From contig NZ_CP011280.1 in the NCBI RefSeq assembly GCF_000973085.1, positions 1-64,000 of the forward strand: a stretch of DNA of 64,000 bases, written 5' to 3'. The notes beneath the pieces were generated by a model that was not told where the DNA came from, did not search any database, and was given only the letters and a program-made list of their open reading frames with translations. Shown one piece after another: positions 1 through 64,000 of the stretch. This stretch comes from Sneathia vaginalis (GTDB lineage: Bacteria > Fusobacteriota > Fusobacteriia > Fusobacteriales > Leptotrichiaceae). Within the stretch, counting starts at the first letter, position 1, and every line of letters begins with the position of its first letter. The position numbers and the translations under genes were made by a program.

Positions 1-12
1 GAGGGAAAATTT

Positions 13-1401
13 ATGACACAAGAAGAATTAACGGTTACATGGAATTTAGCAAAAATGGTGTTTCTAAATTCTAACGGAATAGAACATCAGCATCTTTTGA
101 ATCAAGTAGATATTTATGATATTAGAGATGGATTTTGCTACTTACACTCATCAAGTAATTATGTTGTTGATGAATTAAAGAAAATGAAAGAAAAAATACA
201 AGATGCAATAAATCAAGTTTTAAAACTTAAAGGATACGCAGTTGAAGTTGTAATAAAAAAAGAAATTTCAACAGATATGTTAGAATTTGAAGTTACAGAA
301 AGTAATGAAAATGAAACTGATAAAGAAGAAGTTCTAGAAACAGGTCTTAGTCCAAAGTTTACTTTTGATAGTTTTGTTGTAGGTCAAAATAGTGAATACC
401 CATATCAATGTTGTATGGCTACTATAGAAGCATTACTTGATAAAAGAACACCTCCATATAATCCGCTATTAATTTATGGTGATTCAGGTTTAGGTAAGAC
501 CCATTTAGCACAAGCTGCAGGTAATGAGTTGATAAAAAAAGATTTTAATAAAAAAGTTAGATACTTAACAGCTGAAGAATTCAATAATGAGTACCTTTGT
601 GCAATAAGAAAAGGTAATTTGAAAAATAATATAGATACAGCTGAGAATTTTAGACAAAAGTACAGAAGTTTAGATATGATAATAATAGATGATATTCAAT
701 TCTTTGAAAAGGTATTCGGTAAAGGAGACGGTAGTGTGGAAGAAGAATTTTTCAACACATTAAATTCTCTTTTAATAAAAGACAAACAACTAATATTCAT
801 AAGTGATAGAAATCCTAAAAAGATAAAAGGTTTATCAGAAAGATTAAAGTCAAGATTTTTATCAGGTCTTAATGCTGAGATAAAAAAACCAGATTATTCA
901 ACAAGAGTTGCAATACTACAAACTTTATGCGAAACAAATAATATGCACATGGATAATACCATATTAGAATATATTGCAGATAATGTTACAAAAAACGTAA
1001 GGGAAATGCAAGGTATATTAAAATCTATTTCAGCCAAAGCCCTATTATTAAAGAAAAATATTACAATAGATCTTGCTAAAAGCGTTATAGGAGAACAAGC
1101 AGAAAAACTTAGAGCCTCTATAACAGCTGAGAAAATAACGCAAGCAGTTGCACAGTATTTTAATGTGTCTGAAGAAGAAATGAAGTCTGAAAAAAGAAAG
1201 AGTGAAATATTAATACCAAGACAAATTGCAATGTATATTATGAGAGAAAAATTAGAAATTAGTTTACATGAAACTGGTAAAATTTTTAATAAAGACCACG
1301 CTACTGTGTATAACGCTGTAGAAAAAATAGCTTCTAAGATAGCTAAAGATGATAATATTGCAAATGATGTAAAAGAAATTACAAAAAGGATATGTGAATA
1401 A
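13..1401 (+). CDS. dnaA: Chromosomal replication initiator DnaA
   Basis: Initiator ATPase that binds DnaA boxes and opens the origin. The 462-residue length is typical. Visible domains are an N-terminal interaction domain (about 1-80), an acidic linker, the AAA+ core starting near TFDSFVVG (about residue 117), Walker [10 protein letters not shown] near 156, Walker B IIIDDIQ near 223, and the C-terminal DNA-binding helix-turn-helix with the DHATVYNAV signature near 429. The start has GAGGG eight bases upstream. It overlaps the next gene and heads a replication/repair operon. I saw no cluster of TTATCCACA-type boxes inside the window, so the origin itself is probably just upstream of position 1. 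Confidence 0.98.
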
Positions 1402-1402
1402 T

Positions 1403-1606
1403 ATGGAAGTTAAAATAGATACTGAATATATAAAATTAGATCAACTATTAAAGTTTTCTGGATTAGCAGATACAGGTGGTATAGCTAAAGAAGTTATACA
1501 AAATGGTGAAGTTCTTGTTAATGGTGAGGTTGAAACCAGAAGAGGTAAGAAGATAAGAAAAGAAGATGTAGTTGAATTCAGAGGAGAAAAAGTAGTAGTA
1601 AAATAA
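1403..1606 (+). CDS. yaaA: S4-domain RNA-binding protein (YaaA/RlbA family)
   Basis: Small protein of about 67 residues made of a single S4 RNA-binding fold ([17 protein letters not shown], then [15 protein letters not shown]). This family sits between dnaA/dnaN and recF in many Firmicutes and Fusobacteria and is linked to ribosome assembly; the exact role is not fixed. A GTG at 1394 would add three residues, but the ATG at 1403 is better spaced from AAAAAGGA (1384-1390). Its stop codon overlaps the recF start by one base, indicating translational coupling. Confidence 0.9.
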
Positions 1607-2649
1607 TGTATATAGAAGAAATTGTATTTAATAATTTTAGAAATATTAGAACTAATAAGATAACTTTATCTAAGAATTTTAATGTTCTTTATGGAAAAAA
1701 TGCACAAGGTAAGACTAGTGTAATAGAAGCAATATATTTTTTATCAACAGGAAAAAGTTTTAGAACAAGAAAAGTGTTAGAGCAAATAAAAGAAGGTGAA
1801 AAAACTCTAACACTTTTTAGTAAGACTAGTGTTGATAATTTTTCTATACAGCTAAATAAAGAAAAAAAGGATTTCTATATTTCCAAAAACAAGGTTAAAT
1901 ACAAAGAATATATAGGTAAATTGCTTGCTATTTCTTTTAGTCCAGAAGACATTTCATTAATAATGGATACACCTGAGAATAGAAGAAGATTTTTTAATTA
2001 TGAGATGTCTCAGATAAGTAAGCTCTATTTAAATGATTTAATAAATTTTCAAAAAGTATTAAAGGTAAGAAATAAGCTTATAAAAGAAAAAAAGATGGAC
2101 AGCGAAATATTTAAAATATACAATGATAAGTATATTTTTTTATCACAAAGAATATATGAATTTAGAAAAAAATATATTTCTGATTTATCTAAATATATTA
2201 ATCAAAAGTATAAGGAGCTATTTGATAAAAAAGAATTGATTATTAGATATGAACCCAGTTGTGATTACAATAAATTAAAGGAAATATTAGAGGAAAAGAA
2301 AGAAAAAGAATTATTCATAGGATTTAGTATATATGGACCACAAAAAGACGAGTATAGTTTTTTAATAGATAACAAGAAGGTTAAGACGTTTGCATCTCAA
2401 GGAGAGAAAAAGTCAGTGATATTTTCTTTAAAATTAGCTCAAATTGAGTATATAATAAACAGCACCCAAAAGACACCTATTGTCCTATTAGATGATATAA
2501 CAGCATATTTTGATGAAATAAGAAAAAAAATAGTTTTGGAATATTTTAAAGAAAAAGATATACAGTGTATTTTTACATCTACTGAGGATATAGATATATG
2601 TGCTAAAAAGATGTATGTAAGTGACGGTGAAATAAAGGATGAAATTTAA
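1606..2649 (+). CDS. recF: DNA replication/repair protein RecF
   Basis: SMC-like ATPase that helps load RecA at gaps with RecO and RecR. The 347 residues show Walker A GKNAQGKTS at about 30-38, the ABC-type signature region FASQGEKKSV near 262, and a Walker B-like PIVLLDDI near 291. Length is usual for RecF. It starts inside the stop codon of the S4 gene (TAATG), and its end overlaps the next gene by 11 bases, so the block is one tightly coupled operon. Family assignment is firm from the motifs and the dnaA-S4-recF order. Confidence 0.97.
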   Translation: MYIEEIVFNNFRNIRTNKITLSKNFNVLYGKNAQGKTSVIEAIYFLSTGKSFRTRKVLEQIKEGEKTLTLFSKTSVDNFSIQLNKEKKDFYISKNKVKYKEYIGKLLAISFSPEDISLIMDTPENRRRFFNYEMSQISKLYLNDLINFQKVLKVRNKLIKEKKMDSEIFKIYNDKYIFLSQRIYEFRKKYISDLSKYINQKYKELFDKKELIIRYEPSCDYNKLKEILEEKKEKELFIGFSIYGPQKDEYSFLIDNKKVKTFASQGEKKSVIFSLKLAQIEYIINSTQKTPIVLLDDITAYFDEIRKKIVLEYFKEKDIQCIFTSTEDIDICAKKMYVSDGEIKDEI

Positions 2650-3448
2650 GTCATTAGTGGATATTGTTAGAGAAAATAGTAGTGATATTTGGAGTTTTTT
2701 AGTACCTAAAGAATTTTTAAGCGAAACTTGTTTGGTTATAGATAAAGAGACTGCAATAATATATACTAAAGATCAAATATATGCAAATGAATTAAGTTTT
2801 TTTAAAGATGAATATCTAGATGCAATACAAAAAAAAGCAAAAGAAGTTAAGAGTATAAAGATAATAGTAAATCCTAAAAGATTTAAAGAAGAAAAGGTTG
2901 TAATAAGAAAAAGTGAAAAGAAATTTGAAAGTGTATTAAATGAGAAGAAAAAAGAAGCAGAAAAAATTTTTTCTAATATACAAGACATTGATGAAAAGAA
3001 ATATCTAGTTTCTTGTTTAGCATTAAAGTTAGTAAAAGAATATTACAGTAAGGAAAATAAGGAAAAAAAATGCGAAAATTGTGGAGATTACTTTAAAGGA
3101 CCTGATAAAATCTGTATAATTTGTAGAAATATAAAGAGAAAAAAAGATGTTCAGGATATAATTAAATATATGCTAGATGATCCATATTTAAGAAAAGAAT
3201 ATTTTTTGAAAATATTATCATATGACGAATTAACTTACGATCTAGCAAGAGATGAGGTGTTAAGATTACTTTATTTAAAACTACAAGATAAGTATAGAAG
3301 TGGAAAGGATTATGAAAAAGAGTTAAAAGATTACCTTGTTATGGATATAAAGTCACCTTATGATTTGGTATTAAACTTAGAAGGTAAAAAGATTATAAAA
3401 CGATTGGAAACACTTTTTGGTGGAGAAAGAAATGAAAAAAATACTTAA
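2639..3448 (+). CDS. DciA-like (DUF721) protein with zinc ribbon
   Basis: A 269-residue protein following recF, the position where many bacteria carry a DUF721/DciA gene. Residues about 1-90 fit the DUF721 pattern (a CLVIDKETAIIYTKDQIYANEL strand-helix unit, followed by an IKIIVNP strand). DciA proteins interact with the replicative helicase DnaB in bacteria lacking DnaC. Unusually, a middle segment has four cysteines at about 145, 148, 159 and 162 (CENC...CIIC), a probable zinc ribbon, followed by a helical C-terminal part. The N-terminal assignment is a pattern judgement without alignment; the zinc ribbon is directly visible. gyrB, often next in this order, is absent here and mfd follows. 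Confidence 0.6.
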   Translation: MKFKSLVDIVRENSSDIWSFLVPKEFLSETCLVIDKETAIIYTKDQIYANELSFFKDEYLDAIQKKAKEVKSIKIIVNPKRFKEEKVVIRKSEKKFESVLNEKKKEAEKIFSNIQDIDEKKYLVSCLALKLVKEYYSKENKEKKCENCGDYFKGPDKICIICRNIKRKKDVQDIIKYMLDDPYLRKEYFLKILSYDELTYDLARDEVLRLLYLKLQDKYRSGKDYEKELKDYLVMDIKSPYDLVLNLEGKKIIKRLETLFGGERNEKNT

Positions 3449-6110
3449 AGAAGAGATAGAAGATATTTTTAAAAATATAGAAAATACTTGTATCTACATT
3501 AGTACATCATTGAAAAATATGGAATATTACGAATACATATTAGGGAAAAAAGGATATAATGTAACTTTTTTTAAGACTAATGTAGGAAGTAAAAAAGAAT
3601 TAATAGATATTAATGTAAGATTAATTAATCTCTTAAATAAAAAAAAGAAGAATATAATATTTATAGACTTTTCATTAGCGATGTCTATATTTTTTGATAA
3701 ATACGATAGTTTTACTTTGGAAGTAGGTAAAGACTATAACCTAAATAAAATAGAAGAAAAATTACAAGAATATGCATATGAAAAAAACTATTTAATTACT
3801 GAAATGGGTCAATATTCAAGAAGAGGAGATTTAATAGATGTATATTCAGCAACTATGGACAACCCTATTAGACTAGATTTTTTTGATGTAGAGTTAGAGA
3901 AGATTAAAATATTTGATATAGATACACAAAGATCTTATGAAAATTTAAAAGAAATACAGATTTATTCTAATATTTTAAGAGGAGATAAGGTATTAATAAC
4001 AGAATTAACTGGTAAAACTACTAGTTTTTTCATAGAAAATCTAGAACTTGTAGAACATAGTCTTGAGACTATGTTACTTTTAGATAACAACGATAAAGAA
4101 AAAATACTTGCTAGATATGAGGTATTGAAAGAAAAGTCAGAAATAATAGAGGTAGCCTTAAGCGAAAATAGAAACTATCAATCAGAAATAGAAATAAAAA
4201 GAAAAAAAGAGTTAAAGAAAAAAATGAAATACAGCTCTATAACAGAATTAAATAAAGGAGATTATGTAATTCATGTTGAGTACGGTATAGGTAAGTATAT
4301 GGGGCTTAAAATGATGTATGACAAGGAATACCTATTAATACAGTATGCTGATGATGGAGAGCTTTATGTACCTGTTGAAAAGCTATATCGTATAGAAAAG
4401 TATATAAATATATCAAATAAGGAACCAGAACTATATAAATTAGGTACTAAGGGATTTAAGAAAAAGCACAAGAAGTATAAAGAAGAAATTGAAAAAGTAG
4501 CAAAGGAACTTATTAGAATTCAAGCTAAGAGAAAAAAAGACAATGGTATTTGTTTTATGGAAGACACAGTATTTCAAAAACAATTTGAAGAAAAATTTGA
4601 ATATTTAGAAACAGAAGATCAAAAAAAAGCAATAGAAGATGTAAAAAAAGATATGCAAAGCTATAAAATAATGGATAGAATAATATGCGGAGATGTTGGA
4701 TATGGTAAGACTGAAGTAGCTATGAGAGCAGCTTTTAAGGCTATAGAAAGCGGTTATCAGGTTGCTTTACTAGCACCAACTACAATATTAGCTAATCAGC
4801 ATTATGAACGGTTTAAAAAGCGATTTGAGGGTTTTCCGATAAATATAGCATCATACTCAAGACTTTCAACTAGAAAGGGAGTATTAGATGATTTAATTAG
4901 TGGTAAGATAGATCTTTTAATAGGTACACATAAAATTTTAGGTGATAATGTCATTTTCAATAATCTTGGACTATTAATAATAGATGAAGAACAAAAGTTT
5001 GGTGTTAAACATAAGGAAAAAATAAAGGAAAAAAAGACGAATATTGATGTTTTAACTCTGACTGCAACACCTATTCCTAGAACACTAAATTTGGCCTTGT
5101 TAGGTATTAGAGATATATCAGTAATATCAACACCACCTCTACAAAAATTACCAATAAAAACAGAAATATTAAATTTTAATGATGAAGAAAAATTAAAAAA
5201 AGTAATATTAGAAGAAATTAAAAGAGATGGTCAAGTCTTCTATATCTCAAATGATGTAAAAGGTATGGAAGATAAGGTTAAATATTTAAAAACTCTCCTT
5301 CCAAGCTTTATAGGCATAGAATATATACACGGTCAACTTAGTGCAAAAGAGATAAAAGGGAAAATAGATGCCTTTGAAAAGGGAGAATTTCAAGTTTTAG
5401 TTGCATCAACAATAATAGAAAATGGGATAGATATAGCAAATGCTAATACGATAATTATAGAAGGCTTTAATAACCTAGGTTTATCACAAATTTATCAATT
5501 AAGAGGACGTGTTGGTAGATCAAAAAGGCAAGCATATTGCTATCTATTAAAATCATTAAAACAAACACAAAAAGGTTTAAAAAAACAAGAAAGTATAAGT
5601 GAAATTGAAAATATTTCATCAGGTGGTTATGTAATTGCCATGGAGGATATGAATATACGGGGAGCTGGTGAAATTCTTGGAAATAAGCAACATGGTGCTA
5701 TAGAATCTTTCGGTTATGATTTGTACATTAAATTACTAAATGAAGAAATTAAAAGACAAAAAGGTGAAATTACATTTAATAATTTTGAAGTCAAGATGGA
5801 TTTAAAAGATAAGGGATATATACCAAATGACTACATAAAGGAAGCTGAAAGAATAAAGATATATAAGCGTATAGTTGAATTAACAAAAATCAGCGAAGTT
5901 GACGATATTAAAGATGAAATAGAAGATAGATTTGGTAAAATTCCTAAAGTTGTTAATACATTTTTAGATAGTGTTAAAATAAAGATATATTGTCAAAAAC
6001 ATAAAATAAGTAAAGTTGAAGAAAAAGATGATTTCCTTTATTTCTATTTTACAAATAATGTGTTAAAATTAAGTAAGAAAGAAGTTTTGGAAGGTGAAAA
6101 AGATGAATAA
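3432..6110 (+). CDS. mfd: Transcription-repair coupling factor Mfd (short form)
   Basis: Superfamily 2 DNA translocase that pushes stalled RNA polymerase off lesions and recruits UvrA. The RNA-polymerase-interacting CarD-like domain is at about residue 272-330 (GDYVIHVEYGIGKY). Helicase motif I GDVGYGKTE is near 420, DEEQ near 518, then the TATPIPRT and REG/GRVGRS motifs, and a C-terminal Mfd domain around YIPNDYIKEAERIKIYKR. At 892 residues it is about 250 shorter than E. coli Mfd; the loss is in the N-terminal UvrB-like region. ATG 3432 is preferred over an upstream TTG because GGTGGAG lies just before it. It overlaps the genes on both sides. Confidence 0.95.
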   Translation: MKKILKEEIEDIFKNIENTCIYISTSLKNMEYYEYILGKKGYNVTFFKTNVGSKKELIDINVRLINLLNKKKKNIIFIDFSLAMSIFFDKYDSFTLEVGKDYNLNKIEEKLQEYAYEKNYLITEMGQYSRRGDLIDVYSATMDNPIRLDFFDVELEKIKIFDIDTQRSYENLKEIQIYSNILRGDKVLITELTGKTTSFFIENLELVEHSLETMLLLDNNDKEKILARYEVLKEKSEIIEVALSENRNYQSEIEIKRKKELKKKMKYSSITELNKGDYVIHVEYGIGKYMGLKMMYDKEYLLIQYADDGELYVPVEKLYRIEKYINISNKEPELYKLGTKGFKKKHKKYKEEIEKVAKELIRIQAKRKKDNGICFMEDTVFQKQFEEKFEYLETEDQKKAIEDVKKDMQSYKIMDRIICGDVGYGKTEVAMRAAFKAIESGYQVALLAPTTILANQHYERFKKRFEGFPINIASYSRLSTRKGVLDDLISGKIDLLIGTHKILGDNVIFNNLGLLIIDEEQKFGVKHKEKIKEKKTNIDVLTLTATPIPRTLNLALLGIRDISVISTPPLQKLPIKTEILNFNDEEKLKKVILEEIKRDGQVFYISNDVKGMEDKVKYLKTLLPSFIGIEYIHGQLSAKEIKGKIDAFEKGEFQVLVASTIIENGIDIANANTIIIEGFNNLGLSQIYQLRGRVGRSKRQAYCYLLKSLKQTQKGLKKQESISEIENISSGGYVIAMEDMNIRGAGEILGNKQHGAIESFGYDLYIKLLNEEIKRQKGEITFNNFEVKMDLKDKGYIPNDYIKEAERIKIYKRIVELTKISEVDDIKDEIEDRFGKIPKVVNTFLDSVKIKIYCQKHKISKVEEKDDFLYFYFTNNVLKLSKKEVLEGEKDE

Positions 6111-6666
6111 AAAGTTAGTATTATTAGTATTAATATTGTCTATAACATCATGTACAGGATTTAAAGGGGTAATTTCTCCCAACGATCCTTATAAAAACGT
6201 AGTATTAAGAAAAAAATTGGAACATACAGAAAAGGTAGAAAAACCACGTAATAATGATATAAGTAAAATGATAGTAGTAAAAAAAGAAGAACCAAAACCA
6301 AAACCAAGGGTAGAAAGTTTGGATAAAATAATATCAGTAAAAAAAGAAGAACCAAAACCTAAACCAAAGGTAGAAAGTTTGGATAATATAATATCAGTGA
6401 AAAAAGAAGAACCTATAAAGCCAGTAGTATTAACAAGGGACATAAAAGAAATTTTAAGAGCCATAAAAAAAGACTATAACCTAGTAGAATCTAATGATGA
6501 TATAGAAAGAAAGACTGTTGAAGGTTTAACAAGATTAAGAAAAGAAACTAATAAGAATATAACACCAGCAGAATTGTTAAAGGAAATACATAAAGTAATA
6601 AAAGAAACAAATACAAAATCATATACTATGGCGATATCAAGAGTTCTAAATAATTGGAGTAAGTAA
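6103..6666 (+). CDS. Lipoprotein with 20-residue tandem repeats
   Basis: A 187-residue predicted lipoprotein of unknown function. It has a hydrophobic signal (MNKKLVLLVLILSITSC) with lipobox ITSC, so Cys17 would be lipidated. Residues about 58-105 hold a lysine/proline/glutamate-rich repeat of exactly 20 residues (KKEEPKPKPxVESLDxIISV) in two full copies plus a start of a third; the repeat is also a 60-bp DNA repeat. The C-terminal third looks helical. ATG 6103 is chosen over GTG 6094 because GGAAGGTG precedes it. It overlaps the mfd stop by eight bases and ends where rqcP begins. The low-complexity repeat suggests a periplasm-spanning linker, which is only inference. Confidence 0.85.
   Translation: MNKKLVLLVLILSITSCTGFKGVISPNDPYKNVVLRKKLEHTEKVEKPRNNDISKMIVVKKEEPKPKPRVESLDKIISVKKEEPKPKPKVESLDNIISVKKEEPIKPVVLTRDIKEILRAIKKDYNLVESNDDIERKTVEGLTRLRKETNKNITPAELLKEIHKVIKETNTKSYTMAISRVLNNWSK
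6279..6414 (+). repeat. 60-bp tandem repeat inside lipoprotein gene
   Basis: Two consecutive 60-bp units (6279-6338 and 6339-6398) differ at only a few positions, and the next 16 bases begin a third. The period keeps the reading frame and encodes the KKEEPKPKP...ESLD...ISV repeat, so copy number could change without breaking the protein. Confidence 0.9.
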
Positions 6667-6911
6667 TGAGATTAGATAAATTTTTAAAAATAACAAGAAT
6701 AATTAAGAGAAGAACTATAGCACAACAATTATGTGATAGTGATAATGTACTAGTTAATGGTAAGGCACAAAAACCATCATATAGTATTAAAAAAGGTGAC
6801 GAATTAGTTGTAAAATACTTTAATAATACTATAAAAGCAAAAGTATTAGAAATACCCAAAGAGTCACTAAAAAAAGAAGACATAGGAGATTATGTAAGTT
6901 TTGAAAATTAA
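6666..6911 (+). CDS. rqcP: S4-domain ribosome quality-control protein RqcP (YabO-like)
   Basis: An 81-residue S4-domain protein opening with MRLDKFLKITRIIKRRTIA, nearly the same as B. subtilis YabO/RqcP, which stabilises peptidyl-tRNA on obstructed 50S subunits during RqcH C-terminal tailing. Family knowledge also places yabO downstream of mfd in Bacilli, matching the order here. The start codon overlaps the last base of the lipoprotein stop. It is the last gene of the leading operon, followed at once by a terminator hairpin. Confidence 0.88.
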   Translation: MRLDKFLKITRIIKRRTIAQQLCDSDNVLVNGKAQKPSYSIKKGDELVVKYFNNTIKAKVLEIPKESLKKEDIGDYVSFEN

Positions 6912-6916
6912 GCTTA

Positions 6917-6946
6917 AAAAGGTCTCAATATGAGATCTTTTTTTGA
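6917..6946 (+). terminator. Rho-independent terminator after rqcP
   Basis: Hairpin AAGGTCTCA - ATA - TGAGATCTT (one G-T pair) followed by a T tract, a few bases after the rqcP stop. It closes the dnaA-rqcP operon. Confidence 0.85.
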
Positions 6947-7052
6947 TAGGTTGGTAGAAAGGATACAAGATGTATAAGTATAAGACAATAGACCTATACA
7001 CCATATAAAACAAGGTAAAACATATATATAAATAAAAAATAAAAAAAAGTAG

Positions 7053-7081
7053 TTGACAAAGAAATTGGATTAGTGTATAAT
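7053..7081 (+). promoter_or_regulatory. Consensus promoter of the tRNA operon
   Basis: TTGACA (7053-7058) and TATAAT (7076-7081) with a 17-bp spacer, a perfect sigma-70-type promoter, starting 24 bases before the first tRNA. Confidence 0.95.
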
Positions 7082-7104
7082 CAATCTTGTTCTGATAGAG
7101 AAGT

Positions 7105-7192
7105 GCCTTGGTGGCGAAATCGGTAGACGCACAGGACTTAAAATCCTGTGGAAATTTATTCCGTGCCGGTTCGAGTCCGGCCCGAGGCACCA
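7105..7192 (+). tRNA. tRNA-Leu (TAA)
   Basis: Cloverleaf with acceptor GCCTTGG/CCGAGGC, anticodon loop CTTAAAA (anticodon TAA), long variable arm GGAAATTTATTCC, T-arm GCCGGTTCGAGTCCGGC and encoded CCA. First gene of the cluster. Confidence 0.97.
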
Positions 7193-7201
7193 ATGACGTA
7201 T

Positions 7202-7278
<77 letters not shown>

Positions 7279-7285
7279 AAAATAT

Positions 7286-7361
7286 GCGGGAATAGCTCAG
7301 ATGGTAGAGCGTCAGCCTTCCAAGCTGAATGTCGCGAGTTCGACCCTCGTTTCCCGCTCCA
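7286..7361 (+). tRNA. tRNA-Gly (TCC)
   Basis: Acceptor GCGGGAA/TTCCCGC, anticodon loop CTTCCAA (TCC), standard D and T arms, encoded CCA. Confidence 0.96.
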
Positions 7362-7369
7362 TTAAGTAT

Positions 7370-7445
7370 GAGCCATTAGCTCAGTCGGTAGAGCACATGA
7401 CTTTTAATCATGGTGTCACTGGTTCGATTCCAGTATGGCTCACCA
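7370..7445 (+). tRNA. tRNA-Lys (TTT)
   Basis: Acceptor GAGCCAT/ATGGCTC, anticodon loop CTTTTAA (TTT), encoded CCA. Closely similar to the next gene. Confidence 0.96.
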
Positions 7446-7483
7446 TTCATTCATACTAATGTAAACTATAATGATATAATAAT

Positions 7484-7559
7484 GGGCTATTAGCTCAGCT
7501 GGTAGAGCACATGACTCTTAATCATGGTGTCACTGGTTCGACCCCAGTATAGCCCACCA
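7484..7559 (+). tRNA. tRNA-Lys (CTT)
   Basis: Acceptor GGGCTAT/ATAGCCC, anticodon loop CTCTTAA (CTT), encoded CCA. The arms are almost identical to the preceding tRNA-Lys(TTT), suggesting origin by tandem duplication. Confidence 0.96.
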
Positions 7560-7572
7560 GTAATAATTATAT

Positions 7573-7649
7573 GTACCTGTAGCTCAGTTGGATAGAGCAA
7601 CAGCCTTCTAAGCTGTGGGCCAGGGGTTCAAATCCCTTCAGGTACGCCA
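7573..7649 (+). tRNA. tRNA-Arg (TCT)
   Basis: Acceptor GTACCTG/CAGGTAC, anticodon loop CTTCTAA (TCT), discriminator G, encoded CCA. Confidence 0.96.
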
Positions 7650-7658
7650 TATCCTTTT

Positions 7659-7735
7659 GGATCCGTAGCTCAGATGGTTAGAGCACGCGGCTCATAACCG
7701 TGAGGTCACTGGTTCGATCCCAGTCGGATCCACCA
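7659..7735 (+). tRNA. tRNA-Met elongator (CAT)
   Basis: Acceptor GGATCCG/CGGATCC, anticodon loop CTCATAA (CAT), encoded CCA. A normal G1-C72 pair excludes an initiator. The GTAGCTCAG and GAGCAC arms look more like elongator Met than the lysidine-modified tRNA-Ile2, but Ile2 cannot be excluded by eye. Confidence 0.85.
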
Positions 7736-7744
7736 TTAGTGAAT

Positions 7745-7819
7745 GGACCCTTCGTCTAGTGGTTAGGACATCGGGTTTTCATCCCGGCAACAGGAGTTCG
7801 ATTCTCCTAGGGTCTACCA
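7745..7819 (+). tRNA. tRNA-Glu (TTC)
   Basis: Acceptor GGACCCT/AGGGTCT with a G1-T72 wobble, anticodon loop TTTTCAT (TTC), encoded CCA. Confidence 0.95.
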
Positions 7820-7849
7820 TTATAGCTACCATTAGGTGCTTTTTTTTAT

Positions 7850-7939
7850 GGGCAGATGTCCGAACTGGCTAAGGAACCGGTCTTGAAAACCGGCGAAGAT
7901 GTAACAGTCGTCTGGGTTCGAATCCCAGTCTGCCCGCCA
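7850..7939 (+). tRNA. tRNA-Ser (TGA)
   Basis: A 90-nt class II tRNA: acceptor GGGCAGA/TCTGCCC, anticodon loop CTTGAAA (TGA), long variable arm, encoded GCCA end. Confidence 0.96.
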
Positions 7940-7947
7940 TTATATAT

Positions 7948-8023
7948 GCCCAGATAGCTCAGTCGGTAGAGCAAGGGACTGAAAATCCCTGTGTCCGTGG
8001 TTCGATTCCGCGTTTGGGCACCA
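7948..8023 (+). tRNA. tRNA-Phe (GAA)
   Basis: Acceptor GCCCAGA/TTTGGGC with a G-T pair, anticodon loop CTGAAAA (GAA), encoded CCA. Last gene of the ten-tRNA cluster. Confidence 0.96.
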
Positions 8024-8028
8024 TTGTT

Positions 8029-8052
8029 ATCTCCTAAAGGAGATTTTTTTTT
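8029..8052 (+). terminator. Terminator of the tRNA operon
   Basis: Hairpin ATCTCC-TAAA-GGAGAT followed by nine Ts, directly after tRNA-Phe. Confidence 0.9.
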
Positions 8053-8059
8053 ACTTTAT

Positions 8060-8091
8060 AAAAAAAGAGTATGTAAGCATAGCTTACATAC
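8060..8091 (-). terminator. Terminator of the yhf-like operon
   Basis: A perfect 10-bp stem GTATGTAAGC - ATA - GCTTACATAC (8069-8091) followed, on the minus strand, by a T run (As at 8060-8066). It lies just downstream of the yhfW stop and back to back with the tRNA terminator. Confidence 0.9.
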
Positions 8092-8097
8092 ATCTTC

Positions 8098-9321
8098 TTA
8101 TTTCAATAAGTCAAGATAACTTTTACCTTGTTCAACATTTTCATGTATATTAAAGTATTCTAGAACAGTATTTGCAGAATCAGACATAGTTTCTCTTAAT
8201 CCTAAATCTATATTTTTCTTTTGATTGAATAATCTCTTATTATATACCAATAATGGTACATTTTCTCTTGTATGTTGTGAATGACCTATTGTAGGATCAT
8301 TTCCATGATCTGCTGTTATAACTAAAATATCATCGTCATTTAATTTTTCTATAATCTTTCCAATATATTTATCAGCAATGCTCAAAACATTTGCATATCT
8401 TTTTGTATTTTGAGAATGTCCAGATAAATCAGTTTCTTGAACATTAATGCACATAAATCCTTTGTGGAAATCATCTAATTTCTTAAGGGTTAATTCGAAG
8501 ATAGTTTTAGTATCAACTAAATTCATAAAGCTTTCTCCGTTCTTATTGTACACTATATCTGCTACTTTACCTATTAACATAACATCTATATTATTTTTAG
8601 TTAATATTGTGGGTACTTGATTATTTGGATCTACACCATATCCCATATGTCTAACCATATATCCTTCTTCATAAACTTTAGATAATGGTGCATCTATTCC
8701 CATATATTTTCCTTCTTTTTCTCTAGCAGCATCTAAGATACTTTGGGTTGTGGCTTTTGTTCCACCAAAGACAATAACTCTTTCAACTTTTACAATATCC
8801 CTAACAACTTGTGCTATTTTCAATTCATCTTCAAATGATATATTTTTAAATGTTGTTGTAACATTGTATACTTGTCCTAAATCTGTTTCCAAATTATCAC
8901 CTATTGCAACGCAATCATTAACCCATAAGAAATTAACATTTACACCTTTTCTTTCAACTTTATACCCTTTTTTTAAAAGTTTTTTTTCAACAGTATCGAT
9001 ATAGAATGAAAAAGGCTTGTTCAAAGGTTTTTCAGTTTTAGTTCCCATCAATTCTTGGTGTCCTAAGAAAGTATCACCTCCGTGATGTTGTAATTTTGAC
9101 TTACCAGCAATTTTGACATTAACTTTTTTCATAAAAGGTGTTTCAAAATCTAAAATATTCATTAATCCTAATTTTTCAAGATTTTCCCATTTAGAATCTG
9201 GAAGTTTTTCTAATATGTGTCTTGCAGTATTTGATCCAAAATCTCTTGGTCTAACCTTCAAGACATCATCCATATATCCAACTCCAAATCCATCTAATAC
9301 TATTATTAAAAATCTAGACAT
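8098..9321 (-). CDS. yhfW: YhfW-like phosphopentomutase-family metalloenzyme
   Basis: A 407-residue alkaline-phosphatase-superfamily enzyme related to phosphopentomutase. It starts MSRFLIIVLDGFG, where the Asp is a metal ligand, and has an ETDLSGHSQNT segment and ITADHGNDPTIGHSQHTRE near residue 335, giving the expected Asp/His metal sites. E. coli YhfW is the matching member of a cluster of the same genes, so this is more likely YhfW than housekeeping DeoB; the substrate is unknown. ATG 9321 is chosen because AAGGAG lies nine bases upstream; a longer frame starts at 9354. It overlaps the end of yhfX by eight bases and is the last gene of the operon. Confidence 0.82.
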   Translation of the reverse strand: MSRFLIIVLDGFGVGYMDDVLKVRPRDFGSNTARHILEKLPDSKWENLEKLGLMNILDFETPFMKKVNVKIAGKSKLQHHGGDTFLGHQELMGTKTEKPLNKPFSFYIDTVEKKLLKKGYKVERKGVNVNFLWVNDCVAIGDNLETDLGQVYNVTTTFKNISFEDELKIAQVVRDIVKVERVIVFGGTKATTQSILDAAREKEGKYMGIDAPLSKVYEEGYMVRHMGYGVDPNNQVPTILTKNNIDVMLIGKVADIVYNKNGESFMNLVDTKTIFELTLKKLDDFHKGFMCINVQETDLSGHSQNTKRYANVLSIADKYIGKIIEKLNDDDILVITADHGNDPTIGHSQHTRENVPLLVYNKRLFNQKKNIDLGLRETMSDSANTVLEYFNIHENVEQGKSYLDLLK

Positions 9322-10462
9322 TTTTCTTATCTCCTTGTGTGTTATATATACCAACTATATGTATATTATTACTATGTATACCCTCAATTAAAACAATATC
9401 TGATCTTGTAACAAACATTTGTGTTCTAAAGCAAAGTATTATAGGATCAAATATATTATATTTTCCTTCTAATGATAGGTAATAATCAATATTTGTTGCA
9501 TTAAAATTATTAACGTTTACTATTTCATTATCAATATATCCATGTTTCATATGTCCTCTAGGGTAGTATCCACCACCATAAAAGTATGAATTATTTTTAA
9601 AAACATGAGAAATTTCTGAAATGTATAAATAGGCTGGAATTTCAATTCCACTGTCTATATTTAAAGGTGTTGTTCCAGTTAAAGCGTGTCCTGGTTCAGC
9701 ATCTGTTCCCCCATAAGAATAAATTTTCTTTATATTTTCAACTGTAGATACAGATGGTAAATTTATATGTTTAACATACAAATTTTGATTCTTTAAGAAT
9801 TCATTTACTTCTAGTACTGAAAAAAGATTATTTGTTTCTTTTATACATTTTTCATCAGGGGAGTACAAAAAACAAGGGAATGAAGTTATTCCATTTAGCT
9901 TAACACCTTTTAAATCTTTTAATTTTGGTATAAGTTCTTTAACTTCATTTACAGAAAATCCTGCTTCTTGTCCAGGATAAATTTCAGAATTTTCATCTAA
10001 TATTCTTAACATAATATCTTGTGTCTTATTTAAAGATAAAGCAATATTAGAAATTTCTTTTATCATGTCATAAGAATAGACTGTTATTATCTCTACACCG
10101 TATTCTATTACACGTGATAGCATATTCTTTGGTATTTGAACGAGATGTCCTATATTACAAAGTTTAAGGTTATTTTTCATCATAACTTCAACTTCTTTAA
10201 AATCTACGCAGACTGCCCCTTTATACCCTAAATCTTCTAGTTTTTTTGCTAAATAAGGATTTCTACCTACTTGTTTTAACATATAGAAGAGATTAATATT
10301 GTATTTTTTTGCTTCATTTAAAATGTTTTTGGCATTTTCTAAAAAAATATCAACATCTATACAATAAGAATCTGGAAGAATTAGTCCTTTTTTGTATAAG
10401 TCTAGAGAGGCATCTACAAAAGCTTTATTTGTATCTAAAAGTCTTTTTAAAAACAATATCAT
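9314..10462 (-). CDS. yhfX: YhfX-like fold-III PLP enzyme (alanine-racemase-like)
   Basis: A 382-residue PLP-barrel protein. The N-terminal segment NLFYMLKQVGRNPYLAKKL carries the likely Schiff-base lysine (Lys63) at the end of the first barrel strand, and the C-terminal half holds a beta domain with FYGGGYYPRGHMKHG. The family includes E. coli YhfX; the reaction is not established, and racemase or amino-acid lyase chemistry is inference from the fold. It starts within the yhfS stop (ATGA overlap at 10459-10462), so it is translationally coupled. Confidence 0.82.
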   Translation of the reverse strand: MILFLKRLLDTNKAFVDASLDLYKKGLILPDSYCIDVDIFLENAKNILNEAKKYNINLFYMLKQVGRNPYLAKKLEDLGYKGAVCVDFKEVEVMMKNNLKLCNIGHLVQIPKNMLSRVIEYGVEIITVYSYDMIKEISNIALSLNKTQDIMLRILDENSEIYPGQEAGFSVNEVKELIPKLKDLKGVKLNGITSFPCFLYSPDEKCIKETNNLFSVLEVNEFLKNQNLYVKHINLPSVSTVENIKKIYSYGGTDAEPGHALTGTTPLNIDSGIEIPAYLYISEISHVFKNNSYFYGGGYYPRGHMKHGYIDNEIVNVNNFNATNIDYYLSLEGKYNIFDPIILCFRTQMFVTRSDIVLIEGIHSNNIHIVGIYNTQGDKKNV

Positions 10463-11562
10463 TCACCTCTTTCCATAAAATATGCTTTTTCTAAAATTCT
10501 TGCTATATTTTCAGCTCCAGCTCTATTAGGATTTATTCTAATCATTCTTTCTGCTAGACTAGGATCAGTATCTATGAAAGTACCAGATACCCTATAAATC
10601 AAAGGGTTCATTTCAAATTTAGATTCTGCACCAACTGGGTGAGAAAGGGCACCTAATTTTACAGTTTGTTTTAAAATATTTTTAGCTATGTGTTCGCAAA
10701 ATTCAACTAAAACAACTTTAGATTGAGAATTTGCGATATATACATCTTTTATATATGGAAATCTTTTTTTATCTTTTAGAATATTATATAAACCTTCTAT
10801 TTGTTTTGCTTGAATACTTAAAGCAACTGGTGCATAAACTAAACCTCTTAGTACTTCCATAGCTTCAAATCCTTGAACTTGTGAACCACCAGAATAATTA
10901 TGTTTTCTCATGTTTTCTATAATTTCTCTTTTTCCAATTATCAATCCAATACCAACAGGTCCTAATAGTTTAAAACAAGAAAAAGCAGAGATATCAGCTC
11001 CCATTTCTACTCCATTTTCTGGTGTTTTAAGTACGGCATAGTTATCGTCAACAACAATTTTAATGTTATTATCGATTTCTTTTATTTTCTTTATTACTTC
11101 TTTTAAAACATATTTATCATCTAATTTTTGACGTGTATGTTGTAATAGTACAACTTTAATATTATTTTCAACTATATATTCTCTTAAAGTAGAAAGATCA
11201 TTAAAGTTGTACTTTTTAATATTTACTTTCATTGAGTTTAAACTAAATTCACTAGTCTTGTATATTGGACCATCGTGAACAAGTATAGTATTTTCATTTT
11301 TTAAAAATTCAAAGAAAGTTAGTCGTAAGGCATTTGTTCCAGATCCCCTAACTAAAAATGCATCTTCAGCATTAAAGAAGTTTGCTAGAATTTTTTCTAT
11401 TGTTCTTGTTCTAATAGGCATATTATTTGTTTTTTCCACACCTAAGTCGCCCAAATCTAATATTTCTTTACCATTAATATATTTTCCTATTAAATCTACT
11501 AATCTAAATTGTTTTTCCATAGCTTCTTCTAAAGTTATAGATTGTAAGGGATATGTTTTCAT
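10459..11562 (-). CDS. yhfS: YhfS-like fold-I PLP enzyme
   Basis: A 367-residue aminotransferase/cysteine-desulfurase-type PLP enzyme. The cofactor-binding Asp is in IVVDDNYAV (Asp172/173) and the Schiff-base lysine is in SAFSCFKLLGPVG (Lys198); AFLVRGSGTNALR (about 68-80) resembles the phosphate-binding loop. It matches E. coli YhfS in neighbourhood. ATG 11562 is chosen over an upstream ATG-rich extension at 11595 because GAGGT (11567-11571) precedes it. Substrate unknown; the co-occurrence of two PLP enzymes suggests an amino-acid-derived compound. Confidence 0.83.
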   Translation of the reverse strand: MKTYPLQSITLEEAMEKQFRLVDLIGKYINGKEILDLGDLGVEKTNNMPIRTRTIEKILANFFNAEDAFLVRGSGTNALRLTFFEFLKNENTILVHDGPIYKTSEFSLNSMKVNIKKYNFNDLSTLREYIVENNIKVVLLQHTRQKLDDKYVLKEVIKKIKEIDNNIKIVVDDNYAVLKTPENGVEMGADISAFSCFKLLGPVGIGLIIGKREIIENMRKHNYSGGSQVQGFEAMEVLRGLVYAPVALSIQAKQIEGLYNILKDKKRFPYIKDVYIANSQSKVVLVEFCEHIAKNILKQTVKLGALSHPVGAESKFEMNPLIYRVSGTFIDTDPSLAERMIRINPNRAGAENIARILEKAYFMERGE

Positions 11563-11569
11563 TTTTACC

Positions 11570-12793
11570 TCATTTCTTATATAATACATCGCCAACTAAA
11601 TTCATTATTTCTCTTGCATATTTCCAAGTTGATTTATAGCTTCCGTCAGAATCAACTCCATAATTTTGTTTATTTGTTAAAATAATTACTTGTATTTTAT
11701 TATCTAAATCATATACAACTTGTGTACCTGTAAATCCTGTGTGACCTACAAATTTATTAGTTGCATATTTTCCCATATATCCTTTGTCTACACCACCTCT
11801 ATTTATTTCATAACCATAACCATGTCCAAATTTACTTTCAATTTTTGTAAACTCATCTACTACATTTTTATTATATAGTCTTACTGATTTATATTTTCCA
11901 TTGTTTAATAAGACTTCACCTAAAACATATAGATCATGAGCAGTTGAAAATAATCCAGCATGTCCTGCTACACCATTATTTGCGTAATATGAATTTCCAT
12001 CATTTACCAAACCAGTTAATGTATGTCTTCTCCAGTATCTGAAAGAATTATATTCTTCATTTATCTTATACCCAAAATTATCATCATAAATCATTTTTTG
12101 TTCAAAAGGATTACCATGTGATGTTGAAGCAATTTGATTTTGACTAAACACTTCAAGAGGCAAAAATCTTGTTCTCTTTAAATGTAGAGGCTTATATATT
12201 TCTTCTAATACATAATCATTAAGCTTTTTATGTGTAACCTTTTCAACAATGAATGCTAAAGTCATGAATGAAAAATCACTGTATTTTCTATTACTTCCTG
12301 TTTTGTATTCTAATGGTAGATTACAAATATATTTTAATTCTTCATCACTATTTTTAACATGATAGTATGTAGGTAACCATGGAGTTAAACCAGATGTGTG
12401 AGTTAATAAGTCTTTAATTTTAACATCTTCTTTACCATTTTTAGCAAATTCAGGTATATACTTACTAACTTTGTCATTTACATTTATTTTACCTTCAGAA
12501 ACTAATTTCATAATTACTTGTGTTGTAGCAAATATTTTAGTAAGTGAAGCTAAATCGAATATAGTATCTGTTTTCATTGGTCTTAACTTTTCTTTATCAT
12601 CTTCTAAAACTTGTGCATAACCAAAAGCTTTGTTATAAAGAATATGACCATTTTTGGAAACCAAAACAACAGCACCAGGCATTGTCTTATTACTTATATA
12701 TTTTTCGGTTATAGTTTGTATATCGTTTAAGCTTTTTGTAAAAGTAAAGACACTAAATAATATACTACAAAAAATTAATATTATCTTTTTCAT
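11570..12793 (-). CDS. Secreted serine hydrolase, class C beta-lactamase family
   Basis: A 407-residue protein with an N-terminal signal peptide (MKKIILIFCSILFSVFTF). The active-site SxxK is SLTK (Ser83, Lys86), the second motif reads YSD (171-173) in place of the usual YxN, and a C-terminal HTGFTG stands at the KTG/HxG position. The family (PF00144) covers esterases, D-aminopeptidases, peptidoglycan peptidases and lactamases, so the substrate cannot be named. It sits inside the yhf-like operon between php and yhfS and is not a member of the E. coli yhf cluster, so it may release the substrate outside the cytoplasm. SD AAGGAA is upstream. Confidence 0.85.
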   Translation of the reverse strand: MKKIILIFCSILFSVFTFTKSLNDIQTITEKYISNKTMPGAVVLVSKNGHILYNKAFGYAQVLEDDKEKLRPMKTDTIFDLASLTKIFATTQVIMKLVSEGKINVNDKVSKYIPEFAKNGKEDVKIKDLLTHTSGLTPWLPTYYHVKNSDEELKYICNLPLEYKTGSNRKYSDFSFMTLAFIVEKVTHKKLNDYVLEEIYKPLHLKRTRFLPLEVFSQNQIASTSHGNPFEQKMIYDDNFGYKINEEYNSFRYWRRHTLTGLVNDGNSYYANNGVAGHAGLFSTAHDLYVLGEVLLNNGKYKSVRLYNKNVVDEFTKIESKFGHGYGYEINRGGVDKGYMGKYATNKFVGHTGFTGTQVVYDLDNKIQVIILTNKQNYGVDSDGSYKSTWKYAREIMNLVGDVLYKK

Positions 12794-12803
12794 TTTTATT
12801 CCT

Positions 12804-13679
12804 TTATTTGTTGAAGAAATTCATAGGGTTTTTACATAACATTAAATCAAGAGATTCATCTGTTATACCTTTTTCTTTTAGCATAGGTATAAATGAATCA
12901 AATATATATGAATAACCTATTCCACCCATAAATTCCATATTAGATTTTCTTGAAATATCTTGTGATAAGAACACTTTATTAAGTAAATTCATATCTTGTA
13001 ATATTTTTAACATTTCAACTCTTTTAGAGTCTAATAAATAGTTATTTTTCCCTATTGTATCAAATGAAATATATACACCTTTAGATAAAATTTCTATAAT
13101 ATATTGTACATCTCCACTTAAATCAACGTGCCCTATATTTACCTTTGACAAATCAACATTATTTTTTTCAAAAAATTCAATTTGTCCTAAAGCATTTGTA
13201 CCTAATGTAGTATGTGTGCTAATAGGCACACCAGTCTTTTTATGTGCAATTACAATACTTTCAAATATTTTTTCTTCTTCTTTTGTCATATGATCTTTAC
13301 TTGTACCAATTTCACCCAATAATTGTGCTTTTATACCTGTACCATCGATACCTATTTCTATATCATTTATCAAAAGTTCAGCAATTTCTTCTTTATCCAT
13401 TTCATAGACATAGTCAGGTAAGAAAGGTTCTTTATAGAATCCTGTAGAACAAATGAAGTTTATTCCACTTTCTTTTGATATTTTAACAATATTTTTTACA
13501 TTTCTACCCATACCTCTATTGGTAACTTCTACAATATTTCTAACACCTTTAGAGTATAGTTTTTTCATTTCTTTTGTAATTTCATCTATGCAGTCTACCT
13601 TGCAATCTAAATTATGTTTTTGACCAGATAAATCTATTGTCATATGTTCGTGCATAAGTGTATAACCATTTTGTAACAT
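12804..13679 (-). CDS. php: Phosphotriesterase-homology protein (Php/YhfV)
   Basis: A 291-residue amidohydrolase-superfamily TIM barrel of the PTE/Php family. All binuclear metal ligands can be placed: HxH at His10/His12, Glu123 in GEIGT (the bridging position, Glu as in Php rather than carbamylated Lys), His156 in STHTT, His184 in IGHVD and Asp241 in SQDIS. It probably hydrolyses a small lactone, amide or phosphoester; the substrate is unknown. SD GGAGAT precedes the start. It lies 10 bases after yhfT in the operon. Confidence 0.9.
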   Translation of the reverse strand: MLQNGYTLMHEHMTIDLSGQKHNLDCKVDCIDEITKEMKKLYSKGVRNIVEVTNRGMGRNVKNIVKISKESGINFICSTGFYKEPFLPDYVYEMDKEEIAELLINDIEIGIDGTGIKAQLLGEIGTSKDHMTKEEEKIFESIVIAHKKTGVPISTHTTLGTNALGQIEFFEKNNVDLSKVNIGHVDLSGDVQYIIEILSKGVYISFDTIGKNNYLLDSKRVEMLKILQDMNLLNKVFLSQDISRKSNMEFMGGIGYSYIFDSFIPMLKEKGITDESLDLMLCKNPMNFFNK

Positions 13680-13689
13680 TTTAAATCTC

Positions 13690-14994
13690 CTATTTAGCTA
13701 CTACTGGGACAAATAATTTAAGTAAAAATAATATGTTTAGTATTATTCCAAATCCTATTGTTGCAATTGGACCTACTGCCATATCAACTAATGGTTTCTT
13801 AGCAGCTCTGTTTAATAAGTAAACACCTATAACAAATAGGAATCCTAAACCATTTTTACCAGCCATATCATTACATGCAATCATAGCACCAACTAGGATT
13901 GCAACTTCTAAAACCTTTGTCATACTAGTTCTTATTTGATCACCACAAGCTTTAACACCAGGGAATTTATCTAATAATTTTGCAATTTGTTCTAGTAGTA
14001 AAATTTCTATTGCTAAAACGATAGCACCTAAAACAAAGGCGATTATTGGATTTCTAACAAATATACCTATAACAAATACGAATGTTAAACCAGCAGGACC
14101 ATATACCCCTGTAGTTATAGCTGTTGTAGCAACTAAAGGTATAAATCCTATAGTTCTTGCTAGTGCAACTATTCCTGCATCAGATAATTTCCCTTCTTGC
14201 ATCAAGTTTAATGAAATAGGGTCACCAGCTAACATATTTAAACTAACAGCAGCAGCAACTAATCCACCCATAATAGATAGTATTAATATATTTTTCTTTA
14301 CTCTAGCAACTCTTTCAGAGAAAATACCTATTAATTGTTCATTTGAATTTGTTACTTCAGTCTTATCCATTACTGCGAATATTAACATAATAACTATACC
14401 TGCAAATAGTGCTATACCATCAGCATTTAATGCAATTTTAGCTTCACCAAATGTAAATTTACCAAATAGTGAAATTAATTGTCTAATAATTAAAACGATA
14501 ATTAAAGAGAAAGCACCTTTTTTAACACCATATTGGTAACCAACTACTAATACAGGGAAGATTGCAAATGCAACGATTATAGGGCTACCTATGCTAGTTA
14601 AATTAGGTAAGAAATTAACAGGTAATTTTGCGAATACGTCAACAATAACCTTTAATCCTAATACTAATCCAATACCATATAAGGCACCTATTATTCCTGA
14701 TATAGCCATACCTTTTTTATTGTCTGGGCACATTGTTCCTATTATATCAGTTCCAAGCAATATACTATGTATTAATATAACGCTTTTACCGATAGAAAAT
14801 GGGATACCAAAACCAATAACTAGTCCGAAGCTTAATGCAAAGCTGGTTGCAAGTAATGATTTTCTATCCATTCTTTTTTCCAAGTATTCTGGTATTAATG
14901 GTCTTAAACCATCATTAAATACAGCAATACTTTGGTTAGCTAAAATTGAAGCTAGTCCAGCTAATAAAGCCATTACAATAATTCTTGATATCAT
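13690..14994 (-). CDS. yhfT: YhfT-like membrane transporter
   Basis: A 434-residue polytopic membrane protein with roughly 11-12 hydrophobic segments (for example IIVMALLAGLASILA at the start and GFGIILNILFLLKLFVPVV at the end). It corresponds by position and general character to E. coli YhfT, a predicted inner-membrane transporter of unknown substrate. The start overlaps the yhfU stop by four bases and is preceded by GGAGGT. It presumably imports the compound processed by the downstream enzymes. Confidence 0.8.
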   Translation of the reverse strand: MISRIIVMALLAGLASILANQSIAVFNDGLRPLIPEYLEKRMDRKSLLATSFALSFGLVIGFGIPFSIGKSVILIHSILLGTDIIGTMCPDNKKGMAISGIIGALYGIGLVLGLKVIVDVFAKLPVNFLPNLTSIGSPIIVAFAIFPVLVVGYQYGVKKGAFSLIIVLIIRQLISLFGKFTFGEAKIALNADGIALFAGIVIMLIFAVMDKTEVTNSNEQLIGIFSERVARVKKNILILSIMGGLVAAAVSLNMLAGDPISLNLMQEGKLSDAGIVALARTIGFIPLVATTAITTGVYGPAGLTFVFVIGIFVRNPIIAFVLGAIVLAIEILLLEQIAKLLDKFPGVKACGDQIRTSMTKVLEVAILVGAMIACNDMAGKNGLGFLFVIGVYLLNRAAKKPLVDMAVGPIATIGFGIILNILFLLKLFVPVVAK

Positions 14995-15350
14995 AATTTA
15001 CCTCCAATAAATTTTTTTATCATTTTTATAGATTTTTCTGTAGCATTTGGAGTAAAACCAAATGCAATTTTTCCATCTTCAATACCTTTTTTTACTTCTT
15101 CTTCAGTTAAAACTTTTCCAGGACTTGCAACAGTCAAGCATTTATTTGCACCAACGATAGCTATAGCCATTGCCAGAGCACCTCCACCACCTGTATTACA
15201 AGCACCAAAATAATAATCATAATTTCCTGATTTTAATCCCATAGCAGCATCTATATCTGACTTTACATCAACACTAGCATCAGGAAATTCAGCATTTAAA
15301 ATTTTTTTGACATTTTCTTTGTCAATTTGTCCACCTACAACAATTTTCAT
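14991..15350 (-). CDS. yhfU: YhfU-like small protein (DUF2620)
   Basis: A 119-residue soluble protein with a glycine/alanine-rich centre (YYFGACNTGGGGALAMAIAIVG) resembling a nucleotide- or phosphate-binding loop. It corresponds to E. coli YhfU. Function unknown. Its invariable pairing with the YhfT transporter, with four-base overlaps on both sides here, suggests the two products work together, possibly like a PTS-like or solute-binding accessory; that is inference. Confidence 0.78.
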   Translation of the reverse strand: MKIVVGGQIDKENVKKILNAEFPDASVDVKSDIDAAMGLKSGNYDYYFGACNTGGGGALAMAIAIVGANKCLTVASPGKVLTEEEVKKGIEDGKIAFGFTPNATEKSIKMIKKFIGGKL

Positions 15351-15712
15351 ACCCTATCCACTCCTTCTAAAAAATTAATTAAGTGTGCTAAAATAAATGT
15401 TTTTTCGCTATCATTAATTGGACCTAGAACGTCCTTTTCTAAATTTTGTATAATCTGCAATGCTAAAGTATATTTTTTAGATTCTTTTAATTCATTTAAA
15501 CTATCTATATCTAAACCTTCAATACTTTCCTTGTCTTTTCTTTCTAAGTACATAGCAATATGCGTTACTAACATAGAAGAATTTTCCTCTGTAAGATTTA
15601 AGTCGTATTTTTCTTTTAAATAATTTAGCATATTAAGTACAGTTTTCATGTTTTCTTCATGTAAAACGCCTGATTTTAAAAGTAAATTTAATCTGTTAAT
15701 TAATTCATTCAT
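15347..15712 (-). CDS. yhfY: YhfY-like PRD domain protein
   Basis: A 121-residue protein made of one PTS-regulation domain: helical, with the MLVTHIAMYLER histidine near residue 50 and FILAHLINFLEG near 110, the two conserved-His segments of a PRD. No DNA- or RNA-binding domain is attached, so it may act as a phosphorylation-responsive partner of YhfZ. It matches E. coli YhfY. SD AGGAG precedes the start, and the repeated 21-bp element lies in its leader. Confidence 0.8.
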   Translation of the reverse strand: MNELINRLNLLLKSGVLHEENMKTVLNMLNYLKEKYDLNLTEENSSMLVTHIAMYLERKDKESIEGLDIDSLNELKESKKYTLALQIIQNLEKDVLGPINDSEKTFILAHLINFLEGVDRV

Positions 15713-15725
15713 AGTATCTCCTAAA

Positions 15726-15747
15726 TTTTCATTTTTTTGAATATTTA
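15726..15747 (-). promoter_or_regulatory. Repeated dyad element upstream of yhfY
   Basis: A 21-bp sequence (15727-15747) is identical to one upstream of yhfZ (16679-16699). On the minus strand it contains the dyad TTCA-N6-TGAA. Its location between yhfZ and yhfY suggests a second operator or internal control point. Confidence 0.55.
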
Positions 15748-15761
15748 ACTTAAAAAAATTA

Positions 15762-16670
15762 TTAGTACCGAGGTACTATAATTTTTTCTAAAACATCTTT
15801 TTGTATTTTTCCAATATATTTAATATCTAATATATTTTTTACTAAGCTTTCCATCAACTTATCGGATTTATTTATCACTATAACTGCTTCATTTGCAAGA
15901 TTTATATATTCCTTATCAAAGATATCTTGAACTTCTATACCATTAATCAGTTTTTCTTCTATTTCATCTAAACTCAATATTGCTTGGTCTATAAGAGAGT
16001 TTTGCATATCCTTAACAATGTTATCAGAGTTAACATCAATAACATCATAATCTTTACCGCTGAAGTATTGGTTTGATAAAAAATATTGGTCTTCAGAGTT
16101 TTTATCTATACCCACTCTTATCTTCTTGCTTTTTGTAGGAACTTTAAGTAATACGTGCTTTGATACGTAACTTTCAGGACCTAAACTAAAAACCTTTTTA
16201 ATATTTTTTTTATCAGAATTTTTAAATGCCAAATTAGACATTAAAGCAAAATCATAAATTCCACTTTCAAGTAGTTTTAGTCTTACCCTAGATCCTTGCA
16301 TATATGCAAAGTAGAAGGTTATACCATGTTTTTCAAATGAATTCTTTATAGCCATAGCTAAGCCTTCATAACGTTTTGAATAAGGTAGAGGCATAACACC
16401 TACTATTGAATTAATAAATGCTTTTTTTATTAATTTGTCGTCATATTTAGCTTCTAAAATTTTTCCAAATACACCTTTTTTTGATAAAGATATACATTTT
16501 TCACTTTCTAAAATTTCAAAAGCTTTTTGTACACTACCTACAGACATTTGTAATTCTTCTGAATATTCTTTTACAGATTTTAACCTATCCCCTATTTTAA
16601 GCCCCATTATATCTCTAGCTACTGTTATTATAGCTATATCAACCTTATTTAAAGTTCTAATTTTTTCCAT
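15762..16670 (-). CDS. yhfZ: YhfZ-like transcriptional regulator
   Basis: A 302-residue regulator. The N-terminal 70 residues form a GntR/YhfZ-type winged helix (IGDRLKSVKEYSEELQMSVGSVQKAFEILESE), and the rest resembles a periplasmic-binding-type ligand domain (GVMPLPYSKRYEGLA, then QGSRVRLKLLESGIYDFALMSN). It corresponds to E. coli YhfZ and is the first gene of the operon, so it is the natural candidate to bind the repeated dyad and control the cluster in response to the transported compound. No good SD is visible. Confidence 0.82.
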   Translation of the reverse strand: MEKIRTLNKVDIAIITVARDIMGLKIGDRLKSVKEYSEELQMSVGSVQKAFEILESEKCISLSKKGVFGKILEAKYDDKLIKKAFINSIVGVMPLPYSKRYEGLAMAIKNSFEKHGITFYFAYMQGSRVRLKLLESGIYDFALMSNLAFKNSDKKNIKKVFSLGPESYVSKHVLLKVPTKSKKIRVGIDKNSEDQYFLSNQYFSGKDYDVIDVNSDNIVKDMQNSLIDQAILSLDEIEEKLINGIEVQDIFDKEYINLANEAVIVINKSDKLMESLVKNILDIKYIGKIQKDVLEKIIVPRY

Positions 16671-16678
16671 AAGCCAAC

Positions 16679-16735
16679 TTTCATTTTTTTGAATATTTAT
16701 ATAATATATATTACCTTGAATAAATTAAAAGTCAA
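16679..16735 (-). promoter_or_regulatory. Promoter and operator of the yhf-like operon
   Basis: On the minus strand TTGACT (16730-16735) is a good -35. The AT-only region at 16703-16713 offers several -10 choices (for example TAATAT at 16708-16713). The copy of the 21-bp dyad element (16679-16699) lies just downstream of the -10, a position where a bound repressor would block initiation or clearance. Confidence 0.6.
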
Positions 16736-16798
16736 GTTAAAAAAATATATTTTGTAGATATATCAAAATTACTAAAAAAGAAGAACTATTTTACATTT

Positions 16799-16860
16799 AG
16801 GTTAAAAAATAAACTGAAATTTATAAAAAAACCTACTTTTTTTTTTTTTTTGAGTAAAAT
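16799..16860 (+). promoter_or_regulatory. Surface-gene promoter with T15 tract
   Basis: AGGTTAAAAAATAAAC (16799-16814) is followed by 15 uninterrupted Ts (16837-16851), GAG, then TAAAAT (16855-16860). The T run fills the space between any -35 and the -10. The arrangement matches the promoter at 62878-62939. Confidence 0.65.
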
Positions 16861-16901
16861 GTGGTTGTAATCAAATATTAATTAAGAAAAGAGATGGAAA
16901 A

Positions 16902-18260
16902 ATGAAAAAAATATCAATGATTTTAACTTTGTTATTTTCACTAACAAATGTGATGTATGGTAATACTGGTGATCCTGCTCAAATAACAAATTCTTCTCAA
17001 AGAAATGCAGATGGTTCGACAAATTATATAAATCTAGGAGGATATGGTGGAGGAAATTATATTTTTTCACCTAGTGGATCATATGTCTATGGACATGGGA
17101 ATGTTTCAAATTCTGATACTGCAATTTTAATAGGTGATAATAATTTTAATGGTTATACACAATCTGTTGGAATTGGAGGAGAAACATCTGTTCTAGAACA
17201 AGGTTCTGTTGCATTAGGTTTTGGATCAGTTGCTGGTGATATGAAAGAATATACTTTGGAAAATCAAGATATATTTACAAAAATAGCAAAAGGAACTGTA
17301 ACAAAAGAAGATTATGCAAAATTAGAGAAACCAGCAACAAGATATCAAAGAATAGCCTATAGAAGAAGTGGTTATGATATTTCTACTGGAACACAAATAT
17401 GGGATGATAATGATATACGGTATAAGGCACAAAGTGAAGTTTCTGTTGGTGTTGAAAAAAATTACAAAAAGAGAAATTATCAGTTCAATTCTTTATATAT
17501 AAATAAATACAATGAAGATCAAAAAGCATTCACAAGACAAATAACTAATGTTGGTGCAGGTAGTAAAGATACTGATGCAGTCAATTTAGCACAATTAAAA
17601 GATTTGAAATCATATATAGATAATATAAGTGTTTTTGAAATGCAAGATAAAAATGGTAACAAAGTAGTTAAAGGTAAAGATGGTAAATTTTATAGAGCAA
17701 AAGATATAAAAGGTAGTCTTTATTATAATAATAAATATTTTGTAACTGGTTTAAAAGAAGTAAGTAAAGATGAAATAGTAAATAAGGCTATAGTTAGAAC
17801 AGAATACGAAGATAAAATAGATGCAATTAAAGCTAGTATTCAAACAAACGATACAAAGTTAACTGGTATTTCAGAAGATATATCTAAAATAAAAGATAAT
17901 GTAAAGATAGTAGATAAAAAATCAGACCTAGCCTTAAGAGGTGTTTCTAATGCTGTGGCTATGGCTAATTTACCTAATGTTTCAGGAGATAGAAAATTTA
18001 ATCTTGCAGCATCATATGGCTATTATGGTGGATCACATGCAGTTGCTGTTGGATTTAGTGGTATAAATGACAAGCAAAACTTTACATACAAGTTAAGTGG
18101 AGCAGTTAATAGCAAGGGTAATCTTGCCTTTGGTGTTGGTGCTGGATTTATGCTTGGTAGTGTTAATAATAGACTTCAAGAAGAAAATATGAAGCTAAAA
18201 TCTGATGTTGAAAACTTAAAGAATCAAGTAAAAGAATTATATAAATTATTGAAAAGATAA
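16902..18260 (+). CDS. YadA-like trimeric autotransporter adhesin
   Basis: A 452-residue surface protein with a signal peptide (about 1-20), a glycine-rich head region with repeated YGHGN/AILIGD-like turns, a neck motif TDAVNLAQLKDL near residue 225, a coiled-coil stalk (about 290-345) and a YadA-type membrane anchor (RGVSNAVAMANLPNVSGDRKFNLAAS to AFGVGAGFMLG, about 345-425). A coiled coil of about 25 residues follows the anchor, as is common in fusobacterial relatives. It is short for the family and has a small passenger. Role: adhesion, by family. It shares upstream elements with the surface family at 44-64 kb and stands alone between terminators. Confidence 0.9.
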   Translation: MKKISMILTLLFSLTNVMYGNTGDPAQITNSSQRNADGSTNYINLGGYGGGNYIFSPSGSYVYGHGNVSNSDTAILIGDNNFNGYTQSVGIGGETSVLEQGSVALGFGSVAGDMKEYTLENQDIFTKIAKGTVTKEDYAKLEKPATRYQRIAYRRSGYDISTGTQIWDDNDIRYKAQSEVSVGVEKNYKKRNYQFNSLYINKYNEDQKAFTRQITNVGAGSKDTDAVNLAQLKDLKSYIDNISVFEMQDKNGNKVVKGKDGKFYRAKDIKGSLYYNNKYFVTGLKEVSKDEIVNKAIVRTEYEDKIDAIKASIQTNDTKLTGISEDISKIKDNVKIVDKKSDLALRGVSNAVAMANLPNVSGDRKFNLAASYGYYGGSHAVAVGFSGINDKQNFTYKLSGAVNSKGNLAFGVGAGFMLGSVNNRLQEENMKLKSDVENLKNQVKELYKLLKR

Positions 18261-18261
18261 T

Positions 18262-18304
18262 AAAAAAACCCTAGTGAAGCATAAATTCATTAGGGCTATT
18301 TTTA
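18262..18304. terminator. Bidirectional terminator
   Basis: Stem CCCTAGTGAA (18269-18278) with TTCATTAGGG (18286-18295), loop GCATAAA. T-rich on the plus side, and seven As on the left act as a T run for minus-strand transcripts. It separates the autotransporter from the convergent ABC genes. Confidence 0.85.
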
Positions 18305-18379
18305 TACAGAAAGCTATATTAAAAGTAAAAATATAAATCCATAAAAATAGTATATAATAAATATGGAAAAATGACAAGC

Positions 18380-20092
18380 TTAATACTTAAATTTTTCTGT
18401 TAGATTAACTTTATCTACTAAGTTCTTGTAAGTTTTACAAGATTTTAAAAGTTCATTATGTTTTCCTTCGCCTACAACTTTCCCTTCATCAAGAACCAAT
18501 ATTTTATCAGCATTTTCTATTGATTTTATTCTATGAGAAACAATGATTACAGTCTTATCCTTTATCAATCTTTGTAAGCTTTCTTGTATTTTTGTTTCGT
18601 TATACACATCTAGTGAAGAAGAAATTTCATCAAGAAGTATAATACTTGCATTTTTTAAGAATGCTCTTGCAATAGAGATTCTTTGTCTTTGACCACCAGA
18701 TAAGTTTACACCATTTTCCCCTATTACTGTATTGTAACCTTGAGGTAATTTTTGTATGAATTCATCACAATTAGCAAGGGTTAATGCATTTTTTACTTCT
18801 TCATTACTTGCTGATAAATTACCTATTCTAACATTTTCTAATATTGAAGAATTAAATAGCATAACATCTTGGAAAACAACTGATATATGTTTAAATAAGG
18901 AAGAAGTTGATATCTTTTTAATATCGTAATTATCAATTAATATTTCACCTGAGTCATAGTCATAAAGTCTTGCTATTAATTTTAATAGTGTAGATTTACC
19001 ACAACCTGATTTTCCTACTAAAGCTGTAACTTCATTTTGTTTAGCAGTAAATGAAATATTTTCTAATACTTCCTTTTCTTTATCCTCATATCTAAATGAA
19101 ACATTTTTTAAAGTAACATCAAATGTTTTAAGTTTTTTATCTTCACCTTCTTGAATCTTTGTATTTCTAATTTCTTTTAGTCTTTTAACTCTTGCGTCAA
19201 TATAGAAAAGTTCTGATATATTAAGAGTAACAGGTATTGCACCTTCATTTAATTTAAGTGCAATTATCATTAAACAAACTATAGACATTATACTAATTTC
19301 ATGATTTAAGTAAAGATTAGTTCCAACTAGGATTATTACCCCTAATGAAATGAACATAAGTAGATTCATAGCTGAAAGTAGGGCAGTAATAGAAGCTTCT
19401 ACATCAAAGTGTACAACTTCCGTATCATCCATTTTTTTGTATAACCCCTTATTAACCTCATCTTGCATACCCATACTTTGTATTTCTTGTTGTAATTCAA
19501 TGGTTTCTTGGAAAGCTTGTGCATTTTCTCTTAATATATTGTAGTATTTAGTATGCTTTTTAACCTGTATTTTTTTTGACATGAAAAGCAGTATAACATT
19601 AATTACAAATGGAAAACTTAAAGCAAGTCCCATTTTAATATTAAAGAAAAATATACCTATTGTTGTAACAACAAAGAAGATGATAAAACTAATAGTTTGT
19701 GCCAAGCTGTGGCTTATAGCGTGCTCCATCTTTGCAATATCACTCATAATTGTTTGAGATAAGTCTGATAAATTCTTTTTAGAAAAATATGCAAGAGGTA
19801 ATTTACTTAATTTTTTCCCTATATCTATCCTCAAATTAGCACTTTCATTGTATGTAATATTATACAACTTATCGTATTCATTACTTAGAGAGATGTATAG
19901 CAAGATAAGTAGGATAATAGATAAAACTACATAAACATATATATTACTAATAATTTTGTTTAAATAAAGGATAATTAATATTAGAGGTAAAAAACTTGAT
20001 ATATTTACCAATAGTGATGCAAAGATAGCTTTAAATATATTTGATGCTCCCATATTTGTTACAGAAAAGCATTTCTTAATCCATTTTTTCAT
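18380..20092 (-). CDS. ABC exporter half-transporter B (permease-ATPase fusion)
   Basis: A 570-residue type IV ABC half-transporter: six predicted membrane segments in residues 1-310, then an ATPase domain with Walker A GKSGCGKST near 360, signature LSGGQRQR near 465, Walker B ILLDEISS and a switch histidine (VSHRI). It overlaps the partner gene upstream by 17 bases, indicating a heterodimer. The substrate is not readable. The pairing with a divergent AraC regulator resembles YbtPQ/IrtAB metallophore importers and also MsbA-like drug exporters, so transport direction is open. SD GGAGGG precedes the start. Confidence 0.92.
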   Translation of the reverse strand: MKKWIKKCFSVTNMGASNIFKAIFASLLVNISSFLPLILIILYLNKIISNIYVYVVLSIILLILLYISLSNEYDKLYNITYNESANLRIDIGKKLSKLPLAYFSKKNLSDLSQTIMSDIAKMEHAISHSLAQTISFIIFFVVTTIGIFFFNIKMGLALSFPFVINVILLFMSKKIQVKKHTKYYNILRENAQAFQETIELQQEIQSMGMQDEVNKGLYKKMDDTEVVHFDVEASITALLSAMNLLMFISLGVIILVGTNLYLNHEISIMSIVCLMIIALKLNEGAIPVTLNISELFYIDARVKRLKEIRNTKIQEGEDKKLKTFDVTLKNVSFRYEDKEKEVLENISFTAKQNEVTALVGKSGCGKSTLLKLIARLYDYDSGEILIDNYDIKKISTSSLFKHISVVFQDVMLFNSSILENVRIGNLSASNEEVKNALTLANCDEFIQKLPQGYNTVIGENGVNLSGGQRQRISIARAFLKNASIILLDEISSSLDVYNETKIQESLQRLIKDKTVIIVSHRIKSIENADKILVLDEGKVVGEGKHNELLKSCKTYKNLVDKVNLTEKFKY

Positions 20093-21818
20093 TATTTACC
20101 CTCCAATTATTAGCAGAATGATAAAGGTTCATATAGTATGCATATTTTTGATTCTTTTCCATCAATTGCATATTATTCCCCCGTTCTTCAATTTTTCCGT
20201 TTTCTACAACAAGTATTTCATCAGCGTTAGTAATACTTGTTAGTCTATGAGCTATCATTATTATCGTTTTGTCCTTTATTAACTCACTTATTGCAAGTTT
20301 CAATTCGTATTCATTATCAGGATCTATTGCTGAGCTTGCTTCATCTAGGAGTATAATCTTAGAATCTTTAAGTAAAGCACGAGCTATTGCTATTCTTTGA
20401 ATTTCACCACCAGATAAGTATACACCTTTAGAACCTATTATTGTATTTTCTCTATCCTTAAACTTATTTAATATTGTTTCACAACTAGCAAGTTTTAATG
20501 CTCTCATAACTTCTTCTCTTGTTGCTGTAGGTTTAGCAACTTTAACATTGTCATAAATACTAATTTTAAATAGTTTAGGATTTTGAAAGACGAATGATAT
20601 ATTTTGTATTAAAGCATTTTTTGTATATGATTTAATATTTTTACCACCTATTAAAATTTCTCCTTTTTGTATATTGAAAAAACCAGAAATTAATTTTGCT
20701 ATTGTAGTTTTACCACCACCAGATGCACCTACAAGAGCATAAATTTTGTTTTCTTCCAATTTAAATGATAAGTTATCTAAGACCATATTTTTGTCATCAT
20801 AACTAAAGCTAACATTCTTAAATTCTATATCAAACCCTTCCATTGTATCAATATTACCAAAGCTTAGAGCATCTTTTTTCATGTTGTTAAACAAGTCTTC
20901 TAATTTTTCTATTGCATAACTTCCTTTAAATGAATACATAAACACATACATAATACGTATCATAGTAGAATAAAGTACACCAGTTAAAAATAGTATGAAC
21001 ACAATTTCAACTGTATTAAAAAAGTTAAATAGAACAACAAATGGTAAAATTATTGCACCTATTCCAAAGAATACCCATTGGTAAAGTACGAAAGGCATCT
21101 TATTTGTCTTTGAGTATTTTAGTGCATTTTTTGAATAGCTAAGTATTGCTTGATGTAGTGTTTTAAAACTTGTAATATCTATACCAAATATTTTAATAAC
21201 CTGTATAGCACGTATATATTCTACAGTTTTACCACTCATATCATCTAGTGCTTGTTGATAATAGTCCATAAATTTTCTTTTTCCCATCATTAAGAAAACG
21301 AAGAGGAAAGTAACTATTAATGAAAGTATTAGTAGTATACCAACACGGTAGCTAATTAAAAATCCTATTACCAAAATCAATATTGGGGTCATAAAAGCAT
21401 TAGCATTATCAGGGATTAAATGTGCAATTATTGCATGAGTTTGGCTTGCATTATCATCTATTGTTTTACGTATATTACCTGAAGCATTAGAGTTAAAGAA
21501 TTTAAAACTTGCATTAGTTAAAATATCTATACCCCTTTTACGTAAATTTGTTTCTAGTCTAAATCCTAACTTATGTGATAGCATATTCGCTATATATTGC
21601 AGTATAGACCCTATAACCAACAGAACAGAAACCATCAGTGCATAAAACTTTGTCATAGAAGTATCAGCGTTAATTATTAGGTTATTGAAAAATTTGTACA
21701 TAAAAAAATATGCTCCAACTGTAAAGAAGCTAGATACAAATGACGAAAAAATACTAAGGTATGTGAGATAACTTAGTTCTTTTACATAGTGTAAAATATT
21801 TTTGTATACTTTAAACAT
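20076..21818 (-). CDS. ABC exporter half-transporter A (permease-ATPase fusion)
   Basis: A 580-residue partner of the downstream ABC gene: N-terminal six-helix membrane domain (about 1-320) and ATPase domain with Walker A GASGGGKTT near 365, signature LSGGEIQR, Walker B ILLDEASS and IAHRL. Both catalytic glutamates of the pair are intact, so neither site looks degenerate. It is the first gene of a two-gene operon transcribed from the symmetric divergent promoter shared with the AraC gene; SD GGAGG lies in front of the start. Confidence 0.92.
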   Translation of the reverse strand: MFKVYKNILHYVKELSYLTYLSIFSSFVSSFFTVGAYFFMYKFFNNLIINADTSMTKFYALMVSVLLVIGSILQYIANMLSHKLGFRLETNLRKRGIDILTNASFKFFNSNASGNIRKTIDDNASQTHAIIAHLIPDNANAFMTPILILVIGFLISYRVGILLILSLIVTFLFVFLMMGKRKFMDYYQQALDDMSGKTVEYIRAIQVIKIFGIDITSFKTLHQAILSYSKNALKYSKTNKMPFVLYQWVFFGIGAIILPFVVLFNFFNTVEIVFILFLTGVLYSTMIRIMYVFMYSFKGSYAIEKLEDLFNNMKKDALSFGNIDTMEGFDIEFKNVSFSYDDKNMVLDNLSFKLEENKIYALVGASGGGKTTIAKLISGFFNIQKGEILIGGKNIKSYTKNALIQNISFVFQNPKLFKISIYDNVKVAKPTATREEVMRALKLASCETILNKFKDRENTIIGSKGVYLSGGEIQRIAIARALLKDSKIILLDEASSAIDPDNEYELKLAISELIKDKTIIMIAHRLTSITNADEILVVENGKIEERGNNMQLMEKNQKYAYYMNLYHSANNWRVNNEKMD

Positions 21819-21851
21819 ATGACCTCCACTTTATTTTAATTAGATAAATTA

Positions 21852-21881
21852 ATTGTACTATTTTTTGTTTTATAGTACAAT
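21852..21881. promoter_or_regulatory. Symmetric palindromic bidirectional promoter/operator
   Basis: A perfect inverted repeat: ATTGTACTAT (21852-21861), 10-bp spacer, ATAGTACAAT (21872-21881). Read to the right it gives TTGTAC, 17 bp, TACAAT (a usable -35 and -10) for the AraC gene; by symmetry the minus strand gives exactly the same promoter for the ABC genes. Divergent transcripts would therefore compete for one site, which a regulator binding the palindrome could block for both. Confidence 0.7.
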
Positions 21882-21920
21882 ATATACAACATACGAGTGT
21901 CTAATCGAGATAGGAGAAAA

Positions 21921-22922
21921 ATGGTGAGTGAATTTGAAAAGGTATTAAAAGATAATTTTGGTTATTCTTTATCTGGATATTGTCATAAATATTCTGACAT
22001 AGGTAGAACTTATCAAATAGATGATAAAAATTTTAAAGGTATCTATTGGTTTTATGAAACAGATGAATATATTATAGACATATCGGATCTTTATGTAAAA
22101 AGAGATGTTGTTATCAATACAGACTATATCCTACAAAACTACTTATACAATTGTGTATATATCCTAACAGGTGATGGTGAATGGTTTGATCCATACCAAA
22201 GTTTAAGCTCTAATACCGTTATCTTTATCAATAATCATAAAGAAGTGGCTCACTATTTACTATACGGTAATCGTCCCTTCATATCTGTTAGTATAAGGTT
22301 CAAGAAGGATATATTGAATAACAGAGGTAATTGTAATATGTACAGGGTATTTTTCGAGATGAAAGAAAAGTTCTCAAAAGATCTTTTTAAGATAGCTAAT
22401 GAGATTATGCACTGTCATATGGAAGAGGACGATGCTAAAAAATTCATGGATAAAAAAGCTAGAGAGTGGCTAGATATTATGAAAAAAATTTGTATCGATA
22501 ATTATAGGGCGAGCATGAATGCTGACGATGAAATGGGGATAATAAATGTTGGCAGGTATATAGCTGAGAATTACAATAAGCAAATAACGCAAAAGCTACT
22601 AGAACAAATAGCTATGATGAGTGGAACTAAACTTAAAACCAAATTTAAAGAAAAGTTTAATATGAGTATAACGGAATATATACAAAGAAAGAGAATAAAT
22701 GTTGCAGAAAGTTTAATTTTAAATACCAAAATGAGTATGTCAAAAATCTCGGAATATGTAGGTTATACGTCAAATAGTAGATTTAGTCTTCTCTTTAAGA
22801 GGTATAAAGGATTAAAACCTACGCAAATAAGGGAAATTAGAGGAAAAACTGGTTGCAATGGTTGCCCAATTTTCCATCATGAATGTGAAGGAGTGAAAAA
22901 TGGAAATAGTAAAAAATATTAA
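21921..22922 (+). CDS. AraC-family regulator with cysteine-rich tail
   Basis: A 333-residue regulator. The C-terminal AraC/XylS double helix-turn-helix is at about 215-310 (MGIINVGRYIAENYNKQITQ, then MSMSKISEYVGYTSNSRFSLLFKRYKG). The N-terminal part is a ligand/dimer domain without a clear match. After the HTH there is a short tail GCNGCPIFHHEC with three Cys and two His, which could bind a metal or respond to redox; this is unusual for the family. ATG 21921 is taken as start with AGGAG close upstream; a GTG at 21897 is possible but lies just after the promoter. It is divergent from the ABC pair and probably controls it and the downstream methylation genes. Confidence 0.88.
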   Translation: MVSEFEKVLKDNFGYSLSGYCHKYSDIGRTYQIDDKNFKGIYWFYETDEYIIDISDLYVKRDVVINTDYILQNYLYNCVYILTGDGEWFDPYQSLSSNTVIFINNHKEVAHYLLYGNRPFISVSIRFKKDILNNRGNCNMYRVFFEMKEKFSKDLFKIANEIMHCHMEEDDAKKFMDKKAREWLDIMKKICIDNYRASMNADDEMGIINVGRYIAENYNKQITQKLLEQIAMMSGTKLKTKFKEKFNMSITEYIQRKRINVAESLILNTKMSMSKISEYVGYTSNSRFSLLFKRYKGLKPTQIREIRGKTGCNGCPIFHHECEGVKNGNSKKY

Positions 22923-23238
22923 GAAGAATGAAGTTATTGACTTTACTAAAGAAGTTACATACTTAGAAAATCAAATAGTTTCAAAGACAATAGTGCAAGA
23001 TAAGCAAAAATCAATTACTATCTTTTCTTTTGATAAAGGTCAAGAAATATCTACACACAAATCAAGTGGAGATGCCATAATACAGGTTATAGACGGAGAG
23101 GCGTTAATTACAGTAGATGGTGTAGAACATATATTAAAAAAAGGTATGAGTATAGTTATGGAAAATGGACTACCTCATAGTGTGTATGCAAAAGAAAAAT
23201 TTAAAATGATACTTACGGTGGTGTTTAAATATGAGTAA
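22900..23238 (+). CDS. Cupin-fold protein
   Basis: A 112-residue single-domain cupin. The HKSSGDAIIQVIDGEALITVDG segment and the later MENGLPHSVYA match cupin motifs 1 and 2, but with fewer histidines than metal-binding enzymes. It may be a small-molecule sensor or isomerase; function unknown. The start lies inside the end of the AraC gene and its own end overlaps the methyltransferase, so all are one operon. Confidence 0.85.
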   Translation: MEIVKNIKKNEVIDFTKEVTYLENQIVSKTIVQDKQKSITIFSFDKGQEISTHKSSGDAIIQVIDGEALITVDGVEHILKKGMSIVMENGLPHSVYAKEKFKMILTVVFKYE

Positions 23239-23971
23239 AGAAATGGGACATATATTTTTGAGAAAATTAGGTAAGAAAAGACTAAGACCAGGTGGTAAAA
23301 AGGCTACAGATTTTCTTTTAAATCATATGAAATTAGATGAAAATACAAAGGTTTTAGAAGTAGCTTGTAATAATGGAGTTAATTTGGAAATGCTTTCTAA
23401 AATGCACCCTAATACTCAGTTTTTTGGAGTAGATTTAGATGCAAAAATGATAGAAGAAGCAAAAGAAAGAAATCTAGAAAATGTAGAGTTTGTAAAAGCA
23501 AATGCAGTTAAATTACCATATGAAGATGGAAGTATGGATTATGTAATAAATGAAGCGATGTTAACTATGTTACCTAATGAAACAAAAAAGAAGGCAATAC
23601 AAGAATACTTTAGGGTATTAAAAAAAGGTGGACTACTTTTAACACATGATGTATGTATAGTTAATAACGAAGAACAAGCAATTAAAATTTTGTCTAATGG
23701 GATAAATATAAACGTCAGTCCATTGACAAAGTCAGGTTGGTTTACAATGTTTTCAGACAATGGGTTTAACGTAGTAGACAGTTTAAGTGGTAAATTAACA
23801 TTAATGAATCCAATAGGTATGATAAAAGATGAGGGACTATTAGGAACATTAAGAATAATTAAAAATGGATTGAAGAAAGAAAATAGGGGACAATTTATAG
23901 CTATGAGAAAGACATTCATGAAATTGAAAAATGATATATCATACATTGCAATTGTAAGTGAAAAATGTTAA
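23231..23971 (+). CDS. Class I SAM-dependent methyltransferase
   Basis: A 246-residue methyltransferase (UbiE/methyltransf_11 type). Motif I is KVLEVACNNGVN (about 50), the acidic SAM-ribose position is FFGVDLDAKMIEEAKE, and NVEFVKANAVKLPYEDGSMDYV follows. The substrate is unknown. It overlaps the cupin upstream and metE downstream; together they could form a module that uses SAM and remakes methionine from homocysteine, which is inference from adjacency. Confidence 0.88.
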   Translation: MSKEMGHIFLRKLGKKRLRPGGKKATDFLLNHMKLDENTKVLEVACNNGVNLEMLSKMHPNTQFFGVDLDAKMIEEAKERNLENVEFVKANAVKLPYEDGSMDYVINEAMLTMLPNETKKKAIQEYFRVLKKGGLLLTHDVCIVNNEEQAIKILSNGININVSPLTKSGWFTMFSDNGFNVVDSLSGKLTLMNPIGMIKDEGLLGTLRIIKNGLKKENRGQFIAMRKTFMKLKNDISYIAIVSEKC

Positions 23972-25989
23972 AGACAATAATAGCTTATCCTAGAATAGGA
24001 GAAAACAGAGAATTAAAATTTTTAGTTGAGGGATATATTAATGGTGAAATTACTGAAGGAGAACTAGAAGAAAAGGCTAGTCTTTTAAGGATAGAAAAGC
24101 TAAAGTATTTAAAGTCTTGTAAATTAGAATATATCCCTGTAAATGACTTCTCATACTATGATAGGGTCTTAGATACTGCTGTCTTGTTTGGGATAATAGG
24201 GTCAAGTATGAAAGAATATTTTTCTTGTGCAGATAAAATGCCCATGAAAAAATGGTTTAACACTAATTACCATTACATTCAACCAGAATACAAGAAAACA
24301 GAATTAAAACTTAATACATCTAAGATAGAAAAAGAATATTTAGAAGCTAAGAGTTTGGGTATAGAACCTAAGGTAACAGTAATAGGTCCATATACCTTTC
24401 TTTATTGCATGAATTTAGATAAGATAGATGGATTAATTGAAAAATATGCTGAAATGATAAAAAAATTAAGTGATATGGGAGTAAAATTAGTTCAATTAGA
24501 AGAGCCTGTATTAACTATGAAAAAGTTTTCTAGTATACAAGAGGTGTATAACAAAATTGCAGAAGATAAAGGTAGTTTGGAGATACTGGTTCAAACATAC
24601 TATGAGGGTCTAGGTTTAAACTATCATGAACTATTAAAAACAAATATAGATGCAATAGGTCTAGATTTTGTTAATACAGATGAGAATTTTTTTGTGATAC
24701 AAAAAGAAAAAAATATAAAGAAGCTATTCTGTGGACTTGTAGACACTCAAACAGTATTTTGTGATGATACAGACCTAATACAGCAAAAAATTGCAACTAT
24801 ACGAAAGTATGCAAGCGATATACTGATATCTTCATCTACTTCTTTAATACATTTACCATATACAACTAAAAATGAAAAAGATGATAGATTTAAAAATCTT
24901 GCATTTGCAAAAGAAAAGATAGAGATATTATTGAATATACAAGATAAAAAAGCAAAAGAGTATGTACCTAAAAAAGATAAGGCAAAAAGAAGGATAACAA
25001 AATATACTGAATATACAAGTAAGATAGAAAAGGATTTAGTTTTTTCTACCATAGGATCATTTCCTCAAACTAAAGAAGTACGTGATAAAAGAAGAGAGTG
25101 GAATAATGGCGATATATCAAAAAGAGAATATGTAGAATTTATACAAAAATGTATTAAAAATTGTGTTAAATTGCAAGAAGATGTAGGTGTTGATATATTA
25201 GTTCATGGTGAATTTGAAAGATCTGATATGGTCTACTACTTTGCAGAAAAACTGGATGGTTTTTTAATTGGTGAAAATTCATGGGTTCAATCTTATGGTA
25301 CTAGATGTGTAAAACCACCAATAATCTACAGCGATATTAAAAGAAGAGAAGAAATATTGCGACCTATATTAGACTATACTAAATCTTTAACTAAAAAGAA
25401 GGTTAAAGCAATATTAACAGGGCCTAATACCATATTAGCATGGTCTTATGTAAGAAAAGAAGATATGCTAAAGGCACTGTTTCAAATATCTAGAGTACTA
25501 AATTATGAAGTTAGAAATATTAGTGATTATGTACAAATAGATGAACCAGCATTAATAGAAAAGATGCCAATAAGAAAGAAAAAACAAAAAGAATATATAT
25601 CTAATGCCATTAAAGCTTTTAGGATGGTAATAAGGGGCAAGAGAAAGAATACAAAAGTTTTATCTCATCTTTGTTACAGTGATATATCAAAATATATTTG
25701 GGTCTTAAATCGTTTAGGTGTTGATGCCTTTTTAATAGAGTCTAAGAAGTCAAATAATATTGTTGATAAGAAGATAAGCTTTGTATTAGGATTAGGTGTT
25801 CATGATGTACATTCAAGAAGAATACCTAGTGTAGAAGAGATAAGGGACAACATATTGGAAGCTAAAAAACACTTTAATATTTTATGGATAAATCCAGACT
25901 GTGGTCTTAAGACAAGAAATAACGAGGAAGTGAGAAAAGCACTATTGAACATTAGAAAAGCTATAGATACATTAAATAAGGGTGAATAA
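23965..25989 (+). CDS. metE: Cobalamin-independent methionine synthase MetE
   Basis: A 674-residue two-barrel enzyme transferring the methyl of methyl-tetrahydrofolate (polyglutamate) to homocysteine. The C-terminal zinc ligands can be placed: HLC in VLSHLCYSDI, the Glu in FLIESKKSN and the Cys in INPDCGLKT. The N-terminal barrel begins IIAYPRIGENRELKF. It is about 75 residues shorter than E. coli MetE, apparently through loop losses. No SD is obvious; the start overlaps the methyltransferase by seven bases. No T-box or SAM riboswitch is visible before the operon. Confidence 0.93.
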   Translation: MLKTIIAYPRIGENRELKFLVEGYINGEITEGELEEKASLLRIEKLKYLKSCKLEYIPVNDFSYYDRVLDTAVLFGIIGSSMKEYFSCADKMPMKKWFNTNYHYIQPEYKKTELKLNTSKIEKEYLEAKSLGIEPKVTVIGPYTFLYCMNLDKIDGLIEKYAEMIKKLSDMGVKLVQLEEPVLTMKKFSSIQEVYNKIAEDKGSLEILVQTYYEGLGLNYHELLKTNIDAIGLDFVNTDENFFVIQKEKNIKKLFCGLVDTQTVFCDDTDLIQQKIATIRKYASDILISSSTSLIHLPYTTKNEKDDRFKNLAFAKEKIEILLNIQDKKAKEYVPKKDKAKRRITKYTEYTSKIEKDLVFSTIGSFPQTKEVRDKRREWNNGDISKREYVEFIQKCIKNCVKLQEDVGVDILVHGEFERSDMVYYFAEKLDGFLIGENSWVQSYGTRCVKPPIIYSDIKRREEILRPILDYTKSLTKKKVKAILTGPNTILAWSYVRKEDMLKALFQISRVLNYEVRNISDYVQIDEPALIEKMPIRKKKQKEYISNAIKAFRMVIRGKRKNTKVLSHLCYSDISKYIWVLNRLGVDAFLIESKKSNNIVDKKISFVLGLGVHDVHSRRIPSVEEIRDNILEAKKHFNILWINPDCGLKTRNNEEVRKALLNIRKAIDTLNKGE

Positions 25990-26013
25990 TGCTACTATAA
26001 AGTAGCATTATAC
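25988..26013. terminator. Possible intergenic hairpin between convergent genes
   Basis: ATGCTACT - ATAA - AGTAGCAT is a compact hairpin directly between metE and the convergent ATPase, but there is no strong T tract, so termination efficiency is uncertain. Confidence 0.45.
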
Positions 26014-27306
26014 ATCTAAACTATTTTTATCTAATAGGAAATCAAATAGATTAATTGTAAGTATACCATTTTCATCATAGAAAGGTTTTATTCGGTCTTT
26101 TGTGATTATGATTTTTTTGAATGAATCATTAATGTTTAATAAAGAAGCTTTTTCTTGATTTATTTTTTCTGTAGTTGGAAGACTATATGCTGATTGGATA
26201 TAGTATTTCTTACTTCCAAGATTAGCAATGAAATCAACTTCTAGGTGTTTTTTAATATCTTTACCTTTATCACTTTCTCTTTTAACGATCATTCCGACAT
26301 CAACCGTATATCCTCTAAATCTTAGTTCGTTATATATAATATTTTCCATAATATGTGTTGGTTCTATTTGTCTAAAATTTAATCTTGCATTTCTAAGCCC
26401 TATATCTTCAAAATATATTTTGTAAGGTGTATCTATATATTTTCTTCCTTTTACATCATATCTATAAACCCGTTTTAATATATATGAATCTTCAAAATAT
26501 TCTATAAATTTATCAATTGTATTAGCAGAAATTTTTGATTTTTTAACTGATGAAAAAGTAGCTGCTATTTTTGTTGGATTGGTAAGAGTTGAAATGCCAG
26601 ATGCTAAAATATTTAGTAAATCTGCTAATTCAGATTTTAAGCGTATATCATATCTGCCTACAATATCACGTAAATATACATTTTCCAATTGTCCTTTTAG
26701 ATAATTCATTTTGTCTTCATCATTATTCATTAAAGATTGTGCTGGTAATCCACCATATATTTGATACTCAGCAAAAGCATCTTCTTTATCATTACCATAA
26801 GTTTGTATGAATTCAGAAAATACTAGTGGCATTATATGTATTTCATCACCTCTACCTGCAAATTCAGTTATTACATCTTTAGACAGAAATTTAGAATTAC
26901 TACCAGTAACATAAACATCAAAATTATCTTGACGTAAAAATCCATTTAAAACTTGTTCAAATGATGCTAATAATTGAACTTCGTCTAGGAGTATATAGAA
27001 TTTATCGCTGTTATTTGTTTTACTCATTATATATTTTAAAAACTTTTTAGGATTAACTAATCTTTTTCCACTTAAAAAGTCTAAATCTGTTAAATCCTCT
27101 CCAATTTTCAATAGATCCCTTCCTGAATCAAATGCGAATTTTATAATATGGTCTTCATCTACGCCACTTTCTATTAAATGATTATAGAATAGGTTGTTAA
27201 GTAAATATGATTTTCCACTTCTTCTAATTCCTGTGATAATTTTAATAAATCCATTATGCTTTTTTCTTATTAATTTATTTAAATAATGATTACGTGTTAT
27301 TTCCAT
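26008..27306 (-). CDS. AAA ATPase with DUF4143 (intact copy)
   Basis: A 432-residue ATPase of the large, poorly understood ATPase/DUF4143 family. Walker A is GIRRSGKSYLL (about 26-36), Walker B is YILLDEVQLL near 108, a sensor-like VYVTGSNSKFLS follows, and the C-terminal part carries the nuclease-like ELRFRGYTVDVG...LEVDFIANLG signature. Role unknown; family members are often found in variable copy number next to accessory genes. ATG 27306 is chosen over 27318. An ATTTCC-GTTTT-GGAAAT dyad lies upstream. Confidence 0.85.
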   Translation of the reverse strand: MEITRNHYLNKLIRKKHNGFIKIITGIRRSGKSYLLNNLFYNHLIESGVDEDHIIKFAFDSGRDLLKIGEDLTDLDFLSGKRLVNPKKFLKYIMSKTNNSDKFYILLDEVQLLASFEQVLNGFLRQDNFDVYVTGSNSKFLSKDVITEFAGRGDEIHIMPLVFSEFIQTYGNDKEDAFAEYQIYGGLPAQSLMNNDEDKMNYLKGQLENVYLRDIVGRYDIRLKSELADLLNILASGISTLTNPTKIAATFSSVKKSKISANTIDKFIEYFEDSYILKRVYRYDVKGRKYIDTPYKIYFEDIGLRNARLNFRQIEPTHIMENIIYNELRFRGYTVDVGMIVKRESDKGKDIKKHLEVDFIANLGSKKYYIQSAYSLPTTEKINQEKASLLNINDSFKKIIITKDRIKPFYDENGILTINLFDFLLDKNSLDV

Positions 27307-27333
27307 GAAATACACCACTTTCTATTTAGAATT

Positions 27334-27350
27334 ATTTCCGTTTTGGAAAT
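27334..27350. promoter_or_regulatory. Inverted repeat upstream of ATPase gene
   Basis: ATTTCC (27334-27339), five-base spacer, GGAAAT (27345-27350), 28 bases upstream of the start of the intact ATPase. A plausible autoregulatory operator; no protein can be assigned to it. Confidence 0.4.
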
Positions 27351-27403
27351 TAATATAAATATATTATATATGATTTTTATATTAAATTCAATTATATAAG
27401 GAT

Positions 27404-28730
27404 TTATTTGGCTATATATTTACCTATTTCATATGCTAATGCAAGAGGTAAGCTATATGATGTGTTGTCGTTCTTTTCATTAACCCCTATATTCAACAAT
27501 GAAAACTTAAAGCCTATTTCTGGTTTGTATTTTTTTACGAATACATCATATGATTTAGCTTTTGTATTCATATTTGCCTTAACTTCAATAGGAATAATCT
27601 TATTATCATTTTCAATTAAAAAAATCTAATTCTGCACTATTATCTGATCTCCAAAAATATGTTTTGTATCCTTGAGATACAAGTTCGTTGTTAATATAGT
27701 TTTCTGATAAAGATCCTCTAAATCCCCCAGTTGCTTCATCCTTTTCCATTAAAGATCTAAGTGTAAAATTAGCTATTCTTGTAAGTAAACCTACATCAGA
27801 TAAATATACCTTATATGCAGAAGAGTCATTAGAAAAAGAAAGTGGTATTTGTGGACTTTTAATTTTTGATACTACATGTATTAATCCAGCGTCAATAAGC
27901 CATGTAATAGACTTTTCTAAATCTTTTGCACGAGCTGACTTTTTTACTCTTGAAAAAACAAATTTGTTGTTTTCTTTTGCTAATTGTTCAGGTATTGAAT
28001 GCCAAATTAACTTTATATTAGATAATTCATTTTTTGGGCAATGTCTTGAAAAGTCATTTTCATATCCACTAATTATGTCATCTTGAATCTTATTCACTTC
28101 AACTAAGTTTTTGTTATTTATCCAACTTTTTACGACTTCAGGCATTCCACCTACAAAAAGGTAGTTTGTATATTCTGTATTCAATTTATCTAGTAAATAA
28201 TTTGGTAAGGGTTCATCTAATTTGTTTTCATTTATGCGATTAATTGTAGTTCCATTATCTATTGCAAAAAGGAATTCCTTAAAATTCATTGGATACATTT
28301 GTAATCTTTCAACTTTACCAACTGGAAATGAAGCACCTTCTTCTCTTATAGATACACCTAAAAGAGACCCTGCACCCATTACCGCAAGTTGAGGTAAATC
28401 TTCATAAAAATATTTTAATGATGTAATAGCTTTTGGATTAAATTGAATTTCGTCTATTATTAATAAGGTGGTATTAATATCGAATTCAGGTATTAAGCAT
28501 AAATTACTAATATCTTGAATTATTCTTTTTACATTGAAATTGTAATTAAATATATCAGAAATCTGAGGATCTCTTTCTAAATTGATATATACACAATTTT
28601 TAAAATGTTTTTCCCCAAATTTTTTTAGTATATATGTTTTACCACATTGTCTTACACCTGTAAGTATTAGTGGTTTCCTGTTTTCTTTATTCTTCCAGAA
28701 TAAAAGATTATTCATAATTTCACGTTCCAT
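27404..28730 (-). pseudogene. AAA ATPase with DUF4143, frameshifted
   Basis: A second ATPase/DUF4143 gene with Walker A GVRQCGKTYIL, Walker B LLIIDEIQF and AVMGAGSLLGVS. Its frame stops at 27612 right after NSAELDFFN, in the middle of the conserved C-terminal nuclease-like motif. The disruption is a seven-base A run on the plus strand (27618-27624). Removing one base restores AELDFLIENDNKIIPIEVKA and continues in frame to a stop at 27404-27406, about 70 further residues of good family sequence. It is therefore a recent frameshift, a slippage-controlled switch or a homopolymer sequencing error. ATG 28730 is preferred over GTG 28742. Confidence 0.8.
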
Positions 28731-28758
28731 AAAAACTTCCACAATAGTATTTCATCTT

Positions 28759-28840
28759 ATTCCTATGGATTTTGCAATATTTTCCAAAATATTCCTATGG
28801 ATTTTGCAGGAATTCCAAAATTATTCCTATCCTTTTTGCA
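28759..28840. repeat. Three direct repeats with 32-bp period
   Basis: ATTCCTATGGATTTTGCA occurs at 28759-28776 and 28791-28808, and a variant (ATTCCTATCCTTTTTGCA) at 28823-28840. The period is exactly 32 bp, about three helical turns. They lie just upstream of the frameshifted ATPase gene, as iteron-like sites or operators would. Confidence 0.8.
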
Positions 28841-28847
28841 GTTAAAC

Positions 28848-28873
28848 AAAAAAGACCTAGATAAACTAAGCCT
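28848..28873 (-). terminator. Terminator of the metal-uptake operon
   Basis: On the minus strand GGCTTAG - TTTAT - CTAGGTC (with G-U pairs) followed by a T run (As at 28848-28853), 11 bases past the end of the last gene. Confidence 0.7.
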
Positions 28874-28883
28874 TTTTCCTAAG

Positions 28884-29324
28884 TTATTTAACTTTTCCTA
28901 TCCATTTGTCTTTCCATACACCTAAGTGTGTATCTTTTTCTATGGCGACCTTCCAAGCATCCATTTCTTTTTCAGTTAATTTTGGACCTTTCTTTTCTAC
29001 TACGTGTCCAGGACCTGCATCAAAGATTACAAGGTACTTACCAACATTTGGTTTAGGTAATTTTACTTCACCATTTTTTAATCCCATTTTACCAAATGTA
29101 GATTGTAGTATTACCATTTTACCATCACGAGCTTCTTCAGTTCCGTTATAGTTCTTATCTTTTACAACAATTAATTCTACATCATCTGTAGGTGCCCCAT
29201 TTGAAAATCCAGGGTAAAGATATATATATCCATCATTATTATCTTGTACATCAAGTAAAGGTGCGTGTGCGAATAATAGTAATGAAGATAATAGTGTTGC
29301 AATAATTAAAAGTATCTTTTTCAT
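28884..29324 (-). CDS. Small periplasmic protein of the metal-uptake operon
   Basis: A 146-residue secreted protein with a signal peptide ending at about LLLFAHA, so the mature N-terminus could start with Ala-His or similar. The rest is predicted beta-rich (YIYLYPGFSNGAPTDDVELIVVKD, then GKYLVIFDAGPGHVVEK), reminiscent of small periplasmic domains that deliver metals, such as the N-terminal His in NikM/DUF4198-type proteins. This link is tentative. It is the last gene of the operon, 12 bases after the second binding protein. Confidence 0.75.
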   Translation of the reverse strand: MKKILLIIATLLSSLLLFAHAPLLDVQDNNDGYIYLYPGFSNGAPTDDVELIVVKDKNYNGTEEARDGKMVILQSTFGKMGLKNGEVKLPKPNVGKYLVIFDAGPGHVVEKKGPKLTEKEMDAWKVAIEKDTHLGVWKDKWIGKVK

Positions 29325-29335
29325 TATACATTCTC

Positions 29336-30217
29336 CTATCTATTTTTAAGTTGTTTTAAATTATCTTTTAACATATTAATTAATCCATCTTTTTGACTTA
29401 ATTCATCGTTATTTTCATCTTCAAGAGGGAAGTAACCAGTTTGAATTAATATTACTCTACCACCATTTTTGCTTATTACATCCATAATATTCTTTTTAAA
29501 TGGTCTTGTAGTCATAAATATCTTTAAACCAGTATCTTTCATAATCTTTTTAACAGTATCTTTTGTAATATTTTCATATTCTACATATGTGTTATATATA
29601 TTCAAATATTCAACTAAGTAGTTTAAATCTTCGCTTGTTGATATTACACCGTCTATTCCTTCAATATCATTGTAATCATCAATGATACCATCTAAAGTTT
29701 TAAGACTACTATCAAGATTTTTTTCTATCTTTTCTTTATCTTGTGGGAAAAGGGCTATAAGGTCGTGTGCAACAATCTTATACATCTTAGATAAGTTATT
29801 TAAATTAAGATATGCATAAGGATTACTTACACCCTTGTTTTCTCCTTCATTGTAATTTGCAATTAATAGTGCAAGACTAGATACATTTTGATAAGAGTAT
29901 GTAGCATCTATTTCTACTACATGTATATTTTCTCTTCTTGCTTGTTCATATAGGACATCATCATTCCATACTCTTTGTAGGTCTATAACAGCTTTGGCAT
30001 TTTTTAATAGATTCTTATCTACTTCTGCACTTTTAAATGTATTTAATTGATCACTTGCCATATTACCATTAGTTCCATATACATCTTTTACTGTTATATT
30101 AGTGTCTTTAGTAAGCATACTACCAATAGTATATGCAACTTGTGTGTTAGTCAAAACTAAATTTTCTGAAAATGCAAGGCAACATGAAAATATTAAAAGT
30201 AAGAATAATTTTTTCAT
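29336..30217 (-). CDS. Divergent metal ABC transporter binding protein (TroA/ZnuA superfamily)
   Basis: A 293-residue secreted protein (signal peptide about 1-17) with a TroA-like layout: paired Rossmann lobes joined by a long helix (NLSKMYKIVAHDLIALFPQDKEKIEKNL). At the place where ZnuA proteins have DPHxWLDP it reads NPYAYLNLNN, so the key metal His is replaced by Tyr, and other usual His are also missing. It may bind a different ligand or act as an accessory. It overlaps the permease gene by four bases. Confidence 0.75.
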   Translation of the reverse strand: MKKLFLLLIFSCCLAFSENLVLTNTQVAYTIGSMLTKDTNITVKDVYGTNGNMASDQLNTFKSAEVDKNLLKNAKAVIDLQRVWNDDVLYEQARRENIHVVEIDATYSYQNVSSLALLIANYNEGENKGVSNPYAYLNLNNLSKMYKIVAHDLIALFPQDKEKIEKNLDSSLKTLDGIIDDYNDIEGIDGVISTSEDLNYLVEYLNIYNTYVEYENITKDTVKKIMKDTGLKIFMTTRPFKKNIMDVISKNGGRVILIQTGYFPLEDENNDELSQKDGLINMLKDNLKQLKNR

Positions 30218-31098
30218 ATTAAGCTCCTTTTTAAATTTTTAATAATTACTGTAATAAAGAAAATTACTGCTGCTATTAGTATAATTGAACCACCAGATGG
30301 TATAGTAACATCGAAGTATAGTGGAAGTAATATACCTAATATACAGCTAATTAGTGCAAAAATGATACTATATACAAAAAAGCTTTTAATAGACTTTGAC
30401 AGATTCTTAGCAGAAGCAGCAGGTATTAAAAACAGAGCTTCGACCAAAGATGCACCAATAATTTTAATTGATGATACAGTAACAAGTGTAATTAAAAGAA
30501 TAAACAGATATTCTAATAATTTAACACGAACACCTTTAACTACAGCTACATTTGTATTGAAACTTGATAAAAGCATTTTATTAAAGTTTGGAATAACAAT
30601 AAGTATTAGTAGTATAGTTGAGAAGAATAGGACTAATAAGTCTCTATCTGATACAGTTAGTATTGATCCAAACAATACACTTTCTAGCATATGCGAATTA
30701 ACTTTTGATGAAACAAAGATGATAAGTGTACCACCTAGTGCTATTGAGATAGATAAGAATATACCTATCAAAGTATCAGATGACATCTTTGTTCTATTTC
30801 TTGTAAAATTGATTAGTATAGCAAAAACAACACAGTATGTGAATAGCATAATATATGGAGATTCATATGGTTCTCCTAGTAATACACCTAGTGCTATACC
30901 AGTTAAAGCAGCATGCCCTATTGATTCAGAAAAGAATGCCATTCTTTTTGTTACGACCATAGTACCTAGACCTCCAAGGATGGGCCCAATGAATAATGCT
31001 GATAGTAATGAATTAATTACGAAAGCATATTTAAAATAATCGGGAAGAGCTCCTATTTCAGCAAGGTGCATAAAAAAGTTTCTAATTGAATCTAACAT
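30214..31098 (-). CDS. znuB: Zinc/manganese ABC transporter permease
   Basis: A 294-residue ABC-3 family membrane protein with about eight hydrophobic segments and the conserved RMAFFSESIGHAALTGIALG stretch near residue 50 and GASLVEALFLIPAASAKNL near 215, both typical of ZnuB/MntB. It works with the downstream-numbered ATPase and the binding proteins to import Zn or Mn. SD AGGAGG precedes it; the operon order is 197-aa protein, znuA, znuC, znuB, second binding protein, small periplasmic protein. Confidence 0.92.
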   Translation of the reverse strand: MLDSIRNFFMHLAEIGALPDYFKYAFVINSLLSALFIGPILGGLGTMVVTKRMAFFSESIGHAALTGIALGVLLGEPYESPYIMLFTYCVVFAILINFTRNRTKMSSDTLIGIFLSISIALGGTLIIFVSSKVNSHMLESVLFGSILTVSDRDLLVLFFSTILLILIVIPNFNKMLLSSFNTNVAVVKGVRVKLLEYLFILLITLVTVSSIKIIGASLVEALFLIPAASAKNLSKSIKSFFVYSIIFALISCILGILLPLYFDVTIPSGGSIILIAAVIFFITVIIKNLKRSLI

Positions 31099-31110
31099 TT
31101 TTCCTCCTTC

Positions 31111-31803
31111 TTATACGTAAATATCTAATAATCTTTCATCAGTTAATTCAGTTTTTGGATCTCCTGAGAAGAATACTTCTTTTTTTATACAAGTTACAGT
31201 GTCAGCCATTTCACGTACTTGCTTTATATTATGGTGTATCCATAATATAGTAATTCCTTCTTTTTTTAATTTTTTAATAACTTTCATAAAGTATTCCTCA
31301 CCAATAGCATCTATACCAGAGAATGGTTCATCTAGTATTAATAGATTTGGACGAGGATTAATTGCTTGTGCTAATAGCAATCTTTGTAATTCACCACCAG
31401 ATAAATTACCTAAAAGTCTTTTTCTTTTATCTTGAAGTCCAACTTCAGTTAATATTTCGTCAAAATATGACTTATTTTTCTTTGTAACACCTAAAAATGC
31501 TGGAGTTCTTTGATAACATAACATTAAGAAATCTTCAACAGTTATAGGTAGACTTCTTTCAAATTCTATAAATTGAGGTACGTAACCTATTTTTTTGTTT
31601 TCTTCATATTCTAGGTAAATTTCACCATCATAAGGAACTTGTCCTAGTATACAACGGATAAGAGAAGTTTTACCACCACCATTTGGACCAACAATGCAGT
31701 TAATTTCTCCACGCTTTATTAAAAGATTGATGTTATTTAATATATGAGTATTACCTAAATTTAATGAAAGATTTTTTATCTCAATTTGTATTCCTTTTAT
31801 CAT
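31111..31803 (-). CDS. znuC: Zinc/manganese ABC transporter ATPase
   Basis: A 230-residue ABC ATPase: Walker A GPNGGGKTS near 39, signature LSGGELQRLLLAQ near 138, Walker B LLILDEPFSGID and switch His in IHHNI. The ZnuC/MntA assignment comes from its place between a ZnuA-like binding protein and a ZnuB-type permease. It overlaps the znuA stop by four bases (ATGA). Confidence 0.92.
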   Translation of the reverse strand: MIKGIQIEIKNLSLNLGNTHILNNINLLIKRGEINCIVGPNGGGKTSLIRCILGQVPYDGEIYLEYEENKKIGYVPQFIEFERSLPITVEDFLMLCYQRTPAFLGVTKKNKSYFDEILTEVGLQDKRKRLLGNLSGGELQRLLLAQAINPRPNLLILDEPFSGIDAIGEEYFMKVIKKLKKEGITILWIHHNIKQVREMADTVTCIKKEVFFSGDPKTELTDERLLDIYV

Positions 31804-32705
31804 CTTTTACCTTTCGAAATGCTCTTTAAAGCAGTAGCTACATTTGATAAATCATGTCTTATGAAGTTTTCAAATGAGTCAGCAGTATAATTACCTTTTG
31901 TTATGTGTGAAAGTTTTGCAATCTTTATACCTGTTGCATTATGTAAAGTCATAGCATTTTTAGGGTTTCCACCTTCTTCATCAAATAGCACAGCTATATG
32001 ATCTTTTTTAATCTTATTAATTGCATATGCAAGGTCGCTAGCATTTGGTGCTTGTGCGTGGTGTGGTTCTATAACTAGGCTAACTGTTAAACCGAATTCA
32101 TTTAACAAGTAGTCATAACCAGCGTGTGTAGTTGCAACTTTAATATTAGATAGATTACATCCTCTAACTTTACGTAATTCTTGGTTTTTTATACTTCTTA
32201 ATTTTGAAATATATTGCATTGCATTTTTGTTATAGTATGCCTTGTTAGCTGGGTCATATTGACCTAATCTTTTAGCAATATATCTAATTTGTTGTATGCT
32301 TTGAGTAATAGAAATAAAGGTATGTGGATTCTTTGTAGAACCTCTTTTTTGACCTGCAACGTTCATTATAGAAGTTTCAGTGTCTGCATTTATTATCTTT
32401 AATTTTCTATTATTCTTCATAGCAGAACGTATCATTGGTTTTACAAATTCATCATGTCCTATACCGTTTACTACTATGAAGTCTAAGTTAGTTAATTTTT
32501 TCATGTCATTTGCTGTTGGATGATATGTATGTACGTCAACATTACTAGGTATAACTGGAACTACATCCATCTTATCTTTTACTATATTCTTTGTATAACT
32601 ATAATATGGTAAAAGAGTTATTCCAACCCTATATTTACTAAATCCTAAAAAAGAACATAGAAATGTTCCTAACAAAATAAGTACAGTTGATTTGAATGAT
32701 TTCAT
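31800..32705 (-). CDS. znuA: Zinc/manganese ABC transporter binding protein
   Basis: A 301-residue TroA-superfamily binding protein with an N-terminal signal peptide but no lipobox cysteine at a standard position. Likely metal ligands are visible: His59/His62 in VDVHTYHP, His128 in NPHTF, His194 in THAGYDYL and the acidic DEEGG near 242. Unlike many ZnuA proteins it lacks a His-rich loop. It is followed at once by znuC. Confidence 0.92.
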   Translation of the reverse strand: MKSFKSTVLILLGTFLCSFLGFSKYRVGITLLPYYSYTKNIVKDKMDVVPVIPSNVDVHTYHPTANDMKKLTNLDFIVVNGIGHDEFVKPMIRSAMKNNRKLKIINADTETSIMNVAGQKRGSTKNPHTFISITQSIQQIRYIAKRLGQYDPANKAYYNKNAMQYISKLRSIKNQELRKVRGCNLSNIKVATTHAGYDYLLNEFGLTVSLVIEPHHAQAPNASDLAYAINKIKKDHIAVLFDEEGGNPKNAMTLHNATGIKIAKLSHITKGNYTADSFENFIRHDLSNVATALKSISKGKR

Positions 32706-32706
32706 T

Positions 32707-33294
32707 TTAATTTCCTTTCGTTTCCTTTGCTAAATCATCACCAGTGTAGGCGACAATTTCTTTAAATTGATTAATAGCATGTGCCAAGGTTTCTTTATTG
32801 TTACTTAATTTGTCATAATCTTTAAAGTTTTTTGTGTATCTAATTTTGTATTCAAAGGTTTTGGCGTTAATAACCAAGAAGAAATCTCCAGCAATGTTCT
32901 TATCAGAACTGATACCCACATAGTACACATAATTTTCATGTGTAAACATGGTCCATTTGTGTTTACCAGAATCTTCCCATGACGCATCTTTGCAAAAAGG
33001 TGCGTAGAATAACTGTTCATCCAATACCTTAGGACTTAGGTCCTTATTATCGCTCTTTAGATCTTTGTAATCTTGTGCGAAAAGTCCTAAATTCGTAAAT
33101 ATCGAAATTTCTTCATTATTTAAATCTATACTAGATATCTGAGTGCTAGTCACAGATTTAGTATAATGCTTTGTGTTTGTAAAATGTAATAAAATACCTG
33201 CGAAGAGAATCAATAAAATTATTGTAATAATAATATTTATAGTTTCCGACTTCGGGCTAGCAGGTTTTATAAGTTCCTTTTTTATTATAATCAC
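32707..33294 (-). CDS. Membrane-anchored protein, first gene of metal-uptake operon
   Basis: A protein of about 195 residues with one N-terminal membrane helix (TINIIITIILLILFAGILLHF) and a soluble domain outside. It contains FCKDASWEDSGKHKWTMF and a strand-rich YVYYVGISSDKNIAGDFFLVIN. I do not recognise it firmly; it could belong to the DUF6162-like proteins reported next to zinc transporters. Start choice is open: TTG 33300, GTG 33297 or GTG 33294; the last is best spaced from AAGGA. It is one base from znuA, so it belongs to the operon. Confidence 0.75.
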   Translation of the reverse strand: MIIIKKELIKPASPKSETINIIITIILLILFAGILLHFTNTKHYTKSVTSTQISSIDLNNEEISIFTNLGLFAQDYKDLKSDNKDLSPKVLDEQLFYAPFCKDASWEDSGKHKWTMFTHENYVYYVGISSDKNIAGDFFLVINAKTFEYKIRYTKNFKDYDKLSNNKETLAHAINQFKEIVAYTGDDLAKETKGN

Positions 33295-33309
33295 CACCAA
33301 TCCTTAATA

Positions 33310-33338
33310 ATTTTATCACTTTGATTTATATTTTTCAA
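33310..33338 (-). promoter_or_regulatory. Promoter of the metal-uptake operon
   Basis: TTGAAA (33333-33338) and TAAAAT (33310-33315) on the minus strand with a 17-bp spacer. The expected start point near 33303 leaves fewer than ten bases before the first possible start codon, so the message may be nearly leaderless. I could not pick out a convincing Zur-type palindrome. Confidence 0.7.
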
Positions 33339-33478
33339 GTTAAAAATACTTTTATAACAAAACTAAAAACCTACAAAATAAAGGCTTACAAAATATTTTT
33401 AATTGATAACTGAATTAGGCGCATTTATGCAAACACTGAAAATAAAGGGTTTTCAAGTGAAAAATAATATATAACTGA

Positions 33479-33506
33479 AAAAATGCTACCATTTGATAGC
33501 ATTTTT
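33479..33506 (-). terminator. Terminator of the nagB-to-ABC operon
   Basis: On the minus strand AATGCTA - TCAAATGG - TAGCATT followed by Ts, directly after the ABC ATPase stop. Confidence 0.85.
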
Positions 33507-33507
33507 A

Positions 33508-34302
33508 TTAGAATAAATCTTTATCAGATAAATCTGATAATTTAAGTTCTTTTTGTTTAAATAGGTTAAGCAATTTTTCAACTGTTAAGTTTTCTTTTTC
33601 TTCACCTTTAATATCGAATATTATCTTTCCTTTATGGAACATTATTAATCTATTACCATATTTAATAGCATCTTGCATATTATGTGTAATCATAAAGGCA
33701 ATTAGATTATTCTTTTCAATAATTTCTTTTGTCTTTTCTAATATTATTTGACTAGTTTGTGGATCAAGGGCTGCTGTATGTTCATCTAGTAAAAGGATAT
33801 CAGGTTTTTTTAATGTAGCCATTAAAAGTGATAAGCATTGTCTTTGCCCTCCAGATAATGAACCAACTCTTGTATAAAGTTGTTTTTCAAGACCTAAACC
33901 TAAGTCTTTTAGTTGTTCATTAAAATAGTCTATGTGCTTAATATCAAGACCAAAATGTAGATTAAATGGTTTACCCTTATTCATAGCCATAGATAAATTT
34001 TCTAAAACGACCATAGAAGGTGATGTACCTAGAGTAGGGTCTTGATATACTTGTGAAATCCACTTAGCTCTTTTATGAGGCTTTAGGTTAGTTATATCAA
34101 CACCATTTAACTCTATACTACCAGAGTCAACTTCTACATTTCCATTAATAATGTTAAGTAGAGTAGATTTACCAGCACCATTACTTCCTATTATTGTTAT
34201 AAATTCTCCCTTATTTGCTACAAGGCTTAGATTATCAAAAACAGTTTTAGAATGGCCAAGTTCTGTATAAAAGGTCTTATTAATATTTTTTAATTCTAAC
34301 AT
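33508..34302 (-). CDS. ABC transporter ATPase (TrpXYZ-like, amino-acid-type)
   Basis: A 264-residue ATPase: Walker A GSNGAGKST near 38, signature SLSGGQRQCLSLLMA near 148, Walker B ILLLDEHTAALDP. With the adjacent permease and the PF04392-type binding proteins it forms a transporter like streptococcal TrpXYZ, so aromatic amino acids or similar small molecules are plausible. It follows the permease with no gap. Confidence 0.88.
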   Translation of the reverse strand: MLELKNINKTFYTELGHSKTVFDNLSLVANKGEFITIIGSNGAGKSTLLNIINGNVEVDSGSIELNGVDITNLKPHKRAKWISQVYQDPTLGTSPSMVVLENLSMAMNKGKPFNLHFGLDIKHIDYFNEQLKDLGLGLEKQLYTRVGSLSGGQRQCLSLLMATLKKPDILLLDEHTAALDPQTSQIILEKTKEIIEKNNLIAFMITHNMQDAIKYGNRLIMFHKGKIIFDIKGEEKENLTVEKLLNLFKQKELKLSDLSDKDLF

Positions 34303-35394
34303 CTACTTCACCTTCTTTTTCTTTTTCTTGTTATCTATTGCAAGTATTATACCTAGTAGTAGTGCTGTTATTATCTTAACGTCTGTCGGTTTAACTGAGA
34401 ATTTAGATATTGTTTGTTCGCTAAAGTGTAATGCTGTAAGTAATATTTCTGTTATTCCTGATGAGTTAAGTGCAAAGTTAATTACAATATAGTAAACAAT
34501 AGATCCAACAATTACTATAGATATGTGGTTAATAATATTAGACTTTTTAATTATACCTAGTCCAAAGATTATAGAGGCAAGTCCAATAACCATAGTACCT
34601 ACTGAAGATGATAGGTCTATAACACGTATGTATTGTGTGAATAAGGCACCTGATAAACTAACTAAGGCATTAGATAACATAAGACCTAAAATCTTTAATT
34701 TATCACTGTTAACACCAAGACCTGTTACTATGTTTTCATTATCACCTAAAGCTCTTAAAATGAATCCAAACTTTGATGTTAGTATGTAATCCATTACAAG
34801 CTTAATGATAAATACGATTAATACAGTTAGATACATACTAATGTCTTCTGTATAGTATGTGTAATAGCAAAGAACTAATAGTATGACAACATAGATTAAA
34901 AAGCTTTTAATAACATATTTGTTCTTTTTAATATTGTAATCATATAGGACTTTTAAAGCTAATAAGACTATGCTTATTATAAAGAATAATAAGAAATGGT
35001 GTTCATATGAAATGACTCCATAAATACTCTTATTTGCATCAATAAATACACTAGGTTTATCCACAATTCTTGCATTAACACTGTAAAGAGTTATCATTGT
35101 TAAGATACCAGCTAACAGTTTGTCTATACCACATTTAACGTGGAAAACACCAGTAATAAGTCCAGCAATAGCACCCGCTATAATTGAGAATACAAGTCCT
35201 ACAAAGGGAGAATATGAACTAAGTGCAAAGTATGCAAATACAAACCCTCCTAATGGAAATGATCCATCAACTGTTAAATCTGGGAAATCAAGTATCTTGT
35301 ATGTTATGTACACCCCCATAGCCATAATTGAATAGATTAATCCAATTTTTATTGACTCAGGGATGACATTAATAAAAATTAATAGTTCATTCAT
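34303..35394 (-). CDS. ABC transporter permease (TrpXYZ-like)
   Basis: A 363-residue membrane protein of the branched-chain/ribose permease superfamily (BPD_transp_2). About nine hydrophobic segments; DFPDLTVDGSFPLGGFVFAYFAL near residue 35 and FGFILRALGDNENIVTGLGVNSDKLKI near 210 are typical of PF04392-partner permeases. An extra internal hydrophobic pair (about 130-200) makes it longer than usual relatives of about 290-300. SD AGGAGG precedes it. Confidence 0.87.
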   Translation of the reverse strand: MNELLIFINVIPESIKIGLIYSIMAMGVYITYKILDFPDLTVDGSFPLGGFVFAYFALSSYSPFVGLVFSIIAGAIAGLITGVFHVKCGIDKLLAGILTMITLYSVNARIVDKPSVFIDANKSIYGVISYEHHFLLFFIISIVLLALKVLYDYNIKKNKYVIKSFLIYVVILLVLCYYTYYTEDISMYLTVLIVFIIKLVMDYILTSKFGFILRALGDNENIVTGLGVNSDKLKILGLMLSNALVSLSGALFTQYIRVIDLSSSVGTMVIGLASIIFGLGIIKKSNIINHISIVIVGSIVYYIVINFALNSSGITEILLTALHFSEQTISKFSVKPTDVKIITALLLGIILAIDNKKKKKKVK

Positions 35395-35406
35395 TTTATC
35401 CTCCTT

Positions 35407-36315
35407 CTATTCTTGTATGACTACGTTTAGTAATTTTTCTGTTTCTTTATTGACATATAGCTTAGGTTCTGCAGTTACATAAGGTATATCAGAAGGCTTT
35501 TTACCATTTAATATTTCTAATAATATAGAACCAGTTTTTTTACCTAATTCGTAATAATCAACACCATAAGAGAATAATGCACCTTGTTTTACTGATGATG
35601 GTTCAGAAGCTATTAATGGTTTTTTAACTTTATTAGCCTCATCTATTAAGTAAGATATATTAGCAACCATTAGATTATCTGTTGGAATGTATAAAGCATC
35701 AACTCTTTCTAATACATTTTTTGCTACTTGAGGTATTTCACTAGAATTTGTTGCACCTCCACGTACAACGCTAAGTCCTAATTTTTTTGCTTGTTTTTCT
35801 ATTTCATTTACTTGTGATACAGAATTCAATTCAGAGTTTGAATAAAGTACCCCTATTTTCTTTATATTAGGAAAACACTTTACAAGTAGTTTTAATTGTT
35901 TGTCAACACAAACTAATTTATCAGATGTACCAGTTACATTCTTAGCTAATAAGTTGGCATCTTCAGGACTAGATACAGCACTGAATAATACTGGTGTAGT
36001 GTCATTAATATTTTTAAGCGATTGGCTTGATAATGTACCTATACCAATGACAGCGTTTTTACCACTAATTTTAAAGTTTTTAGCTATTAAATCAGCTGTT
36101 GCAAGTTCTCCATTTGCAGTTTTGACCTCTATTTGTATATTTTTTCCCTCTAAAACATCTTTTATACCTTTTTCAACTAGGTCTAGTGATGGATGTGCTA
36201 CAACTTTAGATATTCCAATTTTTATAACACCATTTACTTTAGTATCTTTTTTAGGTTTACCGAGGCACGATAATACTAATAAGGGAAGTAATAGAATAAT
36301 AAATATTTTCTTCAT
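35407..36315 (-). CDS. ABC transporter binding lipoprotein, copy 3
   Basis: A 302-residue PF04392-type binding protein with lipobox LVLSC (Cys17). It contains IGISKVVAHPSLDLVEKGIKD, the ANGELATADLIAKNF segment and the C-terminal GVDYYELGKKTGSILLEILNGKKPSDIPY signature of the family. It is the most similar to the adjacent copy at 36317, clearly by tandem duplication. It lies next to the permease and is expected to deliver ligand to it. Confidence 0.9.
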   Translation of the reverse strand: MKKIFIILLLPLLVLSCLGKPKKDTKVNGVIKIGISKVVAHPSLDLVEKGIKDVLEGKNIQIEVKTANGELATADLIAKNFKISGKNAVIGIGTLSSQSLKNINDTTPVLFSAVSSPEDANLLAKNVTGTSDKLVCVDKQLKLLVKCFPNIKKIGVLYSNSELNSVSQVNEIEKQAKKLGLSVVRGGATNSSEIPQVAKNVLERVDALYIPTDNLMVANISYLIDEANKVKKPLIASEPSSVKQGALFSYGVDYYELGKKTGSILLEILNGKKPSDIPYVTAEPKLYVNKETEKLLNVVIQE

Positions 36316-36316
36316 G

Positions 36317-37210
36317 CTAGTCTCCTATTTTAACGTTTAATAATTTTTCTGTTTCTTTATTTACAAAAAGTCTTGTATTTTTTGCCATTTGCACTGGAAT
36401 ATCACTAGGTTTTTTACCATTTAAAACTTCTAGTAATATATTAGCAGTTTGTTTACCTAATTCATAGTAATCAAGTCCTATTGAAAATAGAGCACCTAAT
36501 TTAACTGATGAACTATCAGAAGCAATTAAAGGTTTTCTTTTTTCATTTGCTTTAGTTATTAGATAAGATATATTAGCAACAACTAAATTATCTATAGGTA
36601 CATATATTGCATCTGCCTTATTAAGCAAATTAGTTGTAACTTGTGGAATCTCAGATGAATTAGTTACCCCCAGTTTTATAACATTTAAATTTAACTTTTT
36701 AGCACTAGTTTCAATATCTTTAATATGTACTAGAGAATTCAATTCTGAAGTTGAATAAATAATACCAATATTTTTTACTTTAGGGAAAGCTTTTTTTAGT
36801 AATTTTAACTCATCATAAGTAGTATCAAGTCTATCACAAATACCAGTAATATTATCACCTTTTAAGTTAGCACTAACAGGATCTGTAACACATGAGAAAA
36901 TTACAGGTGTATCTGTATTTGCACTTTTTAGTGCTTGGCTAGGAAGTGTACCTATACCAATAACAGCAGACATATTGCTCATTTTAAAGCTTTTAGCGAT
37001 TAAATCAGCAGTAGCTATTTCTCCATTAGCACTTTTAACTTCAATTTTAATATTTTTATCTTTTAAACCATCTTTTATTCCTTTTTCAATTTCATTTATT
37101 GATGGATGATCAACAACCTTTGCTATACCTATTGTAATAGCTTTTTCTTGCTTTTTACATGAAGTGAAAAAGAAAGGAATAAGTATTAAAAGATATATTA
37201 GCTTTTTCAT
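36317..37210 (-). CDS. ABC transporter binding lipoprotein, copy 2
   Basis: A 297-residue paralogue of its neighbours with lipobox FFTSC (Cys18) and the same family blocks (AKVVDHPSINEIEKGIKDGL, ANGEIATADLIAKSF, SIGLDYYELGKQTANILLEVLNGKKPSDIP). One base separates it from copy 3. Differences from copy 3 are spread over the ligand cleft, consistent with altered ligand range. Confidence 0.9.
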   Translation of the reverse strand: MKKLIYLLILIPFFFTSCKKQEKAITIGIAKVVDHPSINEIEKGIKDGLKDKNIKIEVKSANGEIATADLIAKSFKMSNMSAVIGIGTLPSQALKSANTDTPVIFSCVTDPVSANLKGDNITGICDRLDTTYDELKLLKKAFPKVKNIGIIYSTSELNSLVHIKDIETSAKKLNLNVIKLGVTNSSEIPQVTTNLLNKADAIYVPIDNLVVANISYLITKANEKRKPLIASDSSSVKLGALFSIGLDYYELGKQTANILLEVLNGKKPSDIPVQMAKNTRLFVNKETEKLLNVKIGD

Positions 37211-37218
37211 TTTTCACC

Positions 37219-38139
37219 TTATTTCAAATCACTAGGTAGAGTTATACCTAATTTTTTAAGAGTATCATTATTAATAGATATATCAGATAGAGGCATAGTA
37301 GCAACAGGTATGCTAGAGACCTTTATGTTTTTAAATAATATATCGTTTGCCATACTACCTGCACGTTGACCTAACTTAAAGTAGTCTATACCTTTAGTTA
37401 TTAAAGCACCAGCTTCAACGTGTGCTTTTTCTGAACCTATAATTATCTTTTTTTGAGCTATTGCTTCATCTGAGATTATAGGTAAAACAGAAGCTATTAA
37501 ATTATCAGTAGGTGTATAAATTGCATCTACTTTGGTTACAAGATATTTAACTGCTTGTGGCACTTCACTTATTTGTGTTACACTTTTTAATTCTAAATTA
37601 AGATTTAGATTTGCACAAGCTTTTTTAAGCAGGTTAACAGTTGCAAGTGAGTTAGCCTCAGATGAATTGTATAATACACCAATAGTCTTAATCTTTTTAT
37701 CTATTTTATTAACCATTGATAGTTGTTCTTGTATATCAACATAATCGCTAACACCTGTAATATTAGGGGCTACAATTCCAGCGTCTTTTGGATTTGTAAC
37801 TGCTGAGAAAATTATGGGGATATTCGTTGTAGCATGCATCGCAGCTTGAGCACTAGGTGTTGCTATTGCATATATTAAATCAACATGTTCTCTTTCAAAT
37901 GAACTTGCAATAATATTTGCTGTGCTTATTTCGCCATTTGCATTTTTTACAATAAAAGTAATGTTTTTGTGATCTTTTTTTAAGCTATCTTTGAACCCTT
38001 GCAACGATCTATCTAATGCAGGGTGTGCTACAAATTGTATTACACCTATTTTTAGTGGTCTATCTGGGTCATTTTTGGCTTTTTTCGCACAGGAAAAAAG
38101 CAGAGCTACAAAAAAGATTGCTAATAAGATCTTTTTCAT
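37219..38139 (-). CDS. ABC transporter binding lipoprotein, copy 1
   Basis: A 306-residue and the most divergent of the three tandem binding proteins: lipobox LLFSC (Cys17), then IGVIQFVAHPALDRSLQGFKD, NANGEISTANIIASSF and GIDYFKLGQRAGSMANDILF. All three share one permease/ATPase pair, a layout that lets one transporter serve several ligands. SD GGAG precedes the start; three bases separate it from the pullulanase gene. Confidence 0.9.
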   Translation of the reverse strand: MKKILLAIFFVALLFSCAKKAKNDPDRPLKIGVIQFVAHPALDRSLQGFKDSLKKDHKNITFIVKNANGEISTANIIASSFEREHVDLIYAIATPSAQAAMHATTNIPIIFSAVTNPKDAGIVAPNITGVSDYVDIQEQLSMVNKIDKKIKTIGVLYNSSEANSLATVNLLKKACANLNLNLELKSVTQISEVPQAVKYLVTKVDAIYTPTDNLIASVLPIISDEAIAQKKIIIGSEKAHVEAGALITKGIDYFKLGQRAGSMANDILFKNIKVSSIPVATMPLSDISINNDTLKKLGITLPSDLK

Positions 38140-38142
38140 AAA

Positions 38143-39978
38143 CTATTTCTCCTTTTTTAAAATCATGAAGTTTAGAGATGTGACATTAATATTTCCATTT
38201 AATATCTTTTTTTCATCGTTAAACTTATAGTTTGAACTAATAATAGCATATTTAGAAGATATATTAAAGACTTTTGTTTTTTTAGATGTATTTGCAAGTA
38301 TTAAATATTCCCCTAATTGGTATGCAATAAAGCTTTTTGAGTATTTCAATAACTTAAAGGCTTTTTTAATTTCTTCATAAGTATTTAGTCTAAATACAGG
38401 AGTGTTTTTCTTAAACTTAATCAAGTCAGAAACATAATTAACGTACTTTTTATTACTCTTCATTCTAGACCAATCAAATTTATTTATCTTATCACTAGAC
38501 TTATATGAATTTTCTACATTATACTTCGTTCTATAAAACTCTTGACCAGAGTGTATAAAACTAATACCTTGTGCTAAAAGTGCAATAGAAGTTGCCATTT
38601 TATGCATTTTTTTAATTTCATTAATTTTGTTTTTATCACTTGAAATACCTAATTGATCAAATAAGGTATAGTCATCATGTGATTCTACATATTGTACTAA
38701 TTGATTTGGACTAGTGTATGAATAAAGACCCAAACCTCCCATAATAGATTTTACTAAACTATCTTTTTTTGACTTCCATGAATTAACGAAGCCTGTAGTA
38801 ATTTGTTCGTATGTTGAACCTTTTAAATCATTTCTAATGTCATCATTGAAGAATGCTACACCAGGCATTTTACCAGCATTAGTTTGGGTAGCCATATCAG
38901 CTTTATCTAAATCAGTATTTAGATGCCAACCTTCACCAAGCATGATAATAGAAGGGTCAATTTCATCTAATTTTTTACGTATTTCATTCATTGTTGTAAC
39001 ATCAAGTATACCCATTAAATCAAATCTAAATCCATCAAGTTTGTATTCATTTGCCCAGTATACAACACTATCAACTATATATTTTCTAATCATTAAGTGA
39101 TCACTTGCAACATCATTACCGCAACCAGAACCATTAGAAAAGTTACAAAATTCATCTTTTCTAAATCCATAATCTGGTACAAGTTTTTCAAAACTATGTT
39201 GCATTGCATCATAAACGTGGTTGTAAACAACATCCATAATTACACGTATACCATTATCGTGTAAAGTCTTTATTAATTTTTTAAGTTCCTTTATACGTAC
39301 AGTAGGCTTTGTAGGATCAGTTGCAAAAGCACCTTCTACAACATTGTAATTTACAGGATCGTATCCCCAGTTATACTTATCAAAAGGGTGAAGTTCGTCT
39401 ACTGAGTCACAACTAAAGTTGTATATAGGCATCATTTGTACGTGTGTAATACCTAGAGACTTTAAATATTTAATAGCCTTATTCTCACAAAGACCTAGAA
39501 ACTTACCTTTGTTTTTGAATTTTGCATTAGGATCAACAGTAAAATCTCTAATACTTAGTTCGTAAATAACGGCATCAACAGGATTAGTAAAAGGAGCTAA
39601 TCTTGTAAATTTTTTAGGATTAGTCTTTAATAAGTTTACAACTACACCTTTTTTACCATTTACTGTAGTAGCTTTTACATATGGATCAACAGCTTCATTA
39701 ACTAAATTATCAAATTTAATTTGGTAATTATACACAAAACCATCTAAATTTCCCTTTATTGTTATACTAAACACACCCTCATTATCTTTTTCCATAGGAT
39801 GCAGTATAGTTTGACCATTGTCTAGGTACTCAATTAAATTCATTTCTGTTGCTGTTGGTGCCCAAGCATTGAAAGTAGTCTTACTGTTTGTGTAGATAGG
39901 ACCTAGTTCTTTTGAAGTATAAAAGAGTTTATCTATCGCATAAGTTCTAAGGTTGTAATCTATTCTTTTCGTATTCAT
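38143..39978 (-). CDS. pulA: Type I pullulanase (alpha-1,6-glucan debranching)
   Basis: A 611-residue GH13 enzyme: N-terminal CBM48-like domain (FNAWAPTATEMNLIEY near 38), the type I pullulanase signature YNWGYDP near 203, then the barrel with nucleophile Asp in GFRFDLMGIL, acid/base Glu in IMLGEGWHL and the third Asp in ESHDDYTLFD. No signal peptide, so it acts in the cytoplasm, probably on imported maltodextrin or glycogen. SD AAGGAT precedes ATG 39978. Confidence 0.93.
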   Translation of the reverse strand: MNTKRIDYNLRTYAIDKLFYTSKELGPIYTNSKTTFNAWAPTATEMNLIEYLDNGQTILHPMEKDNEGVFSITIKGNLDGFVYNYQIKFDNLVNEAVDPYVKATTVNGKKGVVVNLLKTNPKKFTRLAPFTNPVDAVIYELSIRDFTVDPNAKFKNKGKFLGLCENKAIKYLKSLGITHVQMMPIYNFSCDSVDELHPFDKYNWGYDPVNYNVVEGAFATDPTKPTVRIKELKKLIKTLHDNGIRVIMDVVYNHVYDAMQHSFEKLVPDYGFRKDEFCNFSNGSGCGNDVASDHLMIRKYIVDSVVYWANEYKLDGFRFDLMGILDVTTMNEIRKKLDEIDPSIIMLGEGWHLNTDLDKADMATQTNAGKMPGVAFFNDDIRNDLKGSTYEQITTGFVNSWKSKKDSLVKSIMGGLGLYSYTSPNQLVQYVESHDDYTLFDQLGISSDKNKINEIKKMHKMATSIALLAQGISFIHSGQEFYRTKYNVENSYKSSDKINKFDWSRMKSNKKYVNYVSDLIKFKKNTPVFRLNTYEEIKKAFKLLKYSKSFIAYQLGEYLILANTSKKTKVFNISSKYAIISSNYKFNDEKKILNGNINVTSLNFMILKKEK

Positions 39979-39992
39979 ACGTTATCCTTTCA

Positions 39993-40481
39993 TTAATGTA
40001 TATATTTATTTAATATTTCTAGCCAATTATCTATTCTTTCTTCTGTTTTTTCTGCTTCATTCATGTGGTCTATAGGAAGAGCTATAAACTTGTTGTCTAT
40101 AATCGCAAGTGAAGCAACGAAGTCATAACCATCTGTTGGCACCATTCCAACAATATTTGCACCATTTTTCTTACACTTATCATATAGCAATCTCATTGCG
40201 TCTATAAACGTATCTGCAAATGCAACACAGTCTCCTGTACCTAATAAAGCAACGGGTTTACCGTTAAATTTAGGTAAGTCATCAATTACAGCCATCCAAT
40301 CATCTTGTAAGTCTCCAAGACCCCAAGTTGAAGAACAGAAAATTAAAAAATCAAAATCGTTCATATTATCTATACCATTTGCGACATCAAACATTTGTGC
40401 ACCATCAATTTTATCGCATAATATTTGTGCAACTTCTTCAGTTACACCAGTTGTTGTCCCATAAAAAATTCCAACAGACAT
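39993..40481 (-). CDS. fldA: Flavodoxin
   Basis: A 162-residue flavodoxin. The FMN phosphate loop is YGTTTGVTEEV (about 7-17), CSSTWGLGDLQDDW near 49 forms the first isoalloxazine loop, and GTGDCVAFADTFIDAM near 81 the second, with an acidic surface. A low-potential electron carrier for SAM-radical or pyruvate enzymes. Nine bases follow recJ. Confidence 0.92.
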   Translation of the reverse strand: MSVGIFYGTTTGVTEEVAQILCDKIDGAQMFDVANGIDNMNDFDFLIFCSSTWGLGDLQDDWMAVIDDLPKFNGKPVALLGTGDCVAFADTFIDAMRLLYDKCKKNGANIVGMVPTDGYDFVASLAIIDNKFIALPIDHMNEAEKTEERIDNWLEILNKYIH

Positions 40482-40490
40482 TTTCCCTCC

Positions 40491-43070
40491 TTATATTATC
40501 TCATAAATACTATCATCTGACAGTATAATCTCATTGTTATTTATTTTATCTACAAATTTCTTTTTTTCCTTTAGTGGAAGAAATTTTGTATATATATTTT
40601 CCATACCATATTTTTTAATATTTTCATTATTAAGTTCTAGCACATTTTTAGGTAAAATAACCTCATTTTTAACAGACATAAAGTTATCTTTTTCTGAAAT
40701 ACTATCGTCTAAGAGTATTATCTTTTTAAAATTAGTTAAGTCTACTTTTTCTTTATACGTATTCTTATCTAATATTAAATATGGACTTTTTTCTTTAGAC
40801 ATATAGAATACAAGTCTTTTATCATTCAAGATATCTTTATCACTACTTAAAATTTGAGTTTTAAAACCTTTAACCATGTTATACATACAAAAAGTAAGTA
40901 ATATATTGTGACTTATAGGGCCAGTGATATTTTTTTTAGATAAAAGTATATTCATATTTTCCTTATACAAACAAGATAAGGCTTTCTTTGTTGTTGAGTC
41001 ATATTCTAGTGGGCCTATTATATTAGATTTAATATAGTTAAAAATATTTTTGTCATTCTTCTTATACGTACTTATTCCATAGTCCCTGTAGATAATAATC
41101 CCAACGTTATTAACCCCATCATATACATTGGTGCTTTCAACTTTAACTTTGAAGTTAAAAGCGTAAAATGTGTGAAGGCAAGTTAAAAGTCTTGAAATAT
41201 TTTCATCTAATTTACCTACGATTCTTGTATTAGATAATACAACACGATTACTTGTATATTCAATATTTAACATACTATCTTTTTCAAGATAAATATATGA
41301 ATAGAATACAGATTTCATAGGGAAACTTGTTTCAAATAAAGATTTTAAAAATGTAAATTTATCACTAGATTTAAGTGTAGATTCTTTCATATCATCTATT
41401 AAAACTTTAGTATAGAACTTTCCTTTAAATAGATTAATATTTATCTTAAAAACGATATCATAAAATATACTAGAATTCATTTCATTAATTTTATCACCTT
41501 TAGAAAACCATATAGCTCCTTTTGTAGCAAATCCTTTTTTTGAGAAGTCAAAACTTAGGTGTGACTTATCTTGCCCTATTAACTTTGCGTTTTCTACAAT
41601 AACATTTTTAGTTAAAAATGTTGGTGTAGGATTACCAAATCCAAAAGGTTTAAGTAATTCTAAGGTTTTAAAGAATTCATATGAAATTTTTTGTATAGGT
41701 AAGACCTTATCTATATCTATTACCTTATAGAAATCTTCTTCTTTAAGTGTTTTTTTAGCGTATTCATTAATTTTTTCTCTAAATTTTTGTATATTTTGTA
41801 TTTCTATTGTAAAACCTGCAGCACCAGTATGCCCACCATATCTTACAAGTAAGTCTCCACAATATTGTAGTGCCTTTGTTATATCAAAATTAGGTATACT
41901 ACGACAAGATGCAACAGCGATATTTTCATCACTTTTTTCTTCTAATATTATGCAAGGCTTGTAATACATATCTACTAATTTTGCTGCAACTATGCCTATT
42001 ACACCATGATGGTATTTAGGGCTTGAACTAATTAATACATAGTCAGTTTGTGAATACTTTTCTATTTCTTCTTTTGCTAAATCGAAGATGCTATTTTGTA
42101 TTTCTTTTCTTTCTTTGTTTTTAAGTAGTAATTCGTCTATTATAGTGCTAATTTCTCTTTCGTTGTCAGAAATTAAAAGATATACTACAAGTTTTGCATC
42201 TTGTAATCTACCAGCTGCATTAAATATTGGGGATATTGTAAATCCTACATCACCTGAAGAATATTCATCAAGCTTATCAGGAAAGACTTTTTTTAGGAGC
42301 ATTTTAAGTCCTAGATTTTGTGTGTTTTTTAGTCTTTCAAGACCGTATTTAACAATTATCCTATTTTCTTTAATTAATGGAACAACATCTGCAATAGTAC
42401 CAAGACAAACCAAATCTATATATGAGAAAGCTTCTTCATATATACCTTTTCTTTTAAATAGTGCAAGTACTACCATAAATGCTGTACCAACACCTGCTAG
42501 TTCTCTAAAAGGGTATTTATTTTCAAGCCTTTTAGGGTTTATAACAGCATATGCATTAGGTACAACTGGATCTAGTAAGTTATGATGGTCTGTAATTATC
42601 ACACTAAGACCTATAGAATTAGCATAGTTAATTTCCTTGTATGATGTAATACCACAGTCAACTGTTATTACAAGATCTGTACCATTAGCTTTTATTTGAT
42701 CTAATGCTTGATTATTAAGTCCATATCCTTCGTCTCTTATTGGAATGTAGAAGTCAAGATTTTTAGCACCTAGCTTTTTAAAGGCTAAGTATAGAATAGA
42801 CGTGGAAGTAATACCGTCCACGTCATAATCACCATATATACAAATCTTTTCATTATTATCTATAGCTTTTAATATTCTATCCACAGCTTTATCTAGATCT
42901 ACTAATAGACTAGGTGAGCTTAGGGCCTTAATATCTGGGTGTATAAAATTAATAATGTCTTCTTTTTTTGTAATTCCTCTAGAAGCAAGGATATTTAAAA
43001 CATCTTTATCGATGTTAAGAGTAGATATACGAGATACCTTTTCTCTTAAATTCCATTTAGTGTTTTGCAT
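40491..43070 (-). CDS. recJ: Single-stranded-DNA exonuclease RecJ, long form
   Basis: An 859-residue RecJ. The DHH phosphoesterase core has YGDYDVDGITST (79-90), VDCG (137-140) and DHH (161-163); the DHHA1 domain has GGHTGAAGF near 415. The 5'-3' exonuclease acts in RecFOR repair. The protein is about 290 residues longer than E. coli RecJ; the extra C-terminal part (after about 570) has no motif I recognise, although some Firmicute RecJ proteins are also extended. Confidence 0.93.
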   Translation of the reverse strand: MQNTKWNLREKVSRISTLNIDKDVLNILASRGITKKEDIINFIHPDIKALSSPSLLVDLDKAVDRILKAIDNNEKICIYGDYDVDGITSTSILYLAFKKLGAKNLDFYIPIRDEGYGLNNQALDQIKANGTDLVITVDCGITSYKEINYANSIGLSVIITDHHNLLDPVVPNAYAVINPKRLENKYPFRELAGVGTAFMVVLALFKRKGIYEEAFSYIDLVCLGTIADVVPLIKENRIIVKYGLERLKNTQNLGLKMLLKKVFPDKLDEYSSGDVGFTISPIFNAAGRLQDAKLVVYLLISDNEREISTIIDELLLKNKERKEIQNSIFDLAKEEIEKYSQTDYVLISSSPKYHHGVIGIVAAKLVDMYYKPCIILEEKSDENIAVASCRSIPNFDITKALQYCGDLLVRYGGHTGAAGFTIEIQNIQKFREKINEYAKKTLKEEDFYKVIDIDKVLPIQKISYEFFKTLELLKPFGFGNPTPTFLTKNVIVENAKLIGQDKSHLSFDFSKKGFATKGAIWFSKGDKINEMNSSIFYDIVFKININLFKGKFYTKVLIDDMKESTLKSSDKFTFLKSLFETSFPMKSVFYSYIYLEKDSMLNIEYTSNRVVLSNTRIVGKLDENISRLLTCLHTFYAFNFKVKVESTNVYDGVNNVGIIIYRDYGISTYKKNDKNIFNYIKSNIIGPLEYDSTTKKALSCLYKENMNILLSKKNITGPISHNILLTFCMYNMVKGFKTQILSSDKDILNDKRLVFYMSKEKSPYLILDKNTYKEKVDLTNFKKIILLDDSISEKDNFMSVKNEVILPKNVLELNNENIKKYGMENIYTKFLPLKEKKKFVDKINNNEIILSDDSIYEII

Positions 43071-43071
43071 A

Positions 43072-43593
43072 CTATTTTATAATTCCTCTCACTTCAATTG
43101 GATATATTGGAATAGAAAGATTTTTATCCGCTAAACTTGTAACGTTATTTAATAGAATATTTATAGTAAAATCTTCTAGATAGTATTCTTGGTTAAACCA
43201 TGTAGAAATACCATTAAATTTAGAATCTGTTATTCCTAAATCAGCAATTCTTTCTTTAATAATTCCGTTTATAGGATCTGCATATCCCTTAACAAATAAA
43301 TCTTTAAGATTTACTTTTTCTCCTGTTTTGCTGTCAAAAGTTAAACCATAATACTTGTCCTTAGAAGTGATTAAAAAGCTTTTAAAATAGTCATTATTAG
43401 CTTTAACTTGTAAATTACCATTAACTTCTTTTGCTTTTTTTTCAACTTCTTCCCATATCTTCTTATTAACAGCATTAGTATTTTTATCAAACGCTTCTTG
43501 TGAAACTGTATTTGAAAGATAGAATTCACGCAATGTAAAAGAGAAAGTATTAAGTGCTATTAACATACTTACACCTATTAGAATCTTTTTCAT
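43072..43593 (-). CDS. Secreted DUF3298/RsiV-like domain protein
   Basis: A 173-residue protein with signal peptide (about 1-18). The segment YGLTFDSKTGEKVNLKDLFVKGY and the later FNQEYYLEDFTINILLNN are typical of the DUF3298 domain found in RsiV and PdaC, which binds or modifies cell-wall material. No catalytic domain is attached. It lies one base from nagB upstream and recJ downstream in the operon. Confidence 0.75.
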   Translation of the reverse strand: MKKILIGVSMLIALNTFSFTLREFYLSNTVSQEAFDKNTNAVNKKIWEEVEKKAKEVNGNLQVKANNDYFKSFLITSKDKYYGLTFDSKTGEKVNLKDLFVKGYADPINGIIKERIADLGITDSKFNGISTWFNQEYYLEDFTINILLNNVTSLADKNLSIPIYPIEVRGIIK

Positions 43594-44424
43594 CTAATTT
43601 CCTCCTAATATTAATTTTTTTAGATTTTCCAAATTTAAATTTTTTGCTTCAATGTCTTTGAAATATTTGTATGTTTTAAGTCTTAAGTCTAGTGCAGCAT
43701 CTTCATCTATTACAAGTATAGCTTTTTTATGCATTTGCAACATTGAAACTGTCCACATATGATTAACACCCATTTCAATAGCATGTCTTACAGCCAGTGA
43801 TTTTTTGTAACCATTAGCCATTATCATTACTTCTTCACTGTCCATTATTGTACCAACTCCGACTGTTAGTGCTAAAGTTGGAACTTTAGATATATCATTA
43901 TCGAAGAATCTTGAATTAGCTAGAATAGTATCTTGTGTTAATTCTTTATCTCTAGTTCTTGAAGCAAGAGAAGAACCTGGTTCATTAAATGCAATATGAC
44001 CATCTTCACCTACACCGCCTAAGAAGAAGTTAATTCCACCATAGCTTTTCATCTTGTTTTCATATCTTAAACATTCTTTATCAGGATCACTTGCAAGTCC
44101 ATCAAGTATATTGATATTTTCTTTTTTTATGTCGATGTGATTAAAGAAATTTTCGAACATAAAATAGTGATAACTTTGCTTGTGACTAGGACTTAATCCA
44201 ACGTATTCGTCCATATTGAAAGTTACAACGTTCTTGAATGAAACTAATCCTTCTTTGTACAAGTTTATTAGTTCCCTATATGTAACAAGTGGTGTAGAAC
44301 CAGTTGGCAATCCTAATACGAAAGGTCTTTGTTCAGTAGGTTTAAATTCATTAATACGCTTTGCAATTAGGTATGCACTCCATTTTCCAATTTCTTCTTT
44401 GTCTTTTAATATTATTACTCTCAT
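43594..44424 (-). CDS. nagB: Glucosamine-6-phosphate deaminase
   Basis: A 276-residue enzyme converting glucosamine-6-phosphate to fructose-6-phosphate and ammonia. Catalytic residues align in number with E. coli NagB: Asp72 in FNMDEYVGL, Asp141 and His143 in [17 protein letters not shown] 44424 is chosen; a GTG at 44436 is in frame but lies within the SD AAGGTGG. First gene of the ten-gene run down to 33508. Confidence 0.96.
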
Positions 44425-44446
44425 ATTTATACCCACCTTTCTCCTT

Positions 44447-44452
44447 ATTATA
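44447..44452 (-). promoter_or_regulatory. -10 of the nagB operon
   Basis: TATAAT on the minus strand, 23 bases before the nagB start and just ahead of AAGGAG. The upstream sequence is T-rich with no good -35, so activation or UP-element help may be needed. Confidence 0.55.
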
Positions 44453-44507
44453 CAAAAAAAATGAAAAAAAGTACAGAAAATGAGCTAAAAAAAGCAAAAA
44501 AGTTTAA

Positions 44508-44680
44508 TTAATTCCAAGTATAGTTCATATTAAATTCTGTTTTAACAGTTGAGAAATTTTTAAAGCTAATTTTACCACCAAAGCTTAAACCTGTATCCTT
44601 AACTTTAACTTCTGTTTCAATGAAAGTTTCTGGTTTTGCAGAGAGTAATATGACTTTCTGTTGCAGCCTTTTATCATTAA
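44508..44680 (-). pseudogene. Decayed remnant of the surface-protein family
   Basis: Read on the minus strand, about 44 codons give AKPETFIETEVKVKDTGLSF, GGKISFKNF and VKTEFNMNYTWN before a stop at 44508. The first part matches residues about 30-55 of the protein at 58690 and the last part its extreme C-terminus, so almost the whole middle has been deleted. Upstream, in another frame, ATESHIT resembles that protein's mature N-terminus, showing a frameshift too. No start codon or signal peptide survives. Confidence 0.8.
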
Positions 44681-44751
44681 TATACTATATCTTAATCATA
44701 TACGGATGAAATGAAAGATGTTTTTAGAGATGATAAAGAAAATTTTTTAAC

Positions 44752-44785
44752 AAAAAAAAGAAGTGAGACTATTTCTAATCTCACT
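44752..44785 (-). terminator. Terminator of surface gene 44798-46969
   Basis: On the minus strand AGTGAGA - loop - TCTCACT (44762-44785) followed by a T run (As at 44752-44759). Confidence 0.8.
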
Positions 44786-44797
44786 AATTTAAGGGGG

Positions 44798-46969
44798 CTA
44801 TTTCCATTCATATTTCATGTTAAATGCACTTTTTATGCTTGTGCTTTGGTATCCAAATTCATTAATTCCTGTTCTTCCAAAGTTAACTGGTACTTCTACT
44901 GAACCTGAAACTTTTAATGTTTCCATTGGATTGTATTCTACAGATACTTTTGGTGCTAATACTAAGCTTGGGTTAACCATTCCAGCATAAATATCAGCGA
45001 ATGTAGCTGTAACATTAGCTTCTGGACTTACAACTAACTTATCGTTTAATAACTTGAAGTCATATTTTGTACCTGTGTGTAATTTAACATATCCTGTTGT
45101 GTACTTAATAGTTTTATCGAATAATGAATGATGTCTACCAGCAAATACACCATCAGCAGTTAATGTTAGATTCTTAACACCAGTGTACTTAGCACCTAAT
45201 TTGAATCCAAAGTTAACTAGGTCTGAATTATATTTTTGTATATTTACAGCATTTATTATTCCATTTTTAGTTTGTTCAATTTTTTTCTCAAGGTTTTTTA
45301 CTTTATCTAATGCTTTTCCATATTCGGTTGTCATAATTTTTTTTGCTATGAATTTTTCTTTATTTTCCTCAAATTTTTTAACGTTATTTTCTGCTATAGC
45401 AAAATTTTTACCTGCAGTAACTGGTCCTCCAAAAGAAGCTTGTAAAAATTGTAAAAATTGTAAAAATTGGCCAGCTTTGCTATTAGCATCATAAAGTGAT
45501 AATGTTAGCTTTGCTATTTGTGCTCTAGTTTCTTCTATTTCTTCGCTAATTCTACTTATTTCGTTTTGATATTTTTCTTCATTTATGTATTTAGATTTTA
45601 CTTTTGTTTTTAAGAAATTATGGTCATTTTCAAGTTTACTTTTTGCTGATTCTAATTCTTCTGCTTTTTTTTCTAGATTATTAATTTTTACTTGAATGTC
45701 ATATCCTTTTTTTACATCTTCTTTTTCATCATCAGAGTCGTTATAGTCTTTTTTAATTCCTTTATCTTCATTATCTGATTTAGTTTTTAGAACATTTAAT
45801 TCTTGTTCATACTGAGTGTTTGCCTCTCTATATACTTGTTCTTTCGTAGATGATTTTGATTCAAGATCTTTTAAAGCTTCTTTGTATTCTTTTTCAATTT
45901 CAGCTAATTCTAATTGTGAATTAGTTATGAAATTAGGATCATTTGATATTAAGCTTTGAGTGTAAAGTTTTTCTAAAGAATTTCCATTAACTCCACCTTC
46001 ATTAAAGTGTATGTGTTGTACAAATGCTCCTGCTGTTAATTCTAGGTCTTTTACTCCTGTGTATTTAGCATCTAATTCATATGAGTGTGCATATGCATCT
46101 TTGTTTAATACTATGTCTGAATCTGTTATGATATCTTTAACTTTTGAAGTACCTTTTACTTGGTATTTGAAGTTGAATTTACCATCTAATTCTAGATCCT
46201 TAACTCCTTTATAGTTTGCTCCAGCTTTTAATGATACAGCCATGTTCTTATCTGTCTTACCATCGTCTTCTTTTTCGTCTATAAAGTTGAATTCTCCATT
46301 TAATTTAGTATCTTTTAATCCTACATATGTTCCTTTTGCATTTAATTCAGCTTTTCTGAATCCATCTTTTGCATATACGTGCCCTATAGTTAAGCTTGCT
46401 TCTAGGTCTTCAAAGTTATTTAATTTCTTTGCTCCTAATTTTAATGTGTGTTCTGATGAAGCTGCTTTACCATATTCTCCATCTTTCTTTTCGAATGGGA
46501 ATGTAGTCTTTGAAGTTAATGATACTTCTGCACCGTTACTGAAGCTGTGAGCTAATTGTCCTTCTAATTCTACATTACCTTTTTTGAAGTTTAATGTTTT
46601 ATCTGCTTCATATTTAGCTTTAGGATTTAATGTTCCTTTTACATATGATTTAATTCCAGAAAATTCTGGTAATTCATATTTAGCGTATACACTTGAATTG
46701 TCTAATAAGTTTTCTGTATACATTTCAGTTGTTAAAGGGTTAACTTTAGATATTGCTTTAATATCTTTATTCTTTAATACTGCACCTAAAGTAAGTTTAT
46801 TAACTTTTACTTCACCTTTAAGTGATAATTCATCAAGATTTCCAGTAAGTACAGTCATATCATCTGCTTTAGTGAAGTTTAAATCACCTTTAAAATTACT
46901 CTCAACAAAACCAGTTGATGCCATTGAAACAGTTGTAATTAAACTGGCTAATAATAGCGTTTTTTTCAT
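44798..46969 (-). CDS. Surface/outer-membrane family protein A with coiled-coil insert
   Basis: A 723-residue member of the paralogous family: signal peptide (MKKTLLLASLITTVSMAS), a beta-rich N-terminal half with alternating strands (for example SVYAKYELPEFSGIKSYVKGTLNPKAKYE as two adjacent blocks), a charged coiled-coil insert at about 345-590, then beta strands again to a C-terminus ending YEWK, suggestive of an outer-membrane barrel. ATG 46969 with GAAGGAA upstream is preferred over the 47044 frame start. The N-terminal half is nearly identical to the next copy. Function unknown; adhesin or porin-like roles are inference. Confidence 0.85.
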   Translation of the reverse strand: MKKTLLLASLITTVSMASTGFVESNFKGDLNFTKADDMTVLTGNLDELSLKGEVKVNKLTLGAVLKNKDIKAISKVNPLTTEMYTENLLDNSSVYAKYELPEFSGIKSYVKGTLNPKAKYEADKTLNFKKGNVELEGQLAHSFSNGAEVSLTSKTTFPFEKKDGEYGKAASSEHTLKLGAKKLNNFEDLEASLTIGHVYAKDGFRKAELNAKGTYVGLKDTKLNGEFNFIDEKEDDGKTDKNMAVSLKAGANYKGVKDLELDGKFNFKYQVKGTSKVKDIITDSDIVLNKDAYAHSYELDAKYTGVKDLELTAGAFVQHIHFNEGGVNGNSLEKLYTQSLISNDPNFITNSQLELAEIEKEYKEALKDLESKSSTKEQVYREANTQYEQELNVLKTKSDNEDKGIKKDYNDSDDEKEDVKKGYDIQVKINNLEKKAEELESAKSKLENDHNFLKTKVKSKYINEEKYQNEISRISEEIEETRAQIAKLTLSLYDANSKAGQFLQFLQFLQASFGGPVTAGKNFAIAENNVKKFEENKEKFIAKKIMTTEYGKALDKVKNLEKKIEQTKNGIINAVNIQKYNSDLVNFGFKLGAKYTGVKNLTLTADGVFAGRHHSLFDKTIKYTTGYVKLHTGTKYDFKLLNDKLVVSPEANVTATFADIYAGMVNPSLVLAPKVSVEYNPMETLKVSGSVEVPVNFGRTGINEFGYQSTSIKSAFNMKYEWK
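45438..45470 (-). repeat. Nine-base tandem repeat in surface gene A
   Basis: TTGTAAAAA is repeated three times on the plus strand, encoding FLQ repeats (QFLQFLQFLQ) on the minus strand. The length keeps the frame. Confidence 0.85.
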
Positions 46970-47064
46970 GAAAATTTCCTTCTTTCCGTTACAAGTATAT
47001 ATTATTAATATTATTTTATATGTAAAATTATAAAATATAAACATAGAAATTAATAGTTTTCAAG

Positions 47065-47145
47065 ATTATTTTTTAACCATTTAAGACATATTCTGAATTT
47101 ATATAGAATATTGGTAAAAAATACACCTTACAATTTTTTAACCAT
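47065..47145 (-). promoter_or_regulatory. Two GGTTAAAAAAT boxes upstream of surface gene A
   Basis: On the minus strand ATGGTTAAAAAATAAT (47065-47080) and ATGGTTAAAAAATTG (47131-47145). The nearer one lies about 100 bases before the start codon, the same distance as in the other family members. Confidence 0.55.
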
Positions 47146-47225
47146 ATTTTTTAAATTTATAGATTTTTAATATTATTTGTTTTTCATTGTCATATTTTTT
47201 TTAAATGTATTATACGAATTCAAAT

Positions 47226-47249
47226 AAAAAAGGGCTTTTGCCCTTTTTA
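47226..47249 (-). terminator. Terminator of surface gene 47250-49538
   Basis: AAAAAAGGGC - TTTT - GCCCTTTTT, directly after the stop. Confidence 0.85.
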
Positions 47250-49538
47250 TTATTTCCATTCATATTTCATGTTTAATGCACCTTTAATAGATGTGCTTCT
47301 ATAACCGAATTCTTCAAATTGGTTTAAACCAAATTTAACTGGAACTTCTACTGAACCTGAAACTTTTAATGTTTCTATTGGGTTGTATTCTACAGATACT
47401 TTTGGTGCTAATACTAAGCTTGGGTTAACCGTTCCAGCATAAATATCAGCGAATGTAGTTGTAGCATTAGCTTCTGGACTTACAACTAATTTATCATTTA
47501 ATAACTTGAAGTCATATTTTGCACCAGTGTGTAATTTAATGTATCCTGTTGTATATGGTTTGAATTTAAGCAATTGATCATATCCTGAATGATGTCTACC
47601 TGCAAATACACTATCAGCAGTTAATGTTAGGTTCTTAACACCAGTGTACTTAGTACCTAATTTGAATCCAAAGTTTACTAAGTCTATTTTTGCTTTGTAT
47701 TCACTTAGAGTATTTATAGCTTCGTTATATTTGTTTTTAGAATAATTTTCGTAGCTTTCTTTAGTTGCTAAAGCTTTTCCATATTCAGATTTTGTTATAT
47801 CGTATACATCATTCGCTTTAACATCACCTGAAGTGGCTATCTTATATGAACCATCTGCTTCCTTTTTAAATACTAGATCTTTAATTATATTCTTGATTTT
47901 TTTGTTTTCTTTTTCTTCGTGAAGGAATACTTCTTTATTATATTCTGCTTTTGCTAATTTTTTACCTTTTTCTTCTGGGGTATCTGGTATAGCACTAGGT
48001 ATAAGATCCTTAACAAAACTCTTAGCTGCAGCTTTTGCTAATGAATAAAAGAATACAAAAGCACCTTTGTCTTCTTTATCTTTTTTTAATTCTTGTATTT
48101 GTTTTTTAGATTCTTCTAGTAGCTTATCTATTTCTTCTTCTTTTTCAGTTTTCTTTTCTAACTGTAGTTTTTCAAGTTGGAAATGTATGTTTGATAATTT
48201 TGCTGATAATTCTCCAGTTTTAAATTCTAGATTATTAATTTTAACTTGTGTTTCATAAGCTTTTTTAGCAGTAGCTTTATCTTTTTCGTCTGTTATGCTG
48301 TCATATATTGCTTTAGCAGATTTAATTTCTTCATCCAATTGTAATTTTTTAGCTTCTATTAATTTGTCATAAATTTCTTTGTTGTCATTATATTTCTTCT
48401 TATCTTCTGTTTTTGTAGCTTTTATAGTTTCTAAAGCTTTTTCGTATTCTTTTTTAGCTTTTTCTAATTCTTCTTTATGTTTAGCAAAGAAGTCTTTATC
48501 GTTTGATACTAAGCTTTGAGCGTATAGCCATTCAGAAGGATTTGCTACGTAATTACCTATTCCACCTTCATCAAAGTGTATATGTTGTACGAATGCTCCT
48601 GCTGTTAATTCTAGGTCTTTTACTCCTGTGTATTTAGCATCTAATTCATATGAGTGTGCATATGCATCTTTGTTTAATACTATATCTGAATCTGTTATGA
48701 TATCTTTAACTTTTGAAGTACCTTTTACTTGGTATTTGAAGTTGAATTTACCATCTAATTCTAGATCCTTAATTCCTTTATAGTTTGCTCCAGCTTTCAA
48801 TGATACAGCCATGTTCTTATCTGTCTTACCATCGTCTTCTTTTTCGTCTATAAAGTTGAATTCTCCATTTAATTTAGTATCTTTTAATCCTACATATGTT
48901 CCTTTTGTATTTAATTCAGCTTTTCTGAATCCATCTTTTGCATATACGTGCCCTATAGTTAAGCTTGCTTCTAGGTCTTCAAAGTTATTTAATTTCTTTG
49001 CTCCTAATTTTAATGTGTGTTCTGATGAAGCTGCTTTACCATATTCTCCATCTTTCTTTTCAAATGGGAATGTAGTCTTTGAAGTTAATGATACTTCTGC
49101 ACCATTACTGAAGCTATGAGCTAATTGTCCTTCTAATTCTACATTACCTTTTTTGAAGTTTAATGTTCCATCTGCTTCATATTTAGCTTTAGGATTTAAT
49201 GTTCCTTTTACGTATGATTTAATTCCAGCAAATTCAGGTAATTCATATTTAGCGTATACACTTGAATTGTCTAATAAGTTTTCTGTATACATTTCAGCTG
49301 TTAAAGGGTTAACTTTAGATATTTCTTTAATATCTTTATTCTTTAATGCTGCACCTAAAGTAAGTTTGTTAACTTTTACTTCACCTTTAAGCGATAATTC
49401 ATCAAGATTTCCAGTAAGTATAGTCATATCATCTGCTTTAGTGAAGTTTAAATCACCTTTAAAATTACTCTCAACAAAACCAGTTGTTGCCATTGAAACA
49501 GTTGCAATTAAACTGGCTAATAATAGTGTTTTTTTCAT
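47250..49538 (-). CDS. Surface/outer-membrane family protein B with coiled-coil insert
   Basis: A 762-residue paralogue of protein A. Residues 1 to about 330 are nearly identical to A at protein and DNA level, including KSYVKGTLNPKAKYEAD and HSYELDAKYTGVKDLELTAG. The coiled-coil insert (about 340-620) is different in sequence, and the C-terminal 140 residues are again similar, ending MKYEWK. SD AAGGAGGAG precedes the start. The pattern is that of a mosaic surface antigen with exchangeable centre. Function unknown. Confidence 0.87.
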   Translation of the reverse strand: MKKTLLLASLIATVSMATTGFVESNFKGDLNFTKADDMTILTGNLDELSLKGEVKVNKLTLGAALKNKDIKEISKVNPLTAEMYTENLLDNSSVYAKYELPEFAGIKSYVKGTLNPKAKYEADGTLNFKKGNVELEGQLAHSFSNGAEVSLTSKTTFPFEKKDGEYGKAASSEHTLKLGAKKLNNFEDLEASLTIGHVYAKDGFRKAELNTKGTYVGLKDTKLNGEFNFIDEKEDDGKTDKNMAVSLKAGANYKGIKDLELDGKFNFKYQVKGTSKVKDIITDSDIVLNKDAYAHSYELDAKYTGVKDLELTAGAFVQHIHFDEGGIGNYVANPSEWLYAQSLVSNDKDFFAKHKEELEKAKKEYEKALETIKATKTEDKKKYNDNKEIYDKLIEAKKLQLDEEIKSAKAIYDSITDEKDKATAKKAYETQVKINNLEFKTGELSAKLSNIHFQLEKLQLEKKTEKEEEIDKLLEESKKQIQELKKDKEDKGAFVFFYSLAKAAAKSFVKDLIPSAIPDTPEEKGKKLAKAEYNKEVFLHEEKENKKIKNIIKDLVFKKEADGSYKIATSGDVKANDVYDITKSEYGKALATKESYENYSKNKYNEAINTLSEYKAKIDLVNFGFKLGTKYTGVKNLTLTADSVFAGRHHSGYDQLLKFKPYTTGYIKLHTGAKYDFKLLNDKLVVSPEANATTTFADIYAGTVNPSLVLAPKVSVEYNPIETLKVSGSVEVPVKFGLNQFEEFGYRSTSIKGALNMKYEWK

Positions 49539-49554
49539 AATCTCCTCCTTATTT

Positions 49555-49716
49555 TATTACAAATATATATTATTAATATTATTTTATATAAAAAGAGTGG
49601 AAATATGAATATATTTTTTAATTTTTTTCTAATTTAATATTTAACTAAAAATGGAAAGCACAATTTTAGTAACGAATATTTGTACTATTTTAAAATATTT
49701 AGTTTTTTAACTTCAT
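49555..49716 (-). promoter_or_regulatory. Upstream region of surface gene B
   Basis: On the minus strand AAGTTAAAAAACT (about 49700-49714) is a variant of the shared box. Nearer the gene a TAATAATATATATTTG stretch matches that before gene A (TAATAATATATACTTG), the probable -10 region. Confidence 0.5.
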
Positions 49717-49785
49717 ATTTATTTCTTGTTGTCACGATTTAATTTCATTTTGTGAAGTAGAGTGCGAAAAAAATAAAAATTAATT

Positions 49786-49814
49786 AAAAAAAGTGAGATT
49801 TTTCAACCTCACTT
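49786..49814 (-). terminator. Terminator of the PTS-transketolase operon
   Basis: On the minus strand AAGTGAG - loop - CTCACTT followed by a T run (As at 49786-49790), shortly after the transketolase stop. Confidence 0.85.
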
Positions 49815-49824
49815 AAATGATCTT

Positions 49825-50754
49825 TTATTTTAAATATATATTTTTTACATTTTCTCCAGATAGTCCATACTTTTCTTTAACTTCTATAGTTTTACCAGAT
49901 TCAGTAAATGTATCATTAACTCCTACTTTTTTAAGTTTAATATTTAAATTATATTCTGCAATTATTTCTGAAATTATTGTTGCTAAACCTCCATAAATCG
50001 TATGATTTTCAACTGTAACAACTTTTTTAACTTTTTTTAATATGTTTACAAGATATTCTTTGTTTAACGGCTTAATTTGTTTTATACTGATTAATTTATT
50101 TTTAAATCCTAAATCTTTTAATAGTAAATAACCATCAAGTGCTTGCTTACAAGCAGTACCTTCAAAAATTATAGCACCATCATTTCCATCATCATAGATT
50201 ACTTCGCTTTCTGATGAATAATCTTTTAAAGGAGTATTATGTATTACAGGTACTATATCTCTTGCACATCGTATATATACAGGTCCGTTTATTTCAATAG
50301 CTTTTTTTATTGCTGCTTCTAAATCGTTAACATCTATTGGATTTAATATTGTTAAATTTGGTAATGCACGGGTTAGTGCTAAATCTTCTAATGCATGATG
50401 TGTTGCACCATCTGGACCATCATCCATACCAGGATGTGTTCCTATAATCTTTATATTTAGTTTTGCATAACAGGCTTGTCTTAATTGAGTCCAAACAGTA
50501 CCTGTGCAAAATATAGAAAAATTAACATAAAATGGAATTAAACCTTCTAAAGAAAGTCCAGATGTAATTCCTAGAGAATTTTGTTCAGCTATTCCTATTT
50601 CAAAGAATCTTTCAGGGAACTTTTCTTGGAATTTATTTGTTGTTACAGAACTTGATAAATCACTATCAATAACAACAATTTTATCATTATTTGTTGCAAT
50701 ATCTATCAAAATTTTACCTATATAATCTCTTGGTGAAACAGTTTCATAATTCAT
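49825..50754 (-). CDS. Transketolase-like, C-terminal subunit
   Basis: A 309-residue protein with the pyrimidine-binding and C-terminal domains of transketolase. It contains RFFEIGIAEQNSLGITSGLSLEG (catalytic Glu in GIAEQ), GTHPGMDDGPDGATHHALEDLALTRALPNL and the C-terminal KVVTVENHTIYGGLATIISE. It pairs with the separately encoded N-terminal subunit, overlapping it by four bases. The split pair in a PTS operon suggests pentose-phosphate processing of the imported sugar acid. Confidence 0.92.
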   Translation of the reverse strand: MNYETVSPRDYIGKILIDIATNNDKIVVIDSDLSSSVTTNKFQEKFPERFFEIGIAEQNSLGITSGLSLEGLIPFYVNFSIFCTGTVWTQLRQACYAKLNIKIIGTHPGMDDGPDGATHHALEDLALTRALPNLTILNPIDVNDLEAAIKKAIEINGPVYIRCARDIVPVIHNTPLKDYSSESEVIYDDGNDGAIIFEGTACKQALDGYLLLKDLGFKNKLISIKQIKPLNKEYLVNILKKVKKVVTVENHTIYGGLATIISEIIAEYNLNIKLKKVGVNDTFTESGKTIEVKEKYGLSGENVKNIYLK

Positions 50755-51560
50755 TGTATTCCCCTTTCTATATCTTTATATGCAATTTCTCTTTGTTCTT
50801 CTGTTATAGCACCACTATGCCATTTTGGATTGTTTTCCATAAATGATACACCCTTACCTTTTATTGTATTTGCTATTATGAAAGTTGGTTTTGAATTTTT
50901 TTTCTTTGCTGTAAGTATGGCTTCATTTATTTCATCAAAATTATGTCCATTTATATTTAAAACATTAAAACCAAAAGCCTTTATTTTATCATAAATAGGT
51001 TCAAGATTCATGACCTTATTAACATCACCTTTTGATGATAATTTGTTATAGTCAAGTATTGCAATTAAATTATCTAGTTTGTAGTGTGAGGCTGACATTA
51101 ATGCTTCCCATATTTGACCTTCATGCATTTCACCATCACCTATTATACAATACACATAGTTATCATCCTTATTTAATTTTTTTGCTAAAGCCATACCAAC
51201 AGATATTGATAAACCTTGACCTAGTAAACCTGTATTAGCGTCAATTTGATTTATTTTCTTTTTATCAGGATGACCTTGTAATTTTGAATTAACTCTTCTA
51301 AAAGTTGTAATATATTCACGAGGTATAACACCTTTTTCTAAAAATATTGAATATAGTGCAGGTGTAACGTGTCCTTTTGAAAGGACTAATCTTGAACGTT
51401 TATCCTTATTTAGATCTATTTCATATGTATATAGATAATTTAAAATATCAATACAAGATAAGGAACCTCCTGGATGCCCAGCTTTAGCATAAAAAATTAA
51501 GTCAATGATATCTTTTCTTAATATCTTTGATTGTTCAATTAAAGTGTTTTTGTTATACAT
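50751..51560 (-). CDS. Transketolase-like, N-terminal subunit
   Basis: A 269-residue thiamine-diphosphate-binding half: KAGHPGGSLSCIDILNYLY near 27, SKGHVTPALYS near 62, and the TPP motif GDGEMHEGQIWEALMSASHYKLDNLIAILDYNK near 144. It forms a complete enzyme with the next gene. It lies 12 bases downstream of the PTS membrane component. Confidence 0.92.
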   Translation of the reverse strand: MYNKNTLIEQSKILRKDIIDLIFYAKAGHPGGSLSCIDILNYLYTYEIDLNKDKRSRLVLSKGHVTPALYSIFLEKGVIPREYITTFRRVNSKLQGHPDKKKINQIDANTGLLGQGLSISVGMALAKKLNKDDNYVYCIIGDGEMHEGQIWEALMSASHYKLDNLIAILDYNKLSSKGDVNKVMNLEPIYDKIKAFGFNVLNINGHNFDEINEAILTAKKKNSKPTFIIANTIKGKGVSFMENNPKWHSGAITEEQREIAYKDIERGIQ

Positions 51561-51572
51561 ATTTTTCCCCCA

Positions 51573-52841
51573 TTATCTACCAAAAATTTTACCTACATAG
51601 TATACAACTAGTCCTAATGCAACAAAGTCTGTTTCTGGGAATGTAGTTCCACTTAGCCCAACTATTTTCATTATAGGGTAAATTACTGCTGGACCTACTG
51701 CAATTAAAATTCCTGTAACAAACCCTCCTAGTATGCAACCTTTCCATCCACCAGTGGCATTTCCGAATACACCTGCTGTTGCACCAATGAAGAAATATGG
51801 TATTGCAACTGGGATTATGACAACCATACCAAGAGATGCAAGTATAACCATTGTTAGTAGTCCACCTACGTAGGCTGATAAAAATCCTAAAACTGTAGCA
51901 GTTGGGGCATATTGAAAGACAACAGGGCAATCAAGTGCAGGTTTTGAATTAGGAATTAATTTTTCTGAAATTCCCACGAATGCAGGTATTATTTCTCCTA
52001 AAAACATTCTAACTCCTGTTATTATAATATATAAGGCTGCTGTGAATGTTAATGATTGAAATAATGGGAAAATCAACCAGTTTACACTTCCTGAAAGAGT
52101 ACTAACATATTCTTTACCTGCTGCTATTGTTGCAATATAGAAAAATACTAAAATAGATATGCTTACTGAAACAACATAATCTTTAAAGATTGATAACCAA
52201 CCAGGTAATTTTATCTTTTCGGTACTTTCTTTTGGATCACCAACAAATTTACCTAAAAATCCTGATAAAGCATATGCTAGAGTAACATAGTGTCCCATAG
52301 CTATTTCATCATGTCCTGTAACTTTTCTCATATACGGTTGAGCTATAGCAGGATAAATAGCAGCAGCTAATCCTAAAAGAATTGCACCTATTACTATAGT
52401 AACTATATTAGATAAATTTAGTGCTTTTAGTACAACTGTAAGTAATGCTGCAAGATATAAGTTATGTTGTCCAGTTAAAAATATATATTTGAATCTTGTG
52501 AATCTAGCAATAATTAAATTGAATAAAAATCCCAAAATCATTATTAGTGAAACAATAATTGCAAACTTAGATTGGGCAAGAGCTGTTACAGCTTCTGCTA
52601 AAGGTAGAACACCAGCTAATCCAAATCCTTTTTGAAAAAGATTTTGGAAACTATCAAGAGCTTTTACAGCCATTGCACCTCCACCACTAAAAATTAGAAA
52701 ACCTACAATAGTTTTAATAGTACCAGATATAACTTTAGTAGCAGGTTTCTTTTGTAAAATTAGCCCAATTAAAGACATTAACCCAACTAAAATAGCTGCT
52801 TGCCCTAATAAGTCAAAAACTATAATTTTTACAAATTCCAT
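51573..52841 (-). CDS. PTS EIIC component, ascorbate (UlaA/SgaT) family
   Basis: A 422-residue membrane protein with about 11 hydrophobic segments, opening MEFVKIIVFDLLGQAAILVG and containing GHDEIAMGHYVTLAYALSGFLGKFVGD, characteristic of UlaA-type EIIC. The substrate may be ascorbate or another sugar acid/pentitol; the downstream transketolase rather than UlaDEF enzymes suggests it is not a standard ascorbate pathway. Confidence 0.9.
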   Translation of the reverse strand: MEFVKIIVFDLLGQAAILVGLMSLIGLILQKKPATKVISGTIKTIVGFLIFSGGGAMAVKALDSFQNLFQKGFGLAGVLPLAEAVTALAQSKFAIIVSLIMILGFLFNLIIARFTRFKYIFLTGQHNLYLAALLTVVLKALNLSNIVTIVIGAILLGLAAAIYPAIAQPYMRKVTGHDEIAMGHYVTLAYALSGFLGKFVGDPKESTEKIKLPGWLSIFKDYVVSVSISILVFFYIATIAAGKEYVSTLSGSVNWLIFPLFQSLTFTAALYIIITGVRMFLGEIIPAFVGISEKLIPNSKPALDCPVVFQYAPTATVLGFLSAYVGGLLTMVILASLGMVVIIPVAIPYFFIGATAGVFGNATGGWKGCILGGFVTGILIAVGPAVIYPIMKIVGLSGTTFPETDFVALGLVVYYVGKIFGR

Positions 52842-52854
52842 AAAAATATTCCTC

Positions 52855-53133
52855 CTATTGATTTTTATTTAGATAATCAAGTAATTTGGCTTTTAATTCT
52901 TCTTTATTCATTAAATCTTCAATACCTATAACTGCTTTTACATCATCTTTTACTTGATCTACAAGATCATTCATTGTTACAACAAAATCTACATCATAAT
53001 TTGTTATTGCACTTAAAACATCATGTTCTAAATCTATATCTAAATTATTTTCAGATATAACTTGTTCTAATTTTATTCTTAACATCATGGAACTTCCCAT
53101 ACCTGTTCTACAAACAACTAAACCTCTTTTCAT
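52855..53133 (-). CDS. PTS EIIB component (UlaB-like)
   Basis: A 92-residue phosphocarrier. The active-site Cys8 is in the P-loop VVCRTGMGSSMMLRIKLEQV. It passes phosphate from EIIA to sugar bound in EIIC. It overlaps the EIIA stop by four bases. Confidence 0.9.
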   Translation of the reverse strand: MKRGLVVCRTGMGSSMMLRIKLEQVISENNLDIDLEHDVLSAITNYDVDFVVTMNDLVDQVKDDVKAVIGIEDLMNKEELKAKLLDYLNKNQ

Positions 53134-53570
53134 AATTTAACATCTCCTTTATTGTTAATATATTTTATAAATTCATCAATATTAAATTTATTGTTATTTA
53201 ATGATTCAAATAAATTTTTATCTTCTAATATAGATGTAATTGATTGGATTTTATCTATATGTTCATTTGAATTTAAAGCTAAAATATAGATTAAATACTG
53301 TATCTTATTTCCTAAAAAATCTACTTTATTCCTTAATTTAAAGAATGCTAATCCAGACTTAATTACACCTTCATCTGGTCTTAAATGTGGTATACCCACA
53401 TTGCTTGTTATAATATAATAAGGACCAATCTCCTTAGTTATATTAATTAATTTATTGATATATTTATGTTCAATATATCCATTTTTTTCTAATATATTAC
53501 AGGTATTTTCTAACGCATCCTCCCAATTTCTAGCTTGAATATTAAAATTAATTAATTCCTTTTTAAACAT
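53130..53570 (-). CDS. PTS EIIA component (fructose/mannitol/ascorbate type)
   Basis: A 146-residue EIIA-2 domain with the phosphorylated His62 in NVGIPHLRPDEGVIKSGLAF. It accepts phosphate from HPr. It is encoded directly after the PRD regulator and before EIIB. Confidence 0.9.
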   Translation of the reverse strand: MFKKELINFNIQARNWEDALENTCNILEKNGYIEHKYINKLINITKEIGPYYIITSNVGIPHLRPDEGVIKSGLAFFKLRNKVDFLGNKIQYLIYILALNSNEHIDKIQSITSILEDKNLFESLNNNKFNIDEFIKYINNKGDVKL

Positions 53571-53582
53571 ACTGCTACCTTT

Positions 53583-55505
53583 CTATTTATATGATAAATA
53601 AGATTTTAAATCTTCTACATTTTGTATTTTATTTAAATCTTGTCCATTATCGATTATTTGTAAAATGTTATCAATTAATTCCCTTGAATCATCGCAATTA
53701 ATATGAACAAAAAACAATAATTTCACCCTTTTTCTTCCAGGGAATATTATAGGGTACTTAAGATATATGATATATACACCAGTTTTATAATTTTCATTTT
53801 CAACCTTTGCATGAGGTAGAGCAATATTTTTGGTAATTATCATATATGATCCATATTCATTGATAGTATCAATAATTTTATTTGCATAATCATCATTTAC
53901 AATGCCAAGTTCAACCATTTTTGAAACGCCATATCTTATAGTGTCTTCCCATGTATTAAATTTTATCTTACAGAATTCTATGTTATTAAAGTATTTCATT
54001 GAAATTGTCTCATACTTAAGGGTGTTAAATTCGTTTATTAGTGTTTGCCTTTGAATAACATCAATGTCATGATTTTCTTTTAGATTTAATAATAAATTTT
54101 CATAATTTAAACTATTATTTTTTATCTCAAATAAAGAATCTAATTTCTTTAATTCTTTATTTGTTAAGAATGGTGAAATTTTAATTTTATTTCCAAAATC
54201 GATGTTATCCACATCAATAGTTGAAATTAATATATCATATTCATTTATATCAATTTGTTTTAATTGCATAAGAGAGATAATATCAATCTTATTAAAATTG
54301 TATCTATTAGTTAGTTTATTGATTAATATCTTAGTAGTACCATAACCACCTACGCAAAGTAATAATACTTTCTTATAATTTTTACAGTTATTATTATTTC
54401 TTTCTATTGATGCTTCGAAATGTACTGCATAAAGTAAGATTTCTTCTATACTGAATTTTATTTGAAAAATATTTTCTATATACTCTATTTCTTTTTTTAC
54501 AACTTCAATTAACTTATTAGTCATAAATTCATCAAATAGGTAATTAAGATCACCTAATTTAATGTTTTTTTTACATCTATATATTGATTGTGGTATGTGA
54601 TTTTCAAGCCCTTTTAGCAAAAATTTATCTTGTATAAAAGGAATGTTTGTTGCTATAGACATATTATCTATGAAGTTTCGAGTTATGATTCTAAATTCTA
54701 TCCATTTGTCGGTTATAATATTGTCATAATTAGAAATTGTATTTATTATAAATCTATAAAATGCATTTATTTCATATTTATTAACGTTAAGTTCACTAAA
54801 TGCTAATACAATAGCGTTATATAGTTTTATATTACATATTTCATTATCAATATCTTTTTTTAAGGTTTTACCGTTTTTAATACGGACTATTAATACTAAA
54901 ATATATGTAAATACCAAATTATTATTTATCATATAATTAATATTTAGCTTATTATAAATATCAAGTGCTAAATTATATGATTCCATTATTAAATCTGGCA
55001 TCTTGTTATTCTTGTTCTCAAATACTACAGTTGATAATGTTTCAAATGCCTTTTTTCTTACATCTATTTCATTTCCATCTAAAAAATAATGACCATCAAA
55101 TTTTATTGAGATATTGTATAAAGTATCTTTTAATTTTATTAAATCTTTTTTTATTGTAGCTTTAGTTACAAATAAATCATTAGCTATTTTTGATAAACTT
55201 ATAAAATTTTCAGAAATTAGACATAAAAAAATGTAGTTAATTCTTTCTATAGAACTTAATTTCAAGCATTTATTCAAATAAGATAAAATATTGTTTGGAG
55301 TATCATTTAGTTTAAAATATATTTTTTTATTCTTTAAATAAATTTCTCCCCAGTTATGATTATTTAAAGTCATTGATAAAATATCTAATTCATATCTAAA
55401 TTTTCTTTCATTTAAATCTAAAACTTTTAAAATATGATAAGAATCAGTTATTTCATTTACACAAATTAAATCAAAAATTTTTATAGTTAACATATTTACT
55501 AGCAT
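53583..55505 (-). CDS. PRD-containing PTS regulator (LicR/MtlR type)
   Basis: A 640-residue regulator: N-terminal winged helices (about 10-170, including KIANDLFVTKATIKKDLIKLKD), two PRDs (about 180-380), an EIIB-like segment (VLLLCVGGYGTTKILINKL, Cys near 388) and a C-terminal EIIA-like domain with NIALPHAKVENENY near 555. Phosphorylation by the PTS is expected to control its activity. First gene of the operon; SD AAGGAG precedes the start. The closest family is LicR/MtlR activators. Confidence 0.88.
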   Translation of the reverse strand: MLVNMLTIKIFDLICVNEITDSYHILKVLDLNERKFRYELDILSMTLNNHNWGEIYLKNKKIYFKLNDTPNNILSYLNKCLKLSSIERINYIFLCLISENFISLSKIANDLFVTKATIKKDLIKLKDTLYNISIKFDGHYFLDGNEIDVRKKAFETLSTVVFENKNNKMPDLIMESYNLALDIYNKLNINYMINNNLVFTYILVLIVRIKNGKTLKKDIDNEICNIKLYNAIVLAFSELNVNKYEINAFYRFIINTISNYDNIITDKWIEFRIITRNFIDNMSIATNIPFIQDKFLLKGLENHIPQSIYRCKKNIKLGDLNYLFDEFMTNKLIEVVKKEIEYIENIFQIKFSIEEILLYAVHFEASIERNNNNCKNYKKVLLLCVGGYGTTKILINKLTNRYNFNKIDIISLMQLKQIDINEYDILISTIDVDNIDFGNKIKISPFLTNKELKKLDSLFEIKNNSLNYENLLLNLKENHDIDVIQRQTLINEFNTLKYETISMKYFNNIEFCKIKFNTWEDTIRYGVSKMVELGIVNDDYANKIIDTINEYGSYMIITKNIALPHAKVENENYKTGVYIIYLKYPIIFPGRKRVKLLFFVHINCDDSRELIDNILQIIDNGQDLNKIQNVEDLKSYLSYK

Positions 55506-55596
55506 ATCTGTCTCCTTATAATAAAGTTTACCTTACATGATATTAAATAAAAGATGAAATAATTAAAAAAAAATTACAAAAAATATACACCTATAA

Positions 55597-55622
55597 CAAA
55601 AAAAGAGGCTTTCGCCTCTTTT
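55597..55622 (-). terminator. Terminator of surface gene 55656-57878
   Basis: Perfect 9-bp stem AAAAGAGGC - TTTC - GCCTCTTTT flanked by A/T runs, usable on the minus strand. Confidence 0.85.
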
Positions 55623-55655
55623 CGACTATATATTAAATTTCCAATAAGAATTGGC

Positions 55656-57878
55656 TTATTTCCATTCGTATCTCATGTTTAATGAACCTTTAATACCTGT
55701 ATTCTTGTATCTAAATTCATTAAGTTCATTTAATCCGAATCTTACTGGTACTTCAACTGAACCTTTAACCTTTAATTCTTCTATAGGTTTGTATTCAACT
55801 GAAACCTTTGGTGCTAATACTAAGCTTGGATTGCATATTCCAGCATAGATATCAGCAAATGTAGTTGTAACATTTCCTTCTGGGCTTACAAATAATTTAT
55901 CATTTAATAACTTGAAGTCATATTTAGCACCAGCGTGTAATTTAACATATCCTGTTGTGTAAGCAGGTAATTTGAATAATTGATTATATCCAGAATGGTA
56001 TCTACCTGCAAATACACCATCAACAGTTAATGTTAAGTTCTTAACACCAGTATATTTAGCTCCTAATTTAGCACCGAAGTTAACTAGGTCTAATTTAGCG
56101 TTACCATATTCTTTATATCTTTCTACAAAATTTTTGTATTCTTCTTTAATATCTAATGCTTTTTTATAATCTTTTAAAGCTTTTTGAGCTTGTAAGTAAT
56201 CTGTATTAAGTAAATTTTCTGTTAGAGTTTTAGAATTTAAATCTCCAGTTGCGTTATAGACTAATTTACCAGTATTAGAATCTTTATTGAAATAGATTTT
56301 ATTGCTTTCAAAGTCAGTAACTTTACTTGCTTTCTTACGTTGTATTCCTACTTTAGCAAGAGCTCTATTAGTGTATGAACCATCCTTAGTTGAAGTTGTA
56401 GCAGTTTTAACTGCATCATTTACTAATTTATTCATATAAACAACAATATCTTTTGAAGACGCATTAGAAGCTAAGGTTATTTTTTTATCATATTTACCTT
56501 TAACTCTATTAATTTCATTAACTGCATTATTAACAGAAGTGAATAACGTATCACGTTCGTTTGTAAGTTTTGCTTTTTCGCTTGTGATATATTCTTTATT
56601 AGCGTATTTATAGTTTGAAATAGAGGTTAATGATGATGTTTTTTTATCAATAGAATCTATTTTTTCTAATTTATCAAATATTTCTTTTGTCTTTTGAATG
56701 ATTATATCTGCGTTTGCTTTATCACGTGAAGATGTTATTTTACCAAATTTTTCATTTATAGTTTTTTCTTCTTTATCTAATTCGGTACCATATGCATTTA
56801 GTGCATCATCGTAAATAGACTTAGCATCGTTATAAGCTCTCTTTTGTTCTTCTGTGATTTTTTCTAAATCTTCTTTAGCTTTATTATATTTATTTTTAAT
56901 ATCGTTTAGTCTATCAACGAATACTTTTGATATATCCTTAGTATCGCTTAATAAACTTTGTGAATATAAATCGTTAAGAGCATTTGCTGAATAATTACCT
57001 AATCCACCTTCATCAAAGTGTATATGTTGTACGAATGCTCCTGCTGTTAATTCTAGGTCTTTTACTCCTGTGTATTTAGCATCTAATTCATATGAGTGTG
57101 CATATGCGTCTTTGTTTAATTTGATTTGTCCATCTGTTAATAGGTCTTTAACATCTGATGTTCCATTTACTTGGTATCTGAAGTTTGCTTTACCTGTTAA
57201 CTTACTATCTTTTAATCCTGCATATGTTCCTTTTGCTGAAAGATCAACAAACTTAAATGCTTCTTCTTTTGCATATGTATGATTTAATTTTAAGCTTGCT
57301 TCTAGGTCTTCAAAGTTATTTAATTTCTTTGCTCCTAATTTTAATGTGTGTTCTGATGAAGCTGCTTTACCATATTCTCCATCTTTCTTTTCGAATGGGA
57401 ATGTAGTCTTTGAAGTTAATGATACTTCTGCACCATTACTGAAGCTATGAGCTAATTGTCCTTCTAATTCTACATTACCTTTTTTGAAGTTTAATGATCC
57501 ATCTGCTTCATATTTAGCTTTAGGATTTAATGTTCCTTTTACATATGATTTAATTCCAGAAAATTCTGGTAATTCATATTTAGCGTATACACTTGAGTTG
57601 TCTAATAAGTTTTCTGTATACATTTCAGTTGTTAAAGGTTTAACTTTAGATATTTCTTTAATATCTTTATTCTTTAATACTGCACCTAAAGTAAGTTTGT
57701 TAACTTTTACTTCACCTTTAACTGATAAATCGTTGATATCTCCATCAACAAATGTTTTACCATCTAATGTTTTGTTAAATCTTACTTCGCCGTCACCGTT
57801 TCCTTCTACGAAACCAGTAACATTAGCCATTGTTGTCATGCTGGCTATTATTCCTGCTAATAATATTGTTTTTTTCAT
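55656..57878 (-). CDS. Surface/outer-membrane family protein C with coiled-coil insert
   Basis: A 740-residue family member: signal peptide (MKKTILLAGIIASMTTMAN), beta-rich N-terminal part sharing long blocks with A and B (for example YGKAASSEHTLKLGAKKLNN), but lacking one segment of about 45 residues near 240 that A and B have. The coiled-coil insert (about 310-590) is again different, and the C-terminus ends MRYEWK. The first 60 residues differ more than the following 150. Function unknown. Confidence 0.87.
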   Translation of the reverse strand: MKKTILLAGIIASMTTMANVTGFVEGNGDGEVRFNKTLDGKTFVDGDINDLSVKGEVKVNKLTLGAVLKNKDIKEISKVKPLTTEMYTENLLDNSSVYAKYELPEFSGIKSYVKGTLNPKAKYEADGSLNFKKGNVELEGQLAHSFSNGAEVSLTSKTTFPFEKKDGEYGKAASSEHTLKLGAKKLNNFEDLEASLKLNHTYAKEEAFKFVDLSAKGTYAGLKDSKLTGKANFRYQVNGTSDVKDLLTDGQIKLNKDAYAHSYELDAKYTGVKDLELTAGAFVQHIHFDEGGLGNYSANALNDLYSQSLLSDTKDISKVFVDRLNDIKNKYNKAKEDLEKITEEQKRAYNDAKSIYDDALNAYGTELDKEEKTINEKFGKITSSRDKANADIIIQKTKEIFDKLEKIDSIDKKTSSLTSISNYKYANKEYITSEKAKLTNERDTLFTSVNNAVNEINRVKGKYDKKITLASNASSKDIVVYMNKLVNDAVKTATTSTKDGSYTNRALAKVGIQRKKASKVTDFESNKIYFNKDSNTGKLVYNATGDLNSKTLTENLLNTDYLQAQKALKDYKKALDIKEEYKNFVERYKEYGNAKLDLVNFGAKLGAKYTGVKNLTLTVDGVFAGRYHSGYNQLFKLPAYTTGYVKLHAGAKYDFKLLNDKLFVSPEGNVTTTFADIYAGICNPSLVLAPKVSVEYKPIEELKVKGSVEVPVRFGLNELNEFRYKNTGIKGSLNMRYEWK

Positions 57879-57921
57879 AATTGTTTTCTCCTTTTTTTAC
57901 ATATCTATAGTAGTCAAGTAT

Positions 57922-57927
57922 ATTATA
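57922..57927 (-). promoter_or_regulatory. -10 of surface gene C
   Basis: TATAAT on the minus strand, preceded by TTTTTTGGC and followed by ATACTTGACTACTATAG, the arrangement seen before the plus-strand family members. Confidence 0.7.
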
Positions 57928-58571
57928 GCCAAAAAAGTTGAAGAAAAAAGAAATAAAATAGAAAACAAGTGTTTAATACTTAACTGAAATATTTCACATA
58001 CAAACTATTCTTCTGTATAAACACATTTTATGACTACCATTTTTTTAACTTAATATATTTTTTTATTATTTTAAAAAAAGTTTTGAGTATTTTATGTGCT
58101 TTTGGGCTCTAATTTTTTTAAGTTGAATTTTCACTATATCATACATTCTTACTATCTATACATTTTTTTGGGTACATATCACTTTTAGGGGGATAAAAGT
58201 AGAACATATTAGTGTTCTACACATATTTTTTTGCATTTTTTTAAATAAGCTACGTTTAATGTCCGACATTATGCTGATTTAAAAAATATGATATATCTTT
58301 TTCTTTGTGTGTCATATTATTTAAAAAAATGCTAAATACACAGTATTTATTCAATATATCTGCTTATTATACCTGATTTTACAAAAAAATACATTAATGA
58401 AAAATTTAACCACTTTATACTTTACATTTGTTACCATTAATTTTTACTTTGTATAAAGGGACTACAGACGATAAATTTTTTTGTTCTAAAAAAATTTTGT
58501 TTTTGGTTAATAAAGTGTACTTGAGTTATAGAGTGCGTAAAATATACATAAGGTTGAGATAGTATAATAGT

Positions 58572-58653
58572 CAGGTTAAAAAACTATTTTAAATAAAAAT
58601 AAAAAGTTCTTTCATTTCTTGTATATATAGCTACAATATACTTGACTACTATA
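58572..58653 (+). promoter_or_regulatory. Promoter region of surface gene D
   Basis: Box CAGGTTAAAAAACTATTT at 58572-58589, then TACAAT at 58632-58637 followed by ATACTTGACTACTATA. No uninterrupted T tract here, unlike at 62915. Confidence 0.65.
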
Positions 58654-58689
58654 TAAATATATTAAATTTTTGATAAGAGGAGAGATATT

Positions 58690-60294
58690 ATGAAAAAAAC
58701 AATATTATTAGCAAGCCTTGTTGCATCTATAACTACATTAGCTGCAACTGAAGGTCATGTTAATTACACATTTAAAGGTGAAATAAATTCTACTTATAAT
58801 CACGCTAAAAAAGCTTCAACTAACGAATTCAAAGTTCCTGAAACTTTTGTTGAAACTGAAGTTAAAGTTAAAGGTTCTGGTTTAAGCTTTGGTGGAGAAT
58901 TCAAAGCTAAAGATATTGAATTAGGTAAAGATGCTAAAACAAATGCAGATAAAGTTGTTAAAAAAGCAAACTTTTTAAATCACTCTAATGTTTTTGCTAA
59001 ATATGAATTACCAGAAATAAAGGGTGTTAAATCATTCGTAAAAGCAACAGTTAAACCTGAATTTGTTGATGGTGAAACTGATAATTACAAATTCGGTGGA
59101 TCAGCAGAACTTGAAGGACAAGCAAGCTACAAATATGATGCATTAACATTTGGTTTAAACTCAAAGACTAACTTCCCATTTGCAAAATCAGCAGGTAATG
59201 ATAATTATGGAAAAGATGTTAAATCAACTCACAAAGTATTTGTAGAAAGTGAAACAGATAAAGACGTATTTGTTAAAGGATTAAAAGACGTAAAAGCAAA
59301 TGTTGAAATTAAACATGACTACAGAAAACTTGAAGAACAAAATCCAAAAGCTGCAAAAGCTGTAGATTACGTTAAAGGTGAAGTATCAGCAAAATATGAT
59401 GCTATTAAAGACTTCGCTGTTGAAGGTAAAGCAGGATTTAAAGTTAATGTTTCTAAATTCCTTGTTTCAAACGATGATTACTTTAAAGAAGATAAAGATG
59501 GACACGATGTTATCTTAGGTGGGGTTAAATTAAATCATTACTTAGATAAATTTGATGGTACAGATTGGATTAGAAAAGTAACTGGTTTACACAGAGAATA
59601 TGCAAATGTTAAATTAACATATACAGGTGTTAAAGGATTAACATTATCAGCTAACCCATTTGTAGACTATACAGAAGGATACAGAAAATATGATAATAAT
59701 AGCCATAAAGTTGTTGAAAATGCACACTTAATTATGTTTGGTACATCATTAGATGCTAAATATGTATTATTAAACGACAAGTTAACATTAACTGGTAATG
59801 TACTATTATCTGGTGTTAGAGATGTTAAGACTAACACAACTAAGACTATTAAAAATAGAGGAGTTTATGTAGCTAAATTAGGTGCTAAATACGATTATGC
59901 TATTAATTCTAAATTAACTGTAAGTCCTGAATTCACAGTAAGCTCAGCTGTACTTACAGATGATTATTTAGCTAATAATAAAGCAGGGTTCGTTACATTA
60001 AAACCAGAAGTAAATGCTGTTTACAAAGCAACTGATAAGTTAGAATTAAAAGGTGGATTAAGCTTAAGTGCTAACTTCGATAAAATTAAGAAAAATAACA
60101 ACAAACTTGTAGGTACTAAGGAATTAGAACTTAAACCAAGTGCTTCATTAGTATACAAACCAGTAGAAGGATTAGAAGTTAATAATAAGGTTGAATTACC
60201 AGTTAAATTTGGTGAAAAGACTACTGATAAATCTCTTGAATATAAAGGTCTAGATGTTAAGACTGAATTAAACATCAAATATTCATGGAAATAA
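58690..60294 (+). CDS. Surface/outer-membrane family protein D (short type)
   Basis: A 534-residue family member without the coiled-coil insert. Signal peptide MKKTILLASLVASITTLAA, then PETFVETEVKVKGSGLSFGGEF, SNVFAKYELPEIKGVKSFVKATVKPEF and repeated strand pairs such as KLTYTGVKGLTLSANPF and KYDYAINSKLTVSPEFTV, ending IKYSWK. The alternating pattern and aromatic near-terminal residue fit an outer-membrane barrel of many strands. SD GAGGAGAG lies in front of the start. Function unknown. Confidence 0.87.
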   Translation: MKKTILLASLVASITTLAATEGHVNYTFKGEINSTYNHAKKASTNEFKVPETFVETEVKVKGSGLSFGGEFKAKDIELGKDAKTNADKVVKKANFLNHSNVFAKYELPEIKGVKSFVKATVKPEFVDGETDNYKFGGSAELEGQASYKYDALTFGLNSKTNFPFAKSAGNDNYGKDVKSTHKVFVESETDKDVFVKGLKDVKANVEIKHDYRKLEEQNPKAAKAVDYVKGEVSAKYDAIKDFAVEGKAGFKVNVSKFLVSNDDYFKEDKDGHDVILGGVKLNHYLDKFDGTDWIRKVTGLHREYANVKLTYTGVKGLTLSANPFVDYTEGYRKYDNNSHKVVENAHLIMFGTSLDAKYVLLNDKLTLTGNVLLSGVRDVKTNTTKTIKNRGVYVAKLGAKYDYAINSKLTVSPEFTVSSAVLTDDYLANNKAGFVTLKPEVNAVYKATDKLELKGGLSLSANFDKIKKNNNKLVGTKELELKPSASLVYKPVEGLEVNNKVELPVKFGEKTTDKSLEYKGLDVKTELNIKYSWK

Positions 60295-60309
60295 TTGAAT
60301 AAATTTTTT

Positions 60310-60346
60310 AAAGATTAACCTTGGTAGGGGTTAATCTTTTTTTTTT
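60310..60346 (+). terminator. Terminator of surface gene D
   Basis: AAAGATTAACC - loop - GGTTAATCTTT followed by a T run of about ten. Confidence 0.9.
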
Positions 60347-60350
60347 ACAC

Positions 60351-60379
60351 TTGATTTCTCATAAATTCTCTTCTACAAT
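60351..60379 (+). promoter_or_regulatory. Promoter of the 60418 gene
   Basis: TTGATT (60351-60356), 17-bp spacer, TACAAT (60374-60379). The spacer contains the left arm of a 14-bp inverted repeat whose right arm covers the start codon. Confidence 0.65.
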
Positions 60380-60422
60380 ATGTTAATTTTTAGGCGGGGC
60401 GGGAAGGTAGAGAATTTATGAG
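60358..60422. repeat. 14-bp inverted repeat spanning promoter and start codon
   Basis: CTCATAAATTCTCT (60358-60371) and its exact reverse complement (60409-60422), separated by 37 bp. The right arm includes the ATG at 60418-60420; the left arm lies between the -35 and -10. Confidence 0.85.
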
Positions 60423-61032
60423 GAAAAAATTATTGATGATAATTATTGCTGTTTTACCGATACTATGTTTTGGTGAACTTTCAGTTGATACAACGTTGTA
60501 TTTTAATAAAAAGATAGGTAAAACGGAACATATACTTAAAAATTCAGTTAAATTTGAAAAAGAAAATACTGTATTAGGTATTGAATTAGATACGTATAAG
60601 CAGAGGAGTATTCTAAGCGGATATATTGGTTATACAACTAATATAGATAAGTTAGCAATTACTAATGCAGTGGGGTATAAGTCACGGGGATATTACAATT
60701 TAAATGTGAGATATATGGGATTAATTAAACCGTATATAGACTTAAAGGTGTATCCGTTTGATGATGCTTGTATAGTTGAGTTAGGAACGGCTATGGAGAA
60801 GAAAATAGAGGACACAAACTTAGAATTAAGTTTAAGTACTAGTATTTTAAAGAATAGAAAAATATCAAAAGTAGGTACAAATGTATCTCTTAAAGTCTAT
60901 AGAGAACAAGATTTATCTAGTAATATTAGGGCTAAATATGGGATTAAAGCTATGTTGGATAATTCAAATCCAAGTTTAGCCATATTTTATGGAATTAGTG
61001 TAAGATAATGTAAAAGAAGCTCCGCCTAAAAA
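60387..61032. repeat. GC-rich inverted repeats flanking the 60418 gene
   Basis: TTTTTAGGCGGGGC (60387-60400) and, inverted at 61019-61032, TTTTTAGGCGGAGC: 13 of 14 positions match. They frame the gene and are the most GC-rich short stretches in this intergenic sequence. Confidence 0.7.
60418..61008 (+). CDS. Small secreted, beta-rich protein
   Basis: A 196-residue protein with signal peptide (MRKKLLMIIIAVLPILCFG) followed by regular short strands (ELSVDTTLYFNKKIG, RSILSGYIGYTTNIDKLAI, YYNLNVRYMGLIKPYIDLKVYP) and ending FYGISVR. It looks like a small outer-membrane barrel of about eight strands but shows no clear identity with the large family except general style. Base composition is slightly less AT-biased and uses codons such as CGG. 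SD GGAAGG precedes the start. Function unknown. Confidence 0.75.
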   Translation: MRKKLLMIIIAVLPILCFGELSVDTTLYFNKKIGKTEHILKNSVKFEKENTVLGIELDTYKQRSILSGYIGYTTNIDKLAITNAVGYKSRGYYNLNVRYMGLIKPYIDLKVYPFDDACIVELGTAMEKKIEDTNLELSLSTSILKNRKISKVGTNVSLKVYREQDLSSNIRAKYGIKAMLDNSNPSLAIFYGISVR

Positions 61033-61129
61033 GATAATGTTTTTAATTAATATTTTTGATGTGTAGTTAAAAAAGTATTAATTAAAATATATTAATGAAT
61101 TTCATACTTTAATTACACTGTATTCAGTT

Positions 61130-61194
61130 AGGTTAAAAAAATAGGCGAACATTTAGTAAAAATGTCCTTATTTTTTTATTTTTTTTGTTAAAAT
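61130..61194 (+). promoter_or_regulatory. Promoter region of surface gene E
   Basis: AGGTTAAAAAAAT (61130-61142), a T tract interrupted by one A (T7-A-T8, 61171-61186), then TAAAAT (61189-61194) followed by ATACTTGACTATTTATAG. Confidence 0.65.
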
Positions 61195-61232
61195 ATACTT
61201 GACTATTTATAGAAACATAAAGGAGAAAAATC

Positions 61233-62705
61233 ATGAAAAAGACATTATTACTAACTAGCTTAGTTGCATCAATGGTTGCAATGGCTGGAACAACTGGATC
61301 AGTAAAATCATTTGCTGAATCAGAAGCTAAATTTGAAACAAGAAAATCTGTTTCAGAAACTGATCTAAAAAGAATAGAAACAGAAACAATAAAGAGTTAT
61401 AAAGTTGAAAAAATTGGAGTAGAAACTGAAGTTAAGGTTAAAGGATCAGGATTAAGTTTTGGTGGAACATTCCAAGCTAAAGACCTTAAATTAGGTGAAG
61501 TTAAAAAAGTTAACTACTTAAATCACTCAAGTGTATGGTCTAAATATGAATTACCTGAACTAAAAGGTGTTAAGACTTATGTTAAAGCAACTGTAAGTCC
61601 TAAATTTGCAGATGAAAAAGAAGGACAAGAAGATAATTACAAATTCAATGGATCAGCAGAACTTGAAGGACAAGTAAGCTACAAATATGATGTATTAACA
61701 TTTGGTTTAAATTCAAAGACTAACTTCCCATTTGCAAAATCAGAAAATAATGATGATTATGGAAAAGATGTTAAGTCAACTCACAAAGTATTTGTTGAAA
61801 GCGAAGAAAAGAAAGATGTATTCGTTAAAGGATTAAAAGATGTAAAAGCAAACGTTGAAATTAAACATGACTATGCAAAAACAGTTACAAAAGCTGGAGA
61901 TAGAGTAGACTATGTTTCAGGTGAAGCATCAGCAAAATATGATGGTGTAAAAGATCTTGAACTTGAAGGTAAAGTTGCATTTAAGAAAAACTTTAAATCT
62001 GGTGAAAAGATTGGAGACTATGAAGTTTTAGGAACTAAACTATTTAAAGAAGTACCTGCTAGATATATACACTCATATGAATTAAAAGGAACATACACAG
62101 GTGTTAAACACTTATCATTATCTGCAAAACCATTTGCTGTTCATGTAAATGTTGCAAAAGAAGTTACACAAGATAATAAATTAAAAAGAAATGACTTTGT
62201 TTTATACGGTGTAGAACTTGGTGCAGAATACAAGATGTTAAATGACAAATTAACATTAACAGGTAAATCATTACTTGCAGGTGTACATCATAAAACAATA
62301 GATGAAACAGCAAGTCAAGAAGCTAAAAAAATAGTTAAAGAAAATTTTGGACATTTTATATTTGATGCAAATGCTAAATATGACTATAACGTAACAGATA
62401 AATTTACAGTAAGTCCTGAAGCTGGTGCTAACTTATATTTATATGTTTCTAAATCAGAAACACCAGATAAATTAGATACTGAACCTACATTAACACTAAC
62501 ACCAAAAGTATCAGCTGAATACAAACCAACTGACACATTAACATTAAAAGGTAGTGTAGAAGTACCAGTTAAATTTGGTATAGTTACTAAATCATTCGAA
62601 AAAAAATCAAGTGGTGAATATGATCAATTCAAACCAGTTGATGGATTTGGATATTATTCAACTTCAATTAAGACAAGCTTAAACTTAAAATATGAATGGA
62701 AATAG
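61233..62705 (+). CDS. Surface/outer-membrane family protein E (short type)
   Basis: A 490-residue family member without a coiled-coil insert: signal peptide MKKTLLLTSLVASMVAMAG, the conserved VETEVKVKGSGLSFGG and SSVWSKYELPELKGVKTYVKATVSPKF blocks, a charged middle and C-terminal strand pairs ending LKYEWK. From about residue 101 it is identical at DNA level to the partial gene F as far as F can be read. SD AAGGAG precedes the start. Function unknown. Confidence 0.87.
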   Translation: MKKTLLLTSLVASMVAMAGTTGSVKSFAESEAKFETRKSVSETDLKRIETETIKSYKVEKIGVETEVKVKGSGLSFGGTFQAKDLKLGEVKKVNYLNHSSVWSKYELPELKGVKTYVKATVSPKFADEKEGQEDNYKFNGSAELEGQVSYKYDVLTFGLNSKTNFPFAKSENNDDYGKDVKSTHKVFVESEEKKDVFVKGLKDVKANVEIKHDYAKTVTKAGDRVDYVSGEASAKYDGVKDLELEGKVAFKKNFKSGEKIGDYEVLGTKLFKEVPARYIHSYELKGTYTGVKHLSLSAKPFAVHVNVAKEVTQDNKLKRNDFVLYGVELGAEYKMLNDKLTLTGKSLLAGVHHKTIDETASQEAKKIVKENFGHFIFDANAKYDYNVTDKFTVSPEAGANLYLYVSKSETPDKLDTEPTLTLTPKVSAEYKPTDTLTLKGSVEVPVKFGIVTKSFEKKSSGEYDQFKPVDGFGYYSTSIKTSLNLKYEWK

Positions 62706-62728
62706 TTATCAACATGTTTGATATATAA

Positions 62729-62761
62729 TACCCCTTGGGATTAGTCACCTGAGGGGTTTTT
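62729..62761 (+). terminator. Terminator of surface gene E
   Basis: ACCCCT ... AGGGGT hairpin (with additional inner pairing TGGG/CACC) followed by five Ts. Confidence 0.8.
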
Positions 62762-62810
62762 GATTGTTGTAAACAAAAAATATTTGATCCCTTTTTATTT
62801 ATTTTACATT

Positions 62811-62939
62811 TTGGTTAAAAAATAATAATGCCATATTGTTATTGAAAATTATACATTTTCTTTAGGTGAAATAATGTAAGTTAAAAAATAAACATACATT
62901 TAATGAAAATGTCCTTTTTTTTTTTTTTTTGGCTAAAAT
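62811..62939 (+). promoter_or_regulatory. Promoter region of surface gene F with T16 tract
   Basis: Two boxes, TTGGTTAAAAAATAAT (62811-62826) and AAGTTAAAAAATAAAC (62878-62893), then 16 uninterrupted Ts (62915-62930), GGC, TAAAAT (62934-62939) and ATACTTGACTACTATAG. The T run ends three bases before the -10, exactly as at 16837-16860. Confidence 0.7.
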
Positions 62940-62993
62940 ATACTTGACTACTATAGAAATATTAAAATATTTTTTAAAAAAGGAGAAAAATCA

Positions 62994-64000
62994 TGAAAAA
63001 GACATTATTAATAACTAGCTTAGTTGCATCAATGGTTGCAATGGCTGGAACAACTGGATCAGTTGAAGCATATAACGAAAATGAAGCTACATTTGAAAAA
63101 GGTAAACCCGCAACTTTCGTAGCAAAGAAAACAGGAGTTAAAACAGAAGTTAAAGTAAATGGAACAGGATTTAGCTTTGGTGGAGAATTTAAAGCTGAAG
63201 ATTTAGAATTAGGTAAAGTTAAAAAAGCTAACTACTTAAACCACTCAAGCGTATGGTCTAAATATGAATTACCTGAACTAAAAGGTGTTAAGACTTATGT
63301 TAAAGCAACTGTAAGTCCTAAATTTGCAGATGAAAAAGAAGGACAAGAAGATAATTACAAATTCAATGGATCAGCAGAACTTGAAGGACAAGTAAGCTAC
63401 AAATATGATGTATTAACATTTGGTTTAAATTCAAAGACTAACTTCCCATTTGCAAAATCAGAAAATAATGATGATTATGGAAAAGATGTTAAGTCAACTC
63501 ACAAAGTATTTGTTGAAAGCGAAGAAAAGAAAGATGTATTCGTTAAAGGATTAAAAGATGTAAAAGCAAACGTTGAAATTAAACATGACTATGCAAAAAC
63601 AGTTACAAAAGCTGGAGATAGAGTAGACTATGTTTCAGGTGAAGCATCAGCAAAATATGATGGTGTAAAAGATCTTGAACTTGAAGGTAAAGTTGCATTT
63701 AAGAAAAACTTTAAATCTGGTGAAAAGATTGGAGACTATGAAGTTTTAGGAACTAAACTATTTAAAGAAGTACCTGCTAGATATATACACTCATATGAAT
63801 TAAAAGGAACATACACAGGTGTTAAACACTTATCATTATCTGCAAAACCATTTGCTGTTCATGTAAATGTTGCAAAAGAAGTTACACAAGATAATAAATT
63901 AAAAAGAAATGACTTTGTTTTATACGGTGTAGAACTTGGTGCAGAATACAAGATGTTAAATGACAAATTAACATTAACAGGTAAATCATTACTTGCAGGT
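62994..64000 (+). CDS. Surface/outer-membrane family protein F (partial, runs off the window)
   Basis: Open frame from ATG 62994 to the end of the window (335 codons seen). The signal peptide (MKKTLLITSLVASMVAMAG) matches gene E; residues about 24-85 differ (for example EAYNENEATFEKGKPATF and GVKTEVKVNGTGFSFGGEF). From 63251 on, all 750 bases to the window edge are identical to 61533-62282. SD AAGGAG precedes the start. The C-terminus is not visible. Confidence 0.85.

Follow-up and report, generated by a model that had tools for sequence, protein, structure and literature searches.

The closest described counterpart of the locus examined here is the yhfZYXW-php-yhfUTS operon of Escherichia coli K-12, a single operon in which the regulator gene comes first. 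The operon is present in 5032 of 5426 complete E. coli genomes (approximately 93%), and yhf operons are spread over several phyla. Structures have been solved for E. coli Php (1bf6, 4lef) and for relatives of YhfZ (2ozz), YhfS (4j8l) and YhfX (4kbx), and YhfX and DUF2620 genes have been listed in one clade of L. rhamnosus (PMC7513527). No functional paper on the yhf operon was found in the literature searched. The Sneathia vaginalis operon is a variant of this known, uncharacterised system to which an exported hydrolase has been added.

The yhf operon of Sneathia vaginalis

Within the window (the whole 64,000-nucleotide stretch of DNA analysed), a reading-frame check identified nine co-directional genes on the minus strand at positions 8098-16670, in the order Z-Y-U-T-Php-hydrolase-S-X-W (Table 1). 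Profile searches with Pfam and NCBIfam confirmed the families of all nine proteins: eight yhf families and one PF00144 hydrolase. These results bear out the sequence-only reading that a complete, linked yhf set (Z, Y, X, W, php, U, T and S) is present, and the gene layout agrees with its description of one operon headed by a YhfZ-type regulator. As in S. vaginalis, the E. coli K-12 genes form a single regulator-first operon, and all eight are one-to-one counterparts (32-49% identity where measured). In contrast, the E. coli order is Z-Y-X-W-php-U-T-S, no exported serine hydrolase is included and the genomic neighbours differ. Because gene order is not conserved among yhf operons, it was not taken as a defining character.

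Following correction of the yhfS and yhfW starts (both are ATG codons with a good ribosome-binding site), four junctions overlap by 4, 4, 4 and 8 bases. The overlaps of four to eight bases described previously thus hold for these junctions but not for the others, which have gaps of 7-10 bases or, between yhfZ and yhfY, 49 bases. The operon ends at a strong intrinsic terminator, and six terminator-type sites were observed in the region compared to 2.2 expected in shuffled sequence. The same hairpin also serves a facing tRNA cluster. The promoter-like match upstream of yhfZ is weak, and the number of such matches in the region was not above that of shuffled sequence. Except for the tRNAs, no Rfam elements were found in or near the operon.

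Table 1. Coordinates of the S. vaginalis yhf operon and its flanking signals
Feature	Position	Strand	Evidence and remarks
Promoter-like TTGACT-N16-TAATAT	16708..16735	-	Upstream of yhfZ; consensus scan, 9/12 matches; weak
YhfZ	15762..16670	-	NF041241, PF14503, PF14502
YhfY	15347..15712	-	PF00874, E=1.9e-9
YhfU (DUF2620)	14991..15350	-	PF10941
YhfT	13690..14994	-	PF10797, 564 bits
Php	12804..13679	-	PF02126
Exported PBP4B-like serine hydrolase (family S12, class C fold)	11570..12793	-	PF00144
YhfS	10459..11562	-	PF22475, PF00266, PF01053 (start corrected from 11595)
YhfX	9314..10462	-	PF21279, PF01168
YhfW	8098..9321	-	NF009049, 570 bits (start corrected from 9354)
Intrinsic terminator, strong	8069..8091	-	Operon end; 10-bp stem, loop of 3, T-run

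Of 98 Fusobacteriota genomes, 16 encode YhfT, in each case with an essentially complete linked set. The system is present as a linked unit in 15 further Fusobacteriota genomes in addition to E. coli. Within the genus, YhfT is encoded by the S. vaginalis genome and absent from the one other Sneathia genome examined. A scan of the genome collection with a single query sequence returned one relative; CodY-positive genomes, sampled in the hope of including Bacillota, came from small phyla only and none of them carried YhfT. The operon of Vibrio halioticoli does not contain YhfS, and the minimal sets Z-Y-U-T-Php and T-Php, seen in one small phylum, are without YhfS, YhfX and YhfW. Judging from these reduced operons, not every yhf system needs the PLP and mutase steps.

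YhfZ is a GntR-like regulator with HTH_41 and ligand-binding-type YhfZ_C domains, and its score exceeds the NF041241 equivalog cut-off (288.9 versus 260 bits). YhfY is a stand-alone PRD domain of 121 aa in which no nucleic-acid-binding domain was found, and the proposal that a PRD protein controls the operon is thus unproven.

The catalytic motifs of the operon enzymes are intact. Php is a binuclear metal hydrolase of the phosphotriesterase family (PF02126, 294 bits) with the metal-ligand motifs HEH, GEIG, STHT and GHVD (comprising the HxH, the bridging Glu and the metal His motifs), and scores below the NF007373 equivalog cut-off (346 versus 486 bits). YhfS is a fold-type I PLP enzyme with a YhfS-like_C domain, while YhfX is a fold-type III PLP enzyme of the alanine racemase/D-hydroxyaspartate aldolase superfamily with a YhfX-like_C domain. 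YhfW is a phosphopentomutase-like metalloenzyme that passes the NF009049 cut-off of 254 bits and carries the motifs DTFxGHQE (including the catalytic Thr), ADHGND and HTRE. It shares its superfamily, the catalytic Thr and most metal-site motifs with the phosphopentomutase DeoB, but is not an ordinary phosphopentomutase (TIGR01696, 143 bits versus a cut-off of 341 bits, with altered motifs). Where the solved phosphopentomutase has DTxTGHWE and NLVDFD-LFGHRRD, all 18 YhfW sequences examined have DTFxGHQE (as the variant DTFYGHHE in one of them) and NxQETDLxGH. As these replacements indicate a different substrate pocket, the substrate of YhfW is probably also different from that of phosphopentomutase. 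The chemical roles considered below for Php, YhfW, YhfX and YhfS are predicted from superfamilies with diverse reactions.

The exported hydrolase and its alternatives

The serine hydrolase was previously described as a secreted addition to the yhf set, and this is upheld. The motifs SLTK, YSD and HTG (corresponding to the S12 SxxK, YxN/S-like and HxG/KTG motifs) are present in all five orthologues, and the orthologues have a hydrophobic N-terminal segment as export signal. The exported protein probably cuts amide or ester bonds. The earlier description as a class C beta-lactamase-fold enzyme needs correcting as to family: PBP4B (YfeW) is the nearest curated family, with which the protein has SxxK, Y-S-D, H-T-G and export in common, but identity is only 36-38%, the S. 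vaginalis protein is located within the yhf operon, and neither cut-off is reached (PBP4B NF002968, 254 versus 385 bits; class C beta-lactamase NF033085, 79 versus 415 bits). Membership of both families was rejected on these scores. Matching places in E. coli chromosomes have 36% identity.

Full-length orthologues (64-69% identity) were identified in 5 of the 98 Fusobacteriota genomes. All five occupy one constant slot of the yhf operon, the subfamily occurs nowhere else in the 98 genomes, and its divergence parallels that of the operon genes. Co-occurrence of the hydrolase with yhf genes elsewhere, a check proposed in the sequence-only reading, was found (hypergeometric P=6e-5 for 5/5, given 16/98 genomes with yhf, a value that ignores relatedness). 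Eight other Fusobacteriota genomes have, instead of the serine hydrolase, an amidase-signature protein encoded in the yhf operon; it is short and cytoplasmic, with the conserved motifs TGSSSGTA-like, GTDGGGS and G[VI]K[NED] (Ser-cisSer-Lys) in 8/8; of three such proteins tested, one exceeded the PF01425 cut-off. Such hydrolase genes are missing from the operons of E. coli and V. halioticoli and from one Fusobacteriaceae and two Leptotrichiaceae loci, and the amide step is thus not universal.

A third context is found in Alphaproteobacteria, where YhfX homologues (approximately 30% identity) belong to ROK - M20 - sugar-type ABC importer operons and thereby adjoin both an amide hydrolase (the M20 protein is deacylase-type) and an importer. 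One of these operons continues with a NagB-II-like SIS protein. Unlike yhf, the alphaproteobacterial operons lack YhfZ, Y, U, T, Php, W and S, and the importer and regulator are different. Taken together, the serine hydrolase, amidase-signature and M20 contexts suggest that three non-homologous amide hydrolases travel with the yhf pathway. The sequence-only reading took the hydrolase as a clue to amide or ester chemistry, and that clue is strengthened by two further amide hydrolases, unrelated to it, in operons that are equivalent or related. The compound may, as also suggested, be an amide or ester of an amino-sugar or D-amino acid.

The YhfU/YhfT pair

YhfU and YhfT had been read together as an import system. 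Structurally, YhfU does not look like a transporter subunit: the AlphaFold2 model (pLDDT 93.5) is that of a soluble protein with an RpiB-like fold, not a membrane protein, and its best eight Foldseek matches are all RpiB (TM 0.60-0.68, E 2e-3 to 1e-2). Cys51 is invariant in an alignment of 19 sequences and lies in the motif AC[NS][TS]GxG, and this conserved Cys-x-T/S-G-x-G loop aligns with the RpiB CGTGxG loop. Sequence comparison did not identify YhfU as an RpiB/LacAB isomerase, as PF02502 matched only 2 of 19 members weakly (best E 0.065) and S. vaginalis YhfU contains no His for ring opening or phosphate binding; a profile-profile alignment with fusobacterial RpiB was not significant. Matches of YhfU to PF14272, the Gly-rich SFCGS proteins, are also weak (5 of 19 members, best E 9e-4), and the families are distinct. 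In operons of SFCGS with DUF4310/4311/4312, a small cysteine protein is likewise paired with membrane proteins.

YhfT is a polytopic membrane protein with 13 hydrophobic segments and a putative importer. It has many helices, but its model (pLDDT 81.7) matches no PDB fold, including any solved transporter, and import is unproven. A PTS permease (EIIC/EIIB) was rejected as an identity for the pair, there being no Pfam or PDB match. E. coli YhfT is of another subfamily (35% identity to S. vaginalis YhfT). In a Sebaldella-like genome, YhfT is 61% identical to that of E. coli, while YhfS, YhfX and YhfW are 54-60% identical to those of S. vaginalis. Based on these affinities, U/T is an exchangeable input module, and YhfU and YhfT have been exchanged together while YhfS, YhfX and YhfW stayed. 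It is conceivable, if unlikely, that the soluble, RpiB-fold, invariant-Cys YhfU and the unmatched-fold YhfT form an unrecognised import system feeding a pathway for compounds that are amide-linked and amino-sugar-like, into which different lineages have recruited different, unrelated amide hydrolases.

A proposed pathway and its rivals

What is observed is which genes are present and linked, their families and catalytic motifs, and that the hydrolase is swapped and the U/T module exchanged; the catabolic direction, substrate class, order of steps and mode of regulation are inferred. Our preferred reading, tentative and at somewhat worse than an even chance, is that yhf is an inducible salvage or catabolic operon. 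Its substrate would be an amino compound in amide linkage (ester linkage being less likely), with a skeleton that is treated much as a phosphorylated sugar would be. In the S. vaginalis lineage, the exported serine hydrolase would trim this compound in the periplasm, with the cytoplasmic amidase-signature enzyme performing the equivalent step in other Fusobacteriota. The product would be imported via YhfT/YhfU, soluble YhfU acting as a partner with an essential-looking cysteine. Php may then act on a bond such as an ester or lactone, opening it, and YhfW may shift phosphate within the skeleton. The two PLP enzymes, YhfX and then YhfS, would act on the carbon that bears the amino group, by inversion or cleavage, and take off the amine, thereby delivering carbon and nitrogen to central metabolism. 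YhfZ is predicted to sense a pathway ligand with its C-terminal domain, and YhfY could couple the system to sugar-PTS status.

The serine hydrolase may have nothing to do with this substrate. Most yhf operons are without it, including those of G086 and G087 (the congeneric G085 has one), as would be expected if it were an unrelated co-transcribed esterase or carboxypeptidase. Its confinement to the yhf slot among the 98 genomes, its parallel divergence and the recurrence of unrelated amide hydrolases in yhf context make such a passenger distinctly improbable. If the hydrolase is informative, its closeness to PBP4B could point to cell-wall turnover, in which D-amino acids or amino-sugar pieces are recovered from peptidoglycan: the hydrolase would cut a periplasmic D-aminoacyl bond, YhfX (of the alanine-racemase superfamily) would racemise and YhfS deaminate. 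Two Leptotrichiaceae yhf loci are also near genes for an LD-carboxypeptidase (S66), M19 dipeptidase, NanE, PTS permease and DUF386. These neighbours, however, are not conserved in the Sneathia, Streptobacillus-like, Cetobacterium and E. coli loci; the long-range neighbours NanE, PTS, S66 and M19 were rejected as parts of the system because they are restricted to one group. D-amino acid recovery would also leave Php, YhfW and RpiB-like YhfU without an evident role, and the amidase-signature enzyme that is the partner in other yhf operons is cytoplasmic. We consider cell-wall turnover unlikely.

The sugar-like features of the set can also be read as catabolism of a glycated amine (Amadori-type), the substrate being a sugar-amino acid conjugate comparable to the fructoselysine of the E. 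coli frl operon. YhfX would act on the stereochemistry of the amino acid, and Php and YhfW on the sugar-phosphate part. The yhfS gene directly adjoins frlR in K-12, YhfX homologues of Rhizobium and Embleya have SIS-family (NagB-II-like) proteins next to them or close by, and both the RpiB-like fold of YhfU and the phosphopentomutase-like YhfW would fit. Amadori linkages are, however, not amides, and the operon encodes no deglycase; moreover, no frl-type genes were recognised by eye beside yhf in the fusobacterial loci, and the SIS proteins score under the NagB-II cut-off (approximately 22-24% identity to FrlB). This substrate is accordingly quite unlikely. Finally, YhfU, Php, YhfW, YhfX and YhfS might make or mend an amino-sugar-like metabolite that YhfT exports, given that biosynthetic pathways, too, employ mutases, isomerase-like enzymes and PLP enzymes and that the unmatched fold of YhfT does not fix a direction of transport. 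The richness of the set in hydrolases, its GntR-type regulator and PRD protein, the patchy distribution of accessory genes and the linkage of YhfX homologues to ABC importers look catabolic instead, and biosynthesis or repair is very unlikely.

The yhf system occurs in several phyla and in approximately 93% of complete E. coli genomes, yet no reported function was found for it. The S. vaginalis operon and its relatives add new details: the predicted RpiB-like fold of YhfU with its invariant cysteine, the exchange of U and T as a module, and a minimal set, Z-Y-U-T-Php. Candidate substrates are narrowed by the recurrent pairing with amide hydrolases of unrelated families, by the exchangeability of U/T and by the minimal sets, and these features also name the first proteins for testing.

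Layout and conservation of the yhf operon

A Pfam and NCBIfam family assignment was obtained for all nine proteins of the yhf operon, which is carried on a genome consisting of one contig (1,330,224 bases; approximately 28% G+C). Using the corrected starts, the genes overlap by 4, 4, 4 and 8 bases at four junctions, while yhfZ and yhfY are spaced by 49 bases and the other gaps are 7-10 bases. The hairpin after yhfW is terminator-like for both the operon and the tRNA array facing it.

Coordinates of the yhf operon, other window features and related loci
Feature	Position	Strand	Details
yhf operon	8098-16670	minus	Nine closely spaced genes: YhfZ, YhfY (PRD), YhfU (DUF2620), YhfT, Php, serine hydrolase, YhfS, YhfX, YhfW
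Promoter-like site before yhfZ	16735-16708	minus	
yhfS corrected start	11562	minus	ATG and ribosome-binding site
yhfW corrected start	9321	minus	ATG and ribosome-binding site
Terminator after yhfW	8091-8069	minus	10-bp stem and T-run
tRNA array	7105-8023	plus	Ten consecutive genes
Substrate-binding lipoproteins	35407-38139		Three tandem paralogues (297-306 aa) adjoining one ABC permease and ATPase
Large exported paralogues	44798-49538, 55656-64000		Near-identical N-termini (MKKTLLLASLI..TGFVESNFKGD and similar)
Transketolase/PTS cluster	49825-55505		Transketolase in two halves, UlaA-like permease, PTS IIA-like protein, large regulator
Leptotrichiaceae loci, upstream of yhf	L030 12761-19129; L031 1175-6539; L018 126-2188		PTS EIIBC, DUF386 protein, NanE, LD-carboxypeptidase S66, dipeptidase M19
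Alphaproteobacterial YhfX operons (L074, L075, L076, L077, L079, L082)	about 2200-9970		ROK - M20 hydrolase - one or two sugar-type binding proteins - permease - YhfX - ATPase
Embleya (Actinomycetota) locus L080	4892-11698		YhfX homologue near ROK regulator and SIS-domain protein

YhfT is present in 16 of the 98 Fusobacteriota genomes searched and absent from the other genome of the window's genus in that set. Not counting the window, 15 yhf loci were retrieved for comparison, and every one keeps U, T, Php, S, X and W together; Z and Y belong to the linked set as well, save that genome G052 has no YhfZ adjoining the operon, and in genome G088 the PRD frame was identified by position and sequence only. 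E. coli K-12 carries the same eight genes (Z-Y-X-W-php-U-T-S), and at least 80% of this stretch is kept in 5032/5426 complete E. coli genomes. The E. coli-type operon itself is already known, and the Sneathia form is a variant of it. A Vibrio halioticoli plasmid encodes Z-Y-Php-U-T-X-W without S. In one small phylum, one genome carries Z-Y-U-T-Php and a second carries T-Php; T with Php is thus the smallest unit that recurs, usually accompanied by Z, Y and U. Within one genus, two genomes (loci L043 and L041) differ in YhfT subfamily (window-like and E. coli-like) and also in gene set, with T-Php alone in one of them and Z-Y-U-T-Php in its counterpart. The genes upstream of yhf in some Leptotrichiaceae suggest a neighbouring amino-sugar and muropeptide region.

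Elsewhere in the window, the large exported paralogues, which include two adjoining copies of 748 and 762 aa, are likely surface proteins. A ula-type cluster lies at 51.5-55.5 kb, and the transketolase/PTS cluster fits the ascorbate utilisation reported in S. vaginalis (PMC13393775).

Membrane protein, YhfU and core enzymes

YhfT is a polytopic membrane protein (model pLDDT 81.7). Because no solved structure was found to match this model, YhfT is described here as a putative importer. Two types can be distinguished by identity. The proteins of the window and Cetobacterium form one (63% mutual identity); E. coli, Vibrio and a Sebaldella-like genome share the other (61-62%). Across the two types, identity drops to 35-40%. 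YhfS, YhfX and YhfW of the Sebaldella-like genome are nevertheless 54-60% identical to those of the window, a pattern showing that the U/T pair has been swapped while the enzyme core stayed the same. This joint exchange lends support to the idea that U and T work together as a single input unit.

The eight best Foldseek matches of the 119-residue YhfU model (pLDDT 93.5) were ribose-5-phosphate isomerase B (RpiB; TM 0.60-0.68, E 2e-3 to 1e-2). Similarly, the top three matches of the YhfU profile to PDB sequences were RpiB-like chains, non-significant and aligned on CNTGGG/CGTGLG, and Pfam links YhfU weakly to SFCGS and LacAB_rpiB. Cys51 is invariant (19/19 sequences). Since the window YhfU has no histidine and direct profile-profile comparison with RpiB failed to support a relation, YhfU is predicted to be RpiB-like in fold without being an RpiB.

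YhfW retains DTFxGHxE, ADHGND and HTRE. Compared with solved phosphopentomutase, however, all 18 YhfW sequences have a differing NxQETDLxGH segment, and the Trp following GH is replaced by Gln (once His); YhfW thus probably shifts phosphate in a related reaction but with a different substrate. In Php the metal motifs are preserved and the bridging residue is Glu. Solved, functionally unassigned homologues exist for YhfS (4j8l), YhfX (4kbx) and YhfZ (2ozz).

Amide hydrolases associated with yhf

The window hydrolase has the S12 motifs SLTK, YSD and HTG, and an N-terminal hydrophobic export segment is common to five orthologues. Its best curated family is PBP4B, with a score under the cut-off; its score as a class C beta-lactamase is far under that family's cut-off. 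Across all 98 genomes, full-length orthologues (64-69% identity) occur in just four others, where the gene always belongs to the yhf operon and is flanked by php and yhfS; the remaining matches (≤39% identity) lie outside that slot.

In eight other fusobacterial operons, a protein of approximately 340-350 aa is encoded directly after yhfT. It weakly matches Amidase (PF01425), and the Cetobacterium somerae copy is annotated "amidase family protein". All eight contain (T/I)GSSSGTA, GTDGGGS and G[VI]K[NED], which match the Ser-cisSer-Lys arrangement typical of amidase-signature enzymes, and none of the eight has an export signal. Furthermore, non-yhf YhfX homologues (approximately 30% identity) in Aminobacter, Nitratireductor, Ruegeria and Rhizobium belong to a conserved operon that also encodes an ArgE/DapE-type hydrolase of family M20, a regulator of the ROK family and a sugar-type ABC importer, the YhfX gene lying between the permease and ATPase genes. 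The SIS-domain protein at the Embleya locus is NagB-II-like, under the family cut-off. From the serine hydrolase, amidase-like and M20 contexts, three unrelated amide-hydrolase families recur with the yhf pathway or its YhfX enzyme, in agreement with the hint of amide chemistry in the sequence-only reading.

Possible roles of the pathway

The reading that we tentatively prefer is that the operon serves the inducible catabolism of an amino compound that is amide-linked and has a phosphorylated, sugar-like skeleton. The comparisons show the gene content and linkage, the swapping of hydrolases, the exchange of the U/T module and the intactness of the motifs, whereas the direction of the pathway, its substrate, step order and regulation are those that we infer. 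The alternatives follow in falling order of probability. Recovery of D-amino acids from the cell wall is rather unlikely. It is distinctly unlikely that the serine hydrolase is a passenger: its divergence among the five orthologues runs parallel to that of YhfT, YhfS, YhfX, YhfW and Php, and all five fall within the 16 yhf-bearing genomes of the 98 (hypergeometric probability 6e-5, relatedness ignored). Glycated amines as the substrate are very doubtful, and a role in biosynthesis or export is the least probable. The recurrence of unrelated amide hydrolases is the strongest new clue.
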